A stretch of 64,000 bases of DNA from contig JARKPR010000078.1 of the NCBI GenBank assembly GCA_029975165.1, positions 1-64,000 on the forward strand, in the 5' to 3' direction. Shown piece after piece: positions 1-64,000 of the stretch. The position numbers and the translations under genes were made by a program. The notes under the pieces were generated by a model. The model saw only the letters and a list, made by a program, of their open reading frames with translations. It did not search any database and was not told the origin of the DNA. How positions within the stretch are numbered: the first letter of the stretch is position 1; every line of letters starts with the position of its first letter. This DNA comes from Selenomonadales bacterium (GTDB lineage Bacteria; Bacillota; Negativicutes; Sporomusales; UBA7701).

Positions 1-813
1 GAATTCACCTTCGTCGTCACCGAAGGCATCGTCTCGGCCATCCAGCAGGTCCAGGGAATGGGCGGCGATACCTGGATCCAGTTCACCGCGCCCGTGTCCC
101 AGGGCAACAGCGGCGGCCCCCTCATCAACATGAACGCCGAAGTGGTCGGCATCGTCACCTGGGGCAGGACGAGCGGCCAAAACCTCAACTTCGCCCTGCC
201 GATGTACGAGCTGCGCAACCTCCTCGACTACGCCGCCGGTCCCGACTACGCCCCGCCCGGCAGCGACCTGCCGCTCATCCCCGCCGCCGGCGCCGTCCAG
301 AAGGCCAAGCCGGAAAAACCGGTCGTTTTGGTCACCGCTTACGCCGGCCCCCTCCTCCAGGGTTATCAACAGGCCTTCGATCTCGTCCGGCAGAAAATCA
401 ACGCCAAAGTCGATCCGAAAAAATACGTCGTGCTCGGATATAACGACGTCAGGCCGATGTTGTTCAAATACCTGGACGGCTACGTCGACCTCCGCAACGA
501 CCCCGACCTGACCCTCGCCGGGGGAGAATTCCTCGTCGACTTCGGCCGCAAGGCAGGTATCGATTATATGTTCCTCACGAGTTTTTCATTATACCGTACC
601 AGTTACAGCAACGGCGCCCAAAAGATCGACCTGCGGATGATCGTCAAAATCCTTGACATCGCGGAGGGCAAATATCTCTATTTTAATGCCTTGCAAGGGA
701 GTGCGAGCAGCAACGCCTATTTTTACGGCAACGAGACAAATGCCGAGAATGCCGGATTCAAAGCTTTGGACATTGTATTGGCCCAGTTTGAAAAGGAAGT
801 CAAGTTCCCCTAA
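1..813 (+). CDS. HtrA/DegP-like trypsin-family serine protease, 3' part only
   Basis: The reading frame is open from the first base, so the 5' part of the gene lies outside the window. The visible protein begins inside the protease domain and carries the nucleophile motif GNSGGPL (Ser encoded near base 112), followed by a strand reading VVGIVTWG, as in the HtrA/trypsin fold. The His and Asp of the triad must be upstream. Instead of a PDZ domain there is a tail of about 170 residues (from base 300) that I do not recognise; it is mixed alpha/beta with no membrane segment. The role is probably protein quality control at or outside the membrane, inferred from the family. The gene ends just before a strong terminator. 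Confidence 0.8.
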   Translation, partial: EFTFVVTEGIVSAIQQVQGMGGDTWIQFTAPVSQGNSGGPLINMNAEVVGIVTWGRTSGQNLNFALPMYELRNLLDYAAGPDYAPPGSDLPLIPAAGAVQKAKPEKPVVLVTAYAGPLLQGYQQAFDLVRQKINAKVDPKKYVVLGYNDVRPMLFKYLDGYVDLRNDPDLTLAGGEFLVDFGRKAGIDYMFLTSFSLYRTSYSNGAQKIDLRMIVKILDIAEGKYLYFNALQGSASSNAYFYGNETNAENAGFKALDIVLAQFEKEVKFP

Positions 814-825
814 GGCCAAAGACGA

Positions 826-848
826 AAACCTCCGCGCGGCGGAGGTTT
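826..848 (+). terminator. Rho-independent terminator after the protease gene
   Basis: A perfect 10-bp stem (AAACCTCCGC / GCGGAGGTTT) with a 3-nt loop lies 13 bases after the protease stop codon. The T-run is short. Confidence 0.7.
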
Positions 849-849
849 C

Positions 850-973
850 AGACTGGTGAGAAAGGCCCATCTGCGGCGTTGCTCCTCAGAGCGCTTGCTT
901 GCGTACATCCCGCAGTACGCGGCGCGGCGCGCTCTTCCGGTGCGCCTTGCATCTGGACCTTTCTCACCAGTCT
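850..973. repeat. Dispersed intergenic repeat, copy 1 (REP/MITE-like)
   Basis: A 124-bp unit bounded by an imperfect inverted repeat, AGACTGGTGAGAAAGG against its complement at 957-973. Its core, read on the minus strand, is clearly related to the segment at 56680-56805: both contain CCAGATGCAAGGCG near one end, a CGCCGCG/GTACGC centre, AGCAAGCGC, and GCAGATGG near the other end. It encodes nothing convincing. It is probably a palindromic non-autonomous repeat family of this genome. Confidence 0.65.
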
Positions 974-1004
974 GACTTTGTCTACAAGCCGCCTTTTCCC
1001 CGAA

Positions 1005-2657
1005 CTACCGTCCCAGCCAAGTCTCCGCCGTCAGCCGCTCCCCGTCGCTGCGGAACACCACCGCACCGGCGCGGTCGGTGCGCAGCACGACCGCGCCGGC
1101 GGCCGCCAGCCGCGCCAGCACGTCGGGGTGCGGGTGGCCGAATTTATTGCCATAACCCGCGGAAATAACGGCGTATTGGGGCCGGAAAGCCGCCAGCATC
1201 TCGGGCGTCGTAGCCGACCGCGCCCCGTGGTGGCTGACCTTCAGCACACTGCCCGGCCCCGGCAGCCGGCCGGCGGCCATCTTCTCCTCCGCCGGACCGA
1301 GATCGCCGGTTATGAGAAAGCTATGGCCGCCATACGACACCAGCACGACGGTCGACACCTCGCCCCGTTTGGAGGCGACCTCATCCGCCGCCTGCACCAC
1401 CCGGAATTCCACGCCGTCGAGGACGACGCTCTGCCCGGCCGCCGCCGGCACCGCCCCCTTGCCGTCCGTAGCCCGCAGCAGCGCCCGGGTCGCCGGCGAC
1501 GGGGCGCCCGGCGGCAGCAGGAGCGTGCGCACCGGCAGCGCGGCGGCGACTGCGGCCGCCCCGCCGGCATGGTCCTGGTGGCCGTGGGTCAGGATGAGAT
1601 AGTCGAGGCCCGTCACCCCGTAATGGCGAAGATACGGCACCACCACCCGCTCACCCACGTCGAAGTCGGCCCACTCGCGGCCGCCGCCCGTATCCACCAG
1701 CACCGCCCGGCCGCGGGGCGTCACGACTAGCGTCGCGTCCCCCTGGCCGACATCGATGAAGTGGACCGCCAGCGGCCGCGGATACAGCGCATAGGCGAAC
1801 CACGCGACGGCGAGAACAACGGCCCCGGCAGCCGCGCGGCGCGGCCAGCGGCGGACGACGGCCGCCGGCCCCGGCAGGCGGGGCAGAAAACCGTATACCC
1901 ACGCCAGACCGAGGTAATACGCCGCCCCGGCCGCCAGCCCCATGGCCGGGAAGTAAAGCGTCGCCCCCGGCAGCGCTGCCAGCAGGGCCGCCAGCTTCAC
2001 CGCCACGCCGACGAGCTGGGCGCAGGCCACCAGCAGCAGCTTGCCGGCCACCGGAACGGCCGTCGCCGCCAGGACGGCCAGCAAGCCGCCCACAACTACC
2101 GCCTCTATGAGCGGCAGAACGACGATGTTGGCCGCAAACGCGCTCAGCGGGAAACTGCTGAAATACCACAGCAGGAAGGGGAGGACGCCGAGCTGGGCGG
2201 CGGCGGTCACCGCCAGCGGCCCGGCCAGCCACGGCGGCAGGAAGGCCAAAGCGGCGACCGTGGGCGGATATAGGAGGATGAGGCCGAGAGTCGCGCCGAA
2301 CGACAGCTGAAAGCTGATATCAAACAACAAGGCCGGCTGCCAGACCAGCATCCCGAGCGCGGCCAGCGCCAGGGCCTGCAGCGTGTCCCTGTCCCGTCCC
2401 AGCACGACCGCCGCCAGCGCCGCCAGCCCCATGACCAGCGACCGCACCACCGGCGGCGTCAGGCCGGCGAGTAAGGCGTACACGGTCACGGCGGCCGCGG
2501 CCAAAAAAGCCGTCTTCGCCCGCCGCATCTTGAGGCGCGCCCCCAGCCACAGCACCGCGCCGGCCACCAGGGCGATATGGGCGCCCGACACCGACAAAAT
2601 ATGGACGAGGCCGGTGGCGGCGAAATCCTGCACCACCTCGCGCTTGATGCCGGCGTA
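1005..2657 (-). pseudogene. comEC: comEC, 3' fragment (interrupted by the Tn7-like element)
   Basis: This encodes the C-terminal two thirds of ComEC, the membrane channel that takes single-stranded DNA into the cytoplasm during natural transformation. It begins in the competence domain (TGLVHILSVSGAH) with many hydrophobic helices. From about residue 290 it continues into a metallo-beta-lactamase-like domain (FIDVGQGD, then HGHQDHAGG). The first in-frame GTG is at 2636, but codons for YAGIKRE continue upstream to base 2657, where transposon sequence begins. The N-terminal part is at 39276-39985. Joining the two with one 5-bp duplication removed gives 2358 bases, exactly 786 codons including the stop, with sequence GGYAGIKREVV across the join. 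The gene is therefore split rather than decayed. Confidence 0.93.
2653..2657. repeat. Target-site duplication, left copy (gcgta)
   Basis: The 5-bp sequence gcgta directly abuts the left inverted repeat and is repeated at 39276-39280. Five-base duplications are characteristic of Tn7-family transposition. Confidence 0.93.
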
Positions 2658-2797
2658 TGGATAAAAGAAATTATCCTATTTACCACAGCAGCCCTTAAAC
2701 GTAGATTCTATCGTCCGAGAACTCGCAATGAAAATCGTAATTGCTTTTTACTGCTTCTCCCTCATCCGTAGAAAACAAGAAATATTAATTTTTACTG
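2658..2797. repeat. Transposon left end: inverted repeat plus three spaced TnsB-type sites
   Basis: After the 16-bp terminal repeat there are three related 21-bp sites in the same orientation, at 2665-2685, 2733-2753 and 2777-2797. They share the pattern AAGAAATTA...TATTTACTG; the third reads AAGAAATATTAATTTTTACTG with minor differences from the right-end sites. Wide spacing at one end and close packing at the other matches the asymmetric ends of Tn7. Binding by TnsB is inferred from that analogy. Confidence 0.85.
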
Positions 2798-2813
2798 ATA
2801 TTTTATATGGAAG

Positions 2814-2846
2814 AAAAAAAGAAATCCCAGCCAGTTGGCTGGGATT
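2814..2846 (-). terminator. Terminator of the helicase-nuclease gene
   Basis: On the minus strand a 10-bp stem (AATCCCAGCC / GGCTGGGATT, 4-nt loop) is followed by a run of seven T with flanking C/T. It lies 15 bases beyond the stop codon of the gene at 2861-8455. Confidence 0.85.
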
Positions 2847-2860
2847 CAACGTTTATTCAT

Positions 2861-5800
2861 TCACGATTTTGAAAGGGTGATGCTGTCGCCGTTGAGCTTT
2901 GCTATGCCTTTTTTCTCCATCTGTGCTGCAATCGTTTCCAAATGGTTGCGGATACGGGTGGTTACCCGCAGAGTGCCGAACAGTCTGGCAGTCTCTGAAA
3001 ACAATGCATCCGAGCTGATTCCCACGCATTGCCTAATTATCAGTTCCATTGCCGCTTGAATTTCTTCCGGTGCAACATATTCTATGTCGCGGAAGGACTC
3101 CGGGGTGTCGCTTGGAATACGCGGCACAACGGACATGTTCTCTGGACACCACAGGAAGCTGTTTCTCTTCACGGCCCACTTCTGCAAGGCGGCCAGATTT
3201 GCAGCGGACTTAACCGCTTGCAGCATCCTGGGCCCGACCTTGGCCAAGCCATACGCGTTCGCCAATCTGCGAGCCACGATATCGATGTGCACCGGCCCTT
3301 CCGTCTCAACAACTTGCTTTAAAAGCCACGCGAGCGAATTTCGGTTCTCTGGAGCGTGGAACTCGTATCCGTTCTTCGATACCGTTACCCTACGCGCCTT
3401 GTAAGCCTTGACCCCCTTGAGTTGCCGAACATCTATGTCCTGTTTCTCGGGAACCACGACCTCCTTGACAACCAGCTTGCGGACTGCCGGTTTCGCGGCA
3501 TCTGCGCGCGGTACAGCCCCAGGTGCAATGACGGCCGACTCAAGAGCATCCTTCAGCTGGACGACTTGCCTCTCTCTGTGATGGAACCAGTCTTGAGACC
3601 AAATGCGATGAATCTTCCAGCCTAGCCGTTCCAGGACCTGCTGGCGCAAGCGGTCGCGGTCGCGGGCCGTGGCTCCCGAGTGGTAGCTTGCTCCGTCACA
3701 TTCGACGCCAAGTATGAACCTGCCTGGTTCCTGAGGATGTAATACTCCGAGGTCGATTCTATATCCGCTGCACCCAACTTGCGGTACGAAACGATATCCA
3801 AGCTGGCTAATCGCGGATGCAATTTCCTCTTCGAGCGGCGACTCGATTTCGCCCTGCCCGGCAGGATGGGTGGTCTCCAGTGTTGCCGCTCCGCGTTCGG
3901 CGTAATCGAGATAACGGTACAGATGCAAGACACCTGGTTTCGGCTCGGCCGGAAGAGTGAAGTCGGCTGCCCTTACGGAACTTACGACAAGCACCTTCTC
4001 GCGGGCCCGGGTGATAGCGACGTTGAGCCGGCGTTCTCCTCCCGTCTTGTTAAGAGGCCCGAAACTCATCGGAAATCTGCCATGCTGGTCGTAGCCGTAC
4101 CCTACGCTGAATATCATTACGTCTCGTTCGTCACCCTGCACGTTTTCCAGGTTCTTGACAAAGAAGCCTTCCAGACGGTCCTCGTTGAAGAACTGTTCGA
4201 ACCCACTGTCGTCGCGACGTCGACGTTCAATTTCGTCCTCAATCGCGTCCGCCTGCTGCTGACTGAAGGCCACGACGCCCAGGCTCTTTCCGGGACGGGT
4301 TCGAAAGTGCTCGAAAACCTTGCCGGTCACAACCTCGGCCTCCCTGAGGTTGGCTCGCCGCCCTCCCCGGTCGTAAACCCCGTCCTTGACATGCGCGAAT
4401 TGCACTCCGAAGTCGTCGTGCTTGGCCAAGGATGACGGGAAAGTCACGAGGTAACGGTAGAACGCCTCGTTGGAGTATGCAATCAAGGACTCGTGGCGGC
4501 TCCTGTAATGCCACCGCAACGGGAACGACGGCAAAATCGTGTCGCACTCGTCGAGAACACTGCTGAAATCAGCGGAAGAGAGCGTGTCGTCGTCTTCATC
4601 GTCCTCGTCCAGTCCGTCGTCCAGCGCCTTGAAGAAATTCGTAGGCGGCATTTGCTTGCTGTCGCCGGCGACTACGACCTGCTTTCCTCGGTATATGGCT
4701 ACTATGGCGTCCTCTGTGAATATCTGCGAGGCTTCGTCAAAGATAACGAGGTCAAAGCTGAACCGCTCGGGATTGATATACTGGCTGACGGACAAGGGGC
4801 TCATCATCAGGCATGGCTTGAGTTTGAGCAACAGGTTGGGGATTTTTTCAAAAAGCCTCACAAGGGGCATGTGCCTACGGCTTTTCTTAGCCTCCCGCCG
4901 AAGCAACGCGGTTTCGGAACCTTGCACCTCGAATCCGTTGACTGTTGGCCGAAGCTCGTTGCACCGCTCCATCACGGCCGCCGGCGCCAGCTCTATGAGG
5001 CGACGGTCGGCGTCGCGGAATTCCGCGATGAGTTGTTCATGGTTTGCGCCTCTGAATTCTCTGAGCCACGGGTCTTCCTCCATAAGCAGGCGGACTCGGG
5101 CCTGGGCGACCGACTTTCTCAGCACCCTCGTTAAATCCTTGGCCGGCGGTGGGTCCGCCGCTAATCGCGCGGCGTAACCGCTCGGGCCGTCTGTGGACAG
5201 GCGGTCAAACGCCCTTTTATAGTCGGCCCAGTGCTCAAGGTCCTTTACGCGTTCAGCCATTACGCCAATATGCCTGGATATTTCCTCCAAGCCGCACTCA
5301 ATTAGGCGGGCGCCTCTCAACGCTGGTCTACCAGCCGCGAATCCCGCCTCGACTTCCTTCGCCGCCTCGGTTGCCCGGGCCAGCGCGACACCAAGCTCTT
5401 CCGAGGTGAACGGGGAATCCTCGCCGGACGACAAGAATTCCACCGACCTCCTAGAAACGGAGCGTCCGTCACACAAGCGTCTGAACTCCAAGGTCCACTC
5501 GATGGCCGCCATGACGTCCTTCCACGTCGTCGCGAGACCTTGAAACCGACTGCCGAACAGTTTCCCAAGGCGTTCGGACTCCCTGTCTATCGCGGCCGCG
5601 ATATTTTCCGCCGCAAGTTTCAGTTCCAGGTCGTCCAGCAATTTTCTGAGCGATTGCGGAGTCCATCCTGCGCAAGTCTCCAAAACTGTATCCAAGTTGC
5701 CGGCAAGCCGGCGAAGCGTCGTGAGCAGGTTCCCGCTCCATTCCGCGAGTTCGGTGATGTTCCATGTGTTAAAAGCCTTGTTGAGCGGCGGCATCGCGGC

Positions 5801-8455
5801 AAGGTCGGCAACCGTCCCGAGAGTCGTGGCCAAAGTGAATATCTCCCTGACGTTTGACGCCGTCCTGTCGACAGCCGCCGCTATTTCCGCAGGGAGCTTG
5901 CCTCCCGAGCTCATGCTCGCGGCGAGGCAGGCCGGTACGTCTCCACCCGCGATGTGGACGGTTTCCTCGGCCACCCTGGCCGCGTGGCTCGCGGTGTCGA
6001 AGTCGGTGTTCTCGCCCTTGTAATATGCGCCAAGCATCGAGGCGGCCTCGGAGCTCTGCCCTTCAATCTTGCGTCTGTGGCGCGCGACGGACCTGGCCGT
6101 GTTGAGGTCGGCGAGTATGTTCTTAGGGCACGCCAGGTCTCTGGTGTGCATTATCAATTCTTTTCGGGACCTGTGCCACCCCGTGTTCAGGAAGCACAAA
6201 GGGGTCTTGTAGAAAAAGCTGTTGAAGCGGACGGCCATCTCCGTGTGGTCCAGTTCGAGGAACGATTCTTCGTAACGCTTCAAAAGCTCCGTCTTCTGGT
6301 TCCGGAAATCCTCGTAGACGGCCCGGTTGTCCTCGATGAAGCCGAGGACATCTTGGACTGCCTTTTGCGACAGCCAAGAAGCTTCAGGCTTGTGCGCGCT
6401 GGCGCACAAGGTTCCCAAACGGACGAGGCGGGCGACCGAGTCAAGCGTGAACGGAGCCTTTTCGCAGCCAAAGGCCCTGGCCATCAAGGAGCAGTCGCTC
6501 TCAACCTCTGACAAGAGGCCGGACATCTTTTTCAAGCATTCAATGACGTCCCGATAGGCCCGAATAAGTTTCGAGCCGTCAGGGTCGTGGGAAAGGACAC
6601 GGGCGGCGGCGGTCCAGGCTTCTTCGATTTCTGGTAGAACCTCTGGAGTCAGTTCGAAGAAAGGTGCGGTATAGCGGAAACCTAAGTCGTTGCGCGCCTG
6701 CCAGTACTTCTCGGCTAAGGAGCCATACCCTTTGGCCTCCTCAAGGACGTCCTCCAGTCCGGATGCCGTGACCCAGCTTGGGTCCGGATTAGGCCTTCCC
6801 TCGACGTGCCGCAGGACTTTCCATAGCCATTCGGCCTCGGTCAAAGTATCCCCGGCCGGCAGGCCGGTCTTGGAGACGACAGCCTCGCGCAATTTGCCAA
6901 GCCTTTCTATTGCCTGCGTGGTCTTTTGCAAGCGAATCAGCCACTCTTGTTCGACTCCGGAGTCGTACCTCCCGGTCAAGCATCCAAGCCAGGGAAACCC
7001 TTCTCCCTCCTCGGCGACCTGCCAGACGGGAACCAGGGCTCTGACCATGTCTTCCAGCGACTGCAGCCTGGCTGGGGACAGCTCGTCGAGACGCGCGGCT
7101 TCCAGCCGGATTTCCTTCACGCCATCCGCCGACATGGAAAGGGCTTGGCGCGCCGAACAGCCTATCGCCGGGCGAAATTCATGCAAAGCGTTGACGTAAT
7201 AATTCAGCTTGGTCCGATAGGCGGTGAAATTGGCGTAGTCTTCTGGAGTGAGCGTCTTTTGGGGAACGAGCCTCCGTTCCATGCATGAATAGAGCTCCTC
7301 GACAACTTCCTTCTTGTTCTTCTTCCGGCTGTGAAGTTCCAGGCAATATGTGCCCAGCTTGGCCTCGTTGAGCCTTTTTGCCACGACTTCCAGCGCCGCC
7401 ATCTTCTCGCTAGCGAACAGGACAGTTTTGCCGCGGGCGATGGACTCGGAAATTATGTTGGCTATCGTCTGGCTTTTGCCTGTGCCCGGAGGTCCCTGCA
7501 GCACGATGCTCTGCCCCTTCAGCACGGCTTGGATGGCCTGTTGCTGGCTGCTGTCGGCGTCCAGAATCTGAAACGTGTCCTCCGGCTTCTGTATCGCGTC
7601 GAGCTTCCTCGGGTCCTTGATTTCGGACAGGTCCGCGGCCGGAAACGCCTCGCCGCAGAGGGCCCTGACACAGGCGTGGCCCGACAGCGTGCCGAAGTTC
7701 TTGTCAAGGTCCTGGTACATCCCCAGTTTCTCAAAAGTGAATATACGAAGCACAACAGAGTCCTGTACTGACCAATCCCATTCCTCCGCCTGGTTGCGAA
7801 CGCTGTCCAGGTAACCGCTGACGCTCATTTCGTCCCAATCTTCCGGAATCGGAGGCAGCTCCCAGTTGAAATCGCGTTTCATCTTCACTTGCAGCGCAGG
7901 ATTGAGCACTAGGTCTTCCTCTACGGGATGCAGCACGAATGGGTCGTGGGCCGATTCCCGCTTTAGTTCCACGGGGAAAAGAAGCAATGGGGACAGTATG
8001 TGCTCGTCGGAGCCTGCTTCCATCCATTCCAGCATCCCGAACGCCAGGAAGAGCACCCTTATGCCCCGTTCCCTGTATTCTTCCCTTTCCTTTCTATAAA
8101 GGTTCTTCAAGTTGTTCGAGATGGTCTTCCGGTCGAGCCGGCCGCATACGAGTTTTCCTTCCTTGTCCTCCTCCAGAGGGAAAGTGTCGTCGAACTCGGC
8201 AGGGATTTCCGCCTCGTCGGGAAGGTCCGTCGATGGTTCCGTGGCCTCTTCCTCCGGAGGCATCCAGAACTCGAAGCAACCGCCTTCGAGACAGACCGTC
8301 CTAAATATCTCCTCTGTCCCCGGTTCCGAGATTTCAAGGGTGCTGCTCTTGGTGCGCCTATAGCAAAGCAGGTGGTTCTTCCGCGTCAGGTCTATAAGAC
8401 GCTGCTTCCACTCGTCGACTCTTTTACGTAGGACTTCTTCCGCTACAGGGGCCAT
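2861..8455 (-). CDS. DUF4011-type SF1 helicase with C-terminal Vsr-like nuclease (candidate anti-phage protein)
   Basis: A protein of about 1,864 residues. The N-terminus (MAPVAEEVLRKRVDEWKQRL, LTRKNHLL) resembles DUF4011. A superfamily-1 helicase core follows, with Walker A GPPGTGKSQT near residue 325, Walker B VIFDEASQ near 1245, and late motifs LENVQGDERD and NVAITRAREKV. A Vsr/DUF559-like nuclease domain (about 1570-1650) contains SGYRIDLGV, GVECDGASYHS and LGWKIHRIWS, followed by a DUF3320-like tail. I chose the ATG at 8455 because GGGAG stands at proper distance; an upstream ATG at 8476 lacks a good site. The domain order matches, as I recall it, the single-protein defence system Hhe (Gao et al. 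2020). Nucleic-acid unwinding and cleavage are inferred; no stop or frameshift is visible. Confidence 0.85.
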   Translation of the reverse strand: MAPVAEEVLRKRVDEWKQRLIDLTRKNHLLCYRRTKSSTLEISEPGTEEIFRTVCLEGGCFEFWMPPEEEATEPSTDLPDEAEIPAEFDDTFPLEEDKEGKLVCGRLDRKTISNNLKNLYRKEREEYRERGIRVLFLAFGMLEWMEAGSDEHILSPLLLFPVELKRESAHDPFVLHPVEEDLVLNPALQVKMKRDFNWELPPIPEDWDEMSVSGYLDSVRNQAEEWDWSVQDSVVLRIFTFEKLGMYQDLDKNFGTLSGHACVRALCGEAFPAADLSEIKDPRKLDAIQKPEDTFQILDADSSQQQAIQAVLKGQSIVLQGPPGTGKSQTIANIISESIARGKTVLFASEKMAALEVVAKRLNEAKLGTYCLELHSRKKNKKEVVEELYSCMERRLVPQKTLTPEDYANFTAYRTKLNYYVNALHEFRPAIGCSARQALSMSADGVKEIRLEAARLDELSPARLQSLEDMVRALVPVWQVAEEGEGFPWLGCLTGRYDSGVEQEWLIRLQKTTQAIERLGKLREAVVSKTGLPAGDTLTEAEWLWKVLRHVEGRPNPDPSWVTASGLEDVLEEAKGYGSLAEKYWQARNDLGFRYTAPFFELTPEVLPEIEEAWTAAARVLSHDPDGSKLIRAYRDVIECLKKMSGLLSEVESDCSLMARAFGCEKAPFTLDSVARLVRLGTLCASAHKPEASWLSQKAVQDVLGFIEDNRAVYEDFRNQKTELLKRYEESFLELDHTEMAVRFNSFFYKTPLCFLNTGWHRSRKELIMHTRDLACPKNILADLNTARSVARHRRKIEGQSSEAASMLGAYYKGENTDFDTASHAARVAEETVHIAGGDVPACLAASMSSGGKLPAEIAAAVDRTASNVREIFTLATTLGTVADLAAMPPLNKAFNTWNITELAEWSGNLLTTLRRLAGNLDTVLETCAGWTPQSLRKLLDDLELKLAAENIAAAIDRESERLGKLFGSRFQGLATTWKDVMAAIEWTLEFRRLCDGRSVSRRSVEFLSSGEDSPFTSEELGVALARATEAAKEVEAGFAAGRPALRGARLIECGLEEISRHIGVMAERVKDLEHWADYKRAFDRLSTDGPSGYAARLAADPPPAKDLTRVLRKSVAQARVRLLMEEDPWLREFRGANHEQLIAEFRDADRRLIELAPAAVMERCNELRPTVNGFEVQGSETALLRREAKKSRRHMPLVRLFEKIPNLLLKLKPCLMMSPLSVSQYINPERFSFDLVIFDEASQIFTEDAIVAIYRGKQVVVAGDSKQMPPTNFFKALDDGLDEDDEDDDTLSSADFSSVLDECDTILPSFPLRWHYRSRHESLIAYSNEAFYRYLVTFPSSLAKHDDFGVQFAHVKDGVYDRGGRRANLREAEVVTGKVFEHFRTRPGKSLGVVAFSQQQADAIEDEIERRRRDDSGFEQFFNEDRLEGFFVKNLENVQGDERDVMIFSVGYGYDQHGRFPMSFGPLNKTGGERRLNVAITRAREKVLVVSSVRAADFTLPAEPKPGVLHLYRYLDYAERGAATLETTHPAGQGEIESPLEEEIASAISQLGYRFVPQVGCSGYRIDLGVLHPQEPGRFILGVECDGASYHSGATARDRDRLRQQVLERLGWKIHRIWSQDWFHHRERQVVQLKDALESAVIAPGAVPRADAAKPAVRKLVVKEVVVPEKQDIDVRQLKGVKAYKARRVTVSKNGYEFHAPENRNSLAWLLKQVVETEGPVHIDIVARRLANAYGLAKVGPRMLQAVKSAANLAALQKWAVKRNSFLWCPENMSVVPRIPSDTPESFRDIEYVAPEEIQAAMELIIRQCVGISSDALFSETARLFGTLRVTTRIRNHLETIAAQMEKKGIAKLNGDSITLSKS

Positions 8456-8806
8456 CAGAGCATCTCCCTTTCCCAATGGCGTACATAGCCAATCCTGGAT
8501 ATATTTTCCCGCCAGGGCAAACCCTATAACTATTCTATGACCGCTTTACGCTTGTTTTGCCCGAGCTATGAACGATTCAAAAACGAATCCGCGCGGCCTC
8601 AAAAGTCGGCCGGCGGAATCTGCCGGCCGACTTCCCGGGAGTTATTGGAAAAGTTCTGACTCTGTTCTACGAAATCCTTCCCCAAAGTTGAACTTGTTCG
8701 CCCCATTCGGCAAACTTCGATATTCGTTTAACTGAAGCTGGCTCGGTTCACGCGCGCGGAGCCGGACCCGCGGATGTAGAGTGAAATATGACAAGAGGTG
8801 ACCTAG
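8456..8806. other. Divergent intergenic region with a strong hairpin
   Basis: This 351-bp region separates the helicase-nuclease gene from the divergent gene at 8807. It holds a 12-bp perfect stem (arms 8603-8614 and 8622-8633, 7-nt loop) without a T-run. It presumably carries the promoters of both genes. No ORF or RNA gene was recognised. Confidence 0.5.
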
Positions 8807-9412
8807 GTGAAGCGACAGGTGTGGTTGGAGTTCCGGTCGCCCGGCAAGGACCTTGCAAAGCTTATGCAGGTGACCGACGGGCGTGGAGTCGTCATTGTAA
8901 GTAAGGAATTTGAACCGGCTTATGTGATGATGACGGCTGATAAAGCGTTGGAGTTGCTTATAGCGGCCTCGCCTTGCCTAGAACGACTGCCCATTGACAA
9001 GGCGTTGATGGCGTATGAAAAGCAGAGGGCAGGAGGGCGAGAGCGAATCGCTTATCTACGGTTGAACCGTGTGGGCCTATCCGGTTTTCCACGACGGCCA
9101 TTGCCAAGTTTTGACGAGGTCATGGGCGCATACAATATTGCCCTGGAGGCTCACAAATCAGCGCCGGCCGACATACGTCACCGACTCGACGAACACGTAA
9201 GACGCTGGCCAACATTCGTCTCAGGGGAACTTACGCGATTGTTCGAATCTTATCTTGTTTCGCGCACGCAAAAGGACTGGGACGAGTTTGGCTCGTATAT
9301 GAATAAGCTTGTTGAGCATTCGGTAATACGCAGAGACATTGGCCGTGCCGCGGTGCCAGTGGTCCGTTGTTACGGCGCTTGGCCTCCTGGTGATGAGCTT
9401 GAGGAGGACTAA
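8807..9412 (+). CDS. Hypothetical protein, 201 aa
   Basis: I do not recognise this protein. It starts at a GTG preceded by AAGAGGTGA. The first half is mixed alpha/beta (VWLEFRSPGKDLAKLMQV, GRGVVIVSKEFEPAYVMM) and the second half is mostly helical and charged, ending in an acidic ELEED tail. There is no signal peptide, membrane segment or catalytic motif. It is divergent from the helicase-nuclease, so the two could be co-regulated. The N-terminal GRGVVIVSKEFEPAYVMMTADKALE is vaguely like Phd/YefM antitoxin folds, but too little to name. The coding potential is good (intact, in the less GC-rich style of the island). Confidence 0.6.
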   Translation: MKRQVWLEFRSPGKDLAKLMQVTDGRGVVIVSKEFEPAYVMMTADKALELLIAASPCLERLPIDKALMAYEKQRAGGRERIAYLRLNRVGLSGFPRRPLPSFDEVMGAYNIALEAHKSAPADIRHRLDEHVRRWPTFVSGELTRLFESYLVSRTQKDWDEFGSYMNKLVEHSVIRRDIGRAAVPVVRCYGAWPPGDELEED

Positions 9413-9545
9413 GGAAAATGCGAATAACCATAACCGATTCCACGACGACCGAAAACGCAGCACTGCAAAAAAATAGACCCCAGAATATATGTAGTTGTCC
9501 GATGTGCGTCGGCAACACTTTTCTTCCAGGGGTTCTAAGCGCTAT

Positions 9546-10841
9546 TCAAGTTTTAGATAGAGCCTTTTGATGAACCAATGATTCGTACAATCTGTCCTTC
9601 TTTAGACAACCGAACATTACTTGGGCCAGTTTGCCAGCAACGTGTCCGATAGCTTTCATCTTTGGCATGTCTCTATCTACAAGTCTTTTATAGTGTTCTT
9701 TGAAAAGGTTGTCTCCTCCGTTGGGCGATATCAAGAACATGGTCATCTGAAAAAGCACGCGCCTTGCCGGTCTCGCCCCATGGTGACTCATCCTTGTTGC
9801 TCTTACCGAAATCCCCGACGTTTTACTTTCGGCCGTAAATCCGACATACTTTTTGAACTGCTTGTAATTGCTGAACCGATTAACATTTCCGATTACGCCG
9901 ATTAAAGTACACGCCCAAATGTACCCCTTTGCCGGCAAGGACCAAAATATTGGCTTGTAAGGGTGATTATCAACGATTTCCTTGATTTGGCCATCCAGGC
10001 AGGCGAGAATCTGTTCAAGCCTTTCGATATCTTCAATCAACATTTTCTGCCTCGATACGAAGAAAGGCATATCGATGATAATCGCATTGTCTAGCAGTTT
10101 CCTAAGAGTAGCGCTTTTGCTTTTCGCCTGAAACCTGCCGCCGAATTCAAGCAAGTCTTTGTATATCGTCTCTCCCGAGGCTCCTGCGAGGTCACGCAGC
10201 GTGGGATATTTTTTTATGAGTCGCCTCAGCGTGACACCCGCCTTAGCAATGTCGAAGACCGTTTTCAACTCGGGATAGGTAACGGATAACAGTTGCTGGA
10301 ACTGCCTTTTACGACTGTCCAGTTGCCTTTGGGTGGACCATCTGTCCGCAGAGATTGCCTTGCAAAGGTTCTGCAATGGTTGATAGTATTCCATCATCCT
10401 TATGCCGAAAAGCGACGGGGTCAATGCTTTCTGGAAAGCAAGGTACGCCATCACCCTGCAGTCTATGGCGTCGCTTTTTTCCCATATCCCCAAACTCTTC
10501 TCCCGAAAGTCCTTGACTGCCCTATTCTCCACAAGATTAACCTGATAGCCGGCTTTTATCATGGCTTGTATCAGGACATAACCGAAATATCCCCCCGTTG
10601 GTTCTAACAGGAGGCAAAAGCTTGAGGGCTTGTCCGAGAACTTTTTCAAGAAGGAAAGAAGCTTGCTAGTCCCGTCGCCATCGGAATTGAACTTTATCGT
10701 TTCGCTTTTTTTCCACGACTGTTTTTCATCGCAGAAAAAGTCCTTGGGTATGCATGAAGCTTCATGAAACTTGTAGCCTATGTCGACACCGACGTAGTAA
10801 TCGTGAAACCTGCAAGCATTCAGGCAAAGGTCCCGGTCCAT
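9546..10841 (-). CDS. IS110-family transposase (DEDD recombinase)
   Basis: A 431-residue protein. The RuvC-like DEDD domain begins with YYVGVDIGYKFHEA, followed by LLLEPTGGY and EKSDAIDCRVMAYLA. The C-terminal Transposase_20 domain has LPAKGYIWACTLIGVIG, NRFSNYKQFKKYVGF and a Ser-containing region (ISVRATRMSHHGARPARR). The chosen start at 10841 (MDRDLCLN) follows GGAGTGG; an upstream ATG at 10943 would read through the terminator hairpin of the neighbouring gene. IS110 elements have no long inverted repeats, so I could not fix the insertion boundaries. In this family a bridge RNA that pairs with donor and target DNA is encoded in the non-coding end next to the transposase. The element sits inside the Tn7-like island as a later passenger. 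Confidence 0.92.
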   Translation of the reverse strand: MDRDLCLNACRFHDYYVGVDIGYKFHEASCIPKDFFCDEKQSWKKSETIKFNSDGDGTSKLLSFLKKFSDKPSSFCLLLEPTGGYFGYVLIQAMIKAGYQVNLVENRAVKDFREKSLGIWEKSDAIDCRVMAYLAFQKALTPSLFGIRMMEYYQPLQNLCKAISADRWSTQRQLDSRKRQFQQLLSVTYPELKTVFDIAKAGVTLRRLIKKYPTLRDLAGASGETIYKDLLEFGGRFQAKSKSATLRKLLDNAIIIDMPFFVSRQKMLIEDIERLEQILACLDGQIKEIVDNHPYKPIFWSLPAKGYIWACTLIGVIGNVNRFSNYKQFKKYVGFTAESKTSGISVRATRMSHHGARPARRVLFQMTMFLISPNGGDNLFKEHYKRLVDRDMPKMKAIGHVAGKLAQVMFGCLKKDRLYESLVHQKALSKT

Positions 10842-10900
10842 GATTCCACTCCGAAACGTGTTTGGACTAGTTTTCTCAAACCTGCCATTTCTATGCAAAG

Positions 10901-10927
10901 AAAAACCAGGCCGGCATCGGCCTGGTT
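10901..10927 (-). terminator. Terminator of the small zinc-ribbon-like gene
   Basis: A perfect 10-bp stem (AACCAGGCCG / CGGCCTGGTT, loop GCAT or its complement) is followed on the minus strand by five T, 19 bases after the stop codon at 10946. Confidence 0.85.
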
Positions 10928-10945
10928 GCTCGTGCTTCTGCACGC

Positions 10946-11170
10946 TTAATTCACATCTTTATTTTCGCCTAAAACTATATGAGGCACTGGCTTAGAGAAA
11001 AATCTCTGCCTGTATTCCTCAGTCTTCGAGCAAGCCCCGCAAATGCAAGTGTTTATCTCGTCAATTTCCTCGAACGATTTTCCAAGTGCTTCTGATAGAG
11101 CTTTAAGGTCTGAGAAGGAAATTTGTTGCTCATTGCTGCAAATTGCGCAACGAAAATCTTTGTACAACAT
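10946..11170 (-). CDS. Small cysteine-rich protein, possible zinc ribbon, 74 aa
   Basis: The start at 11170 (MLYKDFRCAICSNEQQ) has AAAGGGGGAATC just upstream, which argues against the longer in-frame start at 11218. The protein carries CAIC near the N-terminus and CICGAC about 30 residues later, four or five cysteines that could bind one zinc. The centre is helical (FSDLKALSEALGKSFEEIDEI). No known family was recognised. It is monocistronic with its own terminator. Confidence 0.6.
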   Translation of the reverse strand: MLYKDFRCAICSNEQQISFSDLKALSEALGKSFEEIDEINTCICGACSKTEEYRQRFFSKPVPHIVLGENKDVN

Positions 11171-11386
11171 GATTCCCCCTTTAAATTCGAAGGCTCCAAA
11201 AACACCGTAGTTATGCAAAAGCTAACACTCTTATCTCAAGAGTCCTTCAGGCGTAATTTGTCCGTGCCAACCTAATTTATACTGATTCACAGATATCAGG
11301 TATCTAGTATCTTACTTCATCATAGCAAATTTTGAAAAAATTGTAAGAGGCGCCAGTCCTCATCTGCTAGGTCGTGAGTCTCACTT

Positions 11387-11617
11387 CTATTTTTCTATAA
11401 ACCATTTCCCCTCGTCACAGAAGAGGTGTACTTCCTTGCCTCGAATTCGGCAAGTGTACCTAATGCCCAATCCGCCGCCTTTTAGTGAGGGGGCCTGGCG
11501 CACGTCAAGCACTCTGTCAACCTCGTACTTGCTACCGTCGACCCAAGTTAAAAGCAGAGGCCTTATTCGGCCGCTTTTATCATGTTCCGCTATCACGTCA
11601 ATAAAGACTTTGCCCAT
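11387..11617 (-). CDS. Small beta-rich hypothetical protein, 76 aa
   Basis: The start at 11617 (MGKVFIDVIAEHDKSGRIRP) follows GGGCGG and is preferred over an upstream ATG at 11650. The sequence alternates beta strands (LLLTWVDGSKYEVDRVLDV, LGIRYTCRIRGKEVHLF) and ends WFIEK. This pattern resembles the small DUF6504-like proteins often found with translesion polymerase genes, but no such gene is adjacent and I am not sure of the family. It lies between the zinc-ribbon-like gene and the divergent regulator pair. Confidence 0.6.
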   Translation of the reverse strand: MGKVFIDVIAEHDKSGRIRPLLLTWVDGSKYEVDRVLDVRQAPSLKGGGLGIRYTCRIRGKEVHLFCDEGKWFIEK

Positions 11618-11814
11618 ATTACCGCCCGTAACGAACATGTGTTTGGTCAAATAATAATTTTATTATATCACTTGTTTGTTTTTGTGCAAGAGAAAAGACG
11701 GGAAAACCCTCTTGTAGAATAACCGGTCACTCGTTTATATAAGTATCAATTAAAATTGGCGCTTTGTTACTGACCTCCACCGGAAATGTCCCCAACCAGT
11801 GAATATAGAAACTA

Positions 11815-11843
11815 TTGACAAGCACTTAAAATAATGGTAATTT
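11815..11843 (+). promoter_or_regulatory. Sigma-A-type promoter for the repressor/ubiquitin-like operon
   Basis: TTGACA at 11815-11820, a 17-bp spacer, and TAATTT at 11838-11843. It lies about 45 bases before the proposed TTG start of the XRE regulator. It is the only good promoter I see before the six-gene plus-strand run to 16030. Confidence 0.7.
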
Positions 11844-11888
11844 GTAATATGTAAGCGGACAGCGAACATAGTGGAAAGGACGATTACT

Positions 11889-12254
11889 TTGGAACTCTCC
11901 TTTGGGAGATTTATTGAGGACAAGCGAACTAATAAGGGCATAACACTCAGAGGTATGGCCAAGCAACTTGATATTGCCCCCAGCTACCTATCTGATATCG
12001 AAAAAGGAAGACGGAACCCGCCCGACAAAGACACTTTGGAGTTAATGGCCAATATCTTAGCCCTAACGGACGATGACCGTTTGGAAATGTATGACCTTGC
12101 AGGAAAGATGAAGGATTCTATACCACCAGATTTGCCCGATTACATAATGAAAAATAAAGAGGCGGTTACCTTCCTTCGAACGGCTCAAAAAAACCAGATT
12201 TCATCCGGAATCTGGAAGAAGCTTACAGAGCAAATTGAAAATATGGACCGGTGA
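11889..12254 (+). CDS. XRE-family helix-turn-helix repressor
   Basis: The HTH is clear: GITLRGMAKQLDIAPSYLSD followed by IEKGRRNPPDKDTLELMA. I place the start at TTG 11889 because GGAAAGGA lies 8 bases before it; a GTG at 11871 lacks a site. The gene overlaps the following metallopeptidase by the 4-base GTGA, a sign of translational coupling. HTH/ImmA pairs such as ImmR-ImmA (ICEBs1) and CapH-CapP (CBASS) form damage-responsive switches in which the peptidase cleaves the repressor. By analogy this protein probably represses the whole operon that includes the ubiquitin-like cassette. Confidence 0.88.
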   Translation: MELSFGRFIEDKRTNKGITLRGMAKQLDIAPSYLSDIEKGRRNPPDKDTLELMANILALTDDDRLEMYDLAGKMKDSIPPDLPDYIMKNKEAVTFLRTAQKNQISSGIWKKLTEQIENMDR

Positions 12255-13000
12255 TTGGCTTGGGCTATATGGAGGTCCCCATCCTTTCTAAGGACCAGAT
12301 TGAAACCGAAAGTTATAAGGTAATGGCTGCTTATGACCCTTCTTTGATAGAAGAACCTGCGGAAGTGGATATAGAGCATTTGATAGAGCAATACTTTAAA
12401 CTTAACGTGGATTATCAGGTACTTTCAAAGCAGGATGATGACATCCTCGGCCTAATTGCAATCACCGGCGGAGCACTTACAGTGTTTGATAGGAGTACCC
12501 TAGAAAAGAGAAGAATTGAGGTCGCTCCCCAAACGGTAATAATAGATGAACGTTTAGCCATGAGCGATTCCCAAATTGGTCGATTTCGGTTTACCATCGC
12601 TCACGAAGCTTCACACTGGCATTTGCATAGATTCTACTGCGAGGACGAAAATCAGACAAAGCTTTTTGCAGACCAAGACGCAACTGCCATTAAGTGCTTT
12701 AGCCGTAATATTGAGCGTAGATTCGCATCGTCCTTCAGCGACAAATCGCCTTTGGACTGGCTTGAATGGCAAGCCGATTACATGGCAAGCACCCTTCTAA
12801 TGCCCGCAAAGTCATTTAAAACCGCATTCCAATCTCTTTCTCCGTCATCGCGCATATATAACCCCCAGGATAATGAATGTCAAAGAATTATCACTTCTTT
12901 AGCGAACCTTTTTAAAGTCTCAAAGCAAGCAGCGAGAATACGGTTATTACACCTTGGACTATTCAAAAACATGCATTCCGGTCAGACAAGTTTTCTCTAA
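12251..13000 (+). CDS. ImmA/IrrE-family (M78) metallopeptidase
   Basis: A 249-residue protein with the zinc motif HEASH in FTIAHEASHWHLHRF (about residues 114-128) and a downstream acidic helix, EWQADYMASTLLMPA, typical of ImmA/IrrE peptidases. The predicted role is cleavage of the XRE repressor encoded immediately upstream, as in ImmA and CapP. It starts at GTG overlapping the repressor stop codon. The C-terminal part (SLANLFKVSKQAARIRLLHLGLF) is the usual helix-turn-helix-like end of the family. Confidence 0.9.
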   Translation: MIGLGYMEVPILSKDQIETESYKVMAAYDPSLIEEPAEVDIEHLIEQYFKLNVDYQVLSKQDDDILGLIAITGGALTVFDRSTLEKRRIEVAPQTVIIDERLAMSDSQIGRFRFTIAHEASHWHLHRFYCEDENQTKLFADQDATAIKCFSRNIERRFASSFSDKSPLDWLEWQADYMASTLLMPAKSFKTAFQSLSPSSRIYNPQDNECQRIITSLANLFKVSKQAARIRLLHLGLFKNMHSGQTSFL

Positions 13001-13068
13001 AAAATTTTGTAGCCAGTTACGCATGTTCGCGAACACAGAACGGGCAACTGTGAAAGGAGGTGATAAAA

Positions 13069-13179
13069 ATGGCCGCACAGCTAAAAGGAGGTGAAAAAAA
13101 AAGACCAGTCGGCATAAGCGCAACCAGTCAGAAATGTGTTATGTTGATATTTCGGGCTTTTGGCCCTAATTCCTGCTGA
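13069..13179 (+). CDS. Small ORF, 36 aa, with a near-perfect Shine-Dalgarno
   Basis: ATG at 13069 is preceded by AAAGGAGGTGATAAAA, one of the best ribosome binding sites in the window. The encoded peptide starts MAAQLKGGEKKRPVG and ends FRAFGPNSC. It lies between the peptidase and the ubiquitin-like gene, 22 bases before the latter. A second AAAGGAGGTGAAAAAA inside the ORF (from 13085) has no start codon at proper distance. It could be a real small protein, a leader peptide that tunes translation of the Ubl, or fortuitous. There is no homology that I know of. Confidence 0.4.
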   Translation: MAAQLKGGEKKRPVGISATSQKCVMLIFRAFGPNSC

Positions 13180-13201
13180 AAAAACAAAAGGAGTGTGAAA
13201 A

Positions 13202-13453
13202 ATGAATCACAAGATTACCGTTTACATCAAGTATAACGAGACGAAGTCTTTTGAATTCAACGACGAAACCAAAGTTGAACACGCTCTTCACAAAGCGCTG
13301 GACGAATTCGGCATCCCGAAAAGTGACGCTAACAAGTGGATGCTTACTTTTGACACCGCCCCGCTAGACAACGGCGCAAAACTGAAGGACCAAGGCGTTC
13401 ATGAGGGGAGCACTCTAAAGTTGGCATCTCGGCTCCCCGGGACGGACGGTTGA
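13202..13453 (+). CDS. Ubiquitin-like protein (beta-grasp Ubl)
   Basis: An 83-residue protein with the beta-grasp layout: strand MNHKITVYIKYNETKSFEF, helix KVEHALHKALDEFGI, strand KWMLTFDTAPLDNGAKLKDQG, then VHEGSTLKLASRL. It ends LPGTDG, a free C-terminal Gly following a flexible tail, as required for adenylation and transfer. It is a single-domain Ubl, not a multi-ubiquitin repeat. The start has AAAAGGAGTG upstream. The next three genes are E2-like, JAB peptidase and E1-like, so it is very likely the protein that this cassette conjugates. Comparable bacterial operons are Bil (BilA) and Bub. Confidence 0.85.
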   Translation: MNHKITVYIKYNETKSFEFNDETKVEHALHKALDEFGIPKSDANKWMLTFDTAPLDNGAKLKDQGVHEGSTLKLASRLPGTDG

Positions 13454-13454
13454 C

Positions 13455-13931
13455 ATGCACCCGGCGTTGGCAAAAGAATATTTTCTTCGCCACGCCGAAC
13501 TTCTACCTGAATCCCCCGTGCTTCTCGCACGGGGGATTCAGGTGGTTGAAATCGGCGATATGTATATAGATTTAATCTTCAAACATCCTCAGCAGGGTGT
13601 CTATTGCCGAATGAGGCTTGATTGCAAAAACTACGACTTTGAACCGCCGCTAGGTAATATGATGCTTCCGGACGGGTCGGGGTTATTGCCCTTCGGGTTT
13701 TGGCCAAGCTCAGCGATAGAGCATCACATGTATACGAAAGGGTTCTGCACAGCAAAAACGAGAGGCTATCACGACCATCAAAGCCACTTGGAGCCAAGGG
13801 ATAATCCTTATTATCAGCTTCGTAACAGCATAACCCTTGACTCTGTTATTGTAGATTTATATAACAAGGTAGTTTCCGGAACATTTCCACAAGGAGGTCC
13901 TTATGATGGCTGGGAACCTAAACCTGGTTGA
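13455..13931 (+). CDS. E2-like ubiquitin-conjugating protein
   Basis: A 158-residue protein starting one base after the Ubl stop codon, so probably translated by coupling. The pattern fits the E2/UBC fold family of prokaryotic cassettes: strands VVEIGDMYIDLIF and VYCRMRLDCKNYDFEPP, the LPDGSGLLPFGFWPS turn, then a candidate catalytic Cys98 in KGFCTAKTRGYHDHQSH, followed by the helix SVIVDLYNKVV. The classical HPN motif of eukaryotic E2s is not present. Assignment relies on both fold pattern and context. A 17-bp inverted repeat lies inside its 5' coding region. The 3' end overlaps the JAB gene by 29 bases. Confidence 0.75.
   Translation: MHPALAKEYFLRHAELLPESPVLLARGIQVVEIGDMYIDLIFKHPQQGVYCRMRLDCKNYDFEPPLGNMMLPDGSGLLPFGFWPSSAIEHHMYTKGFCTAKTRGYHDHQSHLEPRDNPYYQLRNSITLDSVIVDLYNKVVSGTFPQGGPYDGWEPKPG
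13505..13543 (+). promoter_or_regulatory. 17-bp perfect hairpin inside the E2-like coding sequence
   Basis: Arms 13505-13521 (ACCTGAATCCCCCGTGC) and 13527-13543 are exact reverse complements around a 5-nt loop. It begins 50 bases after the E2 start. In mRNA it would be an extremely stable stem just 3' of the Ubl gene. It might protect or terminate the upstream transcript so that Ubl is made in excess, or be a relic of an inserted element. It has no T-run. Confidence 0.6.
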
Positions 13932-14412
13932 ATCTATATCCATACCCACCAAAATATTGGTAGAAACAAGGGCTTTCCTTGTAAGTCGCGGTGTCAAGGG
14001 ATACGAAGGGTTGGTGTTCTGGATTGGCAAGAGAACCCGGCAGGGACATGCAGTTGTCACCAAGGTTTATATACCTAAAGAGCAAGTGGCCAGACGTACA
14101 CCTTTAGGCGTTTCTGTAGAACTTCCCGCTATTGGGTTTTCAAAATTGCTAGATTCCACTGCTCCGGATGAAATTATTCTTGTCAAGGTTCATAGTCACC
14201 CGCGAGAAGCGTTTTTGTCCGTTGCAGATGCAGCTAACCACATGTTCCGTTTTGAAGGAGCTGTTCAAATTATAGTTCCTGACTTTTGCCGAAGACCACT
14301 AGACACACTAGGACACTGTGCCGTTCTTAGGTTTTGGGGCGGAAAATGGACGCAACTTGCTCCAAAAGAGATATCTGCGATTTTCCATTTGGACGGAGTA
14401 AACGGCAATTAA
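13903..14412 (+). CDS. JAB/MPN (JAMM) metallopeptidase, deubiquitinase-like
   Basis: A 169-residue protein with the full JAMM signature: Glu35 in GYEGLVFWIG, then HSHP at 97-100 and Ser106/Asp109 in SVAD, giving E...HxH...S..D. It is expected to process the Ubl C-terminus or remove it from targets, like BilD. The start at 13903 has AAGGAGG 7 bases upstream and overlaps the end of the E2-like gene by 29 bases. The E1-like gene follows after 13 bases. Confidence 0.9.
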   Translation: MMAGNLNLVESISIPTKILVETRAFLVSRGVKGYEGLVFWIGKRTRQGHAVVTKVYIPKEQVARRTPLGVSVELPAIGFSKLLDSTAPDEIILVKVHSHPREAFLSVADAANHMFRFEGAVQIIVPDFCRRPLDTLGHCAVLRFWGGKWTQLAPKEISAIFHLDGVNGN

Positions 14413-14425
14413 GGAGGTGGTCATC

Positions 14426-16030
14426 TTGGAGGATTTTGAGTTAGGTGTCTTAGCGCAGGTAGGTATATCCAGTTTTCAGCAAGCAGAGGAAATCCAGTCA
14501 TCTTACTGTGTAGAAGTAATCTTAGGCGAAAAAGCATCTCGCAATTATGGCGCTCAAGTTTCTTCAGAGGTAGTCGTTAACCTGTTGGCAAAGCTCTTTC
14601 CACATGTGAAACTTGATGTTCAGCCCTTCCCAACTTTGCTGCCTGCCCCACTAAGTTGTTCTATCGACGCCCATCTCCACCAAGTACGCGCTTTAGCGCG
14701 AAAGTGGCCTCAGTATCCTGCCCCGTCTAAAACGGTACGGCTAGTAGTTGGAAGTGAAGGAGAGGGAGACATCTATGTCGTCGGCAATGGCTGGCTTGTT
14801 GGTGTAGGCCCAAGGCCATCCATACTTCAGTTATCGAGTAATGATGAGAAGAATCCTCTTGGACCAGTAATGTCTGGAATTCTAGGTTGTTCTGAGGTTT
14901 TCAAGAGAACTCTCGGTCAACTAATGCCCGGCCAAGGAACATCTCCAGGATGTATTCCGGCAGATGAACCTTACATCTTTTCTCTGTTGGATTACAACTG
15001 CGTTAAAGGGCAACCTCTCCCGCAAAACAGTACTCTATCGGACCTAGCATTGGAGAATCCTATATTTTTCGGGATTGGCTCGGTTGGTTCGGCTTGCCTT
15101 CACGCACTGTCCTATTTCCCCGACCTATCTGGGCGCATCACCGTCGTCGACCATGATTCAAGATTGGATAGACGAAATCTTCTTCGGTATAGCTTCTTGA
15201 CTGAAAGTGACTTGGAGCAGTATGGCGATAGGCCAAAAACCGAGTGGATTATGAAAAAGCTCAAACCTAAATGCCCGAAACTTGAAATTGAACCGTGCAA
15301 AGAAACCGCCAATGACTGGCTTGGACGGCAAGCGTCTGATTATAAGCTTGAGCTCGCTATAAGTGCGGTGGACTCAGCGGCAGCGCGAATTCAGGTTGCT
15401 GAAGTTCTCGCCAAAAGAGTGGTCAATGCTGCAACTGGGTCTATGACTGTTGATGTAACGAGACATGGATTCGGTGAAGACGGAAAGCCTTGCCTCGCAT
15501 GCCTCTATGAAGGACAGGCTGCGGCAGCTAGAGGGATAAATCAATATGCCGATACAACGGGAATTCCTCATGCCAGAATCGTTGAATTGGTTATGAAACA
15601 AGCTGTACTTAATGAGTCTGACCTAAACTATATTGTTGCACGAGGGATAATTTCCCCGGAGGTAAAACGGCAATGGCTTGGCGGTTCACTTGCATCTCTT
15701 CTTCGAGAGAGAAGGTATGCAGGTGTCCTATTGACACTTCCCGGAGGACGAACCCAAATAGTTACCTTGGCCTTTGTGTCCCAGATGGCCGGTACTCTCC
15801 TGGCGGCCGAAGTTATTAAGGAATCCAAGGGATTGGCAAATAGCTGGCACGGAACAAGATTCAGTGTAGATGCTAGATTTTTGCCTGATGCCGGGCCAAT
15901 TTCCGACCTTCGCGGTGCAAGGGACATCGATGGGAATATATTGGCGGGCAGATGCCTGTGTGAACATGGATTTCGCCGCGAGATTTACAACAGAAAATAC
16001 CAAAGCACACCCGCCGTTACGCTTCCGTAA
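14426..16030 (+). CDS. E1-like ThiF-family adenylating enzyme
   Basis: About 534 residues. The start is TTG 14426, 8 bases after AAGGAGG; an in-frame GTG at 14417 lies within that site. Residues 1-200 are an unfamiliar N-terminal region. The ThiF/E1 domain follows: nucleotide loop GIGSVGSA at about 216, Asp242 in VVDHDSRLDRRN, the Arg-rich RRNLLRY, and the helix YGDRPKTEWI. Cysteines are at about 356 and 359 (KPCLACLYEG) and 510 and 512 (GRCLCEHGF), which could include the catalytic Cys and a zinc site. It presumably adenylates the Ubl C-terminal Gly and passes it to the E2-like protein. It is the last gene of the operon. Confidence 0.9.
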   Translation: MEDFELGVLAQVGISSFQQAEEIQSSYCVEVILGEKASRNYGAQVSSEVVVNLLAKLFPHVKLDVQPFPTLLPAPLSCSIDAHLHQVRALARKWPQYPAPSKTVRLVVGSEGEGDIYVVGNGWLVGVGPRPSILQLSSNDEKNPLGPVMSGILGCSEVFKRTLGQLMPGQGTSPGCIPADEPYIFSLLDYNCVKGQPLPQNSTLSDLALENPIFFGIGSVGSACLHALSYFPDLSGRITVVDHDSRLDRRNLLRYSFLTESDLEQYGDRPKTEWIMKKLKPKCPKLEIEPCKETANDWLGRQASDYKLELAISAVDSAAARIQVAEVLAKRVVNAATGSMTVDVTRHGFGEDGKPCLACLYEGQAAAARGINQYADTTGIPHARIVELVMKQAVLNESDLNYIVARGIISPEVKRQWLGGSLASLLRERRYAGVLLTLPGGRTQIVTLAFVSQMAGTLLAAEVIKESKGLANSWHGTRFSVDARFLPDAGPISDLRGARDIDGNILAGRCLCEHGFRREIYNRKYQSTPAVTLP

Positions 16031-16043
16031 AACTGTACTTATG

Positions 16044-16078
16044 AAAAAAGGGTCTGCGGTATACTGCAGGCCCTTTAG
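16044..16078 (+). terminator. Terminator between the E1-like gene and the convergent kinase gene
   Basis: A 10-bp stem with one G-U pair (AAGGGTCTGC / GCAGGCCCTT) is flanked by A on the left and T on the right. It sits between two convergent genes and probably serves both directions. Confidence 0.75.
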
Positions 16079-16095
16079 CACCCGGATTATGCGAT

Positions 16096-17124
16096 TTACT
16101 GAAGCGTTGTGTTAGCTACATACGAATTGGCATAGCTCTGGCACTCACTATAATTCGATAGTGTGATAGAATCTTGACCTATTAGGCGAGAATTTCGTCG
16201 CACTTCAACTTTATGCGTTCTTGCCGAACGCATCTCTAGGCTGTAGCTATCTCCGCTAATGCTGCAACTCCCATGCCATTGAAGCGGAGATATTTTTACC
16301 CAGTTTATCTTCGGTCTCAATTGCTCAATTGCCTGGCACATCGCGGCAGCACTTTGATAGCGGCGAGTGGGGTCCTTATGACAAGCTTTATTAATTATCC
16401 TTGCTATAGGTGTGGGAACATACTCTTGATATCCTAGTGAACTTATCACTTTACCTTGAGCCAAAAGTTTCATTCGGTGAGTCGCATCGCTGGGAATTAA
16501 TGATTTCCAGTCCCTCATATTGTTTACTATCCGGAAGAAGGTAATGCCAACAGCAAAAACGTCTGATATTACTGTGGTCTTTTTAGTCTTGAATACTTCA
16601 GGTGCAAGATGTGTAATATATCCTTGCCCAGATGCATAAACTTGCTGACCAAGTTCAGTTGCTAACCCAAAATCGGACAACTTCGGATAAACATCGTCAA
16701 GCAGAACATTCGCAGGCTTGATATCTCTGTGTAAAACATCCTGACTATGGGCGTGCCCTAGCCCGTATAAAACACCACATATTATTTTCATTGAATCAAC
16801 TACAGATAGAAACGAAGCATTGAGACGGTTCTCAAGAGAGCCGTTTGGAATGTATTCCATATCTATTATAACTTTGTGGGCACCTTCGACCAAAAATACA
16901 TTAGCTTCATTAACGCAGACAATATGTTTATGCTTACACTTGTGGAGTATCTGCGCTTCTTCAAGTTTTTTCAAATACTCCTCTGGCTTGTCTAAATTGA
17001 GTACCTTTATAGCCTTTTTAACAGCGAGCGCCCTATCCATAACTAGGTATACATGGCCGAATCGACCTGCACCTAACGAACTTAGTATTTCGTACTTGTC
17101 AATTTCATCACCTGACTGCAACAT
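16096..17124 (-). CDS. Serine/threonine protein kinase
   Basis: A 342-residue Hanks-type kinase with intact motifs: glycine loop LGAGRFGHVY (18-27), the VAIK-equivalent KAIKV, catalytic loop HRDIKPANVLL, metal loop SDFGLA, and APE in HLAPEVF. The C-terminal 80 residues are a beta-rich extension (SCSISGDSYSLEMRS) with no PASTA or membrane segment, so it is probably cytosolic. ATG 17124 follows AAAGAGGTAA. It lies 15 bases downstream of the RNase-H-like gene, so the two form an operon. Stand-alone kinases in defence islands (for example Stk2) act by phosphorylating host targets on infection. That role is inferred here. Confidence 0.93.
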   Translation of the reverse strand: MLQSGDEIDKYEILSSLGAGRFGHVYLVMDRALAVKKAIKVLNLDKPEEYLKKLEEAQILHKCKHKHIVCVNEANVFLVEGAHKVIIDMEYIPNGSLENRLNASFLSVVDSMKIICGVLYGLGHAHSQDVLHRDIKPANVLLDDVYPKLSDFGLATELGQQVYASGQGYITHLAPEVFKTKKTTVISDVFAVGITFFRIVNNMRDWKSLIPSDATHRMKLLAQGKVISSLGYQEYVPTPIARIINKACHKDPTRRYQSAAAMCQAIEQLRPKINWVKISPLQWHGSCSISGDSYSLEMRSARTHKVEVRRNSRLIGQDSITLSNYSECQSYANSYVANTTLQ

Positions 17125-17139
17125 ATTCGTTACCTCTTT

Positions 17140-17592
17140 TTAAGGAAGTTCAAACCAAGCAGCTAAAACTGCGTTTTTCTGGTTTTTGTCCCAATACGGA
17201 GGATGAGTTCCTAATTTGTTATCGCAGTACTCATATAGGTCTGTGCCTTTAGGCAGTCCTAGTTTTGAAGGGACATAACTTAACGAACTGTATGAATTTG
17301 TAGGAATATGCCTCTTATAACAAAGAAGGTGTAGAATCCCCAGCGGGAATTCTACATTGATTAACTGGTCCTTACTAGGGTCCAGCGTTAAGCGATAAAC
17401 TACTTTATTGGGATTAGTGCGGTTTAGAATAATATCGAAATTGGTTTCAAACCAGTTCATTAATTCACCGACATCCGCTGTTTCAAGGGTAACTAGTCGA
17501 CCTTTTTCCAAAAGCATGGGGGATTGTTTTGTTCCTTCAAGAACCGCAAATCTGAGTTGCCCAGTGAGAATATGAAAAGCCAATATACGCAT
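17140..17592 (-). CDS. Hypothetical protein with RNase-H/RuvC-like N-terminus, kinase partner
   Basis: 150 residues, starting at ATG 17592 after GAGGAG. The opening RILAFHILTGQLRFAVLEG reads like the first two strands of a RuvC/RNase-H fold (hydrophobic strand, small loop, second strand), as in DUF3010-like proteins. The Asp normally found in the first strand is replaced by His. A later stretch, IILNRTNPNKVVYRLTLD, is again strand-like, and the end is helical. It may be a recognition or effector subunit for the kinase 15 bases downstream. Family assignment is tentative. Confidence 0.55.
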   Translation of the reverse strand: MRILAFHILTGQLRFAVLEGTKQSPMLLEKGRLVTLETADVGELMNWFETNFDIILNRTNPNKVVYRLTLDPSKDQLINVEFPLGILHLLCYKRHIPTNSYSSLSYVPSKLGLPKGTDLYEYCDNKLGTHPPYWDKNQKNAVLAAWFELP

Positions 17593-17751
17593 CGCGTAAC
17601 TCCTCGCTACTATTTTCAACTACAATCTTCGATAATAGCTATCAAAATCCTGCCATTTTCTTGATATTATCACCATGACCGGTTACTGTTACCGGCAAAG
17701 GGAACGGCTCCCGTCCTGCTGCCAAGTGTTTAAATGTCTCATCTTTTTGAA

Positions 17752-17788
17752 AAAGCATAGGCGAGTCCGAAGGGCTCGCCTATGCTTT
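17752..17788. terminator. Bidirectional terminator-like hairpin
   Basis: A perfect 14-bp stem (AAAGCATAGGCGAG / CTCGCCTATGCTTT) with a 9-nt loop. Short A and T runs on the two sides suggest it could terminate in either direction. Confidence 0.65.
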
Positions 17789-18031
17789 CAGATTCTATAA
17801 AAGTAAAGGCCAGGTATTACTCTCGGCCCATTGACCTTTTTTGATGAGTATGGAATTAAATAACGACAATGGCCGTTTGGAATCATTAAATGTCCAAACG
17901 GCCATCTTCAGGTAATAGGTAGCACTAATAATGGGCTAGATTAGGTAACTTTCAAGTTGTTTGTCTACTTGGCCACCTAAATCCCCCCTTCAAAATGTAA
18001 ATTTTCGACCACTAGTTTGGACTCCTCTAAA

Positions 18032-18056
18032 AGAAAAACCGCGTGCCAACGCGGTT
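18032..18056 (-). terminator. Terminator of the GNAT-like/small acidic protein pair
   Basis: An 8-bp stem (AACCGCGT / ACGCGGTT) is followed on the minus strand by five T, 24 bases beyond the stop codon at 18080. Confidence 0.8.
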
Positions 18057-18079
18057 AATTAATTGTGTCCCAAAGCCAA

Positions 18080-18304
18080 TCATTTTTTCCAAGGTAACAT
18101 TTCTTTTTTAATTTCAAAATGTTTGAGTTGCTCTGTGGATAACTCTGAACATAATAAACCATGATTTGTGCAATACTCGTCAATTCTAGGCAAATCATAA
18201 GTAAAATCATCATTGAAGTTAGCTATTAAAATTCCGCTTTCAGGTTCTTCAATATCATCATACGGGTTATCGTCATTCAAATTCAAAGTTATCCCCCTTG
18301 CCAA
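18080..18304 (-). CDS. Small acidic protein paired with the GNAT-like gene, 74 aa
   Basis: Begins MARGITLNLNDDNPYDDIEEP, strongly acidic, then NFNDDFTYDLPRIDEYC and a basic KKEMLPWKK end. It overlaps the upstream gene by 16 bases, so the two are translationally linked. The pattern of a GNAT-like protein with a small acidic partner recalls toxin-antitoxin or immunity pairs, but no family was recognised and the roles are open. Confidence 0.6.
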   Translation of the reverse strand: MARGITLNLNDDNPYDDIEEPESGILIANFNDDFTYDLPRIDEYCTNHGLLCSELSTEQLKHFEIKKEMLPWKK

Positions 18305-18747
18305 GTAAAAGCTTCTAACAACTTTATTGGATTATTGAGTCGCATTTTGCGGCCAACTTTTGTTACACCAAGTTTCACGAAAAAACCTTCCGACTCTTCT
18401 TTGAAAATCCAAATAAGATTGCCACCGAGTTTTAAATCAAGACTTTTCTGGACGGCAAAAGCCATCAATGAGCAGCCAACATACTTATACTTCATAGGTC
18501 GCTTCGACTCTAAAAGCGCCACGTCTAAAGCTCCGCCAGTAATGGAATTAAACGCGATTAGTCCTTGATATGACGTATCTCCAGGAACGACAAGCCCATA
18601 AACTTCGTATTTCTGCGAGATACTAAGACGCCAAGGAAGCTCCCATTCTTTTAAAGCACCGATTTCCTCTGTTGATAAACATCGTATTTCCGCAGGTATC
18701 CTAATTTTTGTAACTACATCAATAACACTATACTTGCGATTCTCCAT
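18289..18747 (-). CDS. GNAT-like hypothetical protein, 152 aa
   Basis: Starts at ATG 18747 (MENRKYSVIDV) after AGGGAT; a longer frame reaches further upstream without a site. The central part (YGLVVPGDTSYQGLIAFNS, VALLESKRP, KYKYVGCSLMAFAVQKSLDL, GNLIWIFKEESEGFFVKLGV) follows the strand-helix order of GNAT acetyltransferases. It includes a loop-helix (YVGCSLMAFAVQKSL) at the place where acetyl-CoA binds. The usual Q/RxxGxG/A loop is weak. It is first in a two-gene operon with the acidic 74-residue protein. Confidence 0.65.
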   Translation of the reverse strand: MENRKYSVIDVVTKIRIPAEIRCLSTEEIGALKEWELPWRLSISQKYEVYGLVVPGDTSYQGLIAFNSITGGALDVALLESKRPMKYKYVGCSLMAFAVQKSLDLKLGGNLIWIFKEESEGFFVKLGVTKVGRKMRLNNPIKLLEAFTWQGG

Positions 18748-19135
18748 ATTAATCCCTGCTCTCATCATTATACTCGTGATTTATAATAACTCAAATTTGT
18801 GCTCAGGGTTTTGTGGCGAAACCAAACATAATACTATTATCGATATTCCCAAAATTCACATTTCAACATTGCCAAACAACCGGCGATAGCCGCCTAATGA
18901 CGCTCTTGGGCGAGCCCTTCCCCGCAAGTACCTTTGGCAGCAATATCCATTCTCAAATTTGAAGACCCAAATATAGAATATCCTCCTATATGTAAGGAGG
19001 TCGCTTAGGGTCAACGAGGCCCCGACCTGCGCCGGAGTAAGTTTCCGGCCCTCCGAATCTTGGCTCTAGAATTGACTTTAAGGGCAGCCGCTGTCAATAC
19101 AAATGATTTTTATGACTAGTTTTCTTGCTTACTCA
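18748..19135. other. Intergenic region between the GNAT-like pair and the tns operon
   Basis: 388 bp. The only structure I noticed is a short inverted repeat CCTCC...GGAGG near 18982-19000. No gene, terminator with T-run or promoter is obvious. Confidence 0.5.
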
Positions 19136-19432
19136 CTAACTGAACCTTGCAACTATCTTCGTCATTCTGGAGTCGTCAGGGTTGTATCCAGGCCGCCCCC
19201 GGGAGAATCGCTCCGCCATCATTGTCAAGTCCTTCATGTCGCCGACTCGGAATAACCGCCAGCCAAGGGAAGGATTTGAATTGCTATGGCCGGCTGTTTG
19301 GTACGCGCAGAGCACAAGGCTGTTCGCCCTGCTTAACCCCAGGCAAAAGGGTTCGACTGTGCGCAATCCGCCTCCGTAATGGAACTGTAACATGTGCCGC
19401 TCCTGGATTGCCGATTCGATTGTCTCGTTCAT
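19136..19432 (-). CDS. Small WYL-domain-like protein at the end of the tns operon
   Basis: 98 residues. The sequence fits the WYL fold consensus: an initial helix TIESAIQERHMLQFHY, then GGLRTVEPFCLGLSRANSLVLCAYQTAG and WRLFRVGDMKDLTM. It is the domain alone, without the usual HTH. The start follows AAAGGAGCTG, and the gene is 24 bases downstream of the second tniQ, so it is the last gene of the tnsABC-tniQ operon. WYL domains bind ligands or nucleic acid and regulate several defence systems. Here it might regulate or modulate transposition, which is inferred. Confidence 0.7.
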   Translation of the reverse strand: MNETIESAIQERHMLQFHYGGGLRTVEPFCLGLSRANSLVLCAYQTAGHSNSNPSLGWRLFRVGDMKDLTMMAERFSRGRPGYNPDDSRMTKIVARFS

Positions 19433-19456
19433 CTCCGACAGCTCCTTTCAATGCTC

Positions 19457-20464
19457 TCAGGCGATAGAGTTTATCAGGCTTTCCTTTACCATCGCGCCTT
19501 CCACTTGATGCGCGGGCAGTTGGAAAAGCAGCCAGTCGCAAGGGTAGCTACCTTCTATCATCTGCTTCAGAGAACCGAACATCCTTCCGATTACCAGGAG
19601 ATGCCTCATCGGGTCGTGGTCTTCACCCCTTAACACGGCCATCGGCCAATACGGCTGGCATTGCGTGAGTCTCACCGAATGCAGGAAGCTTTCTCCATAG
19701 TGCTGAGCCATCTCCTCGTGAGTCAAAGCGTCCCATCCTAACTCGAACAGCCTTGCACGATACACTTTCTTGAGCTTTCCCGGTTCGAAAGCAACCCTTG
19801 TCTCTAGCAGCATTTTCACGTCCTGGGCATAAACAAGCGCCGCTCCGAGGTGCCCGACGATGTCTTCGGAACGCCCCGGAGCGAATAACGGGTGCCCGTT
19901 CCGGCAAGCGGCCCGAAGCGGATGGTAGTGCTGCCCGCTAATCCCGATTTTATCCCCGCACTCTTCGCAAGATGACATCAGCTTCCTTTTGTGCTCCGAG
20001 CACACGCTGACGCCGGGAGCCATATGTACTCTGTGCCAGTATGGCTCGCCGTGCCTTTCCATGTCTTCGCGCACACAGTCTGGGCAATATCTTAGCTTGG
20101 CCAAGAACCTCGACGTGCTGGCGCATATGCTGTTCGTCCCGTACGTTCTGGTCACGGCCCCTCCGAACATGCTCCAGAACACCTTGTTCCGTCTCTTTGC
20201 CCCGAGAAATGCCGTGTAGAATGGGTAAAGCGTGTGCTTTTCAATCACCGAGTGAACGGACCTGTATTTCCCCATACCGGTCACATCGACGAGCAGTGAT
20301 ATCTTTTTCGGCAAATCCCTCACCACATGCATGAAAGGCTTATTGAACAAGTCCATGGAGGTCTGCCTCAGGGAATGGTTCCTCATGTGAACCTGATAGC
20401 GCGCTACAGCGCTGTAAAGCAGCTCGTCCTCGTGAATCTCCGGAAAGTACTTCAGGTCGCTCAA
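19457..20464 (-). CDS. tniQ: TniQ-family protein (second, short target selector)
   Basis: 335 residues. The TniQ N-terminus YFPEIHEDELLYSAVARYQVH is followed by a zinc-finger region with CPDCVREDMERHGEPYWHR, HMAPGVSVCSEH and SCEECG. It lacks the long C-terminal HTH region of the neighbouring TnsD-like protein, so it resembles the short TniQ proteins that work with other targeting modules. The start is TTG 20464, preceded by AAGAAGGGGGAAG, inside the 3' end of the upstream gene. Its N-terminus aligns well with that of the long paralogue, showing that this start is real. Confidence 0.92.
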   Translation of the reverse strand: MSDLKYFPEIHEDELLYSAVARYQVHMRNHSLRQTSMDLFNKPFMHVVRDLPKKISLLVDVTGMGKYRSVHSVIEKHTLYPFYTAFLGAKRRNKVFWSMFGGAVTRTYGTNSICASTSRFLAKLRYCPDCVREDMERHGEPYWHRVHMAPGVSVCSEHKRKLMSSCEECGDKIGISGQHYHPLRAACRNGHPLFAPGRSEDIVGHLGAALVYAQDVKMLLETRVAFEPGKLKKVYRARLFELGWDALTHEEMAQHYGESFLHSVRLTQCQPYWPMAVLRGEDHDPMRHLLVIGRMFGSLKQMIEGSYPCDWLLFQLPAHQVEGAMVKESLINSIA

Positions 20465-22358
20465 CCTTGCTTCCCCCTTCTTTCGAAATTGTCGCCAAGA
20501 CGTCGGTTATCGCTTGTTCGGTAGAAGGTCGCTTTCTCGACAAGCCGGCGGTCTTGCTCACACGGTATTTGGTCAACGGCGCCCCGGCCCGGACCAGTTC
20601 CTCGACGCTCCACAACACCTTCCTAAGTTCGAAATCCTCAATCGGCTCCGCCGCCTCTTTCAGCAATTCATTCGTGCGGGGCAACCGCGCCTCACCGACT
20701 ACGTGCGCGGAAGGTCCAAGGCCCGCAACGTCAAGCACTCTTCGCTTTGTAATCCTTTCCGGACGTCCTGACGTGCCGAGCAAACTTGACATTGCCTTGC
20801 CGACCTTCTGGCATAGGGTCTCGTCGCGGGCGTTCCAATCCACGGAGCCCTTTCTCGCCGCCGTTGTCTTACGCTTTACAACCTCGGGAAGGTGGCTTTC
20901 CATCCAAGGACGGTCGTTCCGCCATAGCCAGTTGTACGCCCCTCTGTCCTGCCTTCTCAGTTGGGTTCGTGTCAAGCTTTGGTCACTAGCCATCAGTGCC
21001 GTCAATACCGCCCTGTGTTTCTCGCGCTCCACCTCGGTGTCGCGGTCTCGGCCAGCGCCTTCGTCCCCGGCCTGAAGCGAGGCTACCTTCTTCAGGTGGT
21101 TGGAGACCGTGCTCCTGGCCACGCCAAGTGTCCTTGCGATGGCGCGTATGCTTTTGCCGTCTTGCCTTAACTTACTCAATGCTTCATTCCAGGCCGTTCC
21201 GTAGTTGAGCACCTTGCTCGCCTTGCAGCCCCCTGCCTCCGGCGAAGCCGCCCTGCGAGTGTATGTGAAACCACAGTCGCAGGTGAATTTGCCGGTGAGA
21301 GTGCCCCCAACGGTTTTTGACGCGAAGCTGTTAATCCTGTTCTCCCCGAAATGGCTGAGTGCTCTGTTGAAGCAGGGCCATGGCCCGGGGCCGAACGGCT
21401 CGTATCTGCAGTCCGAGTCCCTGACAAACTCTTGGAACGAGCCGAACAAGAACCTTATGACCAGTAGCGTCTTGACGGGACTGACAGCCTTGCGACAGTG
21501 GCGGAAGGCCCTGAACAACCAGTTGTCGCCTGAATTCAGGTCGAGTTCGGAGTCCAGATTAGCCAAAAGCTCCTGACCATAGTGGCTGATGAAACTTTCT
21601 CCCAGCCTGGACTGCCGGAGAGTCCCGGACAGGGTCACAAGCCCCAGCTTCTTGAGCCTTTCTTGAAACGCATGGTGCAGTGCATCCGGCTCGTAATGAG
21701 GATAGGTCGCTAGCACTTCCTGCGCGTCGAGGGCGTAACCGAGCATCGTTTTTTCGACGGAACCCTCTCCCAGTCCCAGCGCTCCCTCGCGGAGGGGGTG
21801 GCCGTTCGGACAGAATTCGGCGAGCGCCATGTATTCGTATTTGCCTGATTTGTACTCGTGCCCGCAGGACTGACACTTCGAAATCAGCTGGAGCCGGTGG
21901 GAAGGGCAGGCCAGGACGCCTGGCGCGCGGTGCAACCTGTGCCAGTAAGGCTCTCCGAAAGACCTGATATCTTCTTCGACGCATGCGGGACAATAATACA
22001 GGCCGTTCCCTTTTGAAGAGCCGTAGATTCCCAGGACGCTTCGCGGACTCCGTCCCCGGTTCCCGTTGGCCATCATGTCCATCGCTTCAAGCCTCGCGCC
22101 TTCGTGCGCGAACGCGCCGTAGAACGGCAAAAGGGTGTGCCGGAGGATGACGTCGCTTTCACTCATATTCCGGTCAAGCGGGGATTGCGCGAGAATATGG
22201 GAAATCCTGCTGGGGAGGTCAATCTCCGCATGGAAGTTTCTTCCCCCGGCCAGCTCCGCCAACGCCTGGGCGGAGCTGGACACCGTGTGCACTCTGTAGC
22301 GCGCTATGGCGCTGTAAAGCAGTTCATCTGGCAAAATGGACGGAAAGTACATACCCAT
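20340..22358 (-). CDS. tnsD: TnsD-like target-site selector (long TniQ protein)
   Basis: 672 residues. It has a TniQ domain (YFPSILPDELLYSAIARYRVH), a zinc finger (CPACVEEDIRSFGEPYWHR, CPSHRLQLISKCQSCG), a middle region, an HTH (KSIRAIARTLGVARSTVSNHL) near residues 400-425, and a C-terminal segment with RRQDRGAYNWLWRNDRPWM typical of TnsD. In Tn7 the protein binds a fixed chromosomal site and recruits TnsC. Here the likely site is in comEC. The last 41 residues overlap the next gene in another frame and look non-native; a single-base change in the five-G run (20473-20477) would end the protein at a TGA overlapping the next start. Confidence 0.92.
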   Translation of the reverse strand: MGMYFPSILPDELLYSAIARYRVHTVSSSAQALAELAGGRNFHAEIDLPSRISHILAQSPLDRNMSESDVILRHTLLPFYGAFAHEGARLEAMDMMANGNRGRSPRSVLGIYGSSKGNGLYYCPACVEEDIRSFGEPYWHRLHRAPGVLACPSHRLQLISKCQSCGHEYKSGKYEYMALAEFCPNGHPLREGALGLGEGSVEKTMLGYALDAQEVLATYPHYEPDALHHAFQERLKKLGLVTLSGTLRQSRLGESFISHYGQELLANLDSELDLNSGDNWLFRAFRHCRKAVSPVKTLLVIRFLFGSFQEFVRDSDCRYEPFGPGPWPCFNRALSHFGENRINSFASKTVGGTLTGKFTCDCGFTYTRRAASPEAGGCKASKVLNYGTAWNEALSKLRQDGKSIRAIARTLGVARSTVSNHLKKVASLQAGDEGAGRDRDTEVEREKHRAVLTALMASDQSLTRTQLRRQDRGAYNWLWRNDRPWMESHLPEVVKRKTTAARKGSVDWNARDETLCQKVGKAMSSLLGTSGRPERITKRRVLDVAGLGPSAHVVGEARLPRTNELLKEAAEPIEDFELRKVLWSVEELVRAGAPLTKYRVSKTAGLSRKRPSTEQAITDVLATISKEGGSKVERPEVLSGDSRGRAALQRCSALSGSHEEPFPEADLHGLVQ

Positions 22359-22389
22359 GTGCGCTCCTCATTGGCCGTCTCGTTTTGCC

Positions 22390-24012
22390 TCAAACCTCGG
22401 AATCCTCGATTATCCCCTTGTCTCTGAGCAGTTCGCTCACAAGCTCCCCGGACTTGGCTTGTTTGCCTACCAGTCTCAAGTCCCCGGCGTTGTACTTCGG
22501 CTCGACCCTTTTGCGCTTCGCCTTGCCCGCTTTCAATTCGCCGACCCGTGCGAACGCCTTGCGCATCAATGACGGAAGGTCGATACCATGCCCTTCCCTT
22601 ACGACTTCCTCCGCAGCCTTGACAGCCACCTCGTGTTCAATGCCTGCCCGAACGAGCCAGTCTAAGATTTTTCCCGTGTCGGCGGCGGCGGGGTCGAAAT
22701 CCGAGGTGCTTGTTATAACCGGCTTACGCGCCAAAGAATGGACCATCTCCCCCGTCCACTGAACGTACAGGTCTTCATATTTGGCCAACAGAAGGTTATC
22801 GCGATTCGTTAGGGCTTGTATCATCGGTTGTATAAGCCTTAGGCACTCTCCTGCTACCTCCCGTATGAACTCTGGCGTAATAGTCGGGACGCCCTGGAAT
22901 ATCGCCTTGTATTGGGCGAACATGTACAGCTTTACTGCGATGTCCGTGATTCCCCCAGATTCTTCGAAGAGCACTTTCTGGAACTCGGACGTGAGTTCGG
23001 CGGGCTCATCAAGCCATTGGTATTTCCACAGCGCTCTCGTGAAGAGCTCCCATTCGTCGTGGTAGCTAAGCTGGTCCCAAAACATGTCCCCTTGTCCTGT
23101 CGCGCGCCTCGCATTCCTAAACTGCTTCGTGACATGACGGATGGCTTTTACGGTCCCGATAGGAACTACCGGAACTCCCAGTGTGTTCACTAGGGAAACG
23201 AAGAAGTTTAGCATGTTGTCTGGTCCACCGCTTTTCGAATGGCTGAGATTCTGGATTTCGTCGATGACCAGGATGCCGAGCGCATGTATCCAGGCAAGAT
23301 GCCTTATTACCCCCACCATCTCGTCGATTGTCTTGCGCCCGCACCCGTATTTGTGCAAATAGCCTTTCTCTCTCTCCTTTCCCAAAGCGCTGTCGAAAGC
23401 GGCCAGGATGTCGAGGCAAAGCGCTCTCAGGGAACCATCATGAGGACAGTCGAGTTTCAGCCAGACGACCTGTTGGAAGTTTAAAGGCTTGTCGTTGTAG
23501 CGGGTATGGCTTATAACTTGAGGGTACGTTAGAAGTATCCGCTCCATCGCGGTCGATTTTCCGATGCCGCTGTAACCGAACAGGGCGAACCCCGTTGCGC
23601 AAGGTTGGCATCGGGCTGCTATGCTCATGCTCGCCGCATCTTCGTCTTCGCGCAGTTTCGCGTAAAATGCTGCTGACAAGGGGTTCCTGGCCTTGTATCC
23701 ACCCCTTATCGCCCTCGATACCGCCTGTTCGAGTAATATGTGCCTGCTCAAAGGAACAATTAGTTCCGTGAGTCGCTGGATGCAGTGCCCGCGAATTTCG
23801 GTTGGAAGCTCTCTCTCGGGGATGGTGAACGAAGGTAGCATTCTTATCTTTAAAATCGCCTCCTCTTCCCTCATAAAAGGAGGAAGCGCCTCAATCCAAG
23901 GGTTTCCGGCGTAGTCGGAAATTTCGACCTGCCTGTATTGCGCCAAACACCTTGTCCCCGTGAGAATCCTCCCTTTGGCTGCCCAATCCTGGGAAATCGC
24001 GGTGTTGTTCAT
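22390..24012 (-). CDS. tnsC: TnsC-like AAA+ ATPase, transposition regulator
   Basis: 540 residues. Walker A is GYSGIGKST (146-154) and Walker B is ILVIDEIQ in the mid-240s, followed by sensor-like KAIRHVTKQFRNARRATGQG. As in Tn7 TnsC, it should assemble on target DNA marked by a TniQ protein and activate TnsA/TnsB. It lies 17 bases downstream of tnsB and 31 bases upstream of the TnsD-like gene in the same operon. Confidence 0.94.
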   Translation of the reverse strand: MNNTAISQDWAAKGRILTGTRCLAQYRQVEISDYAGNPWIEALPPFMREEEAILKIRMLPSFTIPERELPTEIRGHCIQRLTELIVPLSRHILLEQAVSRAIRGGYKARNPLSAAFYAKLREDEDAASMSIAARCQPCATGFALFGYSGIGKSTAMERILLTYPQVISHTRYNDKPLNFQQVVWLKLDCPHDGSLRALCLDILAAFDSALGKEREKGYLHKYGCGRKTIDEMVGVIRHLAWIHALGILVIDEIQNLSHSKSGGPDNMLNFFVSLVNTLGVPVVPIGTVKAIRHVTKQFRNARRATGQGDMFWDQLSYHDEWELFTRALWKYQWLDEPAELTSEFQKVLFEESGGITDIAVKLYMFAQYKAIFQGVPTITPEFIREVAGECLRLIQPMIQALTNRDNLLLAKYEDLYVQWTGEMVHSLARKPVITSTSDFDPAAADTGKILDWLVRAGIEHEVAVKAAEEVVREGHGIDLPSLMRKAFARVGELKAGKAKRKRVEPKYNAGDLRLVGKQAKSGELVSELLRDKGIIEDSEV

Positions 24013-24029
24013 CCTTGTCCCTCCTTTTT

Positions 24030-26144
24030 CTAAGCCAATGCGTTCTGAAGCATCTCTCGGCGTTGTTGTTCCTTATGCGTTGATTGGACCTGATGTGTTT
24101 CGGGAAATTCCTTGGATGGCTGCTTGTCCTGCTTACTTACCCATGCCTCTTTCGCTCGCAGTGCCTGATTTTCCACCGCGCGGTTGGCCCGCATGTTCGC
24201 AAATCTTGCGGAGGAGCTCATCGGGTTCTTGCGAAGCGCTTCCTCCGTCAATTTTTCCGCTTCTTTTCTGATTTGTTTGATATGAGCTTGGTATTCCACG
24301 TCTCCGGGGATGTTGATGTCCTCTTCGGCTATTCTTGTTTCGATGGCTTTCCTGTGAAGATAAAGCTTCCGCTCGTTTTCACCAAGCCCTCGCAATGCTT
24401 GGTCTCTTTCCGAAAGCCGGCATTCGATGAATTTCTTTCTCTTTGGCTCCCAAAGCTGAACCGTGCTCAAGTCCCTCGGGTCGTAGGAAATCCTGAACTT
24501 GTGCCCTCTCAATCCGTCGTACCATCCTTCGTTCATGGCGGTGTCGCACACGTAATCCGCTCTCATGAAGAGAATACCGTGCCTGGTGACTTTGCCAAGG
24601 GCGTGGGGCAAGAGGTTGAACTTGACGAAGTCGTCGTCTAGGGTTCTCAACGCGCCTCGCTTTTCCTTAATTCCCCATTTCCACAGTTCTCTGGGAATCG
24701 GGTCTACTCCGGCCTTGGCAGTTTGCTCGTCAAACTTGTAATGCCCCATGTGTCGCCCGTTATGATTCAGAATGCTACGAATCATTATCTTGTACATATC
24801 CTCCATAGTGAGGCGTGCTTTTTTCTTCTGGAGGTCCTTTGTTGCATTCGCCTTGCTGATTTCTGGACACGACCACGGCAGTCGGGCCCCTTCAAATTTC
24901 TTGAAATGGGATTCAACCACAGCCTTCATGTCTCCCCTGTAAGAAGCCGTGTTTTCCACTTGAACCCCCAATGCCGTTATCAGGTTGGTGACGGCGCTGT
25001 CGCTGGCAAATTCGCCCCTGTCGGCGATTATGCGTCCGGGCAAACCCTTCGCTGGCCATTGCCAAGGCTGGATATTTATCCCGAAACGTTTGCAAAATTC
25101 AACTTTGTCCATGTACGCGTTGTACAGTGCCTGCATCGCTCCAATCCAGCTTGGCCCCTCCAGCCCGATGTATAGGCCAGCGGGCATCCTAGAGTAAACG
25201 TCAACCACGAGGTAAATCACGCCCTGACCAATAACGAGAGAACGGTCATGGCTTGACACTAGATACTCCTTTGTAATCGTGGCGTCCACTTGGTAGCAAT
25301 CGCCCGGGCCCATCGTGTCCTCAATGGTTGAGCCAAGGACCGGCCGTTCCTTCAGCTTGTATTCACGCTCGCCGATAGTCCGGATTTTGTCCTGTACTGG
25401 GTCCATCTTCTTTTTGTACCAATACTTGAACTGCGCCAGAGAAGGACATTGGTGGGCCGGAAACAGGTTAGGCACCATCACGCCGTCCCGCTCTTCGTAA
25501 CCGGACGAGAAATATCTTCCAAGCATTTCGTCGTAGGCAGCCTTGAAGGCTTTCGCTCCTTCTCCTCTATAGAAAAGAGCCAAGCCGTTCGCAAAGATTC
25601 GCTCGATATCTTCCGTCACGATGATGCCCTTGGCGTCTGGATTTTTTTCTGTCCTGCCGTTCGGTCTGCCAAGCTTGTTTTTCACCTTGCGCGCCGCCTT
25701 GTCCCGCCCCCGAAAGTTCGGAAGCAACGCGTTGGGATTCATGCCGCCTTGCCAGAATTGACGGAGATACTTGTTGGCCGTAGGCTTCGTTATTTTGAAT
25801 CTTTTCATTGCCTCCAGCACCAATGGGCCGCGCTTTCTCGGGTCGAAGATATCCTCGTTCCGAGTGAGGTATTCTACGACTCTCATCGCCTGTTCGCGCC
25901 TATCCTTGCTCTTCTCGCCAATCTCTTCCTCGGACACCTTCATGAAGTCGAACACCATTTCCTTGACGAGGGCCTGCCCGTTTAAAACGTCTTCTTCGAG
26001 GTCAGCCGTTAATTTGGCTACGGGGAAACCCTTCTTGGAGAGCATGTCTATGACCACCGAGTGTTTCTTGCCGAGTTTCAAGACCCTCATTAACTTTGGT
26101 GTTTTTTCGCCAGGCCACTCAAGCACGCTGTTTATGCTAAGCAT
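24030..26144 (-). CDS. tnsB: TnsB-like DDE transposase
   Basis: 704 residues of the Mu/TnsB/retroviral-integrase fold. Catalytic residues are visible as Asp near 286 (CYQVDATI), Asp near 373 (IIADRGEF) and Glu near 410 (VVESHFKKFEG). The C-terminal Mu-type beta-barrel follows, with helices for end binding in the N-terminal third. It cuts 3' ends and joins them to target, producing the 5-bp duplication seen at the element ends. It overlaps tnsA by 8 bases. Confidence 0.95.
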   Translation of the reverse strand: MLSINSVLEWPGEKTPKLMRVLKLGKKHSVVIDMLSKKGFPVAKLTADLEEDVLNGQALVKEMVFDFMKVSEEEIGEKSKDRREQAMRVVEYLTRNEDIFDPRKRGPLVLEAMKRFKITKPTANKYLRQFWQGGMNPNALLPNFRGRDKAARKVKNKLGRPNGRTEKNPDAKGIIVTEDIERIFANGLALFYRGEGAKAFKAAYDEMLGRYFSSGYEERDGVMVPNLFPAHQCPSLAQFKYWYKKKMDPVQDKIRTIGEREYKLKERPVLGSTIEDTMGPGDCYQVDATITKEYLVSSHDRSLVIGQGVIYLVVDVYSRMPAGLYIGLEGPSWIGAMQALYNAYMDKVEFCKRFGINIQPWQWPAKGLPGRIIADRGEFASDSAVTNLITALGVQVENTASYRGDMKAVVESHFKKFEGARLPWSCPEISKANATKDLQKKKARLTMEDMYKIMIRSILNHNGRHMGHYKFDEQTAKAGVDPIPRELWKWGIKEKRGALRTLDDDFVKFNLLPHALGKVTRHGILFMRADYVCDTAMNEGWYDGLRGHKFRISYDPRDLSTVQLWEPKRKKFIECRLSERDQALRGLGENERKLYLHRKAIETRIAEEDINIPGDVEYQAHIKQIRKEAEKLTEEALRKNPMSSSARFANMRANRAVENQALRAKEAWVSKQDKQPSKEFPETHQVQSTHKEQQRREMLQNALA

Positions 26145-26934
26145 TGGTTTCCACCTCCAGTTTGATTGGGTTGTTGAATCTTAACGGTTGGGACATGTCG
26201 ACCCTGATTTTTCGCGTGGCTATAAAGTGCCGGAGAAGAAGCAGGCTCGTCCCAATTCCCAGGCTCAATTTCGCGTCAAGCCAATTGCACATGTGTATCG
26301 GTGCTTGCCCGCTCTCCAACGCCTCTTTGAACTTATGCGCGGCGTAAGCTATGCCCTCGCTGTCCGGAAGCCCTTTGACCCCCTCCAAAGAATATGCGTC
26401 CCTCACGAACATGAGGTTTTTCACGAGGGCTTTCGGAGGCGTTTTTTCGGTAAGAATCTTCCAGCTGGCTCCGAGGTCGGTCCAGTACTTTCTTTCGATT
26501 TCGAGCTTTTCCAATATCCGCTTCATCCGTCTGGGGTTATTAATTTCCGATTCCCACTTGCAGGCGAACGCTAAAGTCCGGCCGTCGGCCTTGGTTACAA
26601 CCAAGTCCGTGGTCATAACGAGGTATTCCTTGGTCTTGTTGTCCTTGGGATGCCTTATCCCCAACCGAGCCGCTAAGTCGATGGTTTTAGCGAGAGGCAA
26701 TGGAAATTGCTCCCGAATGTCGGTCACGTCTTGCATCCATTGCAGTTGATAGAAGTTTCCCCGTTCGTTGTCGGAGAGGAAGACTTGTTCTCTATCCGTC
26801 TTTAGCCCTTTCACACGGGTCGAACGTCCTTGACTGGGAACTTCTCTTACCGTTAGCCATGGTCTGTAATCCGCTCCAGTACCCTGTCCAAAACCTGCCT
26901 TCAGCTTGTTCACGGTGCTTTTGCCTCTTCCCAT
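26137..26934 (-). CDS. tnsA: TnsA-like 5'-end endonuclease
   Basis: 265 residues. Restriction-endonuclease-like core with YLVMTTDLVVTKADGRTLAFACKWESE split over the catalytic Asp (near 130) and Lys (near 148), followed by a winged-helix C-terminal region. TnsA cuts the non-transferred strand, so the element should move by cut-and-paste and not by replicative transposition. ATG 26934 follows GAGGGGAAA. It is the first gene of the operon tnsA-tnsB-tnsC-tnsD-tniQ-WYL. Confidence 0.93.
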   Translation of the reverse strand: MGRGKSTVNKLKAGFGQGTGADYRPWLTVREVPSQGRSTRVKGLKTDREQVFLSDNERGNFYQLQWMQDVTDIREQFPLPLAKTIDLAARLGIRHPKDNKTKEYLVMTTDLVVTKADGRTLAFACKWESEINNPRRMKRILEKLEIERKYWTDLGASWKILTEKTPPKALVKNLMFVRDAYSLEGVKGLPDSEGIAYAAHKFKEALESGQAPIHMCNWLDAKLSLGIGTSLLLLRHFIATRKIRVDMSQPLRFNNPIKLEVETNA

Positions 26935-27164
26935 TCGATTTCCCCTCTCGTTTGCTCTCTTTGATGGTGTACCCGGTTATACCATAATTCTTTATGAATA
27001 ACCCCAGAAATACAGCGAGGCCCCCGGCAGTGACGGGGAACCTCTACGATTTTAAGATACGCCTCCATCCGTGTTCCTATTCGTCTATATGACATGCAAT
27101 AAAAGCCATATTTGTGCGGATTTGCTGACCGTGGCTCACAAAATTAAGTAGGAAAAGGACATGA

Positions 27165-27191
27165 GAAAAGCCGCCAATCGTGCGGCTTTTC
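27165..27191. terminator. Bidirectional terminator-like hairpin upstream of tnsA
   Basis: A perfect 10-bp stem (GAAAAGCCGC / GCGGCTTTTC) with a 7-nt loop and A/T-rich arms. Confidence 0.7.
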
Positions 27192-27453
27192 GTGGTTTTC
27201 AGGCATGTCGATTATTAAATGTTGCTTATTGGGCCATTCACAGTCTCGGTCCTCGTTGTGTTGTGCCTTGCCCCGGGTAAATTGTAGGGGTGGCCGGTGC
27301 TTGGCATGGATGAAATAGAATCTCTCATGCAGAAACACAAACGGCTCAAGAAAGAAAATGAAATGCTGGTGGAAGCGATTGAGCAACGAGAGATTATTGG
27401 GACCGAAAAGGAAGAAATGTTCAAAAATCCGACGTCACAACTCCATAAGAAAA

Positions 27454-27479
27454 CGCCGTCCGGAAGGGCGGCGCTTTTT
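27454..27479. terminator. Terminator downstream of the ImmA-like gene
   Basis: An 8-bp GC stem (CGCCGTCC / GGGCGGCG, one wobble, GGAA loop) with TTTTT on the plus side and TTTT on the minus side. It lies about 70 bases beyond the stop codon of the minus-strand gene at 27548. Confidence 0.75.
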
Positions 27480-27547
27480 GCTGTTTCCCTAGCATCTGTC
27501 AAACAAATATAAACGGGCAACTAATTATAAAACGTCAAATGAAGTGC

Positions 27548-28366
27548 CTATCTACAAGAATTTCCTTCATCGTCATTTGGCGGGATGTACAAGAGTGTTA
27601 GAATCATTCCCAAGTCAGAAAAGTAGCGAGAATGCTCAAACAGGGGAACATCTTGCGGTATTCCGGTATTTGTCAGCCATCCATGGGGCAAAAGTTCTTG
27701 GAACTTGTCCTTGACGGGAATGCCGTCGAGGAAGTCTGATGCATATGTTTGCGGATTTAATGGCCGGCCTTTAGGAATTATGTTGTAGCCAAAGTACTTC
27801 GACCTGATTGACCAAGCGACTTTTCCATGACGGGAAAAGACGACCGCGCATCTCTCGTCCAATACCTCGGTTAGGCGCATCGCCGCGGTCGTGCTTGTTA
27901 CCTTGAATTTATTAGCTACTTCGTCCACCGTGGTGAAGTTGAATGGTTTCGATTTGGTGAACTTCCTCACTTCTTGGAGAGGCATTAGCAATTCGGCCGC
28001 GAAGCAGTTCGCTTCCTTTTCCCGTCGCATGTCGTCTGCGTTATATGACATGACATTATAAGCGGAGCAGGAATAAACATGGCTCTCATGGCCTTTTATC
28101 CTAAAATGCCCGAGCTCGTGCCCCCCGGTAAAATTGCGTCTTCTTTCGTAGGGTATTCCCGAGTTGACCACCATTATCGGTACGTCGCCACGACGGTCCA
28201 GAACTCCGTCAAACCCTTTCACACCGATGTCTTCTTCAACATATTCTATGCCTAGCTTCTTGGCGATTTCCGGTATGCTTACAGGCCATATCGTAATTTT
28301 TAACTCGTGGACCAGTTCGCGCGCATAGCTCTCCGGTGATAACGGATTGCCAAATCCGAAGTTCAA
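27548..28366 (-). CDS. ImmA/IrrE-family metallopeptidase, sigma-cluster member
   Basis: 272 residues with HELGH in FTGGHELGHFRIKGHE and the family helix EANCFAAELLMPLQEV. It starts at TTG 28366 after AAAGGAGG, 3 bases past the stop of the 112-residue gene, so both are co-translated. Unlike the copy at 12251 it has no XRE partner. The genes upstream encode a small protein and an ECF sigma factor. It may cleave the small protein to release the sigma factor, which is inferred. Confidence 0.88.
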   Translation of the reverse strand: MNFGFGNPLSPESYARELVHELKITIWPVSIPEIAKKLGIEYVEEDIGVKGFDGVLDRRGDVPIMVVNSGIPYERRRNFTGGHELGHFRIKGHESHVYSCSAYNVMSYNADDMRREKEANCFAAELLMPLQEVRKFTKSKPFNFTTVDEVANKFKVTSTTAAMRLTEVLDERCAVVFSRHGKVAWSIRSKYFGYNIIPKGRPLNPQTYASDFLDGIPVKDKFQELLPHGWLTNTGIPQDVPLFEHSRYFSDLGMILTLLYIPPNDDEGNSCR

Positions 28367-28369
28367 AAG

Positions 28370-28708
28370 TTAATCCTCCTTTTTGAACCTGCTCCGTATC
28401 TCGGCTAGCTTGTTTTCCAGCTTTTGCTGGTTCGCCACGTTTTGATGTTTGGTACGCGCTGCAATTCCAGCGCACACACTACGATTTTCTTTGAAGATTT
28501 GTTCCATTTTTGCAAGGACATGGCGTCTAAAAGTTGGAGTGACCTCATAGTTCGTACAACTGTTCTTGAACGCTTCCCTGAATATTATCAACCTTTTTAA
28601 TTCGTCTCTGTCTTTCACAGGACATTCCAGCAAAAGCGCCTCCACATCAATCCGCTCTCCTCTGATGCGAGAATCCTCATACCTAGTAAGCAATTTGTCA
28701 ATAATCAT
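28370..28708 (-). CDS. Small helical protein between sigma factor and ImmA, 112 aa
   Basis: Helical and charged (KLLTRYEDSRIRGERIDVEALL, DRDELKRLIIFREAFKN, TPTFRRHVLAKMEQIFKEN, LENKLAEIRSRFKKED). There is no membrane segment, so it is not a classical membrane anti-sigma. Its layout (short N-terminal helices, then a helix reading TFRRHVLAKM) resembles cytosolic anti-sigma-like partners encoded after ECF genes. It might be the anti-sigma factor and substrate of the peptidase encoded immediately downstream. No family was recognised. Confidence 0.65.
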   Translation of the reverse strand: MIIDKLLTRYEDSRIRGERIDVEALLLECPVKDRDELKRLIIFREAFKNSCTNYEVTPTFRRHVLAKMEQIFKENRSVCAGIAARTKHQNVANQQKLENKLAEIRSRFKKED

Positions 28709-28871
28709 AAAAATGCACCTCTAACTCTACTCTTCCCTCGATAACACATCTAGCATAACTTTATTATAATAATATAATTGGGCCTAACCGGACTACTAAT
28801 ATTGAAAGACTTGTCCTTTACGGGTTATACCTTGCCAATAATCGTATAATTGCACTTCAGGTTTCTATAAG

Positions 28872-29459
28872 TTAGTGTAGTTTTTCTGGAAAATCCGTCC
28901 GTTTTGGCAAAACTTTTTCATAAATTTCCAAGAATTTTTTCTCAAATGCATGTCCAGCATTTCTTCTCGCCTTTTCTAAACTATCAATGGACCGTCCCGT
29001 CCTCGCCGAAATAGTCTTATAATCAAGGTCACTTATAATCCTATAATAGATAATATCCTGGTATTCGGGCTTCAATGCAGCATATGCCGCCCTCATGCAA
29101 GCTGCTTTTTCAAAATGTAAAACTACTTCTTCCGGATTGTCGTAATAAGATATGGACGAAAAAAGGACGCTTTCTATGTCAACCGATTTTTCATATCGAA
29201 CTTCCTTCCTGGTCATTTCCTTGATGACCAACAAAGCTATCGAGTATAACCAAGTGAAAAAACTCGATTCGCCTCTAAATTTGTCTAGCTTTTCCACGGC
29301 TCGGCAAAAAGTTTCACTTACTATATCATCCGTTTCTTCGTGCGAATATTTGCCCGCAAGGCAACGACCTAGCTTTGCCGAATTTTCGTCAAAGAGAATT
29401 TCGCTAGCTTTCATATCGCCTTTTCTCCAAGCCATTACCAACGTATAATCTCGGTTCAA
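28872..29459 (-). CDS. ECF-type RNA polymerase sigma factor
   Basis: 195 residues with sigma region 2 (EILFDENSAKLGRCLAGKY, EETDDIVSETFCRAVEKLDKF, FFTWLYSIALLVIKEM) and region 4 (YAALKPEYQDIIYYRIISDL, DYKTISARTGRSIDSLEKAR). No region 3 is present, which is typical of ECF factors. It is followed after 163 bases by the small protein and the ImmA peptidase in the same direction. It probably directs transcription of island cargo, but the promoters it recognises cannot be told from the sequence. Confidence 0.9.
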   Translation of the reverse strand: MNRDYTLVMAWRKGDMKASEILFDENSAKLGRCLAGKYSHEETDDIVSETFCRAVEKLDKFRGESSFFTWLYSIALLVIKEMTRKEVRYEKSVDIESVLFSSISYYDNPEEVVLHFEKAACMRAAYAALKPEYQDIIYYRIISDLDYKTISARTGRSIDSLEKARRNAGHAFEKKFLEIYEKVLPKRTDFPEKLH

Positions 29460-29629
29460 TTCAGCGCCACTCCTGTCTTCTTACAGTAAATCTCTCCATT
29501 AAAGTTCCAAAACACAGTTAGTGAAAATTTTTGACTTAATTAGACGAAATCCTTCCAAAAGATTCATTTTGTGACATATTTTGTCGCGTGTCAGCCCTTC
29601 ATGGTACCGAATGTGCATGTGTTTTTGGA

Positions 29630-29661
29630 CATAAACGGCTGCCTTCTGGCAGCCGTTTATG
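29630..29661. terminator. Hairpin between the sigma gene and the 149-aa gene
   Basis: A perfect 14-bp stem (CATAAACGGCTGCC / GGCAGCCGTTTATG, TTCT loop) lies 51 bases beyond the stop of the minus-strand gene at 29713. The T-run is poor, so it may be a weak terminator or an RNA stabiliser. Confidence 0.5.
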
Positions 29662-29712
29662 CATTGTTACTGAGTATTGGGCTTTCTCGGCTTCTTTTTC
29701 ATGCAAGAATAG

Positions 29713-30162
29713 CTAGTTGTTATCAACGGTTCCTTTGAATGCCTCGCCTAGCTCGATGTCGAACAATTGCTCGGCGTTCTCGCTAGAGTACCCCAGCCTC
29801 CGGGCTTCGTCTGCGAAACCGGCCCGCATTTCATCGGGGCCAATCCCGGCCGCTGATATGAGCGCCTCCCAATTACCTTTCACGTCGTATGGGCCAAGGC
29901 TGGCCCTGATTATTGGGTTTCTTGCCCAGAACATCATGACCCCCAGTTCGTAGGTCAGACCCTTCCTGCTGGCCAGCATTCCCTGCAAATGAGCGGCGAT
30001 GGTCTTGGCGGTAGCCGAGCTTCGTATCAACGCCACCGCCATTTCCGAGGAAGCTTCAGTTATCGGATTATCGACTTTGCCACAGGCTTCGTCGCACCAT
30101 TCCGCTTGCTCCAGAAGCATTTCAATCAGGCTTTGCATCCAAGCGTTGCGTCTCATGTCCAT
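29713..30162 (-). CDS. Hypothetical helical protein, 149 aa
   Basis: Starts at ATG 30162 after AAGGGAGGGAC. All-helical composition: AWMQSLIEMLLEQAEWCDEA, EMAVALIRSSATAKTIAAHL, EMRAGFADEARRLGYSSENA. There are no motifs, signal peptide or membrane helices. It is flanked by a hairpin on one side and a long AT-rich region on the other, so it is probably transcribed alone. The function is unknown. Confidence 0.6.
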   Translation of the reverse strand: MDMRRNAWMQSLIEMLLEQAEWCDEACGKVDNPITEASSEMAVALIRSSATAKTIAAHLQGMLASRKGLTYELGVMMFWARNPIIRASLGPYDVKGNWEALISAAGIGPDEMRAGFADEARRLGYSSENAEQLFDIELGEAFKGTVDNN

Positions 30163-30561
30163 GTCCCTCCCTTTTCCACCCGCCGGCCGCATGTTCCGCA
30201 GTCGAATCGGGGAATCACGGTAAGGATATCCGTTTCGCTACGGTATTTCAAATCTTGCCATCGAAGAGGACGAAAAATCTAGCGCCAAAGTTTGAGAATT
30301 ATATGCAAAGCAACCCTGTTGGAGGAATGACGTTCGGTATAAAGTTAGGCTATGAAAAACATTGAAAATTTTGTCGTGATTTCTCTTTCAAATGACAATC
30401 AAGATAAATACTTGTAAATCCAATAGTTTACACAAAATTTTATAAATTGTCATTAAAAATGGCAGGATAATGTTATTAAATTATTGAACTAAATACTTAT
30501 ATAAATTACTGTAAATATGCAGAATATTTATAGCCAATTTGTTTGTCATTTGGAGGGACAA
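30163..30561. other. AT-rich divergent intergenic region
   Basis: 399 bp, much more AT-rich than its surroundings, between divergent genes. It has an inverted repeat AATGACAAT...ATTGTCATT (about 30391-30456) and, near its right end, CTGTAAATATGCAG, which resembles one arm of the transposon end repeats, probably by chance. Promoters for both flanking genes are expected here. Confidence 0.5.
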
Positions 30562-30885
30562 ATGAAATACTTGAAACCCAGAAAGCCATCCAAAGTCGGC
30601 TGGACGATTTCCGACCAGACCCTTTGTATCATTGAACAGTACGCCAAGTTTTCCAGCTATTCAGAGGAATTCATCGTCGAGGAATTCATGAAGAATCTCC
30701 TTGGCAACCCTGAATTCACCGTTTATCTAAGGGGGCTCAGACGCAACAAACGGATGGTTGACCGAATATTTTACGGCGATGAAGAGATGAGCCTTCTCAA
30801 GGAATTTTCAGCTCAGGGCAAAAATAGTGCCATGGAAGCGCCATCCATAAATGATATTGCTCCGAACAGCGAGTCGCCGAACTGA
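30562..30885 (+). CDS. Hypothetical protein upstream of the sce7726-like gene, 107 aa
   Basis: Start ATG 30562 after GGAGGGAC. Sequence: MKYLKPRKPSKVGWTISDQT, then helices IIEQYAKFSSYSEEFIVEEF and LRGLRRNKRMVDRIF, with an unstructured Ser/Pro-rich tail. The pattern of a short strand followed by two helices could be a ribbon-helix-helix-like DNA-binding protein, but this is weak. It ends 76 bases before the sce7726-like gene in the same direction and may be its regulator. Confidence 0.6.
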   Translation: MKYLKPRKPSKVGWTISDQTLCIIEQYAKFSSYSEEFIVEEFMKNLLGNPEFTVYLRGLRRNKRMVDRIFYGDEEMSLLKEFSAQGKNSAMEAPSINDIAPNSESPN

Positions 30886-30961
30886 CGTATCGTTGACTTG
30901 CCAGAGAAATCCACATATTATGAAACTGCAAACTCGTGAACTATCACCGGGAGGTGAAGAC

Positions 30962-31831
30962 GTGCAATCCTCAATCTGCGAACTGGAACACCGTGTTCCG
31001 CCCCATAGACTGGAGGAAATGGCAAAGGCGGTTAACTACGCCTACAACTCGCAACTTGATGATTATGGTGTTTGGCAGGTCATAGTCGATTGCGCGCCCG
31101 AAGAGGTCATTCCGGTTCTCGACCGTATGAAAGACCACTTTGTTGGCCACGAGGTTGCCAATGCTCTGCTCATGAAGTACTACCCGAGCGAGCGTGTGGT
31201 CAAATATCATATAGCGAAATCGTTCATGGGAGTCAAACGTGACACAACTCTTTTTGAGATGACAATTGACTCTAGCCGCCTCGATTTGGGCAGAGTTAAC
31301 GGGCATTCCTATGCCTACGAGATAAAGACCGAGTTCGACAGTCTGACCAAGTTGACGAAACAGCTTGAGGATTATTCTCGGGTCATGGAATATGTATTCG
31401 TAGTTACGGTGCCTGAGCATGAAGCCGATGCTCTAGCCATAATCCCATCGCATTGCGGTCTTATTCGATACGAGTTGAAAAAAGAAAGGTTCAGGACCGA
31501 GGAGATAAAGCCTGCGGTCATGAACCCTTTCATCGATATGCGTGCTCAGATTCGGAATCTGACGTCCCAAGACATTGCTTTCATTCTTAAAAAAATCGGT
31601 ATAAGGAATTTGCCAGCGACCCGCGCTGAACGGGAGCCTCTCCTAATTGAAATGCTCGGCGCAGACGACATGAACGAATTTTTCAAGCTCGCCTTGAAGC
31701 ACAAGTTCTCCAGACGATGGGCGTACCTTCAAAAAGTCATTAATGACATTCAACCTATCGACGCCCAAATGTTTTTCATGGTGCCGTCGGACCCCAAATG
31801 GGTGTATTACAAAAACTGCTCCAGCGTGTGA
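30962..31831 (+). CDS. sce7726-family protein (PD-(D/E)XK nuclease-like)
   Basis: About 289 residues from GTG 30962, which follows GGGAGGTGAA; longer in-frame extensions to 30851 overlap the previous gene. The core reads SRLDLGRVNGHSYAYEIKTE then FDSLTKLTKQLEDYSRVMEY and VFVVTVPEHEADAL, i.e. D...EIK with a following helix, as in the nuclease-like sce7726 family. A helical C-terminal region follows. It converges with the sce7725-like gene and overlaps it by 25 bases. These families are found side by side in many genomes; their function is not established and a defence role is inferred. Confidence 0.82.
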   Translation: MQSSICELEHRVPPHRLEEMAKAVNYAYNSQLDDYGVWQVIVDCAPEEVIPVLDRMKDHFVGHEVANALLMKYYPSERVVKYHIAKSFMGVKRDTTLFEMTIDSSRLDLGRVNGHSYAYEIKTEFDSLTKLTKQLEDYSRVMEYVFVVTVPEHEADALAIIPSHCGLIRYELKKERFRTEEIKPAVMNPFIDMRAQIRNLTSQDIAFILKKIGIRNLPATRAEREPLLIEMLGADDMNEFFKLALKHKFSRRWAYLQKVINDIQPIDAQMFFMVPSDPKWVYYKNCSSV

Positions 31832-32856
31832 AGATAGTGCATGACCGCAAGCCCTTTCCACTTCGCATGACTTTTGAACAGCTCCGCATGCTTGCCAAGC
31901 TCAATAAGTATCCTGCATGCGGGGCATTCTTGTTTGTGCTTAGCCGAGTAATCGTTGAAAAATCTGGAATTCAGGACACTGGGGAGTATCACGGTATAGT
32001 AGTGATTCATGTCTTTGTCATTGCCCCGGAAACCAATATATTGATTGCTATCCCAATGGTAGAACACAAACCCAGGGGTGCCTTTGCCGCCGCGCGTAAT
32101 GCGGTCGTTCTTCAGGCCGGCGTAATCGCCAAAAGCACCGAACCCAAGACCTGTATATTCCTGAAGCAAAGAATTGTCGAAGTTGTCAATCGGTTCGTCA
32201 TGGGGAAGCTCCGAATTCATCAGTTCATCATTGATAGCGGCCCGAATGAGGACAGTCTGGCAATGTGCGTCGGAAGCAACCTTTTGCAGTGCCGGATAAC
32301 TGTTCTTCTTGTAGTTGACATTGTCGTGGCTACCCCGGTCAATGTCAAGCATAATAATATCGCCACCTGCTGCAACATGTTTCACCTCGTTTAGCGCCGT
32401 ACTTAACCCTGTTGGGAACAGCCTGAAAGCCAACTTAGGAAATTCGGCTCGCAACGCTTGGACTTGCGTCCGTATTGGTGTGTTCTCCTTTGTGCGTTGG
32501 GTGTAATGGATTGATGGCGCGTAGGTAACAACGGGGATAAGGTCGGGAATGCCCTTCAGTTCCTTGAGGTACTTGACTCGTAGCGAAAAATCCCGTTGAG
32601 TGGCCGTCAGGAAATCCTTGATTCTTGCCTTGCCGCTTGCGGCGCCAGTAATATATGTGGGAATGTCAATCATCAATGGCCGTCCAATTTCCTTGAGTTC
32701 CGGCTCATAACACTCGGTGAATGACTTGTTGGTGTTCTCTCTTGATTTGCTGGCAATAATTTCGACCAGCGGCAAGGTCTTATCGCTCAGTTTAACAGTT
32801 TTCAAAGCCGTCCTTTCTTGGTCCCGGAACCTTAGCACAGGTACATATTTAAACAT
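31807..32856 (-). CDS. sce7725/beta-family protein
   Basis: 349 residues from ATG 32856 after GGAGGAGG. It opens FKYVPVLRFRDQERTALKTV, with an ADxx-like TIM-barrel pattern (LPLVEIIASK, GRPLMIDIPTYI, LIPVVTYAPS, DIIMLDIDRG), as in the beta/sce7725 families. Near the C-terminus it has CPACRI, possibly half of a metal site. Its partner is the convergent sce7726-like nuclease; convergent rather than tandem arrangement is unusual to me. A terminator-like hairpin sits directly before its ribosome binding site. Confidence 0.75.
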   Translation of the reverse strand: MFKYVPVLRFRDQERTALKTVKLSDKTLPLVEIIASKSRENTNKSFTECYEPELKEIGRPLMIDIPTYITGAASGKARIKDFLTATQRDFSLRVKYLKELKGIPDLIPVVTYAPSIHYTQRTKENTPIRTQVQALRAEFPKLAFRLFPTGLSTALNEVKHVAAGGDIIMLDIDRGSHDNVNYKKNSYPALQKVASDAHCQTVLIRAAINDELMNSELPHDEPIDNFDNSLLQEYTGLGFGAFGDYAGLKNDRITRGGKGTPGFVFYHWDSNQYIGFRGNDKDMNHYYTVILPSVLNSRFFNDYSAKHKQECPACRILIELGKHAELFKSHAKWKGLAVMHYLHTLEQFL

Positions 32857-32875
32857 TGATTCTCCTCCTCCGCAA

Positions 32876-32912
32876 AACAAAACACGGCCAACGTTTTCCG
32901 TTGCCGTGTCTT
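32876..32912 (-). promoter_or_regulatory. Terminator-like hairpin directly upstream of the sce7725-like start
   Basis: On the minus strand an 11-bp stem with one bulge (ACACGGCAACG / CGTTGGCCGTGT) is followed by TTTTGTTTT and then, within 10 bases, by the GGAGGAGG ribosome binding site. It could be an attenuator controlling the gene, or insulate it from transcription entering from the right. Confidence 0.6.
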
Positions 32913-33269
32913 ATTGCTGCGACTGTCTAATATTTATATTACAAAGTTCTCCAGTAATGAACGAAGTCCTGCACCTTTTTATATTTTTTGTCAACAAATA
33001 CTAAATATTACAATACGAAAAAGATGTGTTCCCCAGTTATCGAAACCCGCATAGGCGATAGTTTAAGATTACGGTCGTCAGGAAATCACGATAAGGATAA
33101 CCGCTTTTTTCAAATTTGAGCTGGGCGCTCAATACAACCACTATTCGGTTTATGTCGGTATTCTTAACTCTCAATTTTTATAGAGATGGTCACCAGAAGC
33201 GTAGAATTCACAAAGCAGTATATAAAAGACAGTTAGCGCCGCCACATTAGGAGTGGCGGCGCTTTTGTG
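32913..33269. other. Intergenic region, AT-rich with a terminator at its right end
   Basis: 357 bp. The right end holds a 10-bp GC stem at 33236-33262 (GCGCCGCCAC / GTGGCGGCGC, 7-nt loop) followed by TTTT on the plus strand; it lies next to the stop of the gene at 33270. No gene was recognised in the remainder. Confidence 0.55.
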
Positions 33270-34559
33270 TTATTCCTGTTTTTTCGTCAGGTCCCGTATA
33301 AGCCCGACCAACTCCTTCATGGTTTCGGCTGAGTTCGTCGGCGATTCCTTGCCTTCGTCGACAGGTTTATCGGTTGTTCCGTTCCCGAAGAACTTTTCCG
33401 CCATTTTCTCCTTGAGCCGGTCCCCTATCTCCTTGTCCAACTCGGCGAGGTATGGATTGAGGGAGGCGAGTTCCAGCTCCTTCCGCCTGGTCTCTGTGGC
33501 GAACGCCTCGTTCCGCTCCGCCTGCTTGGCTGCGTAGGCGCCAAGTATGGCGAAGGTGGACGCGACGAACACTCTCGCGGCGAACTTTGCCCAAGTGAAC
33601 GCAGAATCTACGGTGTAAAGGAAGGCGTATATCGCGAACGCGGATAAGGAAATGAAAGACAATACAGCGACCACCTGCCAGACCCTGGCAGCAAACTGGG
33701 CGCTGTTAGCCGCTTTCTGGTAGCCCGCCATCATACCGGTGTTGCCGATGATGTGCACGAGTTCTTCGGCGTGTTGCCGAAGTTCTTGTATTTTCTGGAT
33801 AGTGCTGTCAGTCTTAGAAACAAGGACTTTCTCCTTGTTGTCGGCTTCATATTGAAGTTTTTCAGCAAGTTCGGTGAACTGTATAGAGAAGTCGGTGGTT
33901 GATTGCTTCACTTCCGCCGCCACTGCCTGGATGGCCTTGGTGAACTCCTCCCTTCTCTTTGTCTCAGCGACGTTGGCGGCCTCTGCCCTAGATGACTCGG
34001 CTTTAAGAAATTGCTCCTGGTATTGAGCGATGGCGTTGTCAAGACGCGCCTTCTGCTGGTCGACGACCTTGACGAGCTCGTGAATCTTGTCGGAAGCAGA
34101 TAACAAATCCTGTTGCAACCTGTCGCGGGAAGCCTCCAAGACCTGGATGCTCCGCTTTGCAGACACGCGTAGGGAACGTGTCGCCTCCCTTATGCCGGTG
34201 ATGTCGGCGACGGTCTGGGGAACGACTAAGAGGGATAGTTCCCGCAGTAGCGAGTCAAGGTGCTGGTTGATGAAAGCAAACTCTTGAATATTTGAGTTCG
34301 CATGGAAATTTTGAAGGTTCGCCTTGACATTGGTCAGGAAATCTAAGATATTCTTCAGCGTTATCGTCGAGTTAACTGCGAGGTCGATGTTTTCCAAGCG
34401 TTGTTCAAGAAGTTCAACCACCTGACGCACACGTTCGATGTCCTCAATGACTGATGAAGAGGAAAGACCTTGTTCGTCAATGCCGGCAAGGCTCTTCCTT
34501 ATATCGTCGATAACCGGCTGGATTGGGTAGTCCTTGAGCTGTTCTGACCATTTCCCCAT
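33270..34559 (-). CDS. Coiled-coil membrane protein, 429 aa
   Basis: Start ATG 34559 after GGGGTGATA. The N-terminal 290 residues are long coiled-coil helices (DIERVRQVVELLEQRLENID, QQKARLDNAIAQYQEQFLKA). Two adjacent membrane helices follow (VWQVVAVLSFISLSAFAIYA and ARVFVASTFAILGAYAAKQA), then a charged cytosolic tail. No catalytic motif is visible. Proteins with coiled coils and a membrane hairpin occur as effectors or sensors in abortive-infection systems, but no family was recognised and no partner gene is close. It appears monocistronic. Confidence 0.7.
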   Translation of the reverse strand: MGKWSEQLKDYPIQPVIDDIRKSLAGIDEQGLSSSSVIEDIERVRQVVELLEQRLENIDLAVNSTITLKNILDFLTNVKANLQNFHANSNIQEFAFINQHLDSLLRELSLLVVPQTVADITGIREATRSLRVSAKRSIQVLEASRDRLQQDLLSASDKIHELVKVVDQQKARLDNAIAQYQEQFLKAESSRAEAANVAETKRREEFTKAIQAVAAEVKQSTTDFSIQFTELAEKLQYEADNKEKVLVSKTDSTIQKIQELRQHAEELVHIIGNTGMMAGYQKAANSAQFAARVWQVVAVLSFISLSAFAIYAFLYTVDSAFTWAKFAARVFVASTFAILGAYAAKQAERNEAFATETRRKELELASLNPYLAELDKEIGDRLKEKMAEKFFGNGTTDKPVDEGKESPTNSAETMKELVGLIRDLTKKQE

Positions 34560-34790
34560 GATATCACCCCACAGCGGGGTTCGACAGACCAAGACACATT
34601 TCCTTCAATTTCTTGTAATTGTTAACAGAGAGGCATCTTGGGGAGGACTTCGACCCGTTCTTGGCAAAAACAAAGTGAAAAATACTTTCAATGCAAGGAG
34701 AGGCAGAACGACCAGACCACTCCGTTGCCATTTTACGGCCTTCGTATTAAACTTATACCAGAAAGATGCTCTGGGAAAGGAGCGACACAC

Positions 34791-35111
34791 TTGCAAGCCA
34801 GGAAGCAACGACCCGACACCCGCGACGATACGGATTCCCTCGAAACCGGTTGCGACAAGGACACCGTCGTCGTTATGACCAAAAACGGCACCTCTACGCA
34901 TGTCATCGTTGACTACAAAGTTTTCGAGGAGTTGGAAAAGGCGGCCGCGAATGCCGACTTCTATAAGGCATTGTGGGAAAGCGAGCGGGACATGAGAGAC
35001 GGCAAAGGATTGCCTCTTGAAGAAGCGCTCGCCGAGTACGAACGCCTTAAAGAGGCTTATCGCGCCGCGTACATAGCCGAACAAACGGCCAAACCCAGCT
35101 CGGCCCTATAA
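34791..35111 (+). CDS. Phd/YefM-like antitoxin fragment or orphan, 106 aa
   Basis: From TTG 34791, 12 bases after GGAAAGGAGC. The segment DTVVVMTKNGTSTHVIVDYKVFEELEKAA resembles the second half of Phd/YefM antitoxins (TKNGKPVAVLV..EEYEEL) and is followed by two helices (PLEEALAEYERLKEAYR). The usual first strand-helix (ITATELRKNF) is missing and the N-terminal 25 residues are charged and disordered. No toxin gene is adjacent. It may be an orphan or degenerate antitoxin. Confidence 0.5.
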   Translation: MQARKQRPDTRDDTDSLETGCDKDTVVVMTKNGTSTHVIVDYKVFEELEKAAANADFYKALWESERDMRDGKGLPLEEALAEYERLKEAYRAAYIAEQTAKPSSAL

Positions 35112-35242
35112 AGTCCATTGTATTGTCTTAGGCGTACGCGCAAGTGGCGAAGCGGTGGCCGATATCGGGCAGGAGGTCTGGGAGAAAGGCAGTCCGGACA
35201 TCAGGTATTCTCGGAATTTCTCGACTGCGAATTCCAATGCCG

Positions 35243-35268
35243 AAGACCGCCCTCTTGGGGGCGGTCTT
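35243..35268. terminator. Terminator between the Phd-like gene and the hxs operon
   Basis: A perfect 10-bp stem (AAGACCGCCC / GGGCGGTCTT) with a short loop and flanking A/T, located between convergent genes. Confidence 0.75.
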
Positions 35269-35309
35269 TAATCATGCTGTCGCATTTGGTTCGTTATCGC
35301 TGCTCTGAC

Positions 35310-36161
35310 TTACATCCCTAAAGCCGACAACGTCTTTTCGTCGATTGTTCCGTTGGCCGGCAAACCGGACGCTTGCTGGAAATCCTTGATGGCTTTAATC
35401 GTTTTTACATCACGAACCCCTGTGGGGTCTACGTTGTAACGGAGCAGCCTGAGTTTTTTCTGGATTTCGAGAAGGTTCATCGAGTCAAGCTTTTGTTTGG
35501 TCGCAAGATTGACTGTTCCGTCGCCATCGAGTCCGAAGCTAGATTGAAAGCTCTGGACGGCGGTCACCGTCTTCTCGTCCCGTGTTCCCAATGCGTCGCA
35601 CTCGTATCCCAAGTCCTTCAGTTTCCGTTGGATGTCGGACAGGCTGAATGACTCCAGACGTTTTTTTGTCTCGCTTCCGATAATCCCGTCTACGGCCAAG
35701 CCGTAATCTTCCTGGAATTTCTTTATTGCCGCCACGGTTTGCCCGCCCTTGATGCCGTCGGCCGTTCCGGAATCGTACCCTAGGTCGTTCAGCTTTCTCT
35801 GCGCGGCTCGAATGTCCATCAGGTCGCCGACTGCGCCGGATGAACTGTAACCCGTGCCGGGGCTTGACGCCGCGGAATAGTGCGACGAGTGGGAATTGTG
35901 GGAACGGTGAGAGCTGTGCGAGCGGTGAGAATAGTGCCTGTACTGTTCGAAATTGTCCGCGTCGCCACCTATCCGGGCCAAGTCGGGAGCGGCCCAGGAT
36001 GGGACCAGATACAACGGACTATTGCGGAGGGAATCCTTGCCGCTTTCAGAAACTTTTGGGGGCTTCGCTTCGAACTGCTGCGCGGAAACGAGGCCGGCCT
36101 GGGACATTAACCACCAAAAAGTAACGCCTGCGTACGACAGGTACCGTTGCCACCCCTTCAT
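35310..36161 (-). CDS. hxsA: His-Xaa-Ser repeat protein HxsA, exported, with peptidoglycan-binding domains
   Basis: 283 residues, start ATG 36161 after GAGGAGGG. N-terminal signal peptide (YAGVTFWWLMSQAGLVSAQQ). Residues 76-96 are seven consecutive His-Xaa-Ser triplets (HYSHRSHSSHRSHNSHSSHY plus S), the signature of HxsA. Three PG_binding_1 domains follow (about 106-153, 155-207, 209-283; repeated DLGYDSGTADGI, DLGYECDALG, LLRYNVDPTG). It is the presumed substrate of the two radical-SAM enzymes encoded just upstream, modified on the repeat before export to the cell wall. The exact modification is unknown to me. It is last in the operon hxsD-hxsB-hxsC-hxsA. Confidence 0.9.
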   Translation of the reverse strand: MKGWQRYLSYAGVTFWWLMSQAGLVSAQQFEAKPPKVSESGKDSLRNSPLYLVPSWAAPDLARIGGDADNFEQYRHYSHRSHSSHRSHNSHSSHYSAASSPGTGYSSSGAVGDLMDIRAAQRKLNDLGYDSGTADGIKGGQTVAAIKKFQEDYGLAVDGIIGSETKKRLESFSLSDIQRKLKDLGYECDALGTRDEKTVTAVQSFQSSFGLDGDGTVNLATKQKLDSMNLLEIQKKLRLLRYNVDPTGVRDVKTIKAIKDFQQASGLPANGTIDEKTLSALGM

Positions 36162-36200
36162 CAAGCACCCTCCTCATTCCATGCCTTCCGTTGCTCCCCG

Positions 36201-37337
36201 TTAATCGTAGGCAATTGTTATTGGCACGATGTTCGAACTCTGTCGCGCCGCTGTTCCGAACAACCCGGCGCAATTCCCTTTGGCCTGGCACGTGCCGCAC
36301 GTAGGTAGGTAAGTCTTCTTCCAGGTGGAAATGCTGTCTCGCGAGAAACGCCACAATGATTTAGGCAAAAGGCAGTGCGGTAGATTGTATACTGAAACGT
36401 TCATGGCCCTCTGGTGAAGAATTCTTACGCTCTCCTCAAGCGAGTCCCGGTAGTCCTCTGGGTCGACCCAGACCCGCTCAAGGTTCTCGGCGGCAAACCC
36501 GGAGGTCTCCATTCCCATTAGCGCCACGTGGCACGCAAAGGGCAGGTTCATGTAGATGAATTCCGCCAGGTTCGGAAGACACCGATAGTTTTGGCGCAGT
36601 AAAACCACCCTTATTTCCACCGGCTGGCGCAATCGAGCGAGATTGTGCAAACCCAGTATGGTCTCCTTGAAACCGCCTCGCGCCCCGACTATTTCGTCGT
36701 GCTGGACGTCGTTGTCCGCATAGAGCGGTATGCACGTCACCATTCGCCTGTGGGCGCGGGACAAGCACAGGGCGAGGTCGAAGTCCGAAAGCCGCCTCCC
36801 GTTCGTCAGGAGCGACACGTCAGCCTGTGGAAACCGCTTGGCGCAGACCGTGAGAAGTTCCGACAGACGATTCGCGTCCAAGGTCGGCTCTCCTCCGGTT
36901 ATACCTATGTGTTCGACCTGGGATTTCCCGGCCAAGTCGAGAATCCTCATTGCGGTCTCGTAGTGGTGGCACGGTTCGTCGCTGACTTGCGGGCACATTA
37001 TGCATTTCGAATTGCAGAAGTCGGTCGTGAAGAGGACGTTGTCCCGGGAAGCCGCCTCCCAAAGCACTTGGACCGTTCCGTCGGGCATAAGGCTTATGAT
37101 GTCGCCGTCCTTGACGGCTGCGGCCTCGCTTTCGGGGATTCCGGTCACCGACGGAATCCTGCCTGCCACGCTGGGCGCCCCGACACCGAGGAATCCCGCG
37201 AAACCCCTCCAAGTGGACGGCGGCTTGTCCGAAACCAGTATCGAGTCGCGGGCCCACGGCGCCGCCGACAAATTGACCTTCGCCCTTCCGAGGACGGGGG
37301 TGCTTATGCTGGACGGTGTTCCCCTTAACGTCTTCAT
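36201..37337 (-). CDS. hxsC: Radical SAM maturase HxsC (His-Xaa-Ser system)
   Basis: 378 residues. The radical-SAM cluster motif is FCNSKCIMCP (CX3CX2C), followed by GITGGEPTL for SAM binding. The C-terminal CGTCQAKGNCAGLF provides cysteines for an extra cluster. The N-terminal 110 residues are a leader domain (GDIISLMPDGTVQVLWEAAS). It starts in a 4-base ATGA overlap with hxsB, so both enzymes are made together. The HxsC family name follows the scheme of paired radical-SAM enzymes next to HxsA and HxsD (Haft and Basu). Confidence 0.87.
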   Translation of the reverse strand: MKTLRGTPSSISTPVLGRAKVNLSAAPWARDSILVSDKPPSTWRGFAGFLGVGAPSVAGRIPSVTGIPESEAAAVKDGDIISLMPDGTVQVLWEAASRDNVLFTTDFCNSKCIMCPQVSDEPCHHYETAMRILDLAGKSQVEHIGITGGEPTLDANRLSELLTVCAKRFPQADVSLLTNGRRLSDFDLALCLSRAHRRMVTCIPLYADNDVQHDEIVGARGGFKETILGLHNLARLRQPVEIRVVLLRQNYRCLPNLAEFIYMNLPFACHVALMGMETSGFAAENLERVWVDPEDYRDSLEESVRILHQRAMNVSVYNLPHCLLPKSLWRFSRDSISTWKKTYLPTCGTCQAKGNCAGLFGTAARQSSNIVPITIAYD

Positions 37338-38788
37338 AGCTCCATATCCTTGAGGTTGCGCGACGTAATCCAGGCCCAGAAAAGGTTGTTTAGTCGGTTG
37401 TCGTTGCGTAGAAGGAGCTCAAAGATATGGTCGATAATGCCTTTGTTTTTCTGGCAGAACCCGCTGTCAGGCCGGCTGCCGGTAACGTCGCCCGACTCCG
37501 CGTAATACCTGACGGGGTCGGCGCCGCAGTATATCTGATACGCGCAGGTCGCGCACCCGGGCATGACTTCAACGCAGCTCTTGTGGACCAAGTCCTGGAC
37601 CAGCCTTCCGTGAAAAAGCTCCTCGTAGGAGTTGTCCAGAACGTTTCCCATGCAGAACTTTCTGTCGCCCGTTCTGGCGAGCATCCGTGCCTCGTCGGCG
37701 GGATAGACGTCTCCGTTGTAATCGTAAATCACGCCGCTGATGCCTGCGCCGCTCGGCGACTGCAGGTCGACGAATCCGGTAGCGAAAGGGGTCAATATCC
37801 TCTGAAGCATAAGGGCGGCGTAATATTCGACGAACGGCGTGCCTCTGAAGTTCATGTCAATTATGTAATCCAGTGCTGTCTTGTACGCCACGAGGAATTC
37901 CCCCGGCGAATAACCTAGGTCGTTTAGGTTTGCCGCTGCGTATCCGTATGGGTTCAGGGACCGGAGGAAAACCCCGTTGAACCCCAGTTCGGCGTAATGG
38001 TCTACGACTTCTGGCAGTCTGTTCAGATGGTCCCGGGTGACGGTAAGCAAGGCCGAGCAGCCGTCTTGGCCCAAATATTCTCGCGTCAAGTCCAGTTTTT
38101 TTCTGAACGTTTCATATCCGCTGCCGCCGTCTCGGCGCTTCCTGTGCAGGTCGTGAAGCTGTCCCGGCCCGTCCAGCGAAGTGGACAGAGAAACTCTGTG
38201 CTTTTTGCAAAAGGTCAGCATTTCCGGTGTAACCATGGTCAAATTGGTGCATATGACGAATTCAAGGTTCCTTCCGGCAAATCGGTTGACGACTTCGGCG
38301 TATCGAATCGTTTCTTCCACCAGGTCCCAGTTCAGCAGTGGCTCGCCGCCTTGGAACTCAATCTTGATGGCTGGCGACGGAGACTCGAATATAAGGTTGA
38401 CTACGTGCTTCGCCGTGTCCCAGCTCATGTCCGTATCGGCCCTGTCCCGGTCGGAGCTTGACGCGTGACAATAATCGCAGCGAAAGTTGCACCTAAGAGT
38501 GGCGACAATCATGTGCAAACTTGTGAACGCCTTCAGATATCCTTTCCTCGTCCTCAACTTCGTCGCCAGCATTTCAACGGCTAGTTCTTCATCGTCGTCG
38601 TCGACCACGAGGTGCTTGCCCTTGAAACGGTAGTAAAGCTCTCCCATCCTCTCTCTGTTGCCTGAAAGCAGCCGGTCGAAGTCACTACGGGAGAGCCACA
38701 GGTATTCACCAGCCTGGTTGACAACGAGGAATCCTTGCGGCATCACTCGATAAGTAAAGGGGAGCAATTGCACGTCCTCATGCAGCAT
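37334..38788 (-). CDS. hxsB: Radical SAM maturase HxsB with SPASM domain (His-Xaa-Ser system)
   Basis: 484 residues. An N-terminal RRE-like region (LPFTYRVMPQGFLVVNQAGE) precedes the CX3CX2C motif RCNFRCDYC and FQGGEPLLN. The C-terminal SPASM region contains FCMGN, then CVEVMPGCATCAYQIYCGAD and FCQKNKG, giving ligands for auxiliary clusters. It belongs to the anaerobic sulfatase-maturase/HxsB type, which modify peptides by hydrogen abstraction. It starts 5 bases after the hxsD stop codon and overlaps hxsC. Confidence 0.87.
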   Translation of the reverse strand: MLHEDVQLLPFTYRVMPQGFLVVNQAGEYLWLSRSDFDRLLSGNRERMGELYYRFKGKHLVVDDDDEELAVEMLATKLRTRKGYLKAFTSLHMIVATLRCNFRCDYCHASSSDRDRADTDMSWDTAKHVVNLIFESPSPAIKIEFQGGEPLLNWDLVEETIRYAEVVNRFAGRNLEFVICTNLTMVTPEMLTFCKKHRVSLSTSLDGPGQLHDLHRKRRDGGSGYETFRKKLDLTREYLGQDGCSALLTVTRDHLNRLPEVVDHYAELGFNGVFLRSLNPYGYAAANLNDLGYSPGEFLVAYKTALDYIIDMNFRGTPFVEYYAALMLQRILTPFATGFVDLQSPSGAGISGVIYDYNGDVYPADEARMLARTGDRKFCMGNVLDNSYEELFHGRLVQDLVHKSCVEVMPGCATCAYQIYCGADPVRYYAESGDVTGSRPDSGFCQKNKGIIDHIFELLLRNDNRLNNLFWAWITSRNLKDMEL

Positions 38789-38793
38789 CAGAA

Positions 38794-39123
38794 TCAGCCC
38801 CTGCCGTTTATGGGACGGAACGCTTGCTCATAAATAGCCTCCCGAAGATGGCCAAAGCGCTTGTCCAAGTCCATCCTTACTTGCTGGTCCAAGACTTCGT
38901 TGCAAAATTCTCCGAGACCATCCCTCATCTCGTTAATCGCTTGCCCACGCTTTACTTCGAACCAAATCCCGACATGTGTCTCTTCGACAGGCTCTATGCG
39001 TATGAAAAAATCTTCACGGAACTTATATGCCGCCGCAAAGACTGCTTCACGCTCATACAGGGCTTTCGCTAGGTGAACGCAGAAAACACCTGGTTTCACT
39101 TCGTTAATAACGCCATCATTCAA
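38794..39123 (-). CDS. hxsD: His-Xaa-Ser system protein HxsD
   Basis: 109 residues. It contains KALYEREAVFAAAYKFREDF, a strand pair, and near the end FCNEVLDQQVRMDLDKRFGH and LREAIYEQAF. The spacing NEVLDQxxR...LREAI..QAF matches the HxsD family (conserved LLNDYxLRE-type motif). Its function is unclear; in the system it is the small partner, possibly a substrate or enzyme adaptor. It is the first gene of the operon, about 85 bases inside the right-end TnsB repeats of the transposon. Confidence 0.8.
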   Translation of the reverse strand: MNDGVINEVKPGVFCVHLAKALYEREAVFAAAYKFREDFFIRIEPVEETHVGIWFEVKRGQAINEMRDGLGEFCNEVLDQQVRMDLDKRFGHLREAIYEQAFRPINGRG

Positions 39124-39209
39124 TGATTGTTCCCTCCATTGCCTAATTCAGACAATCTTTTCTCCTTTTCGATAAAACAATTAAAAACACCTCCTAAAAT
39201 GTGGAACTT

Positions 39210-39275
39210 CAGTAAATATGTTAATCATCAGTAAATACGATAATTCTCAGTAAATATGCTAATTTCTTTTATCCA
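39210..39275. repeat. Transposon right end: three tandem 19-bp TnsB-type sites plus terminal repeat
   Basis: On the plus strand CAGTAAATATG or CAGTAAATACG starts at 39210, 39229 and 39248, an exact 19-bp period; each unit continues with TTAATCAT, ATAATTCT or CTAATTTC. The last runs into the 16-bp terminal repeat ending at 39275. Close packing at this end and wide spacing at the other is the Tn7 layout. Confidence 0.9.
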
Positions 39276-39280
39276 GCGTA
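39276..39280. repeat. Target-site duplication, right copy (gcgta)
   Basis: Direct repeat of bases 2653-2657, immediately outside the right terminal inverted repeat. Confidence 0.93.
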
Positions 39281-39985
39281 GCCGCCAAACAGCACCCCGT
39301 TAACCACCGCCGCGTCGCCGGGAGCCATCGTCGCGCGGATGAGGCCGGTCATCTTCTGCCGCCACGCGGCCAGAGCCGCGGCCGCGGAACGGCTCTCGCC
39401 CGGCGCGGCGCGGAAATCCTCCGCCCCGGCCGCCAGCCTGGCGGTCACGCCCGCCAACCGGTAAGCCGCGACCATATCGGCCTGGCCGGGATTATTGTAG
39501 CCATGCAGAGCGGCCATCCGGCCGCGGACGGCCACCTTGTCCCCATAAGCAGCCACCGGCGCCGTGTGCGGCTGGCGCAGGCTCACCGCCACCCCGCCTT
39601 TTGCCGGCAGGCGCACCCCGCCGGCCTCCGCCGCATTCGCGGCCACCACATACCTCACCCTGACCGTCTCGTGGTCAACATCCTCCCACCGCGGCAGGTC
39701 GGCCACCGTACCGTGCACCACCACCGTCTGGCCGGCGAAGCGGCTCACGTCGTAAGGGTCGGCGACCGTAGCATGGCCGCAGCGGATCATGCCGGCAACA
39801 AAAAACAGCGCGGCGGCAACGGCCGCTACCGACCGCGCCTCCCGCCGCACCATCACCAGGCCGGCCGCAAACAGCGCCGCCGCCAGCGCGCCCAGCACCG
39901 CCGCCGGCACGCTCGCCAGGCCGGCCGCCCAGACGCCGGCGGCGAACGCCGCCGCCAGCAAAGGTAGAGTTCCCGGCATAGCCAT
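39276..39985 (-). pseudogene. comEC: comEC, 5' fragment
   Basis: Encodes the N-terminal 237 residues of ComEC: membrane helices (LPLLAAAFAAGVWAAGLASV), then the OB-fold/DUF4131 region (YDVSRFAGQTVVVHGTVADL). It breaks off after VVNGVLFGGYAG, where the frame meets a TAA made by the transposon end (TGGATAA). The rest is at 1005-2657. It lies 110 bases downstream of comEA. The cell should lack a full-length ComEC unless the element excises. Confidence 0.93.
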
Positions 39986-40060
39986 CAGCCACCCGCCACA
40001 TACTTACCCCAGTATATTCCCCTATTTCCCTTTCATCTGGCAAAATCCTCCATATAACGC

Positions 40061-40084
40061 AAAAAGGGCCGAAAAGTCGGCCCT
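40061..40084 (-). terminator. Terminator after comEA
   Basis: A perfect 8-bp stem (AGGGCCGA / TCGGCCCT, 4-nt loop) followed on the minus strand by TTTTT, 12 bases beyond the comEA stop. comEC is therefore probably transcribed partly from its own promoter. Confidence 0.8.
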
Positions 40085-40095
40085 CCATGCCTGCC

Positions 40096-40656
40096 CTACA
40101 AAGAAATCTTGTCCTTGATCCTGTTGAAGACGCTGTCGCCGACGCCGGGCACCTTCTTCAGTTCGGCCACATCGCGGAAGGGGCCCTTCGTCCGGCGGAA
40201 ATCCACGATCCGCTGGGCCAAAACGGGGCCGATGCCTGGCAGCTTCTCCAGCTCGCTCTTGTCGGCCGCGTTGATGCTCACCTTGTCGGCGGCGCTGGCC
40301 GCCGCGGCGGGTCCCGACTCCGCGCTCAGAGGCACGGTTATCTGCATGCCGTCCTTGACAAGCTGGGCCAGGTTGACCCGGTTGGCGTCCGCCCCGGGGG
40401 CAAGGCCGCCGGCAGCATTGACGGCATCGATCACGCGGCTTTCCGGGCCGACCCTGTACACACCGGGCTTATTCACCGCGCCGCTCACATACACGATCGG
40501 CTGGCCGCCCTGGACCGCGCCCGGCGGCACCGGCACCACGCTGGACGCCTTCTCCACCACCGCCGTATTCCGCCAGTGGTCATAGAAAAAACTGCCGGCG
40601 ACGATCACGGCCGCCAGAGCCAGGATTATCAGCCAGTGCCTCTTCAATCCGCCCAT
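40096..40656 (-). CDS. comEA: ComEA, DNA receptor for natural transformation
   Basis: 186 residues from ATG 40656, after GGAGGGTG. A membrane anchor (HWLIILALAAVIVAGSFFYD) is followed by an SLBB domain (YVSGAVNKPGVYRVGPESRV) and two helix-hairpin-helix motifs (VSINAADKSELEKLPGIGPV and FRDVAELKKVPGVGDSVF). It binds double-stranded DNA at the outer face of the membrane and delivers it to ComEC. It is intact, although its partner gene comEC is interrupted downstream. Confidence 0.95.
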   Translation of the reverse strand: MGGLKRHWLIILALAAVIVAGSFFYDHWRNTAVVEKASSVVPVPPGAVQGGQPIVYVSGAVNKPGVYRVGPESRVIDAVNAAGGLAPGADANRVNLAQLVKDGMQITVPLSAESGPAAAASAADKVSINAADKSELEKLPGIGPVLAQRIVDFRRTKGPFRDVAELKKVPGVGDSVFNRIKDKISL

Positions 40657-40729
40657 GACACCCTCCACTTACTTCTTGCTGTATATTTCGCCACCAAATT
40701 CACTCTTCCTACAAGCAAACCGGCAAAAA

Positions 40730-40759
40730 TTATTTGGCGCCTGTCGAAGACAGGCGCCG
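40730..40759 (-). terminator. Terminator after leuS
   Basis: A perfect 10-bp stem (GGCGCCTGTC / GACAGGCGCC, GAA loop) followed on the minus strand by AAATAATTTTT. Confidence 0.75.
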
Positions 40760-40764
40760 TTTAT

Positions 40765-43251
40765 TCAGTCCTTTACCACGATATTGACCAGCCTCTGCGG
40801 CACGCAGACCACCTTCAGCACCTTCTTCCCGGCGGTCAGGGCCTTCACCTTCTCCTGCTCGAAGGCCTTGGCCTCCAGCTCTTTGGCGGTCAGCCCCACC
40901 GGCACGACAATCTTGTCGCGCACCTTGCCGTTGATCTGCAGCACGATCTCGCTCTCCGCGACCTTGATCGCCTCCGGGTCGTACGTCGGCCAGGTCTGGT
41001 CGTGGACACTGCCGGCCGCGACCGTCTCGTTCCACAGCTCCTCGGTGATATGGGGCGCGAACGGGGCCAGCAGCTTCAAGAGCTCGGCCACCGCCTCGCG
41101 GATCAGGCCGGGCGCAGGCGCGGCCACCTGCTCGCGGAACAGGTACAAAGCGTTGACAAGCTCCATGATCGCACTGATGGCCGTGTTGAAGTTGAAGCGG
41201 TCGCCCACGTCCTCGGTTACCTTCTTAACCGTCGCGTGCAGCACGCGGCGGAGCTCCTTCTCCTCCTTGCCCAAAGCGGCCGGGTCGTACTTGGCCTCGC
41301 CCGCCTTGACGACCGGCGCGTAGTGGCCGACGATGCGCCACAGCCTGCTCAGGAACCGCGAGGCTCCCTCCACGCCCTGGTCGCTCCACTCCAGATCACG
41401 TTCGGGCGGCGAAGCGAAAAGGATGAACAGGCGGGCGGTATCCGCCCCGTACTTGGCGATGATCTCCTCCGGCGACACCACGTTGCCCTTCGACTTCGAC
41501 ATCTTGGCGCCGTCCTTGATGACCATGCCCTGGGTCAGCAAATTCTTGAACGGCTCGTTTACGTTCAGCAAACCGGCGTCCTTCAGCACCTTGGTGAAAA
41601 AGCGCGAGTACAGCAGATGCAGGATGGCGTGCTCGATGCCGCCGATATACTGGTCCACCGGCGACCAGTAATTGACCTTGGCCGTATCGAACGGCTCGTT
41701 GGCATTCCTGGCGTCGGTATAGCGGAAATAATACCACGACGAACAAATGAAAGTATCCATCGTGTCCGTCTCCCGCCGGGCCTTGCCGCCGCACTTCGGG
41801 CAGGTGCAGTTGATGAACTCCTCCACCTCGGCCAGCGGCGAAACCGTCCCGCCGTCGAAGCGGACATTCGCGGGCAGCAGTACGGGCAGGTCGCTCTTCG
41901 GCACCGGCACCGTACCGCACTTGTCGCAATAAATGATCGGGATGGGCGCGCCCCAGTAGCGCTGGCGCGAAATCAGCCAGTCGCGCAGGCGGTAAGTCAC
42001 GCGGCGCTTGCCGAGCTTGCGCGCCTCCAGCCAGTCGGCGACCTTCTCCTTGCCGGCCTCGCTCGCCAGGCCGTCGAACTCCCCGGAATTGACCATGAAA
42101 CCGGGGCCGTCGTAGGCGGCCGTCCAGGCGGCGAACGGCGCCGCGTCCTTGCCCGGCGGCGCGATTACCTGGCGGATGGGCAGGTTATACTTCTTGGCGA
42201 ACTCCCAGTCGCGCTGGTCGTGGGCCGGCACGCCCATGACCGCGCCTGTGCCGTATTCCATCAGCACATAATTGGCCACCCACACGGGCACCTGCTCGCC
42301 GGTTATCGGATGCACGGCGTACGCCCCGGTGAAGATGCCCTCTTTTTCCGTCTCGGTCGACGTGCGGTTGATCTCGCTCAGGCTGCGCACCCGCTCCACG
42401 AAAGCGCGGACCGCCGCCTCCTCCGGCCGGCCGGCCGTCAGCTTGGCCACATAAGGGTGCTCGGGGGCCAGGACGACGTACGTCACGCCGAAAATCGTAT
42501 CATGGCGGGTCGTATAAACATCGATCTTCTCGCCGATCGACGGCGCGTCGAAACTGAACTCGGCGCCGACACTGCGGCCGATCCAGTTCTCCTGCATGAT
42601 CTTGACCCGCTCCGGCCAGCCCTTGAGCTCGCCGAGGTCGGTCAGCAGCCGGTCGGCGTACTGGGTGATCTTCAGGAACCACTGCTCCAGCTCCTTCTTG
42701 ACCACCGGCGAATCGCAGCGCCAACAGCGCCCGTCCTCCACCTGCTCGTTGGCCAGCACCGTGTTGCACTCGTCGCACCAGTTCACGGCTGCCTTCTTCT
42801 TATAGGCCAGCCCCATATCGTAAAACTGCAGGAACAGCCATTCCGTCCACTTGTAATAATCCGGGTTGCAGGTCGTGACCTCGCGGTCCCAGTCGTACGA
42901 CAGACCCATCTGCTGCTGCTGGCGGCGCATATTGGCGATATTGTCCGCCGTCCACTTCGCCGGATGGATGCCATGCTTGATCGCCGCGTTCTCGGCCGGC
43001 ATGCCGAAAGCGTCCCAGCCCATGGGATGCAGCACATTGTAGCCCTGCATCTTCTTGAACCTGGCAACGACGTCGCCGATAGAGTAGTTGCGGACGTGCC
43101 CCATGTGGAGGTTGCCGGACGGGTACGGGAACATCTCCAGCACGTAATATTCCGGCTTCTGGCGGTTGATCTCCGTGCGGAAGGCGCTCCGCTCGGCCCA
43201 GACCCCCTGCCATTTGGCCTCGATTTCGTTTGCCACGTACCTTTCTTTCAT
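40765..43251 (-). CDS. leuS: Leucyl-tRNA synthetase
   Basis: 828 residues from ATG 43251 (MKERYVANE) after GGGGAGGACA. The class I motif is [11 protein letters not shown] (42-52) and the KMSKS loop is [10 protein letters not shown] (about 583-592). The editing (CP1) domain is present ([26 protein letters not shown]), as are zinc-type cysteines in [20 protein letters not shown] and CDKCGTVP. It charges tRNA-Leu. A T-box leader precedes it. The order leuS-comEA-comEC is common in Bacillota. Confidence 0.98.
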
Positions 43252-43281
43252 GCTTGTCCTCCCCATAGCGCTCTTTAACCA

Positions 43282-43510
43282 AAAAACCCCGGCTGCATTC
43301 GCCAGGGACGGGTTACTCCCGCGGTACCACCCTGTTTGCCGGCCCCATGCCGTCCACTCGCGACCCGGTAACGCCTGGTCGAGCGTCGGCCGCTACTGCC
43401 CGTTTCACGGCCGCTCCTCGCAGCGGGTTCGGCCGGCCGCGATCGGCTCGCATCGCCCCCGACTTTCTTGGCGCGGCTTCGGCTTACTAGCCTGCTTCGC
43501 AGGATTGTCA
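43282..43510 (-). promoter_or_regulatory. T-box riboswitch leader of leuS
   Basis: On the minus strand the T-box sequence AGGGTGGTACCGCGGGAG occurs at 43333-43316, followed by AACCCGTCCCT. The terminator stem CCCTGGC/GCCGGGG (43287-43307) ends in six T at 43286-43281. Uncharged tRNA-Leu should stabilise the antiterminator and switch leuS on. The 5' limit and the specifier codon were not resolved. Confidence 0.92.
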
Positions 43511-43624
43511 AATACCATTATATAGTACCAAAGTCCCAAAAGTCAACTTCCGCGCCGCCCCTGCCGCAGGGTCGTTCTATTATGCCGCCGGCGGACATAA
43601 AATCTCCTGTGAGGAGGTGCACTG

Positions 43625-44017
43625 ATGTATAAGCTCATCATCGGCAACGTCAAAGTGACGGTCGCCGACGACGGCATCGACCGGCTCGCCGCCGCGGCCC
43701 TCGCCCGCGAAGCCGTCGCCGCCGCGGCCCGGCAGGGCAAACTCATCGGCCACATCGACATCAGCGCCGGCGAAAGCGGCCCCGTCGTGGAAACCACCAT
43801 GCGGGCCGGCAGCCCGGCAGCCCACAGGACCATCAGGCAAAGCATGCTCGACGGCGTCCGCGCCGCCGCCCAGGAAAAACTTTTCCCCACCAGCATCTTC
43901 GCCAGCAAAGACACCTGGTTCGACGCCGACACCGGCCAGGAATGGTACGGCGACTGCGTCAACGAAGCCCGCGAGGAAATCATGGCCAAACTGGAAGCCT
44001 GGCTGAAAACACTATAG
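43625..44017 (+). CDS. Hypothetical protein, 130 aa
   Basis: Start ATG after GAGGAGGTG. It begins YKLIIGNVKVTVADDGIDRL with a helix full of Ala, then GHIDISAGESGPVVETTMRA and the helical C-terminus DTWFDADTGQEWYGDCVNEA. There are no motifs I recognise and no membrane segment. It has its own terminator at 44026-44050 and is divergent from leuS, apparently monocistronic. Confidence 0.75.
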   Translation: MYKLIIGNVKVTVADDGIDRLAAAALAREAVAAAARQGKLIGHIDISAGESGPVVETTMRAGSPAAHRTIRQSMLDGVRAAAQEKLFPTSIFASKDTWFDADTGQEWYGDCVNEAREEIMAKLEAWLKTL

Positions 44018-44025
44018 CCCCGTGA

Positions 44026-44050
44026 AAAGGGATGCCCCCGGCATCCCTTT
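44026..44050 (+). terminator. Terminator of the 130-aa gene
   Basis: A perfect 10-bp stem (AAAGGGATGC / GCATCCCTTT), loop CCCCG, 8 bases beyond the stop codon. Confidence 0.8.
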
Positions 44051-44141
44051 AAATTATATCCGCTTGTGTCCGCTACGCGAAGCAGTATTCACTGTAAAAC
44101 TGACCGCGCCGGTCCAAAACGCGGCGATCGCCGCACAATCG

Positions 44142-44169
44142 AAAACCACAGCCCAATGGCTGTGGTTTT
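44142..44169. terminator. Terminator of the isocitrate/isopropylmalate-dehydrogenase-family gene
   Basis: A perfect 12-bp stem (AAAACCACAGCC / GGCTGTGGTTTT, CAAT loop), 11 bases beyond the minus-strand stop at 44181. Confidence 0.85.
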
Positions 44170-44180
44170 GACCTTCCGTG

Positions 44181-45242
44181 CTAGCGGATCTTTTTGGCGA
44201 TAGCGTCGCCCATCTCGCGCGTGGAACTCTGGCCGCCCATATCGGCCGTCTTGACGGCGCCTTCCGCGCACACCTCCTCGATGGCCTTCATCAGGCGGCC
44301 GGCGGCACTCGTTTCGCCAAAATGCTCGAGCATCATCACCCCGGCCCAGACCGTCGCGATCGGGTTCGCGATCCCCTTGCCGGCGATATCCGGCGCCGAC
44401 CCGTGGATCGGCTCGAACATCGAGGGATATTCCTTCTCCGGGTTGATATTCCCGCCTGGGGAAAATCCCATCCCCCCCTGCAAAGCCGCGCCCAAATCCG
44501 TGAGAATATCGCCGAACAGGTTGGACGCCACGACAACGTCGAATTGCTCCGGCTTAAGCACCATAAACATCGCCATCGCATCCACCAGGACCTTGCGCGT
44601 CGCGATCTGCGGATACTCTTTCGCCAGCGCCGCGAACACCTCATCCCAAAACACCATCGAATGCTTCAGCGCGTTGGACTTGGTGACGCTCGTCAGCTTG
44701 CCCGTCCGCTTGCCGGCCTGCTCGAACGCGTAACGCATCGCCCGCTCGGTGCCGTAGCGGGTGAATATATTCGTCTGCAGCACGGTTTCCCGCGGCGTCC
44801 CGGCCATAAAGGACCCGCCGATATTGCCATACTCGCCTTCCGTGTTCTCGCGGATGAAGAGCATGTCGACATCGGCCGCCGTCTTATTCTTCAGCGGGCA
44901 TTCCACCCCGGGCAGCAGCTTTATCGGCCGCAGATTGATATACTGGTTGAAACCCTGCCTGATCTTGAAGATGACCTGCCCCACGCCGATATGATCCGGC
45001 ACGCTCGGATGGCCGATCGCGCCGAGATAGATCGCATCGAAACTTTTTAAAACGTCCAGAGCGTCGTCAGGCATCATCTGGCCGTATTTGAGGTAAAACT
45101 CCGATCCCCAGGGAAACTCTTCCGTAACCAGCTTGAACGATCCGTCGGCCCTGCTGGCCTCTTGCAGCGCCTTGACCCCCTCGGGTATCACTTCCTTCCC
45201 GACGCAATCACCCGGCAGCACCGCGATTTTGTACGTTTTCAC
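44181..45242 (-). CDS. Tartrate/D-malate dehydrogenase (isopropylmalate dehydrogenase superfamily)
   Basis: 353 residues from GTG 45242 after GAGGAGGGAC. The NAD-dependent beta-decarboxylating fold is clear: IAVLPGDCVGKEV at the N-terminus, RENTEGEYGNIGG (substrate phosphorylation-loop region), Lys in VTKSNALKHSMVFW, VVASNLFGDILTDLGA for metal binding, and EPIHGSAPDIAGKG for NAD. ENTEGEYGNIGG with SMVFWD is typical of tartrate/D-malate dehydrogenases rather than LeuB, and no leu genes are nearby. Substrate choice remains open. Confidence 0.85.
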   Translation of the reverse strand: MKTYKIAVLPGDCVGKEVIPEGVKALQEASRADGSFKLVTEEFPWGSEFYLKYGQMMPDDALDVLKSFDAIYLGAIGHPSVPDHIGVGQVIFKIRQGFNQYINLRPIKLLPGVECPLKNKTAADVDMLFIRENTEGEYGNIGGSFMAGTPRETVLQTNIFTRYGTERAMRYAFEQAGKRTGKLTSVTKSNALKHSMVFWDEVFAALAKEYPQIATRKVLVDAMAMFMVLKPEQFDVVVASNLFGDILTDLGAALQGGMGFSPGGNINPEKEYPSMFEPIHGSAPDIAGKGIANPIATVWAGVMMLEHFGETSAAGRLMKAIEEVCAEGAVKTADMGGQSSTREMGDAIAKKIR

Positions 45243-45397
45243 CGTGCGTCCCTCCTCATGTTAGTTCCTAAACCGACGCCCGCCCGCCATCCGCACGGGC
45301 TTGTCCGGACATAGCGGACAAAGGCTTGGCGTCCATTTCCATTATATACTACTTCGCACTTGCGCGGCGTTTGCCGGCGGAAAATTTCTTCTCCTTT

Positions 45398-47245
45398 TCA
45401 GTTTGCCGGCGCAGTCTCCGTCTCGCAGTCGACGGTATCGCCGACCATGAACCGCAGCGTAAACGTCGTCCCGGCCGGCGAGGTGTCCACCTCGATCCTC
45501 GCCCCGTGTCGCGCCGCTATCCGGTAGCAGACCGCCAGCCCCAGCCCCGTTCCGTTCTCCTTCGTCGTCAGAAACGGCGTCCCCAGCCTGTCGAGCACCT
45601 GCCGGGGTATGCCGGTGCCGGTATCGCTGACGGACAACACGACCTCGCCGTTGTTGTCGCGATAAGTCCTGATCGTCAGCTTCCCGCCCGCCTGCATCGC
45701 CTCCAGGCCGTTCCGCGCCAGATTGAGCACGAGCTGCCGCAGTTCCCGCTCGTCGATATACCCGACCGGAATATCGCCCATCGCCACCTCCAGCGTATGC
45801 CCGGCCCGCAGGGCGTCGGCCTGGAGCAGCGGATACAGCGCCTTCAGGACGCCGTTGAGATTGCCGCGCACCGGCGCGGCCACCCTCGTCCTGGCGAGCG
45901 CCAGGTATTCGCTGATGATCGTGTTGGCCCGGTCGAGCTCCTCGATCATCGTAGCGAACTGCTCGCGGTGCTCGGCGTACTTCTCCCGCTTCTGGAACAG
46001 CTGCAGATAGCCCCGCACCGTCGTCAGCGGGTTCCTGATCTCGTGGCCGATGCCGGCCGCCAGCTCGCCCACCATATTCAGCCTGTCCAGTCTCGCCAGC
46101 TCCGCCTCATACCGCTTGTGCTCGCTTATGTCCCGGAAATAGACGGACAACCCCTCCGGCGACGGATAAGCGTGCACCTCCAGCCAGCCGCCCTTACCGG
46201 GCGACGCCGCCTCGAAATGCACGGCGGCATTCTCCCGCTTGGCCCTGATAAACTGCTCCCGGTACGGTTGCATATCGGGATACAGCGCAAAGACATTCTT
46301 GTCCGCCGCCTGGCCCTCCACTTGCAAACCGTGCCCTGCGGCGGCCGGGTTGACATATACCACCCGCCAGTCGTTGTCGAGGACGAAAAAGCCGTCGGAG
46401 ATGCTGGACAGAATCTCCGTCAGCCGCCGGCTCGACTTGTTCAGCGCCCTGGTCCGCTCGTCCAGCAGCTCGTAGGGCTCGCGCAGGCTGGTGGCCACGA
46501 CCGCCCTGTACAGGAAAAAGAACGCCGCCGCTTTCAGCAGATGGCCGGCCACACCCTCCCAACCGCAAATGACCTTATCCCAGGTCAGCAAAAATTCCGC
46601 GGCGCCGGAAAAAAGGAAAAAGGCCAGCAACTGCCGGTACACGACGGGCCGGAGCCGGTCCCTGTGCCTCATCATCAGCGCCGCGCCGGCGGCAAGGATA
46701 ATGCAGACGGCGTATCCGCTGCACACCGCGAACGGCGTCGGCCCCTGGCCGTCGACGAAGGCGGCCGGAAAATCGCCCAGATAAAGGGCGAGGGCAGCCA
46801 CGGCCGACAGCGCCGCGTAATTGGCCAGCACCCGGGCTGGCTGGCAGCCGATGGCGAAAGATAGCCCCGCCACCAGCATGCCCGTGCTATCCAGATAACG
46901 GGCGATAATCGACAACTGGGCCGGCAGATCGCTCCCGGCGTCGGGAAAAATCCCCATCCCGTTGTAGGTGAGGATGTGCGCGACATCGAAACAGCCGGCG
47001 AAAGCATAGGCGATGCCGAGGATGGGAACGGGGCCGTCGCGCAGATGCCGGTAATTGTTGAGAGCGATGAGGACCACGGCAAAAGCGATGGCGACGGTTA
47101 TCCCTTCGGCAATAACGTGGAATAACAAGAAATTCGTTATCCCCGCGTAGCCGGCCGCGGCCAGCGCAACGGCCGCCATTGCGGCGGCCGCCGCCCCGTT
47201 GCCCTTCGCCCTGCGCGTTTGGTTTTTCATCCTCGCGGGGGACAT
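45398..47245 (-). CDS. MASE3-PAS sensor histidine kinase
   Basis: 615 residues. The N-terminal membrane MASE3 domain (about 30-255) includes FLLFHVIAEGITVAIAFAVV and YAFAGCFDVAHILTYNGMG. It is followed by a PAS domain (RLTEILSSISDGFFVLDNDW, WRVVYVNPAAAGH), a HisKA helix with the phosphorylated His in GIGHEIRNPLTTVRGYLQLF, and a HATPase domain (RNGLEAMQ, VSDTGTGIP, ENGTGLGLAV). The architecture is like sporulation kinases of Bacillota (KinE-like). No response regulator is adjacent. The HD-GYP gene upstream, in the same direction, may act with it in c-di-GMP-linked signalling. Confidence 0.9.
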   Translation of the reverse strand: MSPARMKNQTRRAKGNGAAAAAMAAVALAAAGYAGITNFLLFHVIAEGITVAIAFAVVLIALNNYRHLRDGPVPILGIAYAFAGCFDVAHILTYNGMGIFPDAGSDLPAQLSIIARYLDSTGMLVAGLSFAIGCQPARVLANYAALSAVAALALYLGDFPAAFVDGQGPTPFAVCSGYAVCIILAAGAALMMRHRDRLRPVVYRQLLAFFLFSGAAEFLLTWDKVICGWEGVAGHLLKAAAFFFLYRAVVATSLREPYELLDERTRALNKSSRRLTEILSSISDGFFVLDNDWRVVYVNPAAAGHGLQVEGQAADKNVFALYPDMQPYREQFIRAKRENAAVHFEAASPGKGGWLEVHAYPSPEGLSVYFRDISEHKRYEAELARLDRLNMVGELAAGIGHEIRNPLTTVRGYLQLFQKREKYAEHREQFATMIEELDRANTIISEYLALARTRVAAPVRGNLNGVLKALYPLLQADALRAGHTLEVAMGDIPVGYIDERELRQLVLNLARNGLEAMQAGGKLTIRTYRDNNGEVVLSVSDTGTGIPRQVLDRLGTPFLTTKENGTGLGLAVCYRIAARHGARIEVDTSPAGTTFTLRFMVGDTVDCETETAPAN

Positions 47246-47343
47246 GATTCCATTGAAAGCTCCCTGGAACCGTTATATCTATTAGTTACACTGCTTTCCC
47301 AATAAAATCCTGCACAAAAACAAGATTTTTGTCGAAAAATCCG

Positions 47344-48429
47344 CTAACGCGTCTCCTTTTCCTTGCCTTCCCGGCCGGCGTTGACCAACTCCACGAACGC
47401 GGCCGCCACCTCCGGATCGAACTGCCCGCCCTTCTCGGCCGCGAGTACCGCCAGGGCGGCCCCCACCTCGCGGCGCCCCCGCAGCGACCGTCCGGACGTC
47501 ATCGCGTCGAACGCGTCGGCCACGGCGATGATCCGCGCCCCCAGGGGAATCTCCCCGCCCTGCAGGCCGTCCGGGTAGCCCCGGCCGTCGTAGCGCTCGT
47601 GGTGGTGGCGGACGATGACCGCCTCCTCGCGGAAGATGCTGAGGGTGGCGAGAATATCCGCTCCCACCGCGGGATGCGCCTGCACCGCCTCGTATTCGGC
47701 CGCCGTCAGCGGGTCGCCCTTGTTCAGGATCTCCGCCGGAATGATGATCTTGCCGATATCGTGCAGCAGGGCGGCACGGGTGACGGTATCGACCTCGCCC
47801 GCAGACAGGCCCAGCGTTTTCGCCAGGTCGTGGGCCAGATTGCTCACCGCCTCCGAATGGCCGTTACTGTAGGGATCTTTCATCTCGAACATATTCACCA
47901 GGATCTTGAGCATCTTCACATACTCGCCTTCCCGCGCGTTCGCCTCCCGCACCCTGTCGCTCACCTCGCAGAGGAGCTCGACCGAATAGCCGCCGGCCTC
48001 GTACCCTGTCAGCGGGACCAGCCGCCTTTCGACCACCCGTGCCGTCCCCTCCATCCCGAAGTACTCCTCCAGCCTCGCCCCGTCAGCCGGCGCCCCGTGC
48101 TCCGTCCCCGGAGCCAGGCCGCACAGGTCGAGCAGCGCTTTATCGCCGAACGTCTCGAGCACCCGCCCCTGCCTGACGAGGGCCATGGCGCACGGCCCGC
48201 ATCGCCAGGCCAGACGGCTGACTGCCAGCCGGCGGTTCGCCGCCGTAAGCTGGCAGCGCAAAGACCCCAGCCAGGCGACAAGCGCTGCGAACGCCGCCAG
48301 GTGGACGGCGTACCCGACCGTACCGAACTCCGCGCCCCTGATCAGGGCGACAAAGAGGTCATTGACCCACACGACGAGGAAAAGCGCCACGCCGGCCGAC
48401 ACCGGCACCTTCCAGGCACGCCCGTTCAT
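47344..48429 (-). CDS. HD-GYP domain protein (c-di-GMP phosphodiesterase candidate)
   Basis: 361 residues from ATG after GAAGGAGGTG. Two N-terminal membrane helices (PVSAGVALFLVVWVNDLFVA and YAVHLAAFAALVAWLGSLRC), a linker with PAS-like features, then an intact HD-GYP domain: HSEAVSNLAHDLAKTLG, LLHDIGKIIIP, HHHERYDGRGYPDGL and ADAFDAMTSGRSLRG. It should degrade c-di-GMP. It lies 98 bases upstream of the MASE3 kinase gene. Confidence 0.92.
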   Translation of the reverse strand: MNGRAWKVPVSAGVALFLVVWVNDLFVALIRGAEFGTVGYAVHLAAFAALVAWLGSLRCQLTAANRRLAVSRLAWRCGPCAMALVRQGRVLETFGDKALLDLCGLAPGTEHGAPADGARLEEYFGMEGTARVVERRLVPLTGYEAGGYSVELLCEVSDRVREANAREGEYVKMLKILVNMFEMKDPYSNGHSEAVSNLAHDLAKTLGLSAGEVDTVTRAALLHDIGKIIIPAEILNKGDPLTAAEYEAVQAHPAVGADILATLSIFREEAVIVRHHHERYDGRGYPDGLQGGEIPLGARIIAVADAFDAMTSGRSLRGRREVGAALAVLAAEKGGQFDPEVAAAFVELVNAGREGKEKETR

Positions 48430-48512
48430 TGTCGCACCTCCTTCGGACTTCCTTCGCTTTATATATTATGTTTACTAGAAGCCCTATGTGCGTGCCCGCG
48501 TTTTTCTCGCTA

Positions 48513-48567
48513 TTGACAACCGGACCAGGCTGACCTAGACTAGAAAAGAACGATGGAAAGTTCTTTT
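48513..48567 (+). promoter_or_regulatory. marR promoter with overlapping inverted-repeat operator
   Basis: TTGACA at 48513-48518, 17-bp spacer, TAGACT at 48536-48541. An 8-bp inverted repeat AAAAGAAC (48544-48551) / GTTCTTTT (48560-48567) covers the expected transcription start, a position that suits MarR autorepression. Confidence 0.7.
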
Positions 48568-48580
48568 TGGGGTGACGACT

Positions 48581-49006
48581 ATGCTCGATATCTTCGACAG
48601 CACCTGCGTCCTGCTGGCCAAAGCCGAGCAGAAACACTACCTGTTCACGAAAAAACTCCTCGCCGAAAACGACCTGGGCATAACCCCCGGCCAGATGACG
48701 GTGCTGTACACCCTCTACAGAGGCGACGGCATCCCCATCACCGAACTCGGCAAAAAAATCTTCCTCGACAACTCCACCCTCACTGGCCTCATCGACCGCC
48801 TCGAAAAGCTGGAGCTCGTCAATCGGGCCGCCACGCCCGAAGACCGCCGCTGCTACTGCATCTTCCTCACCGACAAGGCCCGCCAGCTGGAGGCGGCCAT
48901 CCGCCGGATCATGGCCGGCGTCGAGCGGACGATGACCGCCGGCTGCAGCGCCGAAGAGATTGCCGCCTTCCGCAAAGTCCTGAAAAGCGTCTTCGCCGCC
49001 CTGTAA
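48581..49006 (+). CDS. MarR-family transcriptional regulator
   Basis: 141 residues from ATG 48581. Winged helix: GITPGQMTVLYTLYRGDGIP, ITELGKKIFLDNSTLTGLID, RLEKLELVNRAATPEDRRCY. It faces the acyl-CoA dehydrogenase operon convergently across a shared terminator and may sense a CoA thioester or aromatic acid. Its own promoter carries an inverted repeat over the start site. Confidence 0.9.
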   Translation: MLDIFDSTCVLLAKAEQKHYLFTKKLLAENDLGITPGQMTVLYTLYRGDGIPITELGKKIFLDNSTLTGLIDRLEKLELVNRAATPEDRRCYCIFLTDKARQLEAAIRRIMAGVERTMTAGCSAEEIAAFRKVLKSVFAAL

Positions 49007-49010
49007 CGAC

Positions 49011-49043
49011 AAAAATTCCCGGGAACTTTTCCCGGGAATTTTT
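49011..49043. terminator. Bidirectional terminator between marR and the acyl-CoA operon
   Basis: A perfect 14-bp stem (AAAAATTCCCGGGA / TCCCGGGAATTTTT) that ends in T-runs on both strands. Confidence 0.85.
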
Positions 49044-49067
49044 ATTGCCGTGAATCAGGCCGTCGCC

Positions 49068-50207
49068 CTACCGCAGGATATTGCCGGCGATCACCATGCG
49101 CTGCGCCTGGTTGGTGCCCTCGTAGATCTGGGTGATCTTCGCGTCGCGCATCAGCCGCTCCACCGGATACTCGCGGCTGAAGCCGTAGCCGCCGAACACC
49201 TGCACCGCGTCGGTCGTCACCGCCATCGCCGCGTCGGACGCGAACAGCTTCGCCATCGCCGCCTCCTTGGAGTACGGCAGGCCCTTCGCGCGTCTGAACG
49301 CCGCCTGGTAGGTCAGCAGCCGCGCCGCCTCGATCCTCGTCGCCATGTCGGCCAGCATGAAGTTCACCGCCTGGAACGTGGCGATCGGCTTGCCGAACTG
49401 CACGCGCTGCTTGGCGTATTTGATCGCCTCGTCCAGGGCGCCCTGGGCGATGCCGGTCGCCTGCGCGGCCACGCCGATGCGGCCGCTGTCGAGGGCGCTC
49501 ATCGCGATCTTGAAGCCGTCGCCCGCCTTGCCCAGCAGATTGGCGGCCGGCACCCGGCAGTTCTCGAAAATCAGCTCGCGCTGCACCGACGCGCGGATGC
49601 CCATCTTGATCTCCTTCTTGCCGAACGTGAACCCCGGCGTGCCCTTCTCGACGATGAAGCAGCTCATCCCTTTGGGCCCCAGCGCCTTGTCGGTCGCCGC
49701 GAAGACGATATATATTTCCGCCTCGCCGCCGTTGGTGGTGAAAACCTTCGTGCCGTTCAGGACATAACTGTCGCCGTCCTTCACCGCCGTGCTCGCGCCG
49801 TTGGCCGCGTCCGTGCCGGCGTCGGGCTCGGTGAGGCCGAACGCGCCCAGCTTCGTGCCTTCGGCCAGCGGGCGCAGGAACTTCTGTTTCTGCTCCTCGT
49901 TGCCGTACAGGAAGATCGGCCCCGAGCACAGCGACACATGCACCGACAGGCCGATGCCCGTCGAGGCGCACACCTTGGAGACTTCCTCCACGGCGATGGC
50001 ATAGCTCACGTAGTCGCTGCCGGCGCCGCCGTACTCCTCGGGGTACGGCAGGCCCATGAGGCCCAGCTTGCCCATCTGGTCGAAGATCTCGCGCGCGAAA
50101 ATCTCCTGCTCGTCCCGTTCGGCCGCCGTGGGCGCGATCGCCTTGGCCGCGAACTCGCGCACCATCTTGCGGATGTCCTCTTGTTCCGGAGTAAGAATGA
50201 ACTCCAT
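49068..50207 (-). CDS. Acyl-CoA dehydrogenase (butyryl-CoA dehydrogenase type)
   Basis: 379 residues from ATG 50207 ([20 protein letters not shown]). Family motifs: [14 protein letters not shown] for FAD/substrate binding, [33 protein letters not shown] and IYEGTNQAQ with the catalytic Glu. It should oxidise or reduce a short-chain acyl-CoA with FAD. EtfA and EtfB follow upstream in the same operon and are its electron partners. With a ferredoxin-bearing EtfA, a bifurcating complex like caffeyl-CoA reductase (CarCDE) is plausible, but this is inferred. Confidence 0.94.
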
Positions 50208-50248
50208 CTCATTGCTCCTCCCTTGCATTCCGTTCGACCTGCCGGACG

Positions 50249-51712
50249 CTATTTTTTCGCGGCGGCCGGCTCGGCCGGCCCGGCCGCCAGGCCGGCGATC
50301 CGCGCGGCATCGGCGGCGAACTTCTCCCACGGCTCCAGGGCGCGGACGACCAGGCGGGCGCCGTCCGGCGAACCGCCGCCATGCATGCACCCCGGGATGC
50401 CGCCGCCGACCGTCAGCCACTCCACCAACCGGGCCGCCCTGGCCCGCGTCTCGCCGTCGGCGCCGGCGGCCAGCGCCTTCATGAGCTCCTCGCCGTACAG
50501 CGGCGACCGGCAGTCCTTGTACGACGGGAAGCAGCCCGTCTCGGCCACGCCGCCGCTGATATCCTGGCAAATGACCTTCGTCTCGTACGGCAGCTTGGCG
50601 ACCTGGGTCTTGTTGACATGGGCCAGCAGCATATCGGGGATCCACAGCCCGGAAGGGTGGCCCTTGCCGGCCAGCATCGCCCCGAGGCCGACCGCGTACG
50701 TCACCTCGTTGTTGATCGCCATCTGGTTGAGCTTATCCTGGAACGCCTTCTGCGGCAGCCCGTTCGCCCTGGCCATATTGATGGCCGCACCGCACATGAC
50801 GTCCCCCTGGCCGGCGACGCAGGCGCCGATGGCCGCGCGGTAGATCGCCGTGAAATAGCCGATCAGCTTGCCGGTGTACTTGAATTCGCCGTTGAGGAAC
50901 ACGCGCTCGTTGGGCACGAACACGTCGTCGAAAATCAGGAACGCCTGGGTGATATTGCCTGCCTTGGGCGCGTCCCAGCCTTCCTCCTCGTCGCGGGCGT
51001 CGCTCGGCCGGCGCGTCTCCACCACCGTCAGCCCGGCCGCGTCGCGGGGCACGGCGCAGGCCACGCAGAAATCCTTCTCGCTCTCGCCGTAGCCGCTGCC
51101 CGGCAGGACGACGATCTCGTGGCAGGCCGCCACGCCGCAGATCTGGGCCTTGTAGCCGCGGATGACGATGCCGTCGGGGCGGACCTCCTTAACGTGGAGG
51201 TTGGCGTCCTTGTTGACCTGCTCCGAAGGCTTCTGGGCCCTATTGCCCTTCGCGTCGGTGATCGCCCCGGCCAGCGCCAGGCCGTTGTCCTCGACATGCT
51301 GGAAATACTTCTTGATCCGTTCGTGGTAGCCGGTGCCCAGGTCCTTATCCAGCTCGTAGGTGACGGCCCACAGCACGTTGAGCCCCGTCCAGCCGGCGCA
51401 CGTCGCCCCCTGGCAGGTGCCCGTCCGGTTGTACTGGGCCCGTTTCATCCGCGCGTTGCCCATCACCGCCGTCACGCTGTCCAGCAGCGTGTTCCAGCGG
51501 TGGGCCGTCTGCCCGCTCAGGTGCGATTGGGCGGTAAACACCGGGGACCGCTCGGGATCGAAGGCGGCGTCGTACGAATCGGCCACCGACTGCACATGCA
51601 GCCGGGTGGCGGGGTGGGCCGTCACGTCGGCGATCAGTTCCCCCCACTTGTACACGTTCGGGCGCATCTTCCGCAGCGATTCCCGGTACTGTTCACCGTT
51701 CAGCAGAGCCAT
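50249..51712 (-). CDS. 4-hydroxybutyryl-CoA dehydratase/4-HPA hydroxylase-family protein with altered cluster ligands
   Basis: 487 residues of the FAD-binding HpaB/AbfD superfamily ([43 protein letters not shown]). In AbfD of Clostridium aminobutyricum the [4Fe-4S] cluster is held by Cys99, Cys103, His292 and Cys299 (from memory). Here Cys100 and Cys105 ([11 protein letters not shown]) are one residue further apart, the His position is Tyr291 in [13 protein letters not shown], and Cys298 is kept. The cluster site may therefore be changed or absent, and the reaction may not be hydroxybutyryl-CoA dehydration. It sits in an operon with an acyl-CoA dehydrogenase and Etf. Confidence 0.8.
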
Positions 51713-51831
51713 GCCGTTCCACTCTCCCCTGCCTGATTTTTATCGCTTCAACGGGTGTCCCGTCGCAAGGCCGCCGCCCACCCGGCCGGCGGCGGCCTTC
51801 TTTCCGTCCCGCGGTCCCGGCGGCTAAGCTG

Positions 51832-53019
51832 CTACTTTGCTTCCTTCAGCTTGGCGACGATTGCCGGGATGACCTCGTACAGATCGCCGACGATGCCGTA
51901 ATGGGCCACCTTGAAAATCGGCGCGTCGGGGTCCTTGTTGATGGCCACGATCATATCCGAAGTCTGCATGCCGGCCAAATGCTGGATGGCGCCCGAAATG
52001 CCGCAGGCGAAATAGATCTTCGGGCCGACCGTTTTGCCTGTCTGCCCCACCTGGTGCGGGTACGGCTTCCAGCCGGCGTCCACGGCGGCGCGGGAAGCGC
52101 CCACCGTCCCGCCCAGGGCCTCGGCCAATTCCTGGATGAGCTTGAACCCTTCCGGGTTGCCGAGGCCGCGGCCGCCGGAGACGATGATCTCGGCGTCCTC
52201 GAGATTGACGGCCGTCGCCGTCACGTGGATGATATCCTCGAGCTGCGTGCGGATGTCGGCCGCCGCCAGGGCTACGCTCTCCTTCACAAGCTCGCCGCTC
52301 TTGGCGTAATCGGGCTGCGGCTTCTTGAACACCTTCGGCCTCACCGTGCCCATCTGCGGCCGGCGGTCGGGGCAAAAGATCGTCGCCATGATATTGCCGC
52401 CGAACGCCGGGCGGGTCCAGGCCACCAGCCTGGTCTCGGGGTCGATGCTCAGCCCGGTGCAGTCGGCCGTCAGGCCGGTCTTCACCCGCGCCGCCACCCG
52501 CGGCCCCAGGTCGCGGCCGTCGTTCGTCGCCCCCAGCAATATCACCGCCGGGCGGTATTTCTCGATCAACTGCGTAAATGCCTTGGCATAGCCGTCGGTA
52601 TTGTAGTCCTTCAGCAGCGCGTCCTCCACCAGGTACACCTTATCAGCGCCGCAGGCGAACACTTCCTTCGCCAGGCCGGCCACGCCGTCGCCGATGACCA
52701 CCCCGGCCAGCTCCTGGCCGAGCTCGTCGGCCAGCTTGCGGCCCTCGCCCACCAGTTCCAGCGACACATTGCGGATCTTGCCGGCCCGCTGCTCGATAAA
52801 CACCCACACGCCCTTGGCGTCCGCCGGCGCGGCCGCCTTCGCCGCCGGGGCGTCGGCCGCGATGGCCCCCACCGGACAGCTCTCCACGCACGCGCCGCAC
52901 GAAGTGCAGGCATCCGTAACCTTCGCCTTGCCGTCCTCCAGCACCAGGGCCCCGAAGGGGCAGGTGCTCACGCACGCGCCGCAGCCTACGCAGTCTTCGT
53001 TTTTTATATTGATAGCCAT
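51832..53019 (-). CDS. etfA: Electron-transfer flavoprotein alpha subunit with N-terminal 2[4Fe-4S] ferredoxin
   Basis: 395 residues, start ATG after GGGAGGAGCAG. Cysteines 10, 13, 16, 20 and 38, 41, 44, 48 form two CX2CX2CX3CP motifs. Then comes the EtfA domain ([39 protein letters not shown]) and the FAD domain ([25 protein letters not shown]-like [31 protein letters not shown]). Ferredoxin-containing EtfA is known from CarE of Acetobacterium and other bifurcating Etfs. Confidence 0.95.
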
Positions 53020-53035
53020 TATCCCTGCTCCTCCC

Positions 53036-53818
53036 TTAAACGATCTTCAATTCCCGCAGTTTTTCCACCAGGGCGGCGGCCGCTTCCCGCGGCTCGCCTT
53101 CGATGATCTCCCCGTGCACCTGGCGCTGGGGCGTGAAGATGCGCTTCACCTTGGTCGGCGAGCCGTTCAGGCCCAGGCAGTCGGCATCGACCTCGAGGTC
53201 GGCGGCCGTCCACACCGGAATCTCCGTCCGGTTGGCCTTCATCGTGCCTTTGACCGTCGGGTAGCGGGGCTCGGTGGCCGTCTTGATGATCGTCACCACC
53301 GCCGGCAGGCTGGAAGTGACCACGTCGTAGCCCTCATCCTGCTCGCGGTTGACCTTCACCCTGTCGCCGTCGACCTCCACGGCGGCGGCGTACGTCACCT
53401 GGGCCCAGCCCAGATGCTCGGCCATCTCGGGCCCCACCTGGGCGGTGTCGCCGTCGATGGCCTGTTTGCCGCACAGCAGCAGATCGACGTTGCCCAGCTT
53501 GCGGACGGCGGCCGCCAGCGTATAGGACGTCGCCAGCGTATCGGCGCCGCCGAAAGCGCGGTCGCTCAGCAGGATGGCCGCGTCGGCGCCCATGGCCAGG
53601 CACTCCTTCAACGCGTCCTTGGCCTGGGGCGGCCCCATGCTCACCACCGTCACCCGGCCGCCGTGCTTCTCCTTCAGCTGCAGGCCGATCTCCAGGGCGA
53701 ACTTATCGAAGGGGTTGACGATGCTCGGCACCCCCTGCCTGACGAGCGTGTTGGTAACCGGGTCGATCTTTACCTCGGTCGTATCGGGCACCTGTTTCAC
53801 GCATACGACTATTTCCAT
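53036..53818 (-). CDS. etfB: Electron-transfer flavoprotein beta subunit
   Basis: 260 residues from ATG 53818 after GAAGGAGGATT. It has IVVCVKQVPDTTEVKIDP, VTVVSMGPPQAKDALKECLA, LLCGKQAIDGDTAQVGPEMA and a C-terminal EtfA-contact helix. Forms the Etf heterodimer with the next gene, EtfA. It is the first gene of the operon that runs to the acyl-CoA dehydrogenase. Confidence 0.96.
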   Translation of the reverse strand: MEIVVCVKQVPDTTEVKIDPVTNTLVRQGVPSIVNPFDKFALEIGLQLKEKHGGRVTVVSMGPPQAKDALKECLAMGADAAILLSDRAFGGADTLATSYTLAAAVRKLGNVDLLLCGKQAIDGDTAQVGPEMAEHLGWAQVTYAAAVEVDGDRVKVNREQDEGYDVVTSSLPAVVTIIKTATEPRYPTVKGTMKANRTEIPVWTAADLEVDADCLGLNGSPTKVKRIFTPQRQVHGEIIEGEPREAAAALVEKLRELKIV

Positions 53819-53919
53819 TACTAATCCTCCTTCGGTTCAATGATGCATGCCGTACCGGCCTTTTCCGCGTTTCCCTCCCATTTCTCCGGGCCGTCGGCCC
53901 GTGGCCGCAAAGCGATATA

Positions 53920-53933
53920 TTTTGCATGCAAAA
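53920..53933. promoter_or_regulatory. Perfect 14-bp palindrome upstream of etfB
   Basis: TTTTGCATGCAAAA lies between the divergent etfB and methyltransferase genes, about 100 bases before etfB. It is a candidate operator for a dimeric regulator. Confidence 0.45.
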
Positions 53934-54077
53934 CATACGTCTATACTGTTCGCCTTCGCGCGGAATTTTCCTCCTTACGCCCCTTTATTTTCCGGCAAAT
54001 ATCGGCGGTTTCCCCCGATATACGCCCGTATATTGCGCCCGGGAATGGCAAAAATGAAGATGACGGGAGGGGTTGGC

Positions 54078-54707
54078 ATGGATTTCGGCGGCAGAATTCT
54101 GAGGCGGGTGGCCGGCATGCTGACCGGCGACCGCGAATACCACGACTGGGTCATCGCCCTGCTCGACCTGCGGCCGGGCGACAGCATCCTCGAGATCGGC
54201 TGCGGCCCCGCCGCCGCCATGCGCCGGATACTCAAAACGCGCCGCGACGTCACCGTGGTCGGCGCCGACGACTCCGCCGCCGCGGTAGACGCGGCCTGGC
54301 GTCGCAACGCGCGGGCCGTGCGGACGGGACGGGCCATGTTGCTGCAGGCCGACATCACCGGCGGCCTGCCGGCGTTCAAAGCGCCGCTGACGCGGGCGGT
54401 GGCGGTCGACGTCGCCCTGTCGCCTGCGCGATGGGCGGCCGTGCTGCAGGCCGTGCGGGCGGCGCTGGTGCCGGGCGGCAAGATAGCCTTGGCCGCCCTG
54501 CCCCGCGCCAAGGACGCCACCGCCGCCGACGCGCTGCGCATCGGCAAAGAGCTCCGGGGCCACCTCGCCGCCGCCGGCTTCACGGCCGTGAAGCTGCACG
54601 AAAAAACCCTCCACCCCGCCGCCGCCGTCTGCGCCACCGCCGTCGTGCCCGGCGAGCCGGCGAAGGCCGGGGAAAGCGGGCGTAAAGACGCGAAAAAAGC
54701 ACCCTGA
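54078..54707 (+). CDS. Class I SAM-dependent methyltransferase
   Basis: 209 residues from ATG 54078, which follows GGGAGGGGTT; the frame is open further upstream without a site. The SAM motif is ILEIGCGPAAAM, then VVGADDSAAAVDAA and LLQADITGGLPAF, with LVPGGKIALAALP for motif III. The substrate is unknown. It is followed by a convergent sirtuin gene, so it is transcribed alone. Confidence 0.85.
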   Translation: MDFGGRILRRVAGMLTGDREYHDWVIALLDLRPGDSILEIGCGPAAAMRRILKTRRDVTVVGADDSAAAVDAAWRRNARAVRTGRAMLLQADITGGLPAFKAPLTRAVAVDVALSPARWAAVLQAVRAALVPGGKIALAALPRAKDATAADALRIGKELRGHLAAAGFTAVKLHEKTLHPAAAVCATAVVPGEPAKAGESGRKDAKKAP

Positions 54708-54787
54708 GCAAGGATGCTTCGCTGTTACTTAATTTTCCCTGCCCCCTACCTTCATCGCTAATGCCGCCCCAAAACAACGAACGCCCC

Positions 54788-55540
54788 TCACGGGGCGCCC
54801 TTCTTTTTCTCCCGTATATACTCCACCACCGCCGCCAGCGTCTCCCCGATCGGGGCGGCGATCTTCACCGCCGCCCGGTCGTCGAGGCCGGTCTTCTCGC
54901 GGTTGACGATCGCGAAGCGGCCGACGCTCTCCGGTATCTCCGCCGCCGGGTAAACGGTCAGGCTGGTGCCGACCACCAGGGCGAAATCGCTGCGGTAGGC
55001 CTCCTGCTGGGCGGCGATAAAGTCGTCCGCCATGCGGTCGCCGAACAGCACCACCCCCGGCCGCAGCACCGCGCGGCAGCACGGCGACAGCGGCACCTCC
55101 GCCCCGGCGACGAGCTGCTCCCGCAGCACGGCCGCCGGGTGCGCGGCCTTGCAGGCCGTGCAGCGGCAAGTGGTCAGGTTGCCATGGACCTCGAACACCC
55201 TCCGCGAACCGGCCAGTTGGTGCAGGCCGTCGATGTTCTGGGTCACGACCGCCCGCAGGCTGACAAGCCGGCTCAGGTCGGCCAGCGCCCGGTGCCCCCG
55301 GTTGGGCTCCTTGCCGGCCGCCACGCGCTCCAGCTCCCGCCAGTAGCGATAGAAGACAGCCGGGTCGGCGCGCAGCATGCGGGCCGACAGCATCTCGGGG
55401 TCAATCTTCGTCCACAGCCCCTCGCCACGGCTGCGGAAATCGGGGATGCCGCTCTCGGTCGAAATGCCCGCGCCCGTGAAGGCGATGGCGTAGTTCGCCC
55501 CCAACAGCAGCTCCCCCAACGCGGCGATCTTGTCAGCCAT
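54788..55540 (-). CDS. Sir2-family NAD-dependent protein deacylase (sirtuin)
   Basis: 250 residues from ATG 55540 (MADKIAALGELLLGANYAIA). Core motifs: FTGAGISTESGIPDFRS, VTQNIDGLHQLAG, the catalytic His in VHGN, zinc cysteines CRCTACKA and SPCC, and VVGTSLTVYPAAEIP. It removes acyl groups from lysines with NAD. Divergent from the hydroxyacyl-CoA dehydrogenase gene, consistent with a link to acyl-CoA metabolism, but not proof of it. Confidence 0.93.
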   Translation of the reverse strand: MADKIAALGELLLGANYAIAFTGAGISTESGIPDFRSRGEGLWTKIDPEMLSARMLRADPAVFYRYWRELERVAAGKEPNRGHRALADLSRLVSLRAVVTQNIDGLHQLAGSRRVFEVHGNLTTCRCTACKAAHPAAVLREQLVAGAEVPLSPCCRAVLRPGVVLFGDRMADDFIAAQQEAYRSDFALVVGTSLTVYPAAEIPESVGRFAIVNREKTGLDDRAAVKIAAPIGETLAAVVEYIREKKKGAP

Positions 55541-55654
55541 GATAAAACCTCGCTTAACCTGTTTTTGCCGGGCGCCTGCCAGGCTGGGCAGGAGAAACGG
55601 AACCGCCGTCAAAACTGATAGCCAAGGAAAAACTTGCATAACGGAGGTTTCCCG

Positions 55655-56602
55655 ATGAACGCCATCAAGACCATCTGCTGCATCGGCACCGGCACGATGG
55701 GACCGTCCATGGCCGCCCTCTTCGCCCTGGCCGGCTACGAAATCAGAATGTTCGGCCGGACCGCGGCCAGCGTCGAGCGCGGCCGGCGCGGCGTAAACGC
55801 CTGCCTGGCGTCCTGCCGCGAACACGGCCTCGTCGCTCCCGAGCAGATCCCCGCCGCCGTCGCCCGGGTAACGGCGACGACCCTCCTGCCCGAGGCGGCG
55901 GCCGGCGCCGATTTCGTCATGGAATCGGTGTCCGAGGACCTGGCGGCCAAGCGGCAGATTTTCGCCGCCCTCGAAGAGCTTTGCCCTGACCGGGCCATTT
56001 TCGCCTCCAACACCTCGGGCCTCAGCCCCACGGCCATCGCCGCCGGCCTGCGCCGGCCGGAACGCTTCGTCGTCGCCCACTTCATGAATCCGCCCCACCT
56101 TATGGCCGCGGTGGAAGTCGTCCCCGGCGAGGCCACTTCACCGGCGACGGTCGCCGCCGCCTGCGACCTGCTGGCAAAAATCGGCAAAACCCCCGTCGTG
56201 CTCCGGCGGGAGGCGCCCGGCTTCATCGCCAACCGCCTCCAGTTCGCCCTGCTCCGCGAAGCGCTGGCCATCGTCGACCAGGGGATCGCCGCCCCGGAAA
56301 CAGTGGACACGGCTATGAAGCACCTCAGCCGCCGGATGTCCGCGACCGGCCCGCTGGAAACCGCCGATCTGGGCGGCCTGGACATCTTTGCCGACATCGC
56401 CGCCTATCTTATCCCCGACCTGTGCAGCAGCCCCGCCCTGCCGCCGGCCCTCGCCGCCGCCAGGGAGCGCGGCGATCTGGGGGCGAAAACCGGCCGGGGC
56501 TTCTACGACTGGTCGGACAGCGAAAAACTCCAGGCCGTCCGGAAACACCGCGAAACCGTCCTCGCCGACTGGCTCCGCCGGGACAGGGAAACAAGTTTCT
56601 AA
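55655..56602 (+). CDS. 3-hydroxyacyl-CoA dehydrogenase
   Basis: 315 residues from ATG 55655 after CGGAGGTTT. NAD-binding Rossmann motif IGTGTMGPSMAALFALAGYE, then ASNTSGLSPTAIA and the catalytic His in VAHFMNPPHLMAAVEVV. The C-terminal domain has RREAPGFIANRLQFALLREA, GPLETADLGGLD and GAKTGRGFYDW. It is a stand-alone form acting on a 3-hydroxyacyl-CoA; chain length is not clear. Confidence 0.92.
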   Translation: MNAIKTICCIGTGTMGPSMAALFALAGYEIRMFGRTAASVERGRRGVNACLASCREHGLVAPEQIPAAVARVTATTLLPEAAAGADFVMESVSEDLAAKRQIFAALEELCPDRAIFASNTSGLSPTAIAAGLRRPERFVVAHFMNPPHLMAAVEVVPGEATSPATVAAACDLLAKIGKTPVVLRREAPGFIANRLQFALLREALAIVDQGIAAPETVDTAMKHLSRRMSATGPLETADLGGLDIFADIAAYLIPDLCSSPALPPALAAARERGDLGAKTGRGFYDWSDSEKLQAVRKHRETVLADWLRRDRETSF

Positions 56603-56679
56603 CTCACCAGCCCCCAAGTCTAGTAAACTCAGCCCGGACTAATCTTTCCTCCCCTCCTCGTCCCCAATCTGCGAACGGC

Positions 56680-56805
56680 TGAGCTAGAAAGCTCCAGATG
56701 CAAGGCGGGCCGAGGACGCGCCGCGACGCGTACGCGTCAGTACGCTAGCAAGCGCCCGCAGGACCAACGAAGCAGATGGACTTTTCCCGCTGGCGCGGAT
56801 AGCTC
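56680..56805. repeat. Dispersed intergenic repeat, copy 2
   Basis: Core similar to the complement of 850-973: both have CCAGATGCAAGGCG, CGCCGCG, GTACGCtAGCAAGCGC (the t varies), and GCAGATGG. Outer parts are an inverted pair TGAGCTA/TAGCTCA. It lies between the hydroxyacyl-CoA dehydrogenase and the LarA-family gene. No gene was seen in this 262-bp gap. Confidence 0.65.
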
Positions 56806-56864
56806 AACTAGGGCTCGGGCGAACCGCCCGAGCCAAGTTTCGCTTATAGCCAGCCGCCCAGTAT

Positions 56865-58142
56865 TCACTTGCCAGCTATAACCGGCAGCATATCCGGCGC
56901 ATGGGTCAGCACCGTCACCCTCGCCTCCGGCCCCTTCGCCGCCAGCGCCGCGTCGCAGGCCGCCTGCACGCTCGCGAACGGCTTGAAGCCCAGCTTCGCC
57001 GCATCGGCGGCGCAAATGCCGCTCGACACGATGTACACCGTCTCCCGCTCCTTCACCTGCGCCCAGGCGATCGCCAGCGCCGCCGCCACCTCGTCGCCCA
57101 GCTTCTTGGCCGCCACCATGTCGCGGATGGCGCACGACGAATTGTCGGCGAACTCCACCATCTCGGCGTGGGTGACCGCCACCCCCTCGTAGCACGGGGT
57201 GACGATGATGATTATCCCCCCCGCCTTCACGGCCAGGTCCGAGGGGTAGAGCGTCTTGTGGGCCTGCCAGAACTCGAGGTCGCAGGGGTGGGAGCTGGCG
57301 ACGACGATGTCGGCCTCCGCCGGCAGCGCCACCGCGTACACCTCGCGCGCCAGCGCCACGCCGGCCGCGAACGCCGCCTGCACGTCGCCGAAAAACGCCC
57401 CCACCACTTCGCCGTGGCGGTTCAGGACCGTATTGAAAATCGTGTTCAGGCCGATCCGGCGGGCGATGGCGTCCAGCTCGCGGCGGACGGGATTGTCGAG
57501 CACCCCCAGGTAAGAGCGCGGCGCCCGTACGCTCAGCAGATGCGTCTCGGCCGTCGTCCGCTCGCCGGAAATGCCCGGCTGGACGATCTTGGCCCCGCCG
57601 GCGAAACCGGGGATATGGTGGGGCACGATGCTGCCCACGCCGAGCTTGAAGTCGGCCTCGTACACCTCGCGGTTCACCGCCACATACGTGCCGTTGGCCG
57701 TCGTCCCCAGCTCGACGAGCTCGGCCGGATTCTTGTAGTCGTGATTCTTCACCCTCACCCGCCGCACCGTCTCGGGGCCGAACTTGGCCGCGATCTCGTC
57801 GTCGGTCATGAAGCGGTGCGTGCCGAGGGCGATGACGACCGTGATCTGCCCGTCCGCCACCCCGGCGGCGTTCAGCTCGTCCAGGAGCACGGGGATTATC
57901 TTGTCGGTCGGCGTCAGGCGGGTATTGTCGTCGGCGACGATGACCACCTTCTTCGCCCCCTTGGCCAGCTCCCGCAGCGGCCGCGTGCCGATCGGCGCGC
58001 CCAGCGCCCGCGCCGCCTCGGCCCGCGTATCGGCCACCGCCGGCACATCGCGGGGCGAAAACACGCCGATCAGATTGTCCGCCGGGATGTTCACCGCCAC
58101 CGTCTCCCGGCCGTAGGGCAGCTCTACCCTGGTCACAGCCAT
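56865..58142 (-). CDS. larA: LarA-family nickel-pincer racemase/epimerase
   Basis: 425 residues from ATG 58142 after GGAGGGGGAGG. The key residues of lactate racemase LarA (His108, His174, Lys184, His200 in Lactobacillus plantarum) appear one position later: His109 in ALGTHRFMTDDE, His175/176 in VPHHIPGF, Lys185 in AGGAKIVQPGIS, His201 in TTAETHLL. The protein should use the nickel-pincer nucleotide to racemise a 2-hydroxy acid. LarB, LarC and LarE genes are not in the window. It overlaps the neighbourhood of a PdxA-family gene 11 bases upstream, suggesting one operon; substrates other than lactate are possible. Confidence 0.9.
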   Translation of the reverse strand: MAVTRVELPYGRETVAVNIPADNLIGVFSPRDVPAVADTRAEAARALGAPIGTRPLRELAKGAKKVVIVADDNTRLTPTDKIIPVLLDELNAAGVADGQITVVIALGTHRFMTDDEIAAKFGPETVRRVRVKNHDYKNPAELVELGTTANGTYVAVNREVYEADFKLGVGSIVPHHIPGFAGGAKIVQPGISGERTTAETHLLSVRAPRSYLGVLDNPVRRELDAIARRIGLNTIFNTVLNRHGEVVGAFFGDVQAAFAAGVALAREVYAVALPAEADIVVASSHPCDLEFWQAHKTLYPSDLAVKAGGIIIIVTPCYEGVAVTHAEMVEFADNSSCAIRDMVAAKKLGDEVAAALAIAWAQVKERETVYIVSSGICAADAAKLGFKPFASVQAACDAALAAKGPEARVTVLTHAPDMLPVIAGK

Positions 58143-58153
58143 GCCTCCCCCTC

Positions 58154-59146
58154 CTACCTGCCCTGACCGGCCATCTTCGCCGCCAGGTAAATCGCCGCGC
58201 TCATGCTGCGCGGATCGGCCGTGCCCTTGCCGGCCTTGCCGAACACCGTCCCGTGGTCCACCGACGTGCGGATGAACGGCAGGCCGACGGTGACGTTGAT
58301 ACCTTCCTCGAAGCCGAGCACCTTCAGGGGGATGTGACCCTGGTCATGGTACATCACCACCACGATATCGAAATGCTTCTTGAGCGCCGCCCGGTAGAAA
58401 ACCGTGTCCGGCGGCACCGGGCCGGTCACGTCGTAGCCGCGCTGCTTGGCCTCCTCGACCGCCGGGATGATCTCCTTGATCTCCTCGTCGCCGAACAGGC
58501 CGCCCTCGCCAGCATGGGGATTGAGCCCGGCCACGGCGATGCGCGGCTTCTCGAAGCCCAGCTGCCTGGCGGCCCCGTCCGCCAGCTCGATCACCCGCAG
58601 CACCCGCTCCTTCTTCACCAGGTCGCAGGCCTTGCGCAGCGACACGTGGGTCGTCACGTGGATGACCGTGAGCGGCCCACCGGTCAGCATCATCGCGTAA
58701 TCCTTCGTCTTCGACAAATCGGCGAGAATCTCGGTATGGCCGGGATAATGGTAGCCGCCGGCGTTCATGGCCTCCTTGTTGAGCGGCGCCGTCGCGATAG
58801 CGCCGATCTCGCCGCCCATCGCCAGCTCCACCCCCTTGGCCACGAACTCGAACGCCGCCTTGCCGGCGCGGCCGTCCACCTTGGCGAACGGCAGGTCGGC
58901 CGGCAGATTCTTCATATCCAGCACATCGATCGCGCCGAAGGCGTACTGCGCCTCGGCCACCTTGGCCACCGGCCTGATCTCGCAGGCGATGTTCACGATC
59001 CGCGCCGCCCGTTCCATGATGCCGGCGTCGCCGATCACCACCGGCCGGCAAACGTCGTACACCCCCTTGTCGGCCAGCGCCTTGACGATGATCTCCGGAC
59101 CGGCCCCCGTGGCGTCCCCCATAGTAATGCCGATAATTGGTCTCAT
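58154..59146 (-). CDS. pdxA: PdxA-family 4-phospho-hydroxyacid dehydrogenase
   Basis: 330 residues from ATG 59146 (MRPIIGITMGDATGAGPEII). Motifs of the family: GITMGDATGAGPEI, ATAPLNKEAMNAGGYHYPGH (phosphate and metal site), NPHAGEGGLFGDEE, YHDQGHIPLK and TVGLPFIRTSVDHG. PdxA makes a pyridoxal phosphate precursor; the paralogue PdxA2 acts on 4-phosphothreonate. With LarA next to it, a role in degrading a hydroxy acid is as likely as vitamin synthesis. Confidence 0.88.
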   Translation of the reverse strand: MRPIIGITMGDATGAGPEIIVKALADKGVYDVCRPVVIGDAGIMERAARIVNIACEIRPVAKVAEAQYAFGAIDVLDMKNLPADLPFAKVDGRAGKAAFEFVAKGVELAMGGEIGAIATAPLNKEAMNAGGYHYPGHTEILADLSKTKDYAMMLTGGPLTVIHVTTHVSLRKACDLVKKERVLRVIELADGAARQLGFEKPRIAVAGLNPHAGEGGLFGDEEIKEIIPAVEEAKQRGYDVTGPVPPDTVFYRAALKKHFDIVVVMYHDQGHIPLKVLGFEEGINVTVGLPFIRTSVDHGTVFGKAGKGTADPRSMSAAIYLAAKMAGQGR

Positions 59147-59278
59147 GATTCTGCAACAACTCCTCATCGTAATTTTTCCCGCTTACCGCGTCTTGCCTGC
59201 CGGGCCGCCGCAAACTCGCTAACCGCCCGCCGTTTTGCTATAATCTAAGATAAGATATTATTGCAAAGGAATCAGCCG

Positions 59279-59968
59279 ATGAAAATCTTCGCCATCGCCG
59301 ACACCCATCTCTCCGGGTCCCCGCCCGCCAAGCCCATGTCCATCTTCGGCGACCACTGGCTGGACCACTGGGACAAAATAAAAGCCGACTGGCTGGCCCG
59401 CGTCGCCCCCGCAGACACCGTCCTCATCGCCGGCGACATCTCCTGGGCCATGAAGCTGCCCGCCGCCCTCGCCGACCTCGACGAAATCGCCGCCCTGCCC
59501 GGCCGCAAGATCCTCATCCGCGGCAACCACGACTACTGGTGGCAGACGGTCGCCAAAATGACCGCCGCCACCGCCGGCCGGCTCGACTTCCTCCACAACA
59601 CCTTCGCCCCCGCCGGCGAATGGGCGGTCTGCGGCAGCCGCGGCTGGCTGTGCCCCGGCGACCCCGCCTTCCGCGCCGACGACGAGGCCATCTACCGGCG
59701 CGAGCTCGGCCGCGTGCGGGCCTCCCTCGCCGCCGCCAGGGACGCCGGCTGCGGCCGCATCATCCTCATGCTCCACTACCCGCCCCGCGCCGGCACGGGC
59801 GCCAGCGGCTTCACCGACCTCATGGCCGAGTTCGGCGTGGCGATATGCGTCTTCGGCCACCTCCACAACGAGGCGGTCAACACCGCCCCTGTCGGCGAAT
59901 TCAACGGCACGACGCATTACCTCGTATCCTGCGATGCGCTGGAGTTTAAACTAAAGCAAATCGTTTAA
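59279..59968 (+). CDS. Metallophosphoesterase (calcineurin-like)
   Basis: 229 residues from ATG 59279 after AAAGGAATC. All five metal motifs are visible: DTHLSG, GDISWA, GNHDYWW, LHYPP and GHLHN. It hydrolyses a phosphoester of unknown identity. It lies 15 bases upstream of a DUF2164 gene in the same operon. Confidence 0.92.
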   Translation: MKIFAIADTHLSGSPPAKPMSIFGDHWLDHWDKIKADWLARVAPADTVLIAGDISWAMKLPAALADLDEIAALPGRKILIRGNHDYWWQTVAKMTAATAGRLDFLHNTFAPAGEWAVCGSRGWLCPGDPAFRADDEAIYRRELGRVRASLAAARDAGCGRIILMLHYPPRAGTGASGFTDLMAEFGVAICVFGHLHNEAVNTAPVGEFNGTTHYLVSCDALEFKLKQIV

Positions 59969-59983
59969 ATAGGCGGTGACGGG

Positions 59984-60217
59984 ATGAAACCCATCGAGTT
60001 GAGCAAAGAAGTCAAGCAGGACCTCCTCAACAGCCTAAAAGAATTCTTCGCCCGCGAACGCGACGAGCAGCTCAGCGACTTCCAGGCCGCGGCCATGCTC
60101 GACTTCGTCCTCGCCGCCGCCGGTCCCCATATCTACAACCAGGCCATCGCCGACGCCCACGCCCTCATGGCCGACAAGCTCGACGACCTGTACGGCCTCG
60201 AAAAGCGGCCCCGATAG
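59984..60217 (+). CDS. DUF2164-family protein
   Basis: 77 residues. The pattern IELSKEVKQDLLNSLKEFFA, then LDFVLAAAGPHIYNQAIADA matches DUF2164. Small cytosolic helical protein of unknown function. Its gene follows the phosphoesterase and ends 3 bases before the convergent P-loop gene. Confidence 0.85.
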   Translation: MKPIELSKEVKQDLLNSLKEFFARERDEQLSDFQAAAMLDFVLAAAGPHIYNQAIADAHALMADKLDDLYGLEKRPR

Positions 60218-60220
60218 CGG

Positions 60221-61339
60221 CTAAAACTGCACCGTATCCGGGTGTTCCCAGCGGCGGGCGGCGGCGAGGACAATGTCCGCCAGCCCCTTGGCCCCCTGCT
60301 TGACGACGTTGTAGACCGGCACCTGGACGCTGCCCCTGATCGCTACCTCGAGGCGGACGAAATCGACGAACGCCGGCTTGTACCCCTTCGTCTCCACCCG
60401 GTACTCGGGGTAGAACGGGTTGATCGTCACCGCCAGCAGCGGCACCCGCCGCACCACCCCGGCCACCGCCCCGCCCTTCTCCGCGGCCGCCAGCAGGTCG
60501 TAGTACGTCACCGGATCGCCGCTCACCAGCAGCTTCACCGGATCGGCGAACGCCAGCAGCAAAGGCCGCGGCCGGGCCGCCAGCCCGTCGGCCAATGCCC
60601 GCAGGGCCCGTTCGCCGACCACCCCGGGGATGTATAAATAAGCATACTTCGGCGCCGCCTGGGCAAGCACCTGGTCGACGTCCCGCTCGGTCAACAGCGA
60701 GGACAGCGGCCAGCTTTTTATTTCGTCCAGGTCTTCATCCAGCAGCGTCACCCGGCCGAGCCCCCGTTCGGCCAGCTCGGCGGCCCGCGGCACCGCCGGC
60801 AGCGTCGACAGCCGCCAGATCACCCCCGTCTCCTGGGCGAGGCGAGGGATGTCGGGCGTCCGCGACGCCCCCGTCGCGAGGATGAACCCGTCCGTCTCCA
60901 CCATCGGCGCGATGCGGTTCAGGGCGCCGTCGAAAATCGTCACCCCCGGCCCCAGGCGGGACAGCATCGCCGCCAGCTCCCGCACCTCGGCGCTTTTGTT
61001 CGGCCCGGCCGTCACCACCAGGCCACCGGCGCTCACCTTGGCCACCTGGATGCGGCCGAGCGGCGTCTGGATGGCGGTCGCCAGCAACGGGCTCAGCCCG
61101 GCCGTGCTCACCGCCAGGCACCGCTCCGCGGTAGCCACCACGTCGCCCGGCTCCACCCGCAGCCTAGGCTTGGGCAGGCCGGTCACGTTGTCGATATTCT
61201 CGCCGTCGTAGCCGATGCTGGTCAGATAAAAACCGACGCCGCGCGCCCGCAGCTCCTCCATTATGGCCGCGGTCGCCGTCGTCTTGCCCGTATTCTTGGC
61301 CGTGCCGGCGATCCCCAGCCTGATTTCAAGCAACCTCAT
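60221..61339 (-). CDS. P-loop NTPase, possibly KamB-like aminomutase reactivase
   Basis: About 372 residues from ATG 61339 (MRLLEIRLGIAGTAKNTGKT); alternatives at 61351 (ATG) and 61333 (TTG) are possible since the ribosome site is poor. The P-loop is GTAKNTGKTT at the N-terminus, followed by VTIFDGALNRIAPM (Walker-B-like Asp). The rest is mixed alpha/beta with TINPFYPEYRVETKGYKPAF. The N-terminus reminds me of KamB, the reactivase subunit for lysine 5,6-aminomutase, but no aminomutase gene is visible here, so the name is a guess. Confidence 0.7.
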   Translation of the reverse strand: MRLLEIRLGIAGTAKNTGKTTATAAIMEELRARGVGFYLTSIGYDGENIDNVTGLPKPRLRVEPGDVVATAERCLAVSTAGLSPLLATAIQTPLGRIQVAKVSAGGLVVTAGPNKSAEVRELAAMLSRLGPGVTIFDGALNRIAPMVETDGFILATGASRTPDIPRLAQETGVIWRLSTLPAVPRAAELAERGLGRVTLLDEDLDEIKSWPLSSLLTERDVDQVLAQAAPKYAYLYIPGVVGERALRALADGLAARPRPLLLAFADPVKLLVSGDPVTYYDLLAAAEKGGAVAGVVRRVPLLAVTINPFYPEYRVETKGYKPAFVDFVRLEVAIRGSVQVPVYNVVKQGAKGLADIVLAAARRWEHPDTVQF

Positions 61340-61432
61340 CACCTGCCGCATAGTCTGACAAATATAATTCAGCAGAAGCAGGGACATACCCTCCTGCCCA
61401 CTGGCAAAGAAGCAATAATATATGAAATCGAA

Positions 61433-61461
61433 AGGCGCAGGACCAAACTCCCTGCGCCTTC
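61433..61461 (-). terminator. Terminator after the FAD oxidoreductase gene
   Basis: A perfect 10-bp stem (AAGGCGCAGG / CCTGCGCCTT) with a 9-nt loop, 24 bases beyond the stop codon at 61485, followed by TTCG on the minus strand. Confidence 0.65.
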
Positions 61462-61484
61462 GCAACTTCGTCCACCCGAAAGTA

Positions 61485-62786
61485 TTACCCCAGCTTCTTT
61501 CCAAAAAACCCCGTCATGCCGGCCTCCGCAACCCGCTTCTGAATCGCCGCCACATCGGTCGTGTACAGGTTCTTCTCCTTCATGCGCTCGAAATACACCG
61601 ACCCCGAGAAGGTATACTTCTTCGTCAGCCCCTCCTTGGTCTGCATGCTCGTGCGCACGAAGGCGATGGCGTCGCCGCAGGCCAGGCTGTCGGGGATCTT
61701 GGCCGGCGCCTGCCCGAAGGCCGCCCGCGCCGCGTTGTGCCCGGCCAGCGTGCCGGTGATGATCGCCTCGGTATGGCCGACAAGCAGCCCGGCCTTCTCG
61801 CCGCCGCAGAAAACGTTGTCCAGCCCCTCCACCTTGAGGGTGTCGTCCCGCGGCAGCATCCCGAGATAGCGCATCGAGTTGCCGATGCCGCCCGAATAGG
61901 GGTCCTCGAAACGGGCGTTCTCGAAGCCGGGAATCTGGCGGAGGATGTCGAGCGGGTAATAGGCGCTCATCAGCTTGGCGTGGCCGGTGTCGAGCAGGAC
62001 GACATTCTCGGCGAACTCCTTCAGCGCGTATTGCTGGCAGGCTTTCTGGCCGAGCGACTCCATGCTCTTGCGCAGGCTGGGCGGGATGGGCACCACCACC
62101 ACCCCCGTACGGTCGAGCTGCTCGTGGATCTCCTTGGCCAGCGAATCCTTGTGCAGCTTGCACGAACCGCTCATCGCCCCCAGCGTCCCGTCGGCCTTCT
62201 GGCCCAGGATCTCCGGCACTCCGGCCTTGGCGGCGATCGAGAACCGCGGCCCGAACGTCGGACAGCGGTAGATGCACATCGCGCAGCCGTTGCCGTACTT
62301 CATGCAGTTGCCCTGCGGCCCGGCCGTGCCGGCCGCGTCCACGAACACGTCGCCCGCGGCCACGACATCGGGCTCGCCGTGGTGGCCCTCGCCGATCACC
62401 TTCGTTATCCTGGCGCCGTCCTTCTCGATATCCTTCACCCGGCAGTAGATATGCAGCTTGACCCCCGCCCCCTCCACCGCCTTGCGCACCGCCGGCTCGA
62501 TCAGCGCCACGTCGTACAGCGTGGCGTGCTTGTGGCCGGGGAACTCGATATTCTTATGGCGGGCGTTCGCGTCCGCCACCTGGAATAAATCGCCGCCGCC
62601 CATCGCGATCATTTCCTCGGTCGCGGGAAAACGGCCGTTGTTGCGCATGATGCCGCCCACCAGCCCCGTTCCCAGCAGCATATCGGCCCGTTCGAACAAC
62701 TCCACGTCGCAGCCGGCCTTGCGGGCCGCCAGCGCCGCCGCCGAGCCGGCCCAGCCGCCGCCGACGATTACGACCTTCTTAGCCAT
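61485..62786 (-). CDS. FAD-dependent oxidoreductase (GidA/TrmFO-like fold)
   Basis: 433 residues from ATG 62786 after AAGGAGGTAAGG. Dinucleotide-binding motif VVIVGGGWAGSAAALAARKAG, a second contact GDVFVDAAGTAGPQG, and the FAD end motif VFCGGEKAGLLVGHTEAIIT. Cysteines CAMCIYRC in the middle could bind a metal or cluster. It is translated 17 bases after the PLP enzyme gene, so the two form an operon. The reaction is unknown; it may be an aminoacid-related oxidation given its PLP partner. Confidence 0.8.
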   Translation of the reverse strand: MAKKVVIVGGGWAGSAAALAARKAGCDVELFERADMLLGTGLVGGIMRNNGRFPATEEMIAMGGGDLFQVADANARHKNIEFPGHKHATLYDVALIEPAVRKAVEGAGVKLHIYCRVKDIEKDGARITKVIGEGHHGEPDVVAAGDVFVDAAGTAGPQGNCMKYGNGCAMCIYRCPTFGPRFSIAAKAGVPEILGQKADGTLGAMSGSCKLHKDSLAKEIHEQLDRTGVVVVPIPPSLRKSMESLGQKACQQYALKEFAENVVLLDTGHAKLMSAYYPLDILRQIPGFENARFEDPYSGGIGNSMRYLGMLPRDDTLKVEGLDNVFCGGEKAGLLVGHTEAIITGTLAGHNAARAAFGQAPAKIPDSLACGDAIAFVRTSMQTKEGLTKKYTFSGSVYFERMKEKNLYTTDVAAIQKRVAEAGMTGFFGKKLG

Positions 62787-62803
62787 ATCCTTACCTCCTT
62801 CCG

Positions 62804-64000
62804 TCAAATCATGCCGACGTACTTGGCCACGATCTCCATCAGCCTAACCTGCGCCTTGAGGCCGTAGCGGAACACGTCCTTGAGCAGGTTGCCCTTGCTG
62901 TCGGTCGTCGCCAGGTCGGGTGAGATGTAGATGTTGCCGTCGTAGGCCACCGTCGGGATGACGCCCATCTGGGCCATGCCGGTCTGGAAGATGTTCGTGC
63001 CGGAATACATGTCTTCGATCGCGAAGATCGGCAGTCCCAGCTCGCCGTCCTTCCAGGTGCCCTCGTAGTTGACCTCGACGGCGCGGGAGTTGTACGACTT
63101 GGTGATGATCAGCCCCGCCTTGATGGCCGGATGGATCTTGTCGAACTCTTCCTTGACCACGTCATACAGATCGTCGACCGACTTGGTGTATACGGACGGA
63201 TTGTCGCGCAGCACCTTCAGGGCCTGGATCTGGGTGGCCAGCGCCTCCTTGCCGGGGTCGAAAGTCACGTACGCCGCCTTGCCGTAAGAAGCAGTCGTGC
63301 CCCAACGGTCGCCGTGCATGCCCATCGCCCGGCGGATGGGGACCATCACGTCCTCCTTGCCGATGATCAGTCCGCTCGTCGCTGCGCCGCTCGCCTTGTC
63401 CATCGAATAGATGATGACGTCGGCGCCCGACTTGCGGATATCGTGGCCGATGCCCGGCACGCCCCAGGCGTTGTCGAGCACATAGGGGATATTATACTCC
63501 TTGCACAGCTTGGCGTACAGCTTCTGCAACAGCGGCGTGCCGTCCTTGTCCTTGACGGCGTAACCGTAGCCCGGCGTCTCGTAGGCCAGCGACGTCATGC
63601 CGGTCAGCATGCTGGCGTGCCGCTCAGCGACCTTCTTCATCGCCTCATAGGTCGCCTCCGGCTCCACCTTCGTCAAGAGCGGCACCGGATGGAACTTTAT
63701 GCCGTGGACGGGGTAGCAGGCGCCGACCAGCGGCACGATCAGCGTGTCGAGGTTGTTCTGGCGCTTGCCGTAGAAGCCCAGCTCGCCGGGCGTCGAGCCG
63801 CGGTCGGCGATGATGTCCTTGTACTTGCCGGGGAACGGCCGGCCGTAGCCGCCCTGGTGGTGGAAATGCTTCTCCAGCGGCGCGATGTAGCGGGCGCGGT
63901 AATTGTCGCCCCGCCCGAGGGCCGGCGGCGTGAACAGGGAATCGAACGCCACCCACAGGCCGGCCTCGCACGTACTGGTCGGCGCGGCGTCGTACTCGTC
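62804..64000 (-). CDS. PLP-dependent enzyme of the aminotransferase fold, 5' end outside the window
   Basis: The frame is open to the last base, so the N-terminus is missing. The visible 399 residues have the fold-type I pattern: an Asp for PLP in IPYVLDNAWGVPGIG, and the probable Schiff-base Lys in IIYSMDKASGAATSGLII. A GMHGDRWGTTASYGKAAYVT segment follows. It resembles class V aminotransferase/SelA-like enzymes, but substrate and exact family were not identified. It is upstream of the FAD oxidoreductase in the same operon. Confidence 0.75.
   Translation of the reverse strand, partial: DEYDAAPTSTCEAGLWVAFDSLFTPPALGRGDNYRARYIAPLEKHFHHQGGYGRPFPGKYKDIIADRGSTPGELGFYGKRQNNLDTLIVPLVGACYPVHGIKFHPVPLLTKVEPEATYEAMKKVAERHASMLTGMTSLAYETPGYGYAVKDKDGTPLLQKLYAKLCKEYNIPYVLDNAWGVPGIGHDIRKSGADVIIYSMDKASGAATSGLIIGKEDVMVPIRRAMGMHGDRWGTTASYGKAAYVTFDPGKEALATQIQALKVLRDNPSVYTKSVDDLYDVVKEEFDKIHPAIKAGLIITKSYNSRAVEVNYEGTWKDGELGLPIFAIEDMYSGTNIFQTGMAQMGVIPTVAYDGNIYISPDLATTDSKGNLLKDVFRYGLKAQVRLMEIVAKYVGMI

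Follow-up and report, generated by a model that had tools for sequence, protein, structure and literature searches.

A His-Xaa-Ser radical SAM gene set on a Tn7-like transposon inserted in comEC of a Selenomonadales bacterium

We analysed a 64,000-bp stretch of a Selenomonadales genome (contig JARKPR010000078.1; hereafter the window), in which a Tn7-like transposon carrying hxs genes interrupts comEC. The features are as follows.

1005..2636, minus strand: comEC, C-terminal part (PF03772, PF00753)
2653..2657: target-site duplication GCGTA, left copy; present once in the uninterrupted comEC of three congeners
2658..39275: Tn7-like transposon, 36,618 bp (matching ends, duplication, tns genes, empty site)
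2658..2683, plus strand: left terminal inverted repeat TGGATAAAAGAAATTATCCTATTTAC, imperfect, pairing with 39250-39275
2861..8476, minus strand: cargo, DUF4011/DUF3320 helicase with a REase domain, PDC-S37-like
13202..16030, plus strand: cargo, Bil-like cluster (ubiquitin-like, unmatched 158-aa gene, BilC-like, BilD/ThiF)
19457..20464, minus strand: second tniQ/tnsD-like gene (PF06527, 61.6 bits)
20340..22358, minus strand: tnsD (PF15978, 268 bits; PF06527)
22390..24012, minus strand: tnsC (PF13401, PF05621)
24030..26144, minus strand: tnsB (PF09299)
26137..26934, minus strand: tnsA (PF08722 and PF08721)
35310..36164, minus strand: hxsA, exported-looking, seven HxS triplets and three PG_binding_1 stretches (tract, PF01471, operon)
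36201..37337, minus strand: hxsC, second radical SAM protein (TIGR03977, 329.6 bits, cut-off 267.9)
37334..38788, minus strand: hxsB, radical SAM maturase (TIGR03978, 570.5 bits, cut-off 370)
38794..39123, minus strand: hxsD (TIGR03976, 67.7 bits, cut-off 50)
39209..39275, minus strand: right end, made up of the terminal repeat and three 17-nt repeats (39209, 39228, 39247; 19-nt spacing)
39269..39985, minus strand: comEC, N-terminal part, its frame entering the transposon by 7 bases (PF13567, intact counterparts)
39276..39280: target-site duplication GCGTA, right copy

The window holds the complete His-Xaa-Ser set hxsD, hxsB, hxsC and hxsA, as an earlier note on this DNA had claimed: HxsB, HxsC and HxsD exceed their NCBIfam cut-offs, and HxsA was recognised by its tract and domains. 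The seven HxS triplets and three peptidoglycan-binding domains that the note had read in HxsA were both found. The tract, HYSHRSHSSHRSHNSHSSHYS, is the sole one with at least four HxS triplets among the 303 window ORFs of at least 60 aa, and the three PF01471 stretches match at E 8.2e-44. These two features, together with the operon and an N-terminus that by eye resembles a signal peptide, identify HxsA. Its score against TIGR03979 (64.6 bits) lies under the cut-off of 121.65, and it is likewise under the cut-offs of the HxsA2-A4 models; on these scores we do not claim it as a TIGR03979 equivalog, and the system is filed by HxsB, HxsC, HxsD and the tract. HxsA is probably exported and wall-binding, judging from its sequence features, and by eye its start is likelier at the ATG one codon inside, at 36161. 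The hxsD and hxsB genes are 5 bp apart, hxsB and hxsC overlap by 4 bp, and 36 bp separate hxsC from hxsA; a single hxsDBCA operon nevertheless remains the natural reading. The genes had been described as overlapping as one operon; the operon reading stands, while overlap is confined to hxsB and hxsC. The start of hxsD lies 152 bp from the transposon right end (39275).

HxsB combines a radical SAM core and its three-Cys motif with auxiliary-cluster cysteines near the C-terminus. Across 48 HxsB sequences, Cys100/104/107 and Cys412/415/421 are invariant and Cys445 is nearly so; the score against the SPASM model (17.7) is under the cut-off of 21.5. The predicted HxsB structure (pLDDT 93.2), which was also compared by Foldseek, resembles peptide-modifying radical SAM enzymes: the anaerobic sulfatase maturase 4k38 (Z 36.8, rmsd 2.7, 357 residues), CteB 5why (Z 35.3, rmsd 3.7, 391 residues, covering model residues 10-461 with the N-terminus included) and ChlB 9gm3 (Z 34.9, rmsd 2.8, 355 residues). 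In this model the N-terminus appears RRE-like, with a β3-α order at residues 11-81, and the CteB alignment begins at residue 10. HxsD was considered as a PqqD/RRE-type peptide carrier and rejected. Its model (pLDDT 89.5) has a β2-α-β2-α order. The best HxsD matches were mixed, all with Z below 8 (transcription-repair coupling factor, aIF2-alpha, type III secretion chaperones), and led to no fold assignment; no RRE protein was recognised among the structural matches listed.

Of 108 loci, 78 have an HxS tract of 5-10 triplets no more than 4.5 kb from hxsB, and none was found farther away among 1,868 ORFs. The x position is free (15 residues across 501 triplets, found with a search pattern that demanded both His and Ser). 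That both residues are kept while x is free points to chemistry on both. The tract could instead belong to a surface protein that binds metal or wall polymers through its histidines and is merely matured by the radical SAM enzymes. His at every third residue and the peptidoglycan-binding domains would suit such a protein, but Ser is kept alongside His over 5-10 triplets, with the caveat of the search pattern, and we regard this reading as unlikely. The HxsA proteins listed elsewhere are mostly about 80-130 aa, a length that leaves no room for such domains; wall binding is therefore not general.

Tn7-like transposons are characterised by tnsABCD, a 5-bp duplication and repeated end sites. The element in the window is a real Tn7-like element, and the earlier placement of the hxs operon on such a transposon, by its right end, is borne out by its delimitation to 2658-39275. 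The insertion splits comEC. In relatives, where the earlier note would look for hxs genes at the same chromosomal place without transposon ends, three congeners instead have comEC whole at the insertion point. The idea that hxs are chromosomal housekeeping genes caught near a transposon by chance is thereby refuted as far as the examined genomes go, and we give it practically no credence: the genes are enclosed by transposon ends flanked by a target duplication, the insert is absent in the three congeners, and of 28 genomes in the order just 2, the window included, have an HxsB above its cut-off.

Another congener (G024) has comEC likewise cut short, beside unrelated sequence. ComEC matches were obtained in 244 of 250 genomes of the class, and the best matches listed are nearly all one long frame, save the window, G024 and partial or contig-edge cases. 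No second Tn7-like insertion in comEC was seen among the ComEC matches listed for these 250 genomes; comEC as a repeated Tn7 target was rejected, just one insertion, by this element, having been seen. The gene may be no more than a convenient TnsD target.

The earlier note had proposed looking for hxs operons within Tn7-like ends elsewhere, and two further elements could be delimited. One, of 16,924 bp, lies on plasmid 4 of Aeromonas salmonicida and combines hxs with tet(E); the other, of 60,786 bp, is in Sporomusa acidovorans, which belongs to the order of the window host. Among 107 other loci (L048-L154; single-sequence phmmer), Tns proteins lay within reach of hxs in 2, the flanks being mostly at most 10 kb, so that distant or divergent Tns genes were missed. 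This set includes 7 hand-picked phage or plasmid records and 20 viral contigs, the last of which (L154) has a doubtful HxsB. Tn7 as a general carrier of hxs was rejected on this count; the link recurs yet is not general. From 80 genomes, 44 with long loci were picked by eye; TniQ occurred in 10 of them (20 genes), and in 2 it was at most 25 kb from hxsB (expected 0.19, P 0.017). One of these two, Methylobacter (G072:C47), has its TniQ about 20 kb off, with a weak TnsB match and no TnsA match, and was not counted as a Tn7-like carrier; the other, Sporomusa, was known beforehand, which makes this weak evidence. In the elements of the window and of Aeromonas alike, hxsDBCA sits between tnsA and the right end and points the same way, as might be expected if hxs belonged to the transposition machinery or its control. 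The gene order differs in Sporomusa, however, and 105 of the 107 other loci have no Tns protein in their mostly short flanks; a transposition role is very improbable.

The hxs genes belong to an already known, widely mobile family. They occur in 410 PLSDB plasmid records at E 1e-30 (316 from Klebsiella; distant among the matches listed). Their spread is patchy: counting the window, 2 of 398 phylum-sample genomes have an HxsB above its cut-off, as do 5 of 369 genomes from the class to which a Photobacterium belongs, two of these five having been picked earlier for hxs. The HxsB tree does not follow phyla (26 changes where the least number is 17), and hxs appears in records labelled from Patescibacteria to Lokiarchaeota, which are bins with possible contamination.

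Genes that match defence systems accompany hxs on the window element, among them the PDC-S37-like helicase/nuclease. The Bil-like cluster matched BilA, BilC and BilD at 27.3, 45.3 and 62.7 bits with models that have no stated cut-offs, its 158-aa gene remaining unmatched, and a kinase and a capP-like gene also gave matches. A ThsB-type TIR gene (294.7 bits) of Sporomusa acidovorans ends 33 bp before hxsA, inside the Tn7-like element there; in Pelosinus, genes for a metallo-beta-lactamase, ThiF, JAB and patatin come after hxs. According to passages of Benler 2021 (PMC8649781), the defence class is enriched in Tn7-like cargo. These neighbours would fit an effector of defence or competition, a modified surface protein that blocks phage adsorption or acts on neighbouring cells and travels with defence genes. 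Such neighbourhoods are guilt by association, however. HxsA has no match in the PADLOC models, HxsB and HxsC match viperin models alone (45.1 bits or less, as expected of radical SAM proteins), and none of the genes beside hxs and tet(E) on the Aeromonas element is annotated as defence. A role in defence or competition had been suggested in the earlier note from the company of defence genes. The neighbours are there, but the role does not follow: hxs is common on plasmids too, and mobility does not single out defence. We consider an effector of this kind rather doubtful.

Nucleases provide another lead. Thermonuclease genes were first noticed at 3 of 7 plasmid or phage hxs loci, none of them within the 44 genomes, which were picked after that observation. 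In the 44, an SNase gene lies within 5 kb of hxsB in 5 (expected 0.16) and a NUC1 gene in 2 (expected 0.04); the P values of 7e-7 and 7e-4, respectively, overstate the excess because the neighbour clustering that prompted the count covered those same loci. Of all 108 loci, 13 carry one of these nucleases, confirmed by Pfam, at most 5 kb from the hxs genes (SNase in 8, NUC1 in 5). Five of the eight SNase loci are within the 44 and three (L052, L054, L114) are outside; a ninth (L049) has its gene 7.5 kb away. Three NUC1 profile matches were left out: L105 matches an OB-fold alone, below the cut-off, L134 matches DUF3761, and L133 has the same HxsB. The nucleases belong to unrelated families in several phyla and look exported (signal peptides judged by eye), and 17 of 18 profile matches are on the hxs strand.

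Together with the broken comEC, the nuclease excess suggests, as a hypothesis, a surface barrier to incoming DNA: the HxS protein, with or instead of exported nucleases, would limit transformation, conjugation or phage DNA entry, and the comEC insertion would serve the same end. The earlier note mentioned neither comEC as the target nor the nucleases that can accompany hxs elsewhere. Passages of PMC11472951 refer to mobile elements encoding DNases or disrupting competence genes, and the truncated comEC of G024 agrees with this. Against it, no nuclease family was found among the scanned ORFs beside the window hxs copy, several of which are without any match, and nothing in the window ties the peptide to DNA. 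Neither nuclease lies within 5 kb in 37 of the 44 loci, and none was found in 95 of 108, many with short flanks; the possibility that comEC is just a convenient target and the shared loci behind the count weigh the same way. A barrier to incoming free DNA or phage is ranked first among the roles, though with low confidence. The wider proposal, that hxs serves various kinds of mobile element as such a barrier and that the same Tn7-like element disables uptake through comEC, seems still less likely; if true, it would assign the hxs family a first role and place it in the conflict of mobile DNA with natural transformation.

The reading we prefer, and hold to be probable, is that the Tn7-like element in comEC brought a self-contained hxs system whose HxsA would be radical-SAM-modified at its triplets, exported and wall-held. 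The transposon entered comEC with hxs as cargo by its right end. HxsA would be made with a signal peptide and its seven His-x-Ser triplets. In the cytoplasm, HxsB, using its own putative peptide-binding N-terminus, and HxsC, aided by HxsD, would act on the triplets via SAM radicals. His and/or Ser would be altered in each triplet, most likely by intra-triplet cross-links or Ser oxidation. The product would then be exported and anchored in the wall through the three peptidoglycan-binding domains, and the benefit to host and transposon would be an accessory surface trait, not housekeeping. The two similar elements elsewhere hint at a cell-surface benefit of the gene set, for mobile DNA or for its host, and three delimited hxs-bearing transposons plus the nuclease excess are testable leads on the hxs role.

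The His-Xaa-Ser system HxsA/B/C/D (TIGR03976-TIGR03979) was predicted by Haft and Basu, as cited in passages of PMC9062424; no report of its chemistry or purpose was found in the accessible literature. The window agrees with it in having all four genes, a small operon and the tract in an exported-looking protein, and differs in an HxsA with three peptidoglycan-binding stretches that falls below the TIGR03979 cut-off, and in having a Tn7-like transposon as carrier. HxsB shares with CteB, AnSME and ChlB (5wgg/5why, 4k38, 9gm3) the fold across 355-409 residues and the three-Cys radical SAM motif with further Cys, whereas identity is 18-22% and its substrate would be the HxS tract. Like Tn7-like transposons in general, the window element has tnsABCD, a 5-bp duplication, repeated end sites and defence-type cargo; from those described in passages of Benler 2021 (PMC8649781) and Faure 2023 (PMC10293859) it differs in having comEC as insertion site and hxs as cargo. 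The terms 'radical SAM', 'RiPP' and 'competence' are absent from the main text of Benler 2021, and the titles and abstract starts among the matches listed showed no link between radical SAM and Tn7. No published link of comEC with Tn7-like elements or TniQ was found either, the nearest case concerning comM, into which Tn6022/AbaR and Tsy elements insert (passages of PMC10293859). There, as in the window, mobile DNA disrupts a transformation gene, but TnsF acts at comM, whereas the window element has TnsD/TniQ proteins and lies in comEC. The Tn7-like insertion in comEC, with the second comEC break in a congener, is an added case of mobile elements disabling transformation genes.

The hxs operon of the window, encoding the radical SAM proteins HxsB and HxsC, HxsD, and the HxS-tract protein HxsA, is carried by a Tn7-like element. 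The element splits comEC, the gene of the DNA-uptake channel, and the features at issue are as follows.

1005-2636: comEC, C-terminal part, left of the island
2653-2657 and 39276-39280: target duplication GCGTA, flanking both element ends
35310-36164, minus strand: hxsA, TIGR03979 64.6 bits (below the cut-off of 121.65), HxS tract, three PG_binding_1 stretches
36201-37337, minus strand: hxsC, over the NCBIfam cut-off
37334-38788, minus strand: hxsB, over the NCBIfam cut-off
38794-39123, minus strand: hxsD, over the NCBIfam cut-off
39269-39985: comEC, N-terminal part, right of the island

The boundaries read GCGTA|TGGATAAAAGAAATTA on the left and TAATTTCTTTTATCCA|GCGTA on the right. Positions 2658-2683 and 39250-39275 form an imperfect terminal inverted repeat of 26 nt, and three 17-nt repeats, 19 nt apart, lie at the right end. 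These boundaries and repeats together delimit the element as 2658-39275 (36,618 bp). It carries tnsA, tnsB, tnsC, tnsD, and a second tniQ. In three genomes of the same genus, comEC is a single frame to which the joined window flanks align in one piece, and similarity to the left flank stops at window base 2657. The exact site is thus known, and the insertion, judged from these alignments, is recent on the scale of the genus or has been lost elsewhere. Carriage inside a Tn7-like transposon, as the earlier note had claimed, is proved by the ends, the duplication, the tns genes, and this empty site, where these relatives have an unbroken comEC rather than hxs genes without transposon ends.

The comEA-like gene just upstream of comEC (40096-40668; SLBB and helix-hairpin-helix domains) is whole. 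In a further congener (G024:C37, 1-1613), comEC is cut at another point, about residue 351, beside unrelated sequence; a 400-aa ORF at this break (272-1474, minus strand) gave no Pfam match, and the break may come from a further mobile element or from faulty assembly. According to PMC11472951, transformation is prevented by DNases that V. cholerae and C. jejuni mobile elements encode, and many others disrupt competence genes; PMC10293859 describes how TnsF directs insertion to comM. The comEC insertion fits this pattern of mobile elements breaking competence genes.

The hxsDBCA set at 35310-39123 is complete. The earlier description of the genes as all overlapping holds at one junction (4 bp), while gaps of 5 and 36 bp separate the others along hxsDBCA. 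The HxsA tract, HYSHRSHSSHRSHNSHSSHYS, comprises seven triplets and is the sole tract of at least four HxS among 303 window ORFs; the N-terminus of HxsA reads by eye as a signal peptide. The other cargo, putatively assigned by PADLOC and Pfam family matches, includes a PDC-S37-like DUF4011 helicase/nuclease, a Bil-like cluster (13202-16030), a protein kinase near the PD-T4-6 and mad6 models, two capP-like M78 peptidases, and one cll-like protein. The second gene of the Bil-like cluster (13455-13931), where an E2-like protein would be expected, matched nothing in Pfam or PADLOC, nor did several other cargo ORFs. An IS110-type transposase is also present. The defence role proposed earlier for hxs is unproved.

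Across other hxs loci, a tract of 5-10 HxS triplets (median 7) lies within 4.5 kb of hxsB in 78 of 108, and no such tract was found farther away among 1,868 ORFs. The tract length is the evidence here, because the search pattern itself fixes His and Ser; the middle residue varies, with 15 kinds over 501 triplets. Across 48 HxsB sequences the radical SAM motif of three Cys is kept, as are additional Cys residues. The predicted HxsB model (pLDDT 93.2) starts with three strands and helices resembling an RRE. Among solved structures, those nearest to it are AnSME, an anaerobic sulfatase maturase (Z 36.8), CteB (Z 35.3; alignment beginning at residue 10), and ChlB (Z 34.9), and CteB ranks first both by Foldseek (E 6.6e-23) and by sequence search (5wgg, E 3.9e-31). 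AnSME modifies Ser or Cys residues; the substrates of CteB and ChlB are precursor peptides. We infer that HxsB and HxsC act on Ser and/or His of the triplets; each triplet would be altered before export. The predicted model and structure matches of HxsD gave no assignable role.

The search for hxs within Tn7-like ends elsewhere, suggested by the earlier note, delimited two further elements.

Aeromonas salmonicida plasmid 4 (NC_009349), 2961-19884: Tn7-like element, 16,924 bp, duplication AGATC, three end sites on each side
Sporomusa acidovorans (NZ_FNAM01000003.1, the same contig in two genome entries, G010:C20 and G042:C20), 95500-156285: Tn7-like element, 60,786 bp, duplication AACGC

The Aeromonas element reads, in one direction, hxsDBCA, DUF5334, tnsA, tnsB, tnsC, tniQ, tnsD, and also carries tet(E). 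Its hxsD lies 529 bp from the right end. The layout matches that of the window element, with hxsD nearest the right end and the operon placed between this end and tnsA. Another A. salmonicida plasmid holds the same stretch split into two pieces. On plasmid OL332704.1 (143804-150380) the tns genes match at 100% identity, but the hxs half is absent and the alignment stops inside tnsA.

The Sporomusa element, in a gene reading by eye as an IS110-type transposase, is ordered tnsABCD, then hxsADBC, with tnsB in two overlapping frames (G010:C20, 96665-98520). A second tnsC-tnsD pair lies near its far end (about 153-155.5 kb). A ThsB-type TIR gene (107995-108618; 294.7 bits), itself preceded by a PDC-M50A-like gene, ends 33 bp before hxsA. 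Downstream of hxsADBC in Pelosinus (locus L055, 11881-16406) comes a metallo-beta-lactamase gene with distant similarity to ComEC (25% identity), and after it lie genes of the ThiF, JAB, and patatin families.

Recurrence of hxs on Tn7-like elements is thus shown. Tns identity to the window is 22-29% for Aeromonas and 29-37% for Sporomusa TnsA, C, and D; for HxsB the values are 40% and 58%. On the HxsB tree, the Aeromonas branch is close to the base (89/82, not starred), and the window has Sporomusa and Pelosinus as its sisters (99/97). From these identities and tree positions, two or more separate uptakes of hxs by Tn7-like elements are probable.

The link is not the rule, with Tns proteins near hxs in 2 of 107 loci (phmmer, short flanks). 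HxsB exceeds its cut-off in 2 of 28 genomes of the order (the window and Sporomusa acidovorans), 2 of 398 of the phylum, window included, and 5 of 369 in the class to which a Photobacterium belongs, where two of the five had been pre-chosen for hxs. Despite this rarity, HxsB spans many phyla, and its tree breaks them (26 changes, the minimum being 17, with possible contamination of bins as a caveat). At E 1e-30 it matches 410 plasmid records, of which 316 are from Klebsiella (29-31% identity among the matches listed), and it occurs in two phage records and 20 viral contigs, the weakest contig being doubtful.

Thermonuclease genes are annotated beside three of seven plasmid or phage hxs loci, and neighbour clustering over 108 loci returned nucleases of two families unrelated to each other, SNase (PF00565) and the DNA/RNA non-specific endonuclease NUC1 (PF01223). 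Pfam-confirmed members lie within 5 kb of hxs genes in 13 of the 108 loci, from several phyla.

SNase, 8 loci: L052, L054, L066, L067, L086, L097, L113, L114
NUC1, 5 loci: L070, L120, L127, L129, L148

Most of their N-termini read by eye as signal peptides, and six hxs-adjacent nuclease genes are at most 150 bp from the operon. Among 44 genomes, holding 45 SNase and 18 NUC1 genes, SNase falls within 5 kb of hxsB in five (0.16 expected) and NUC1 in two (0.04 expected), figures that are descriptive because the count used loci where the pattern had already been seen; 37 of the 44 have neither within that distance. No recognised nuclease adjoins hxs in the window.

In the available parts of published work, Haft and Basu's prediction of the His-Xaa-Ser system is cited in PMC9062424, hxs occupies a variable island site in Vibrio parahaemolyticus (PMC6537148), and hxs genes are listed with conjugative-element and phage genes in a Pseudomonas aeruginosa clone (PMC8446631). 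Literature coverage, to which subscription papers were mostly external, yielded no link of hxs to a Tn7-like element. The window operon belongs to an already known kind of system, a mobile accessory system probably picked up more than once by Tn7-like elements; what is new here is its delimited carriage by such elements, one of them in comEC.
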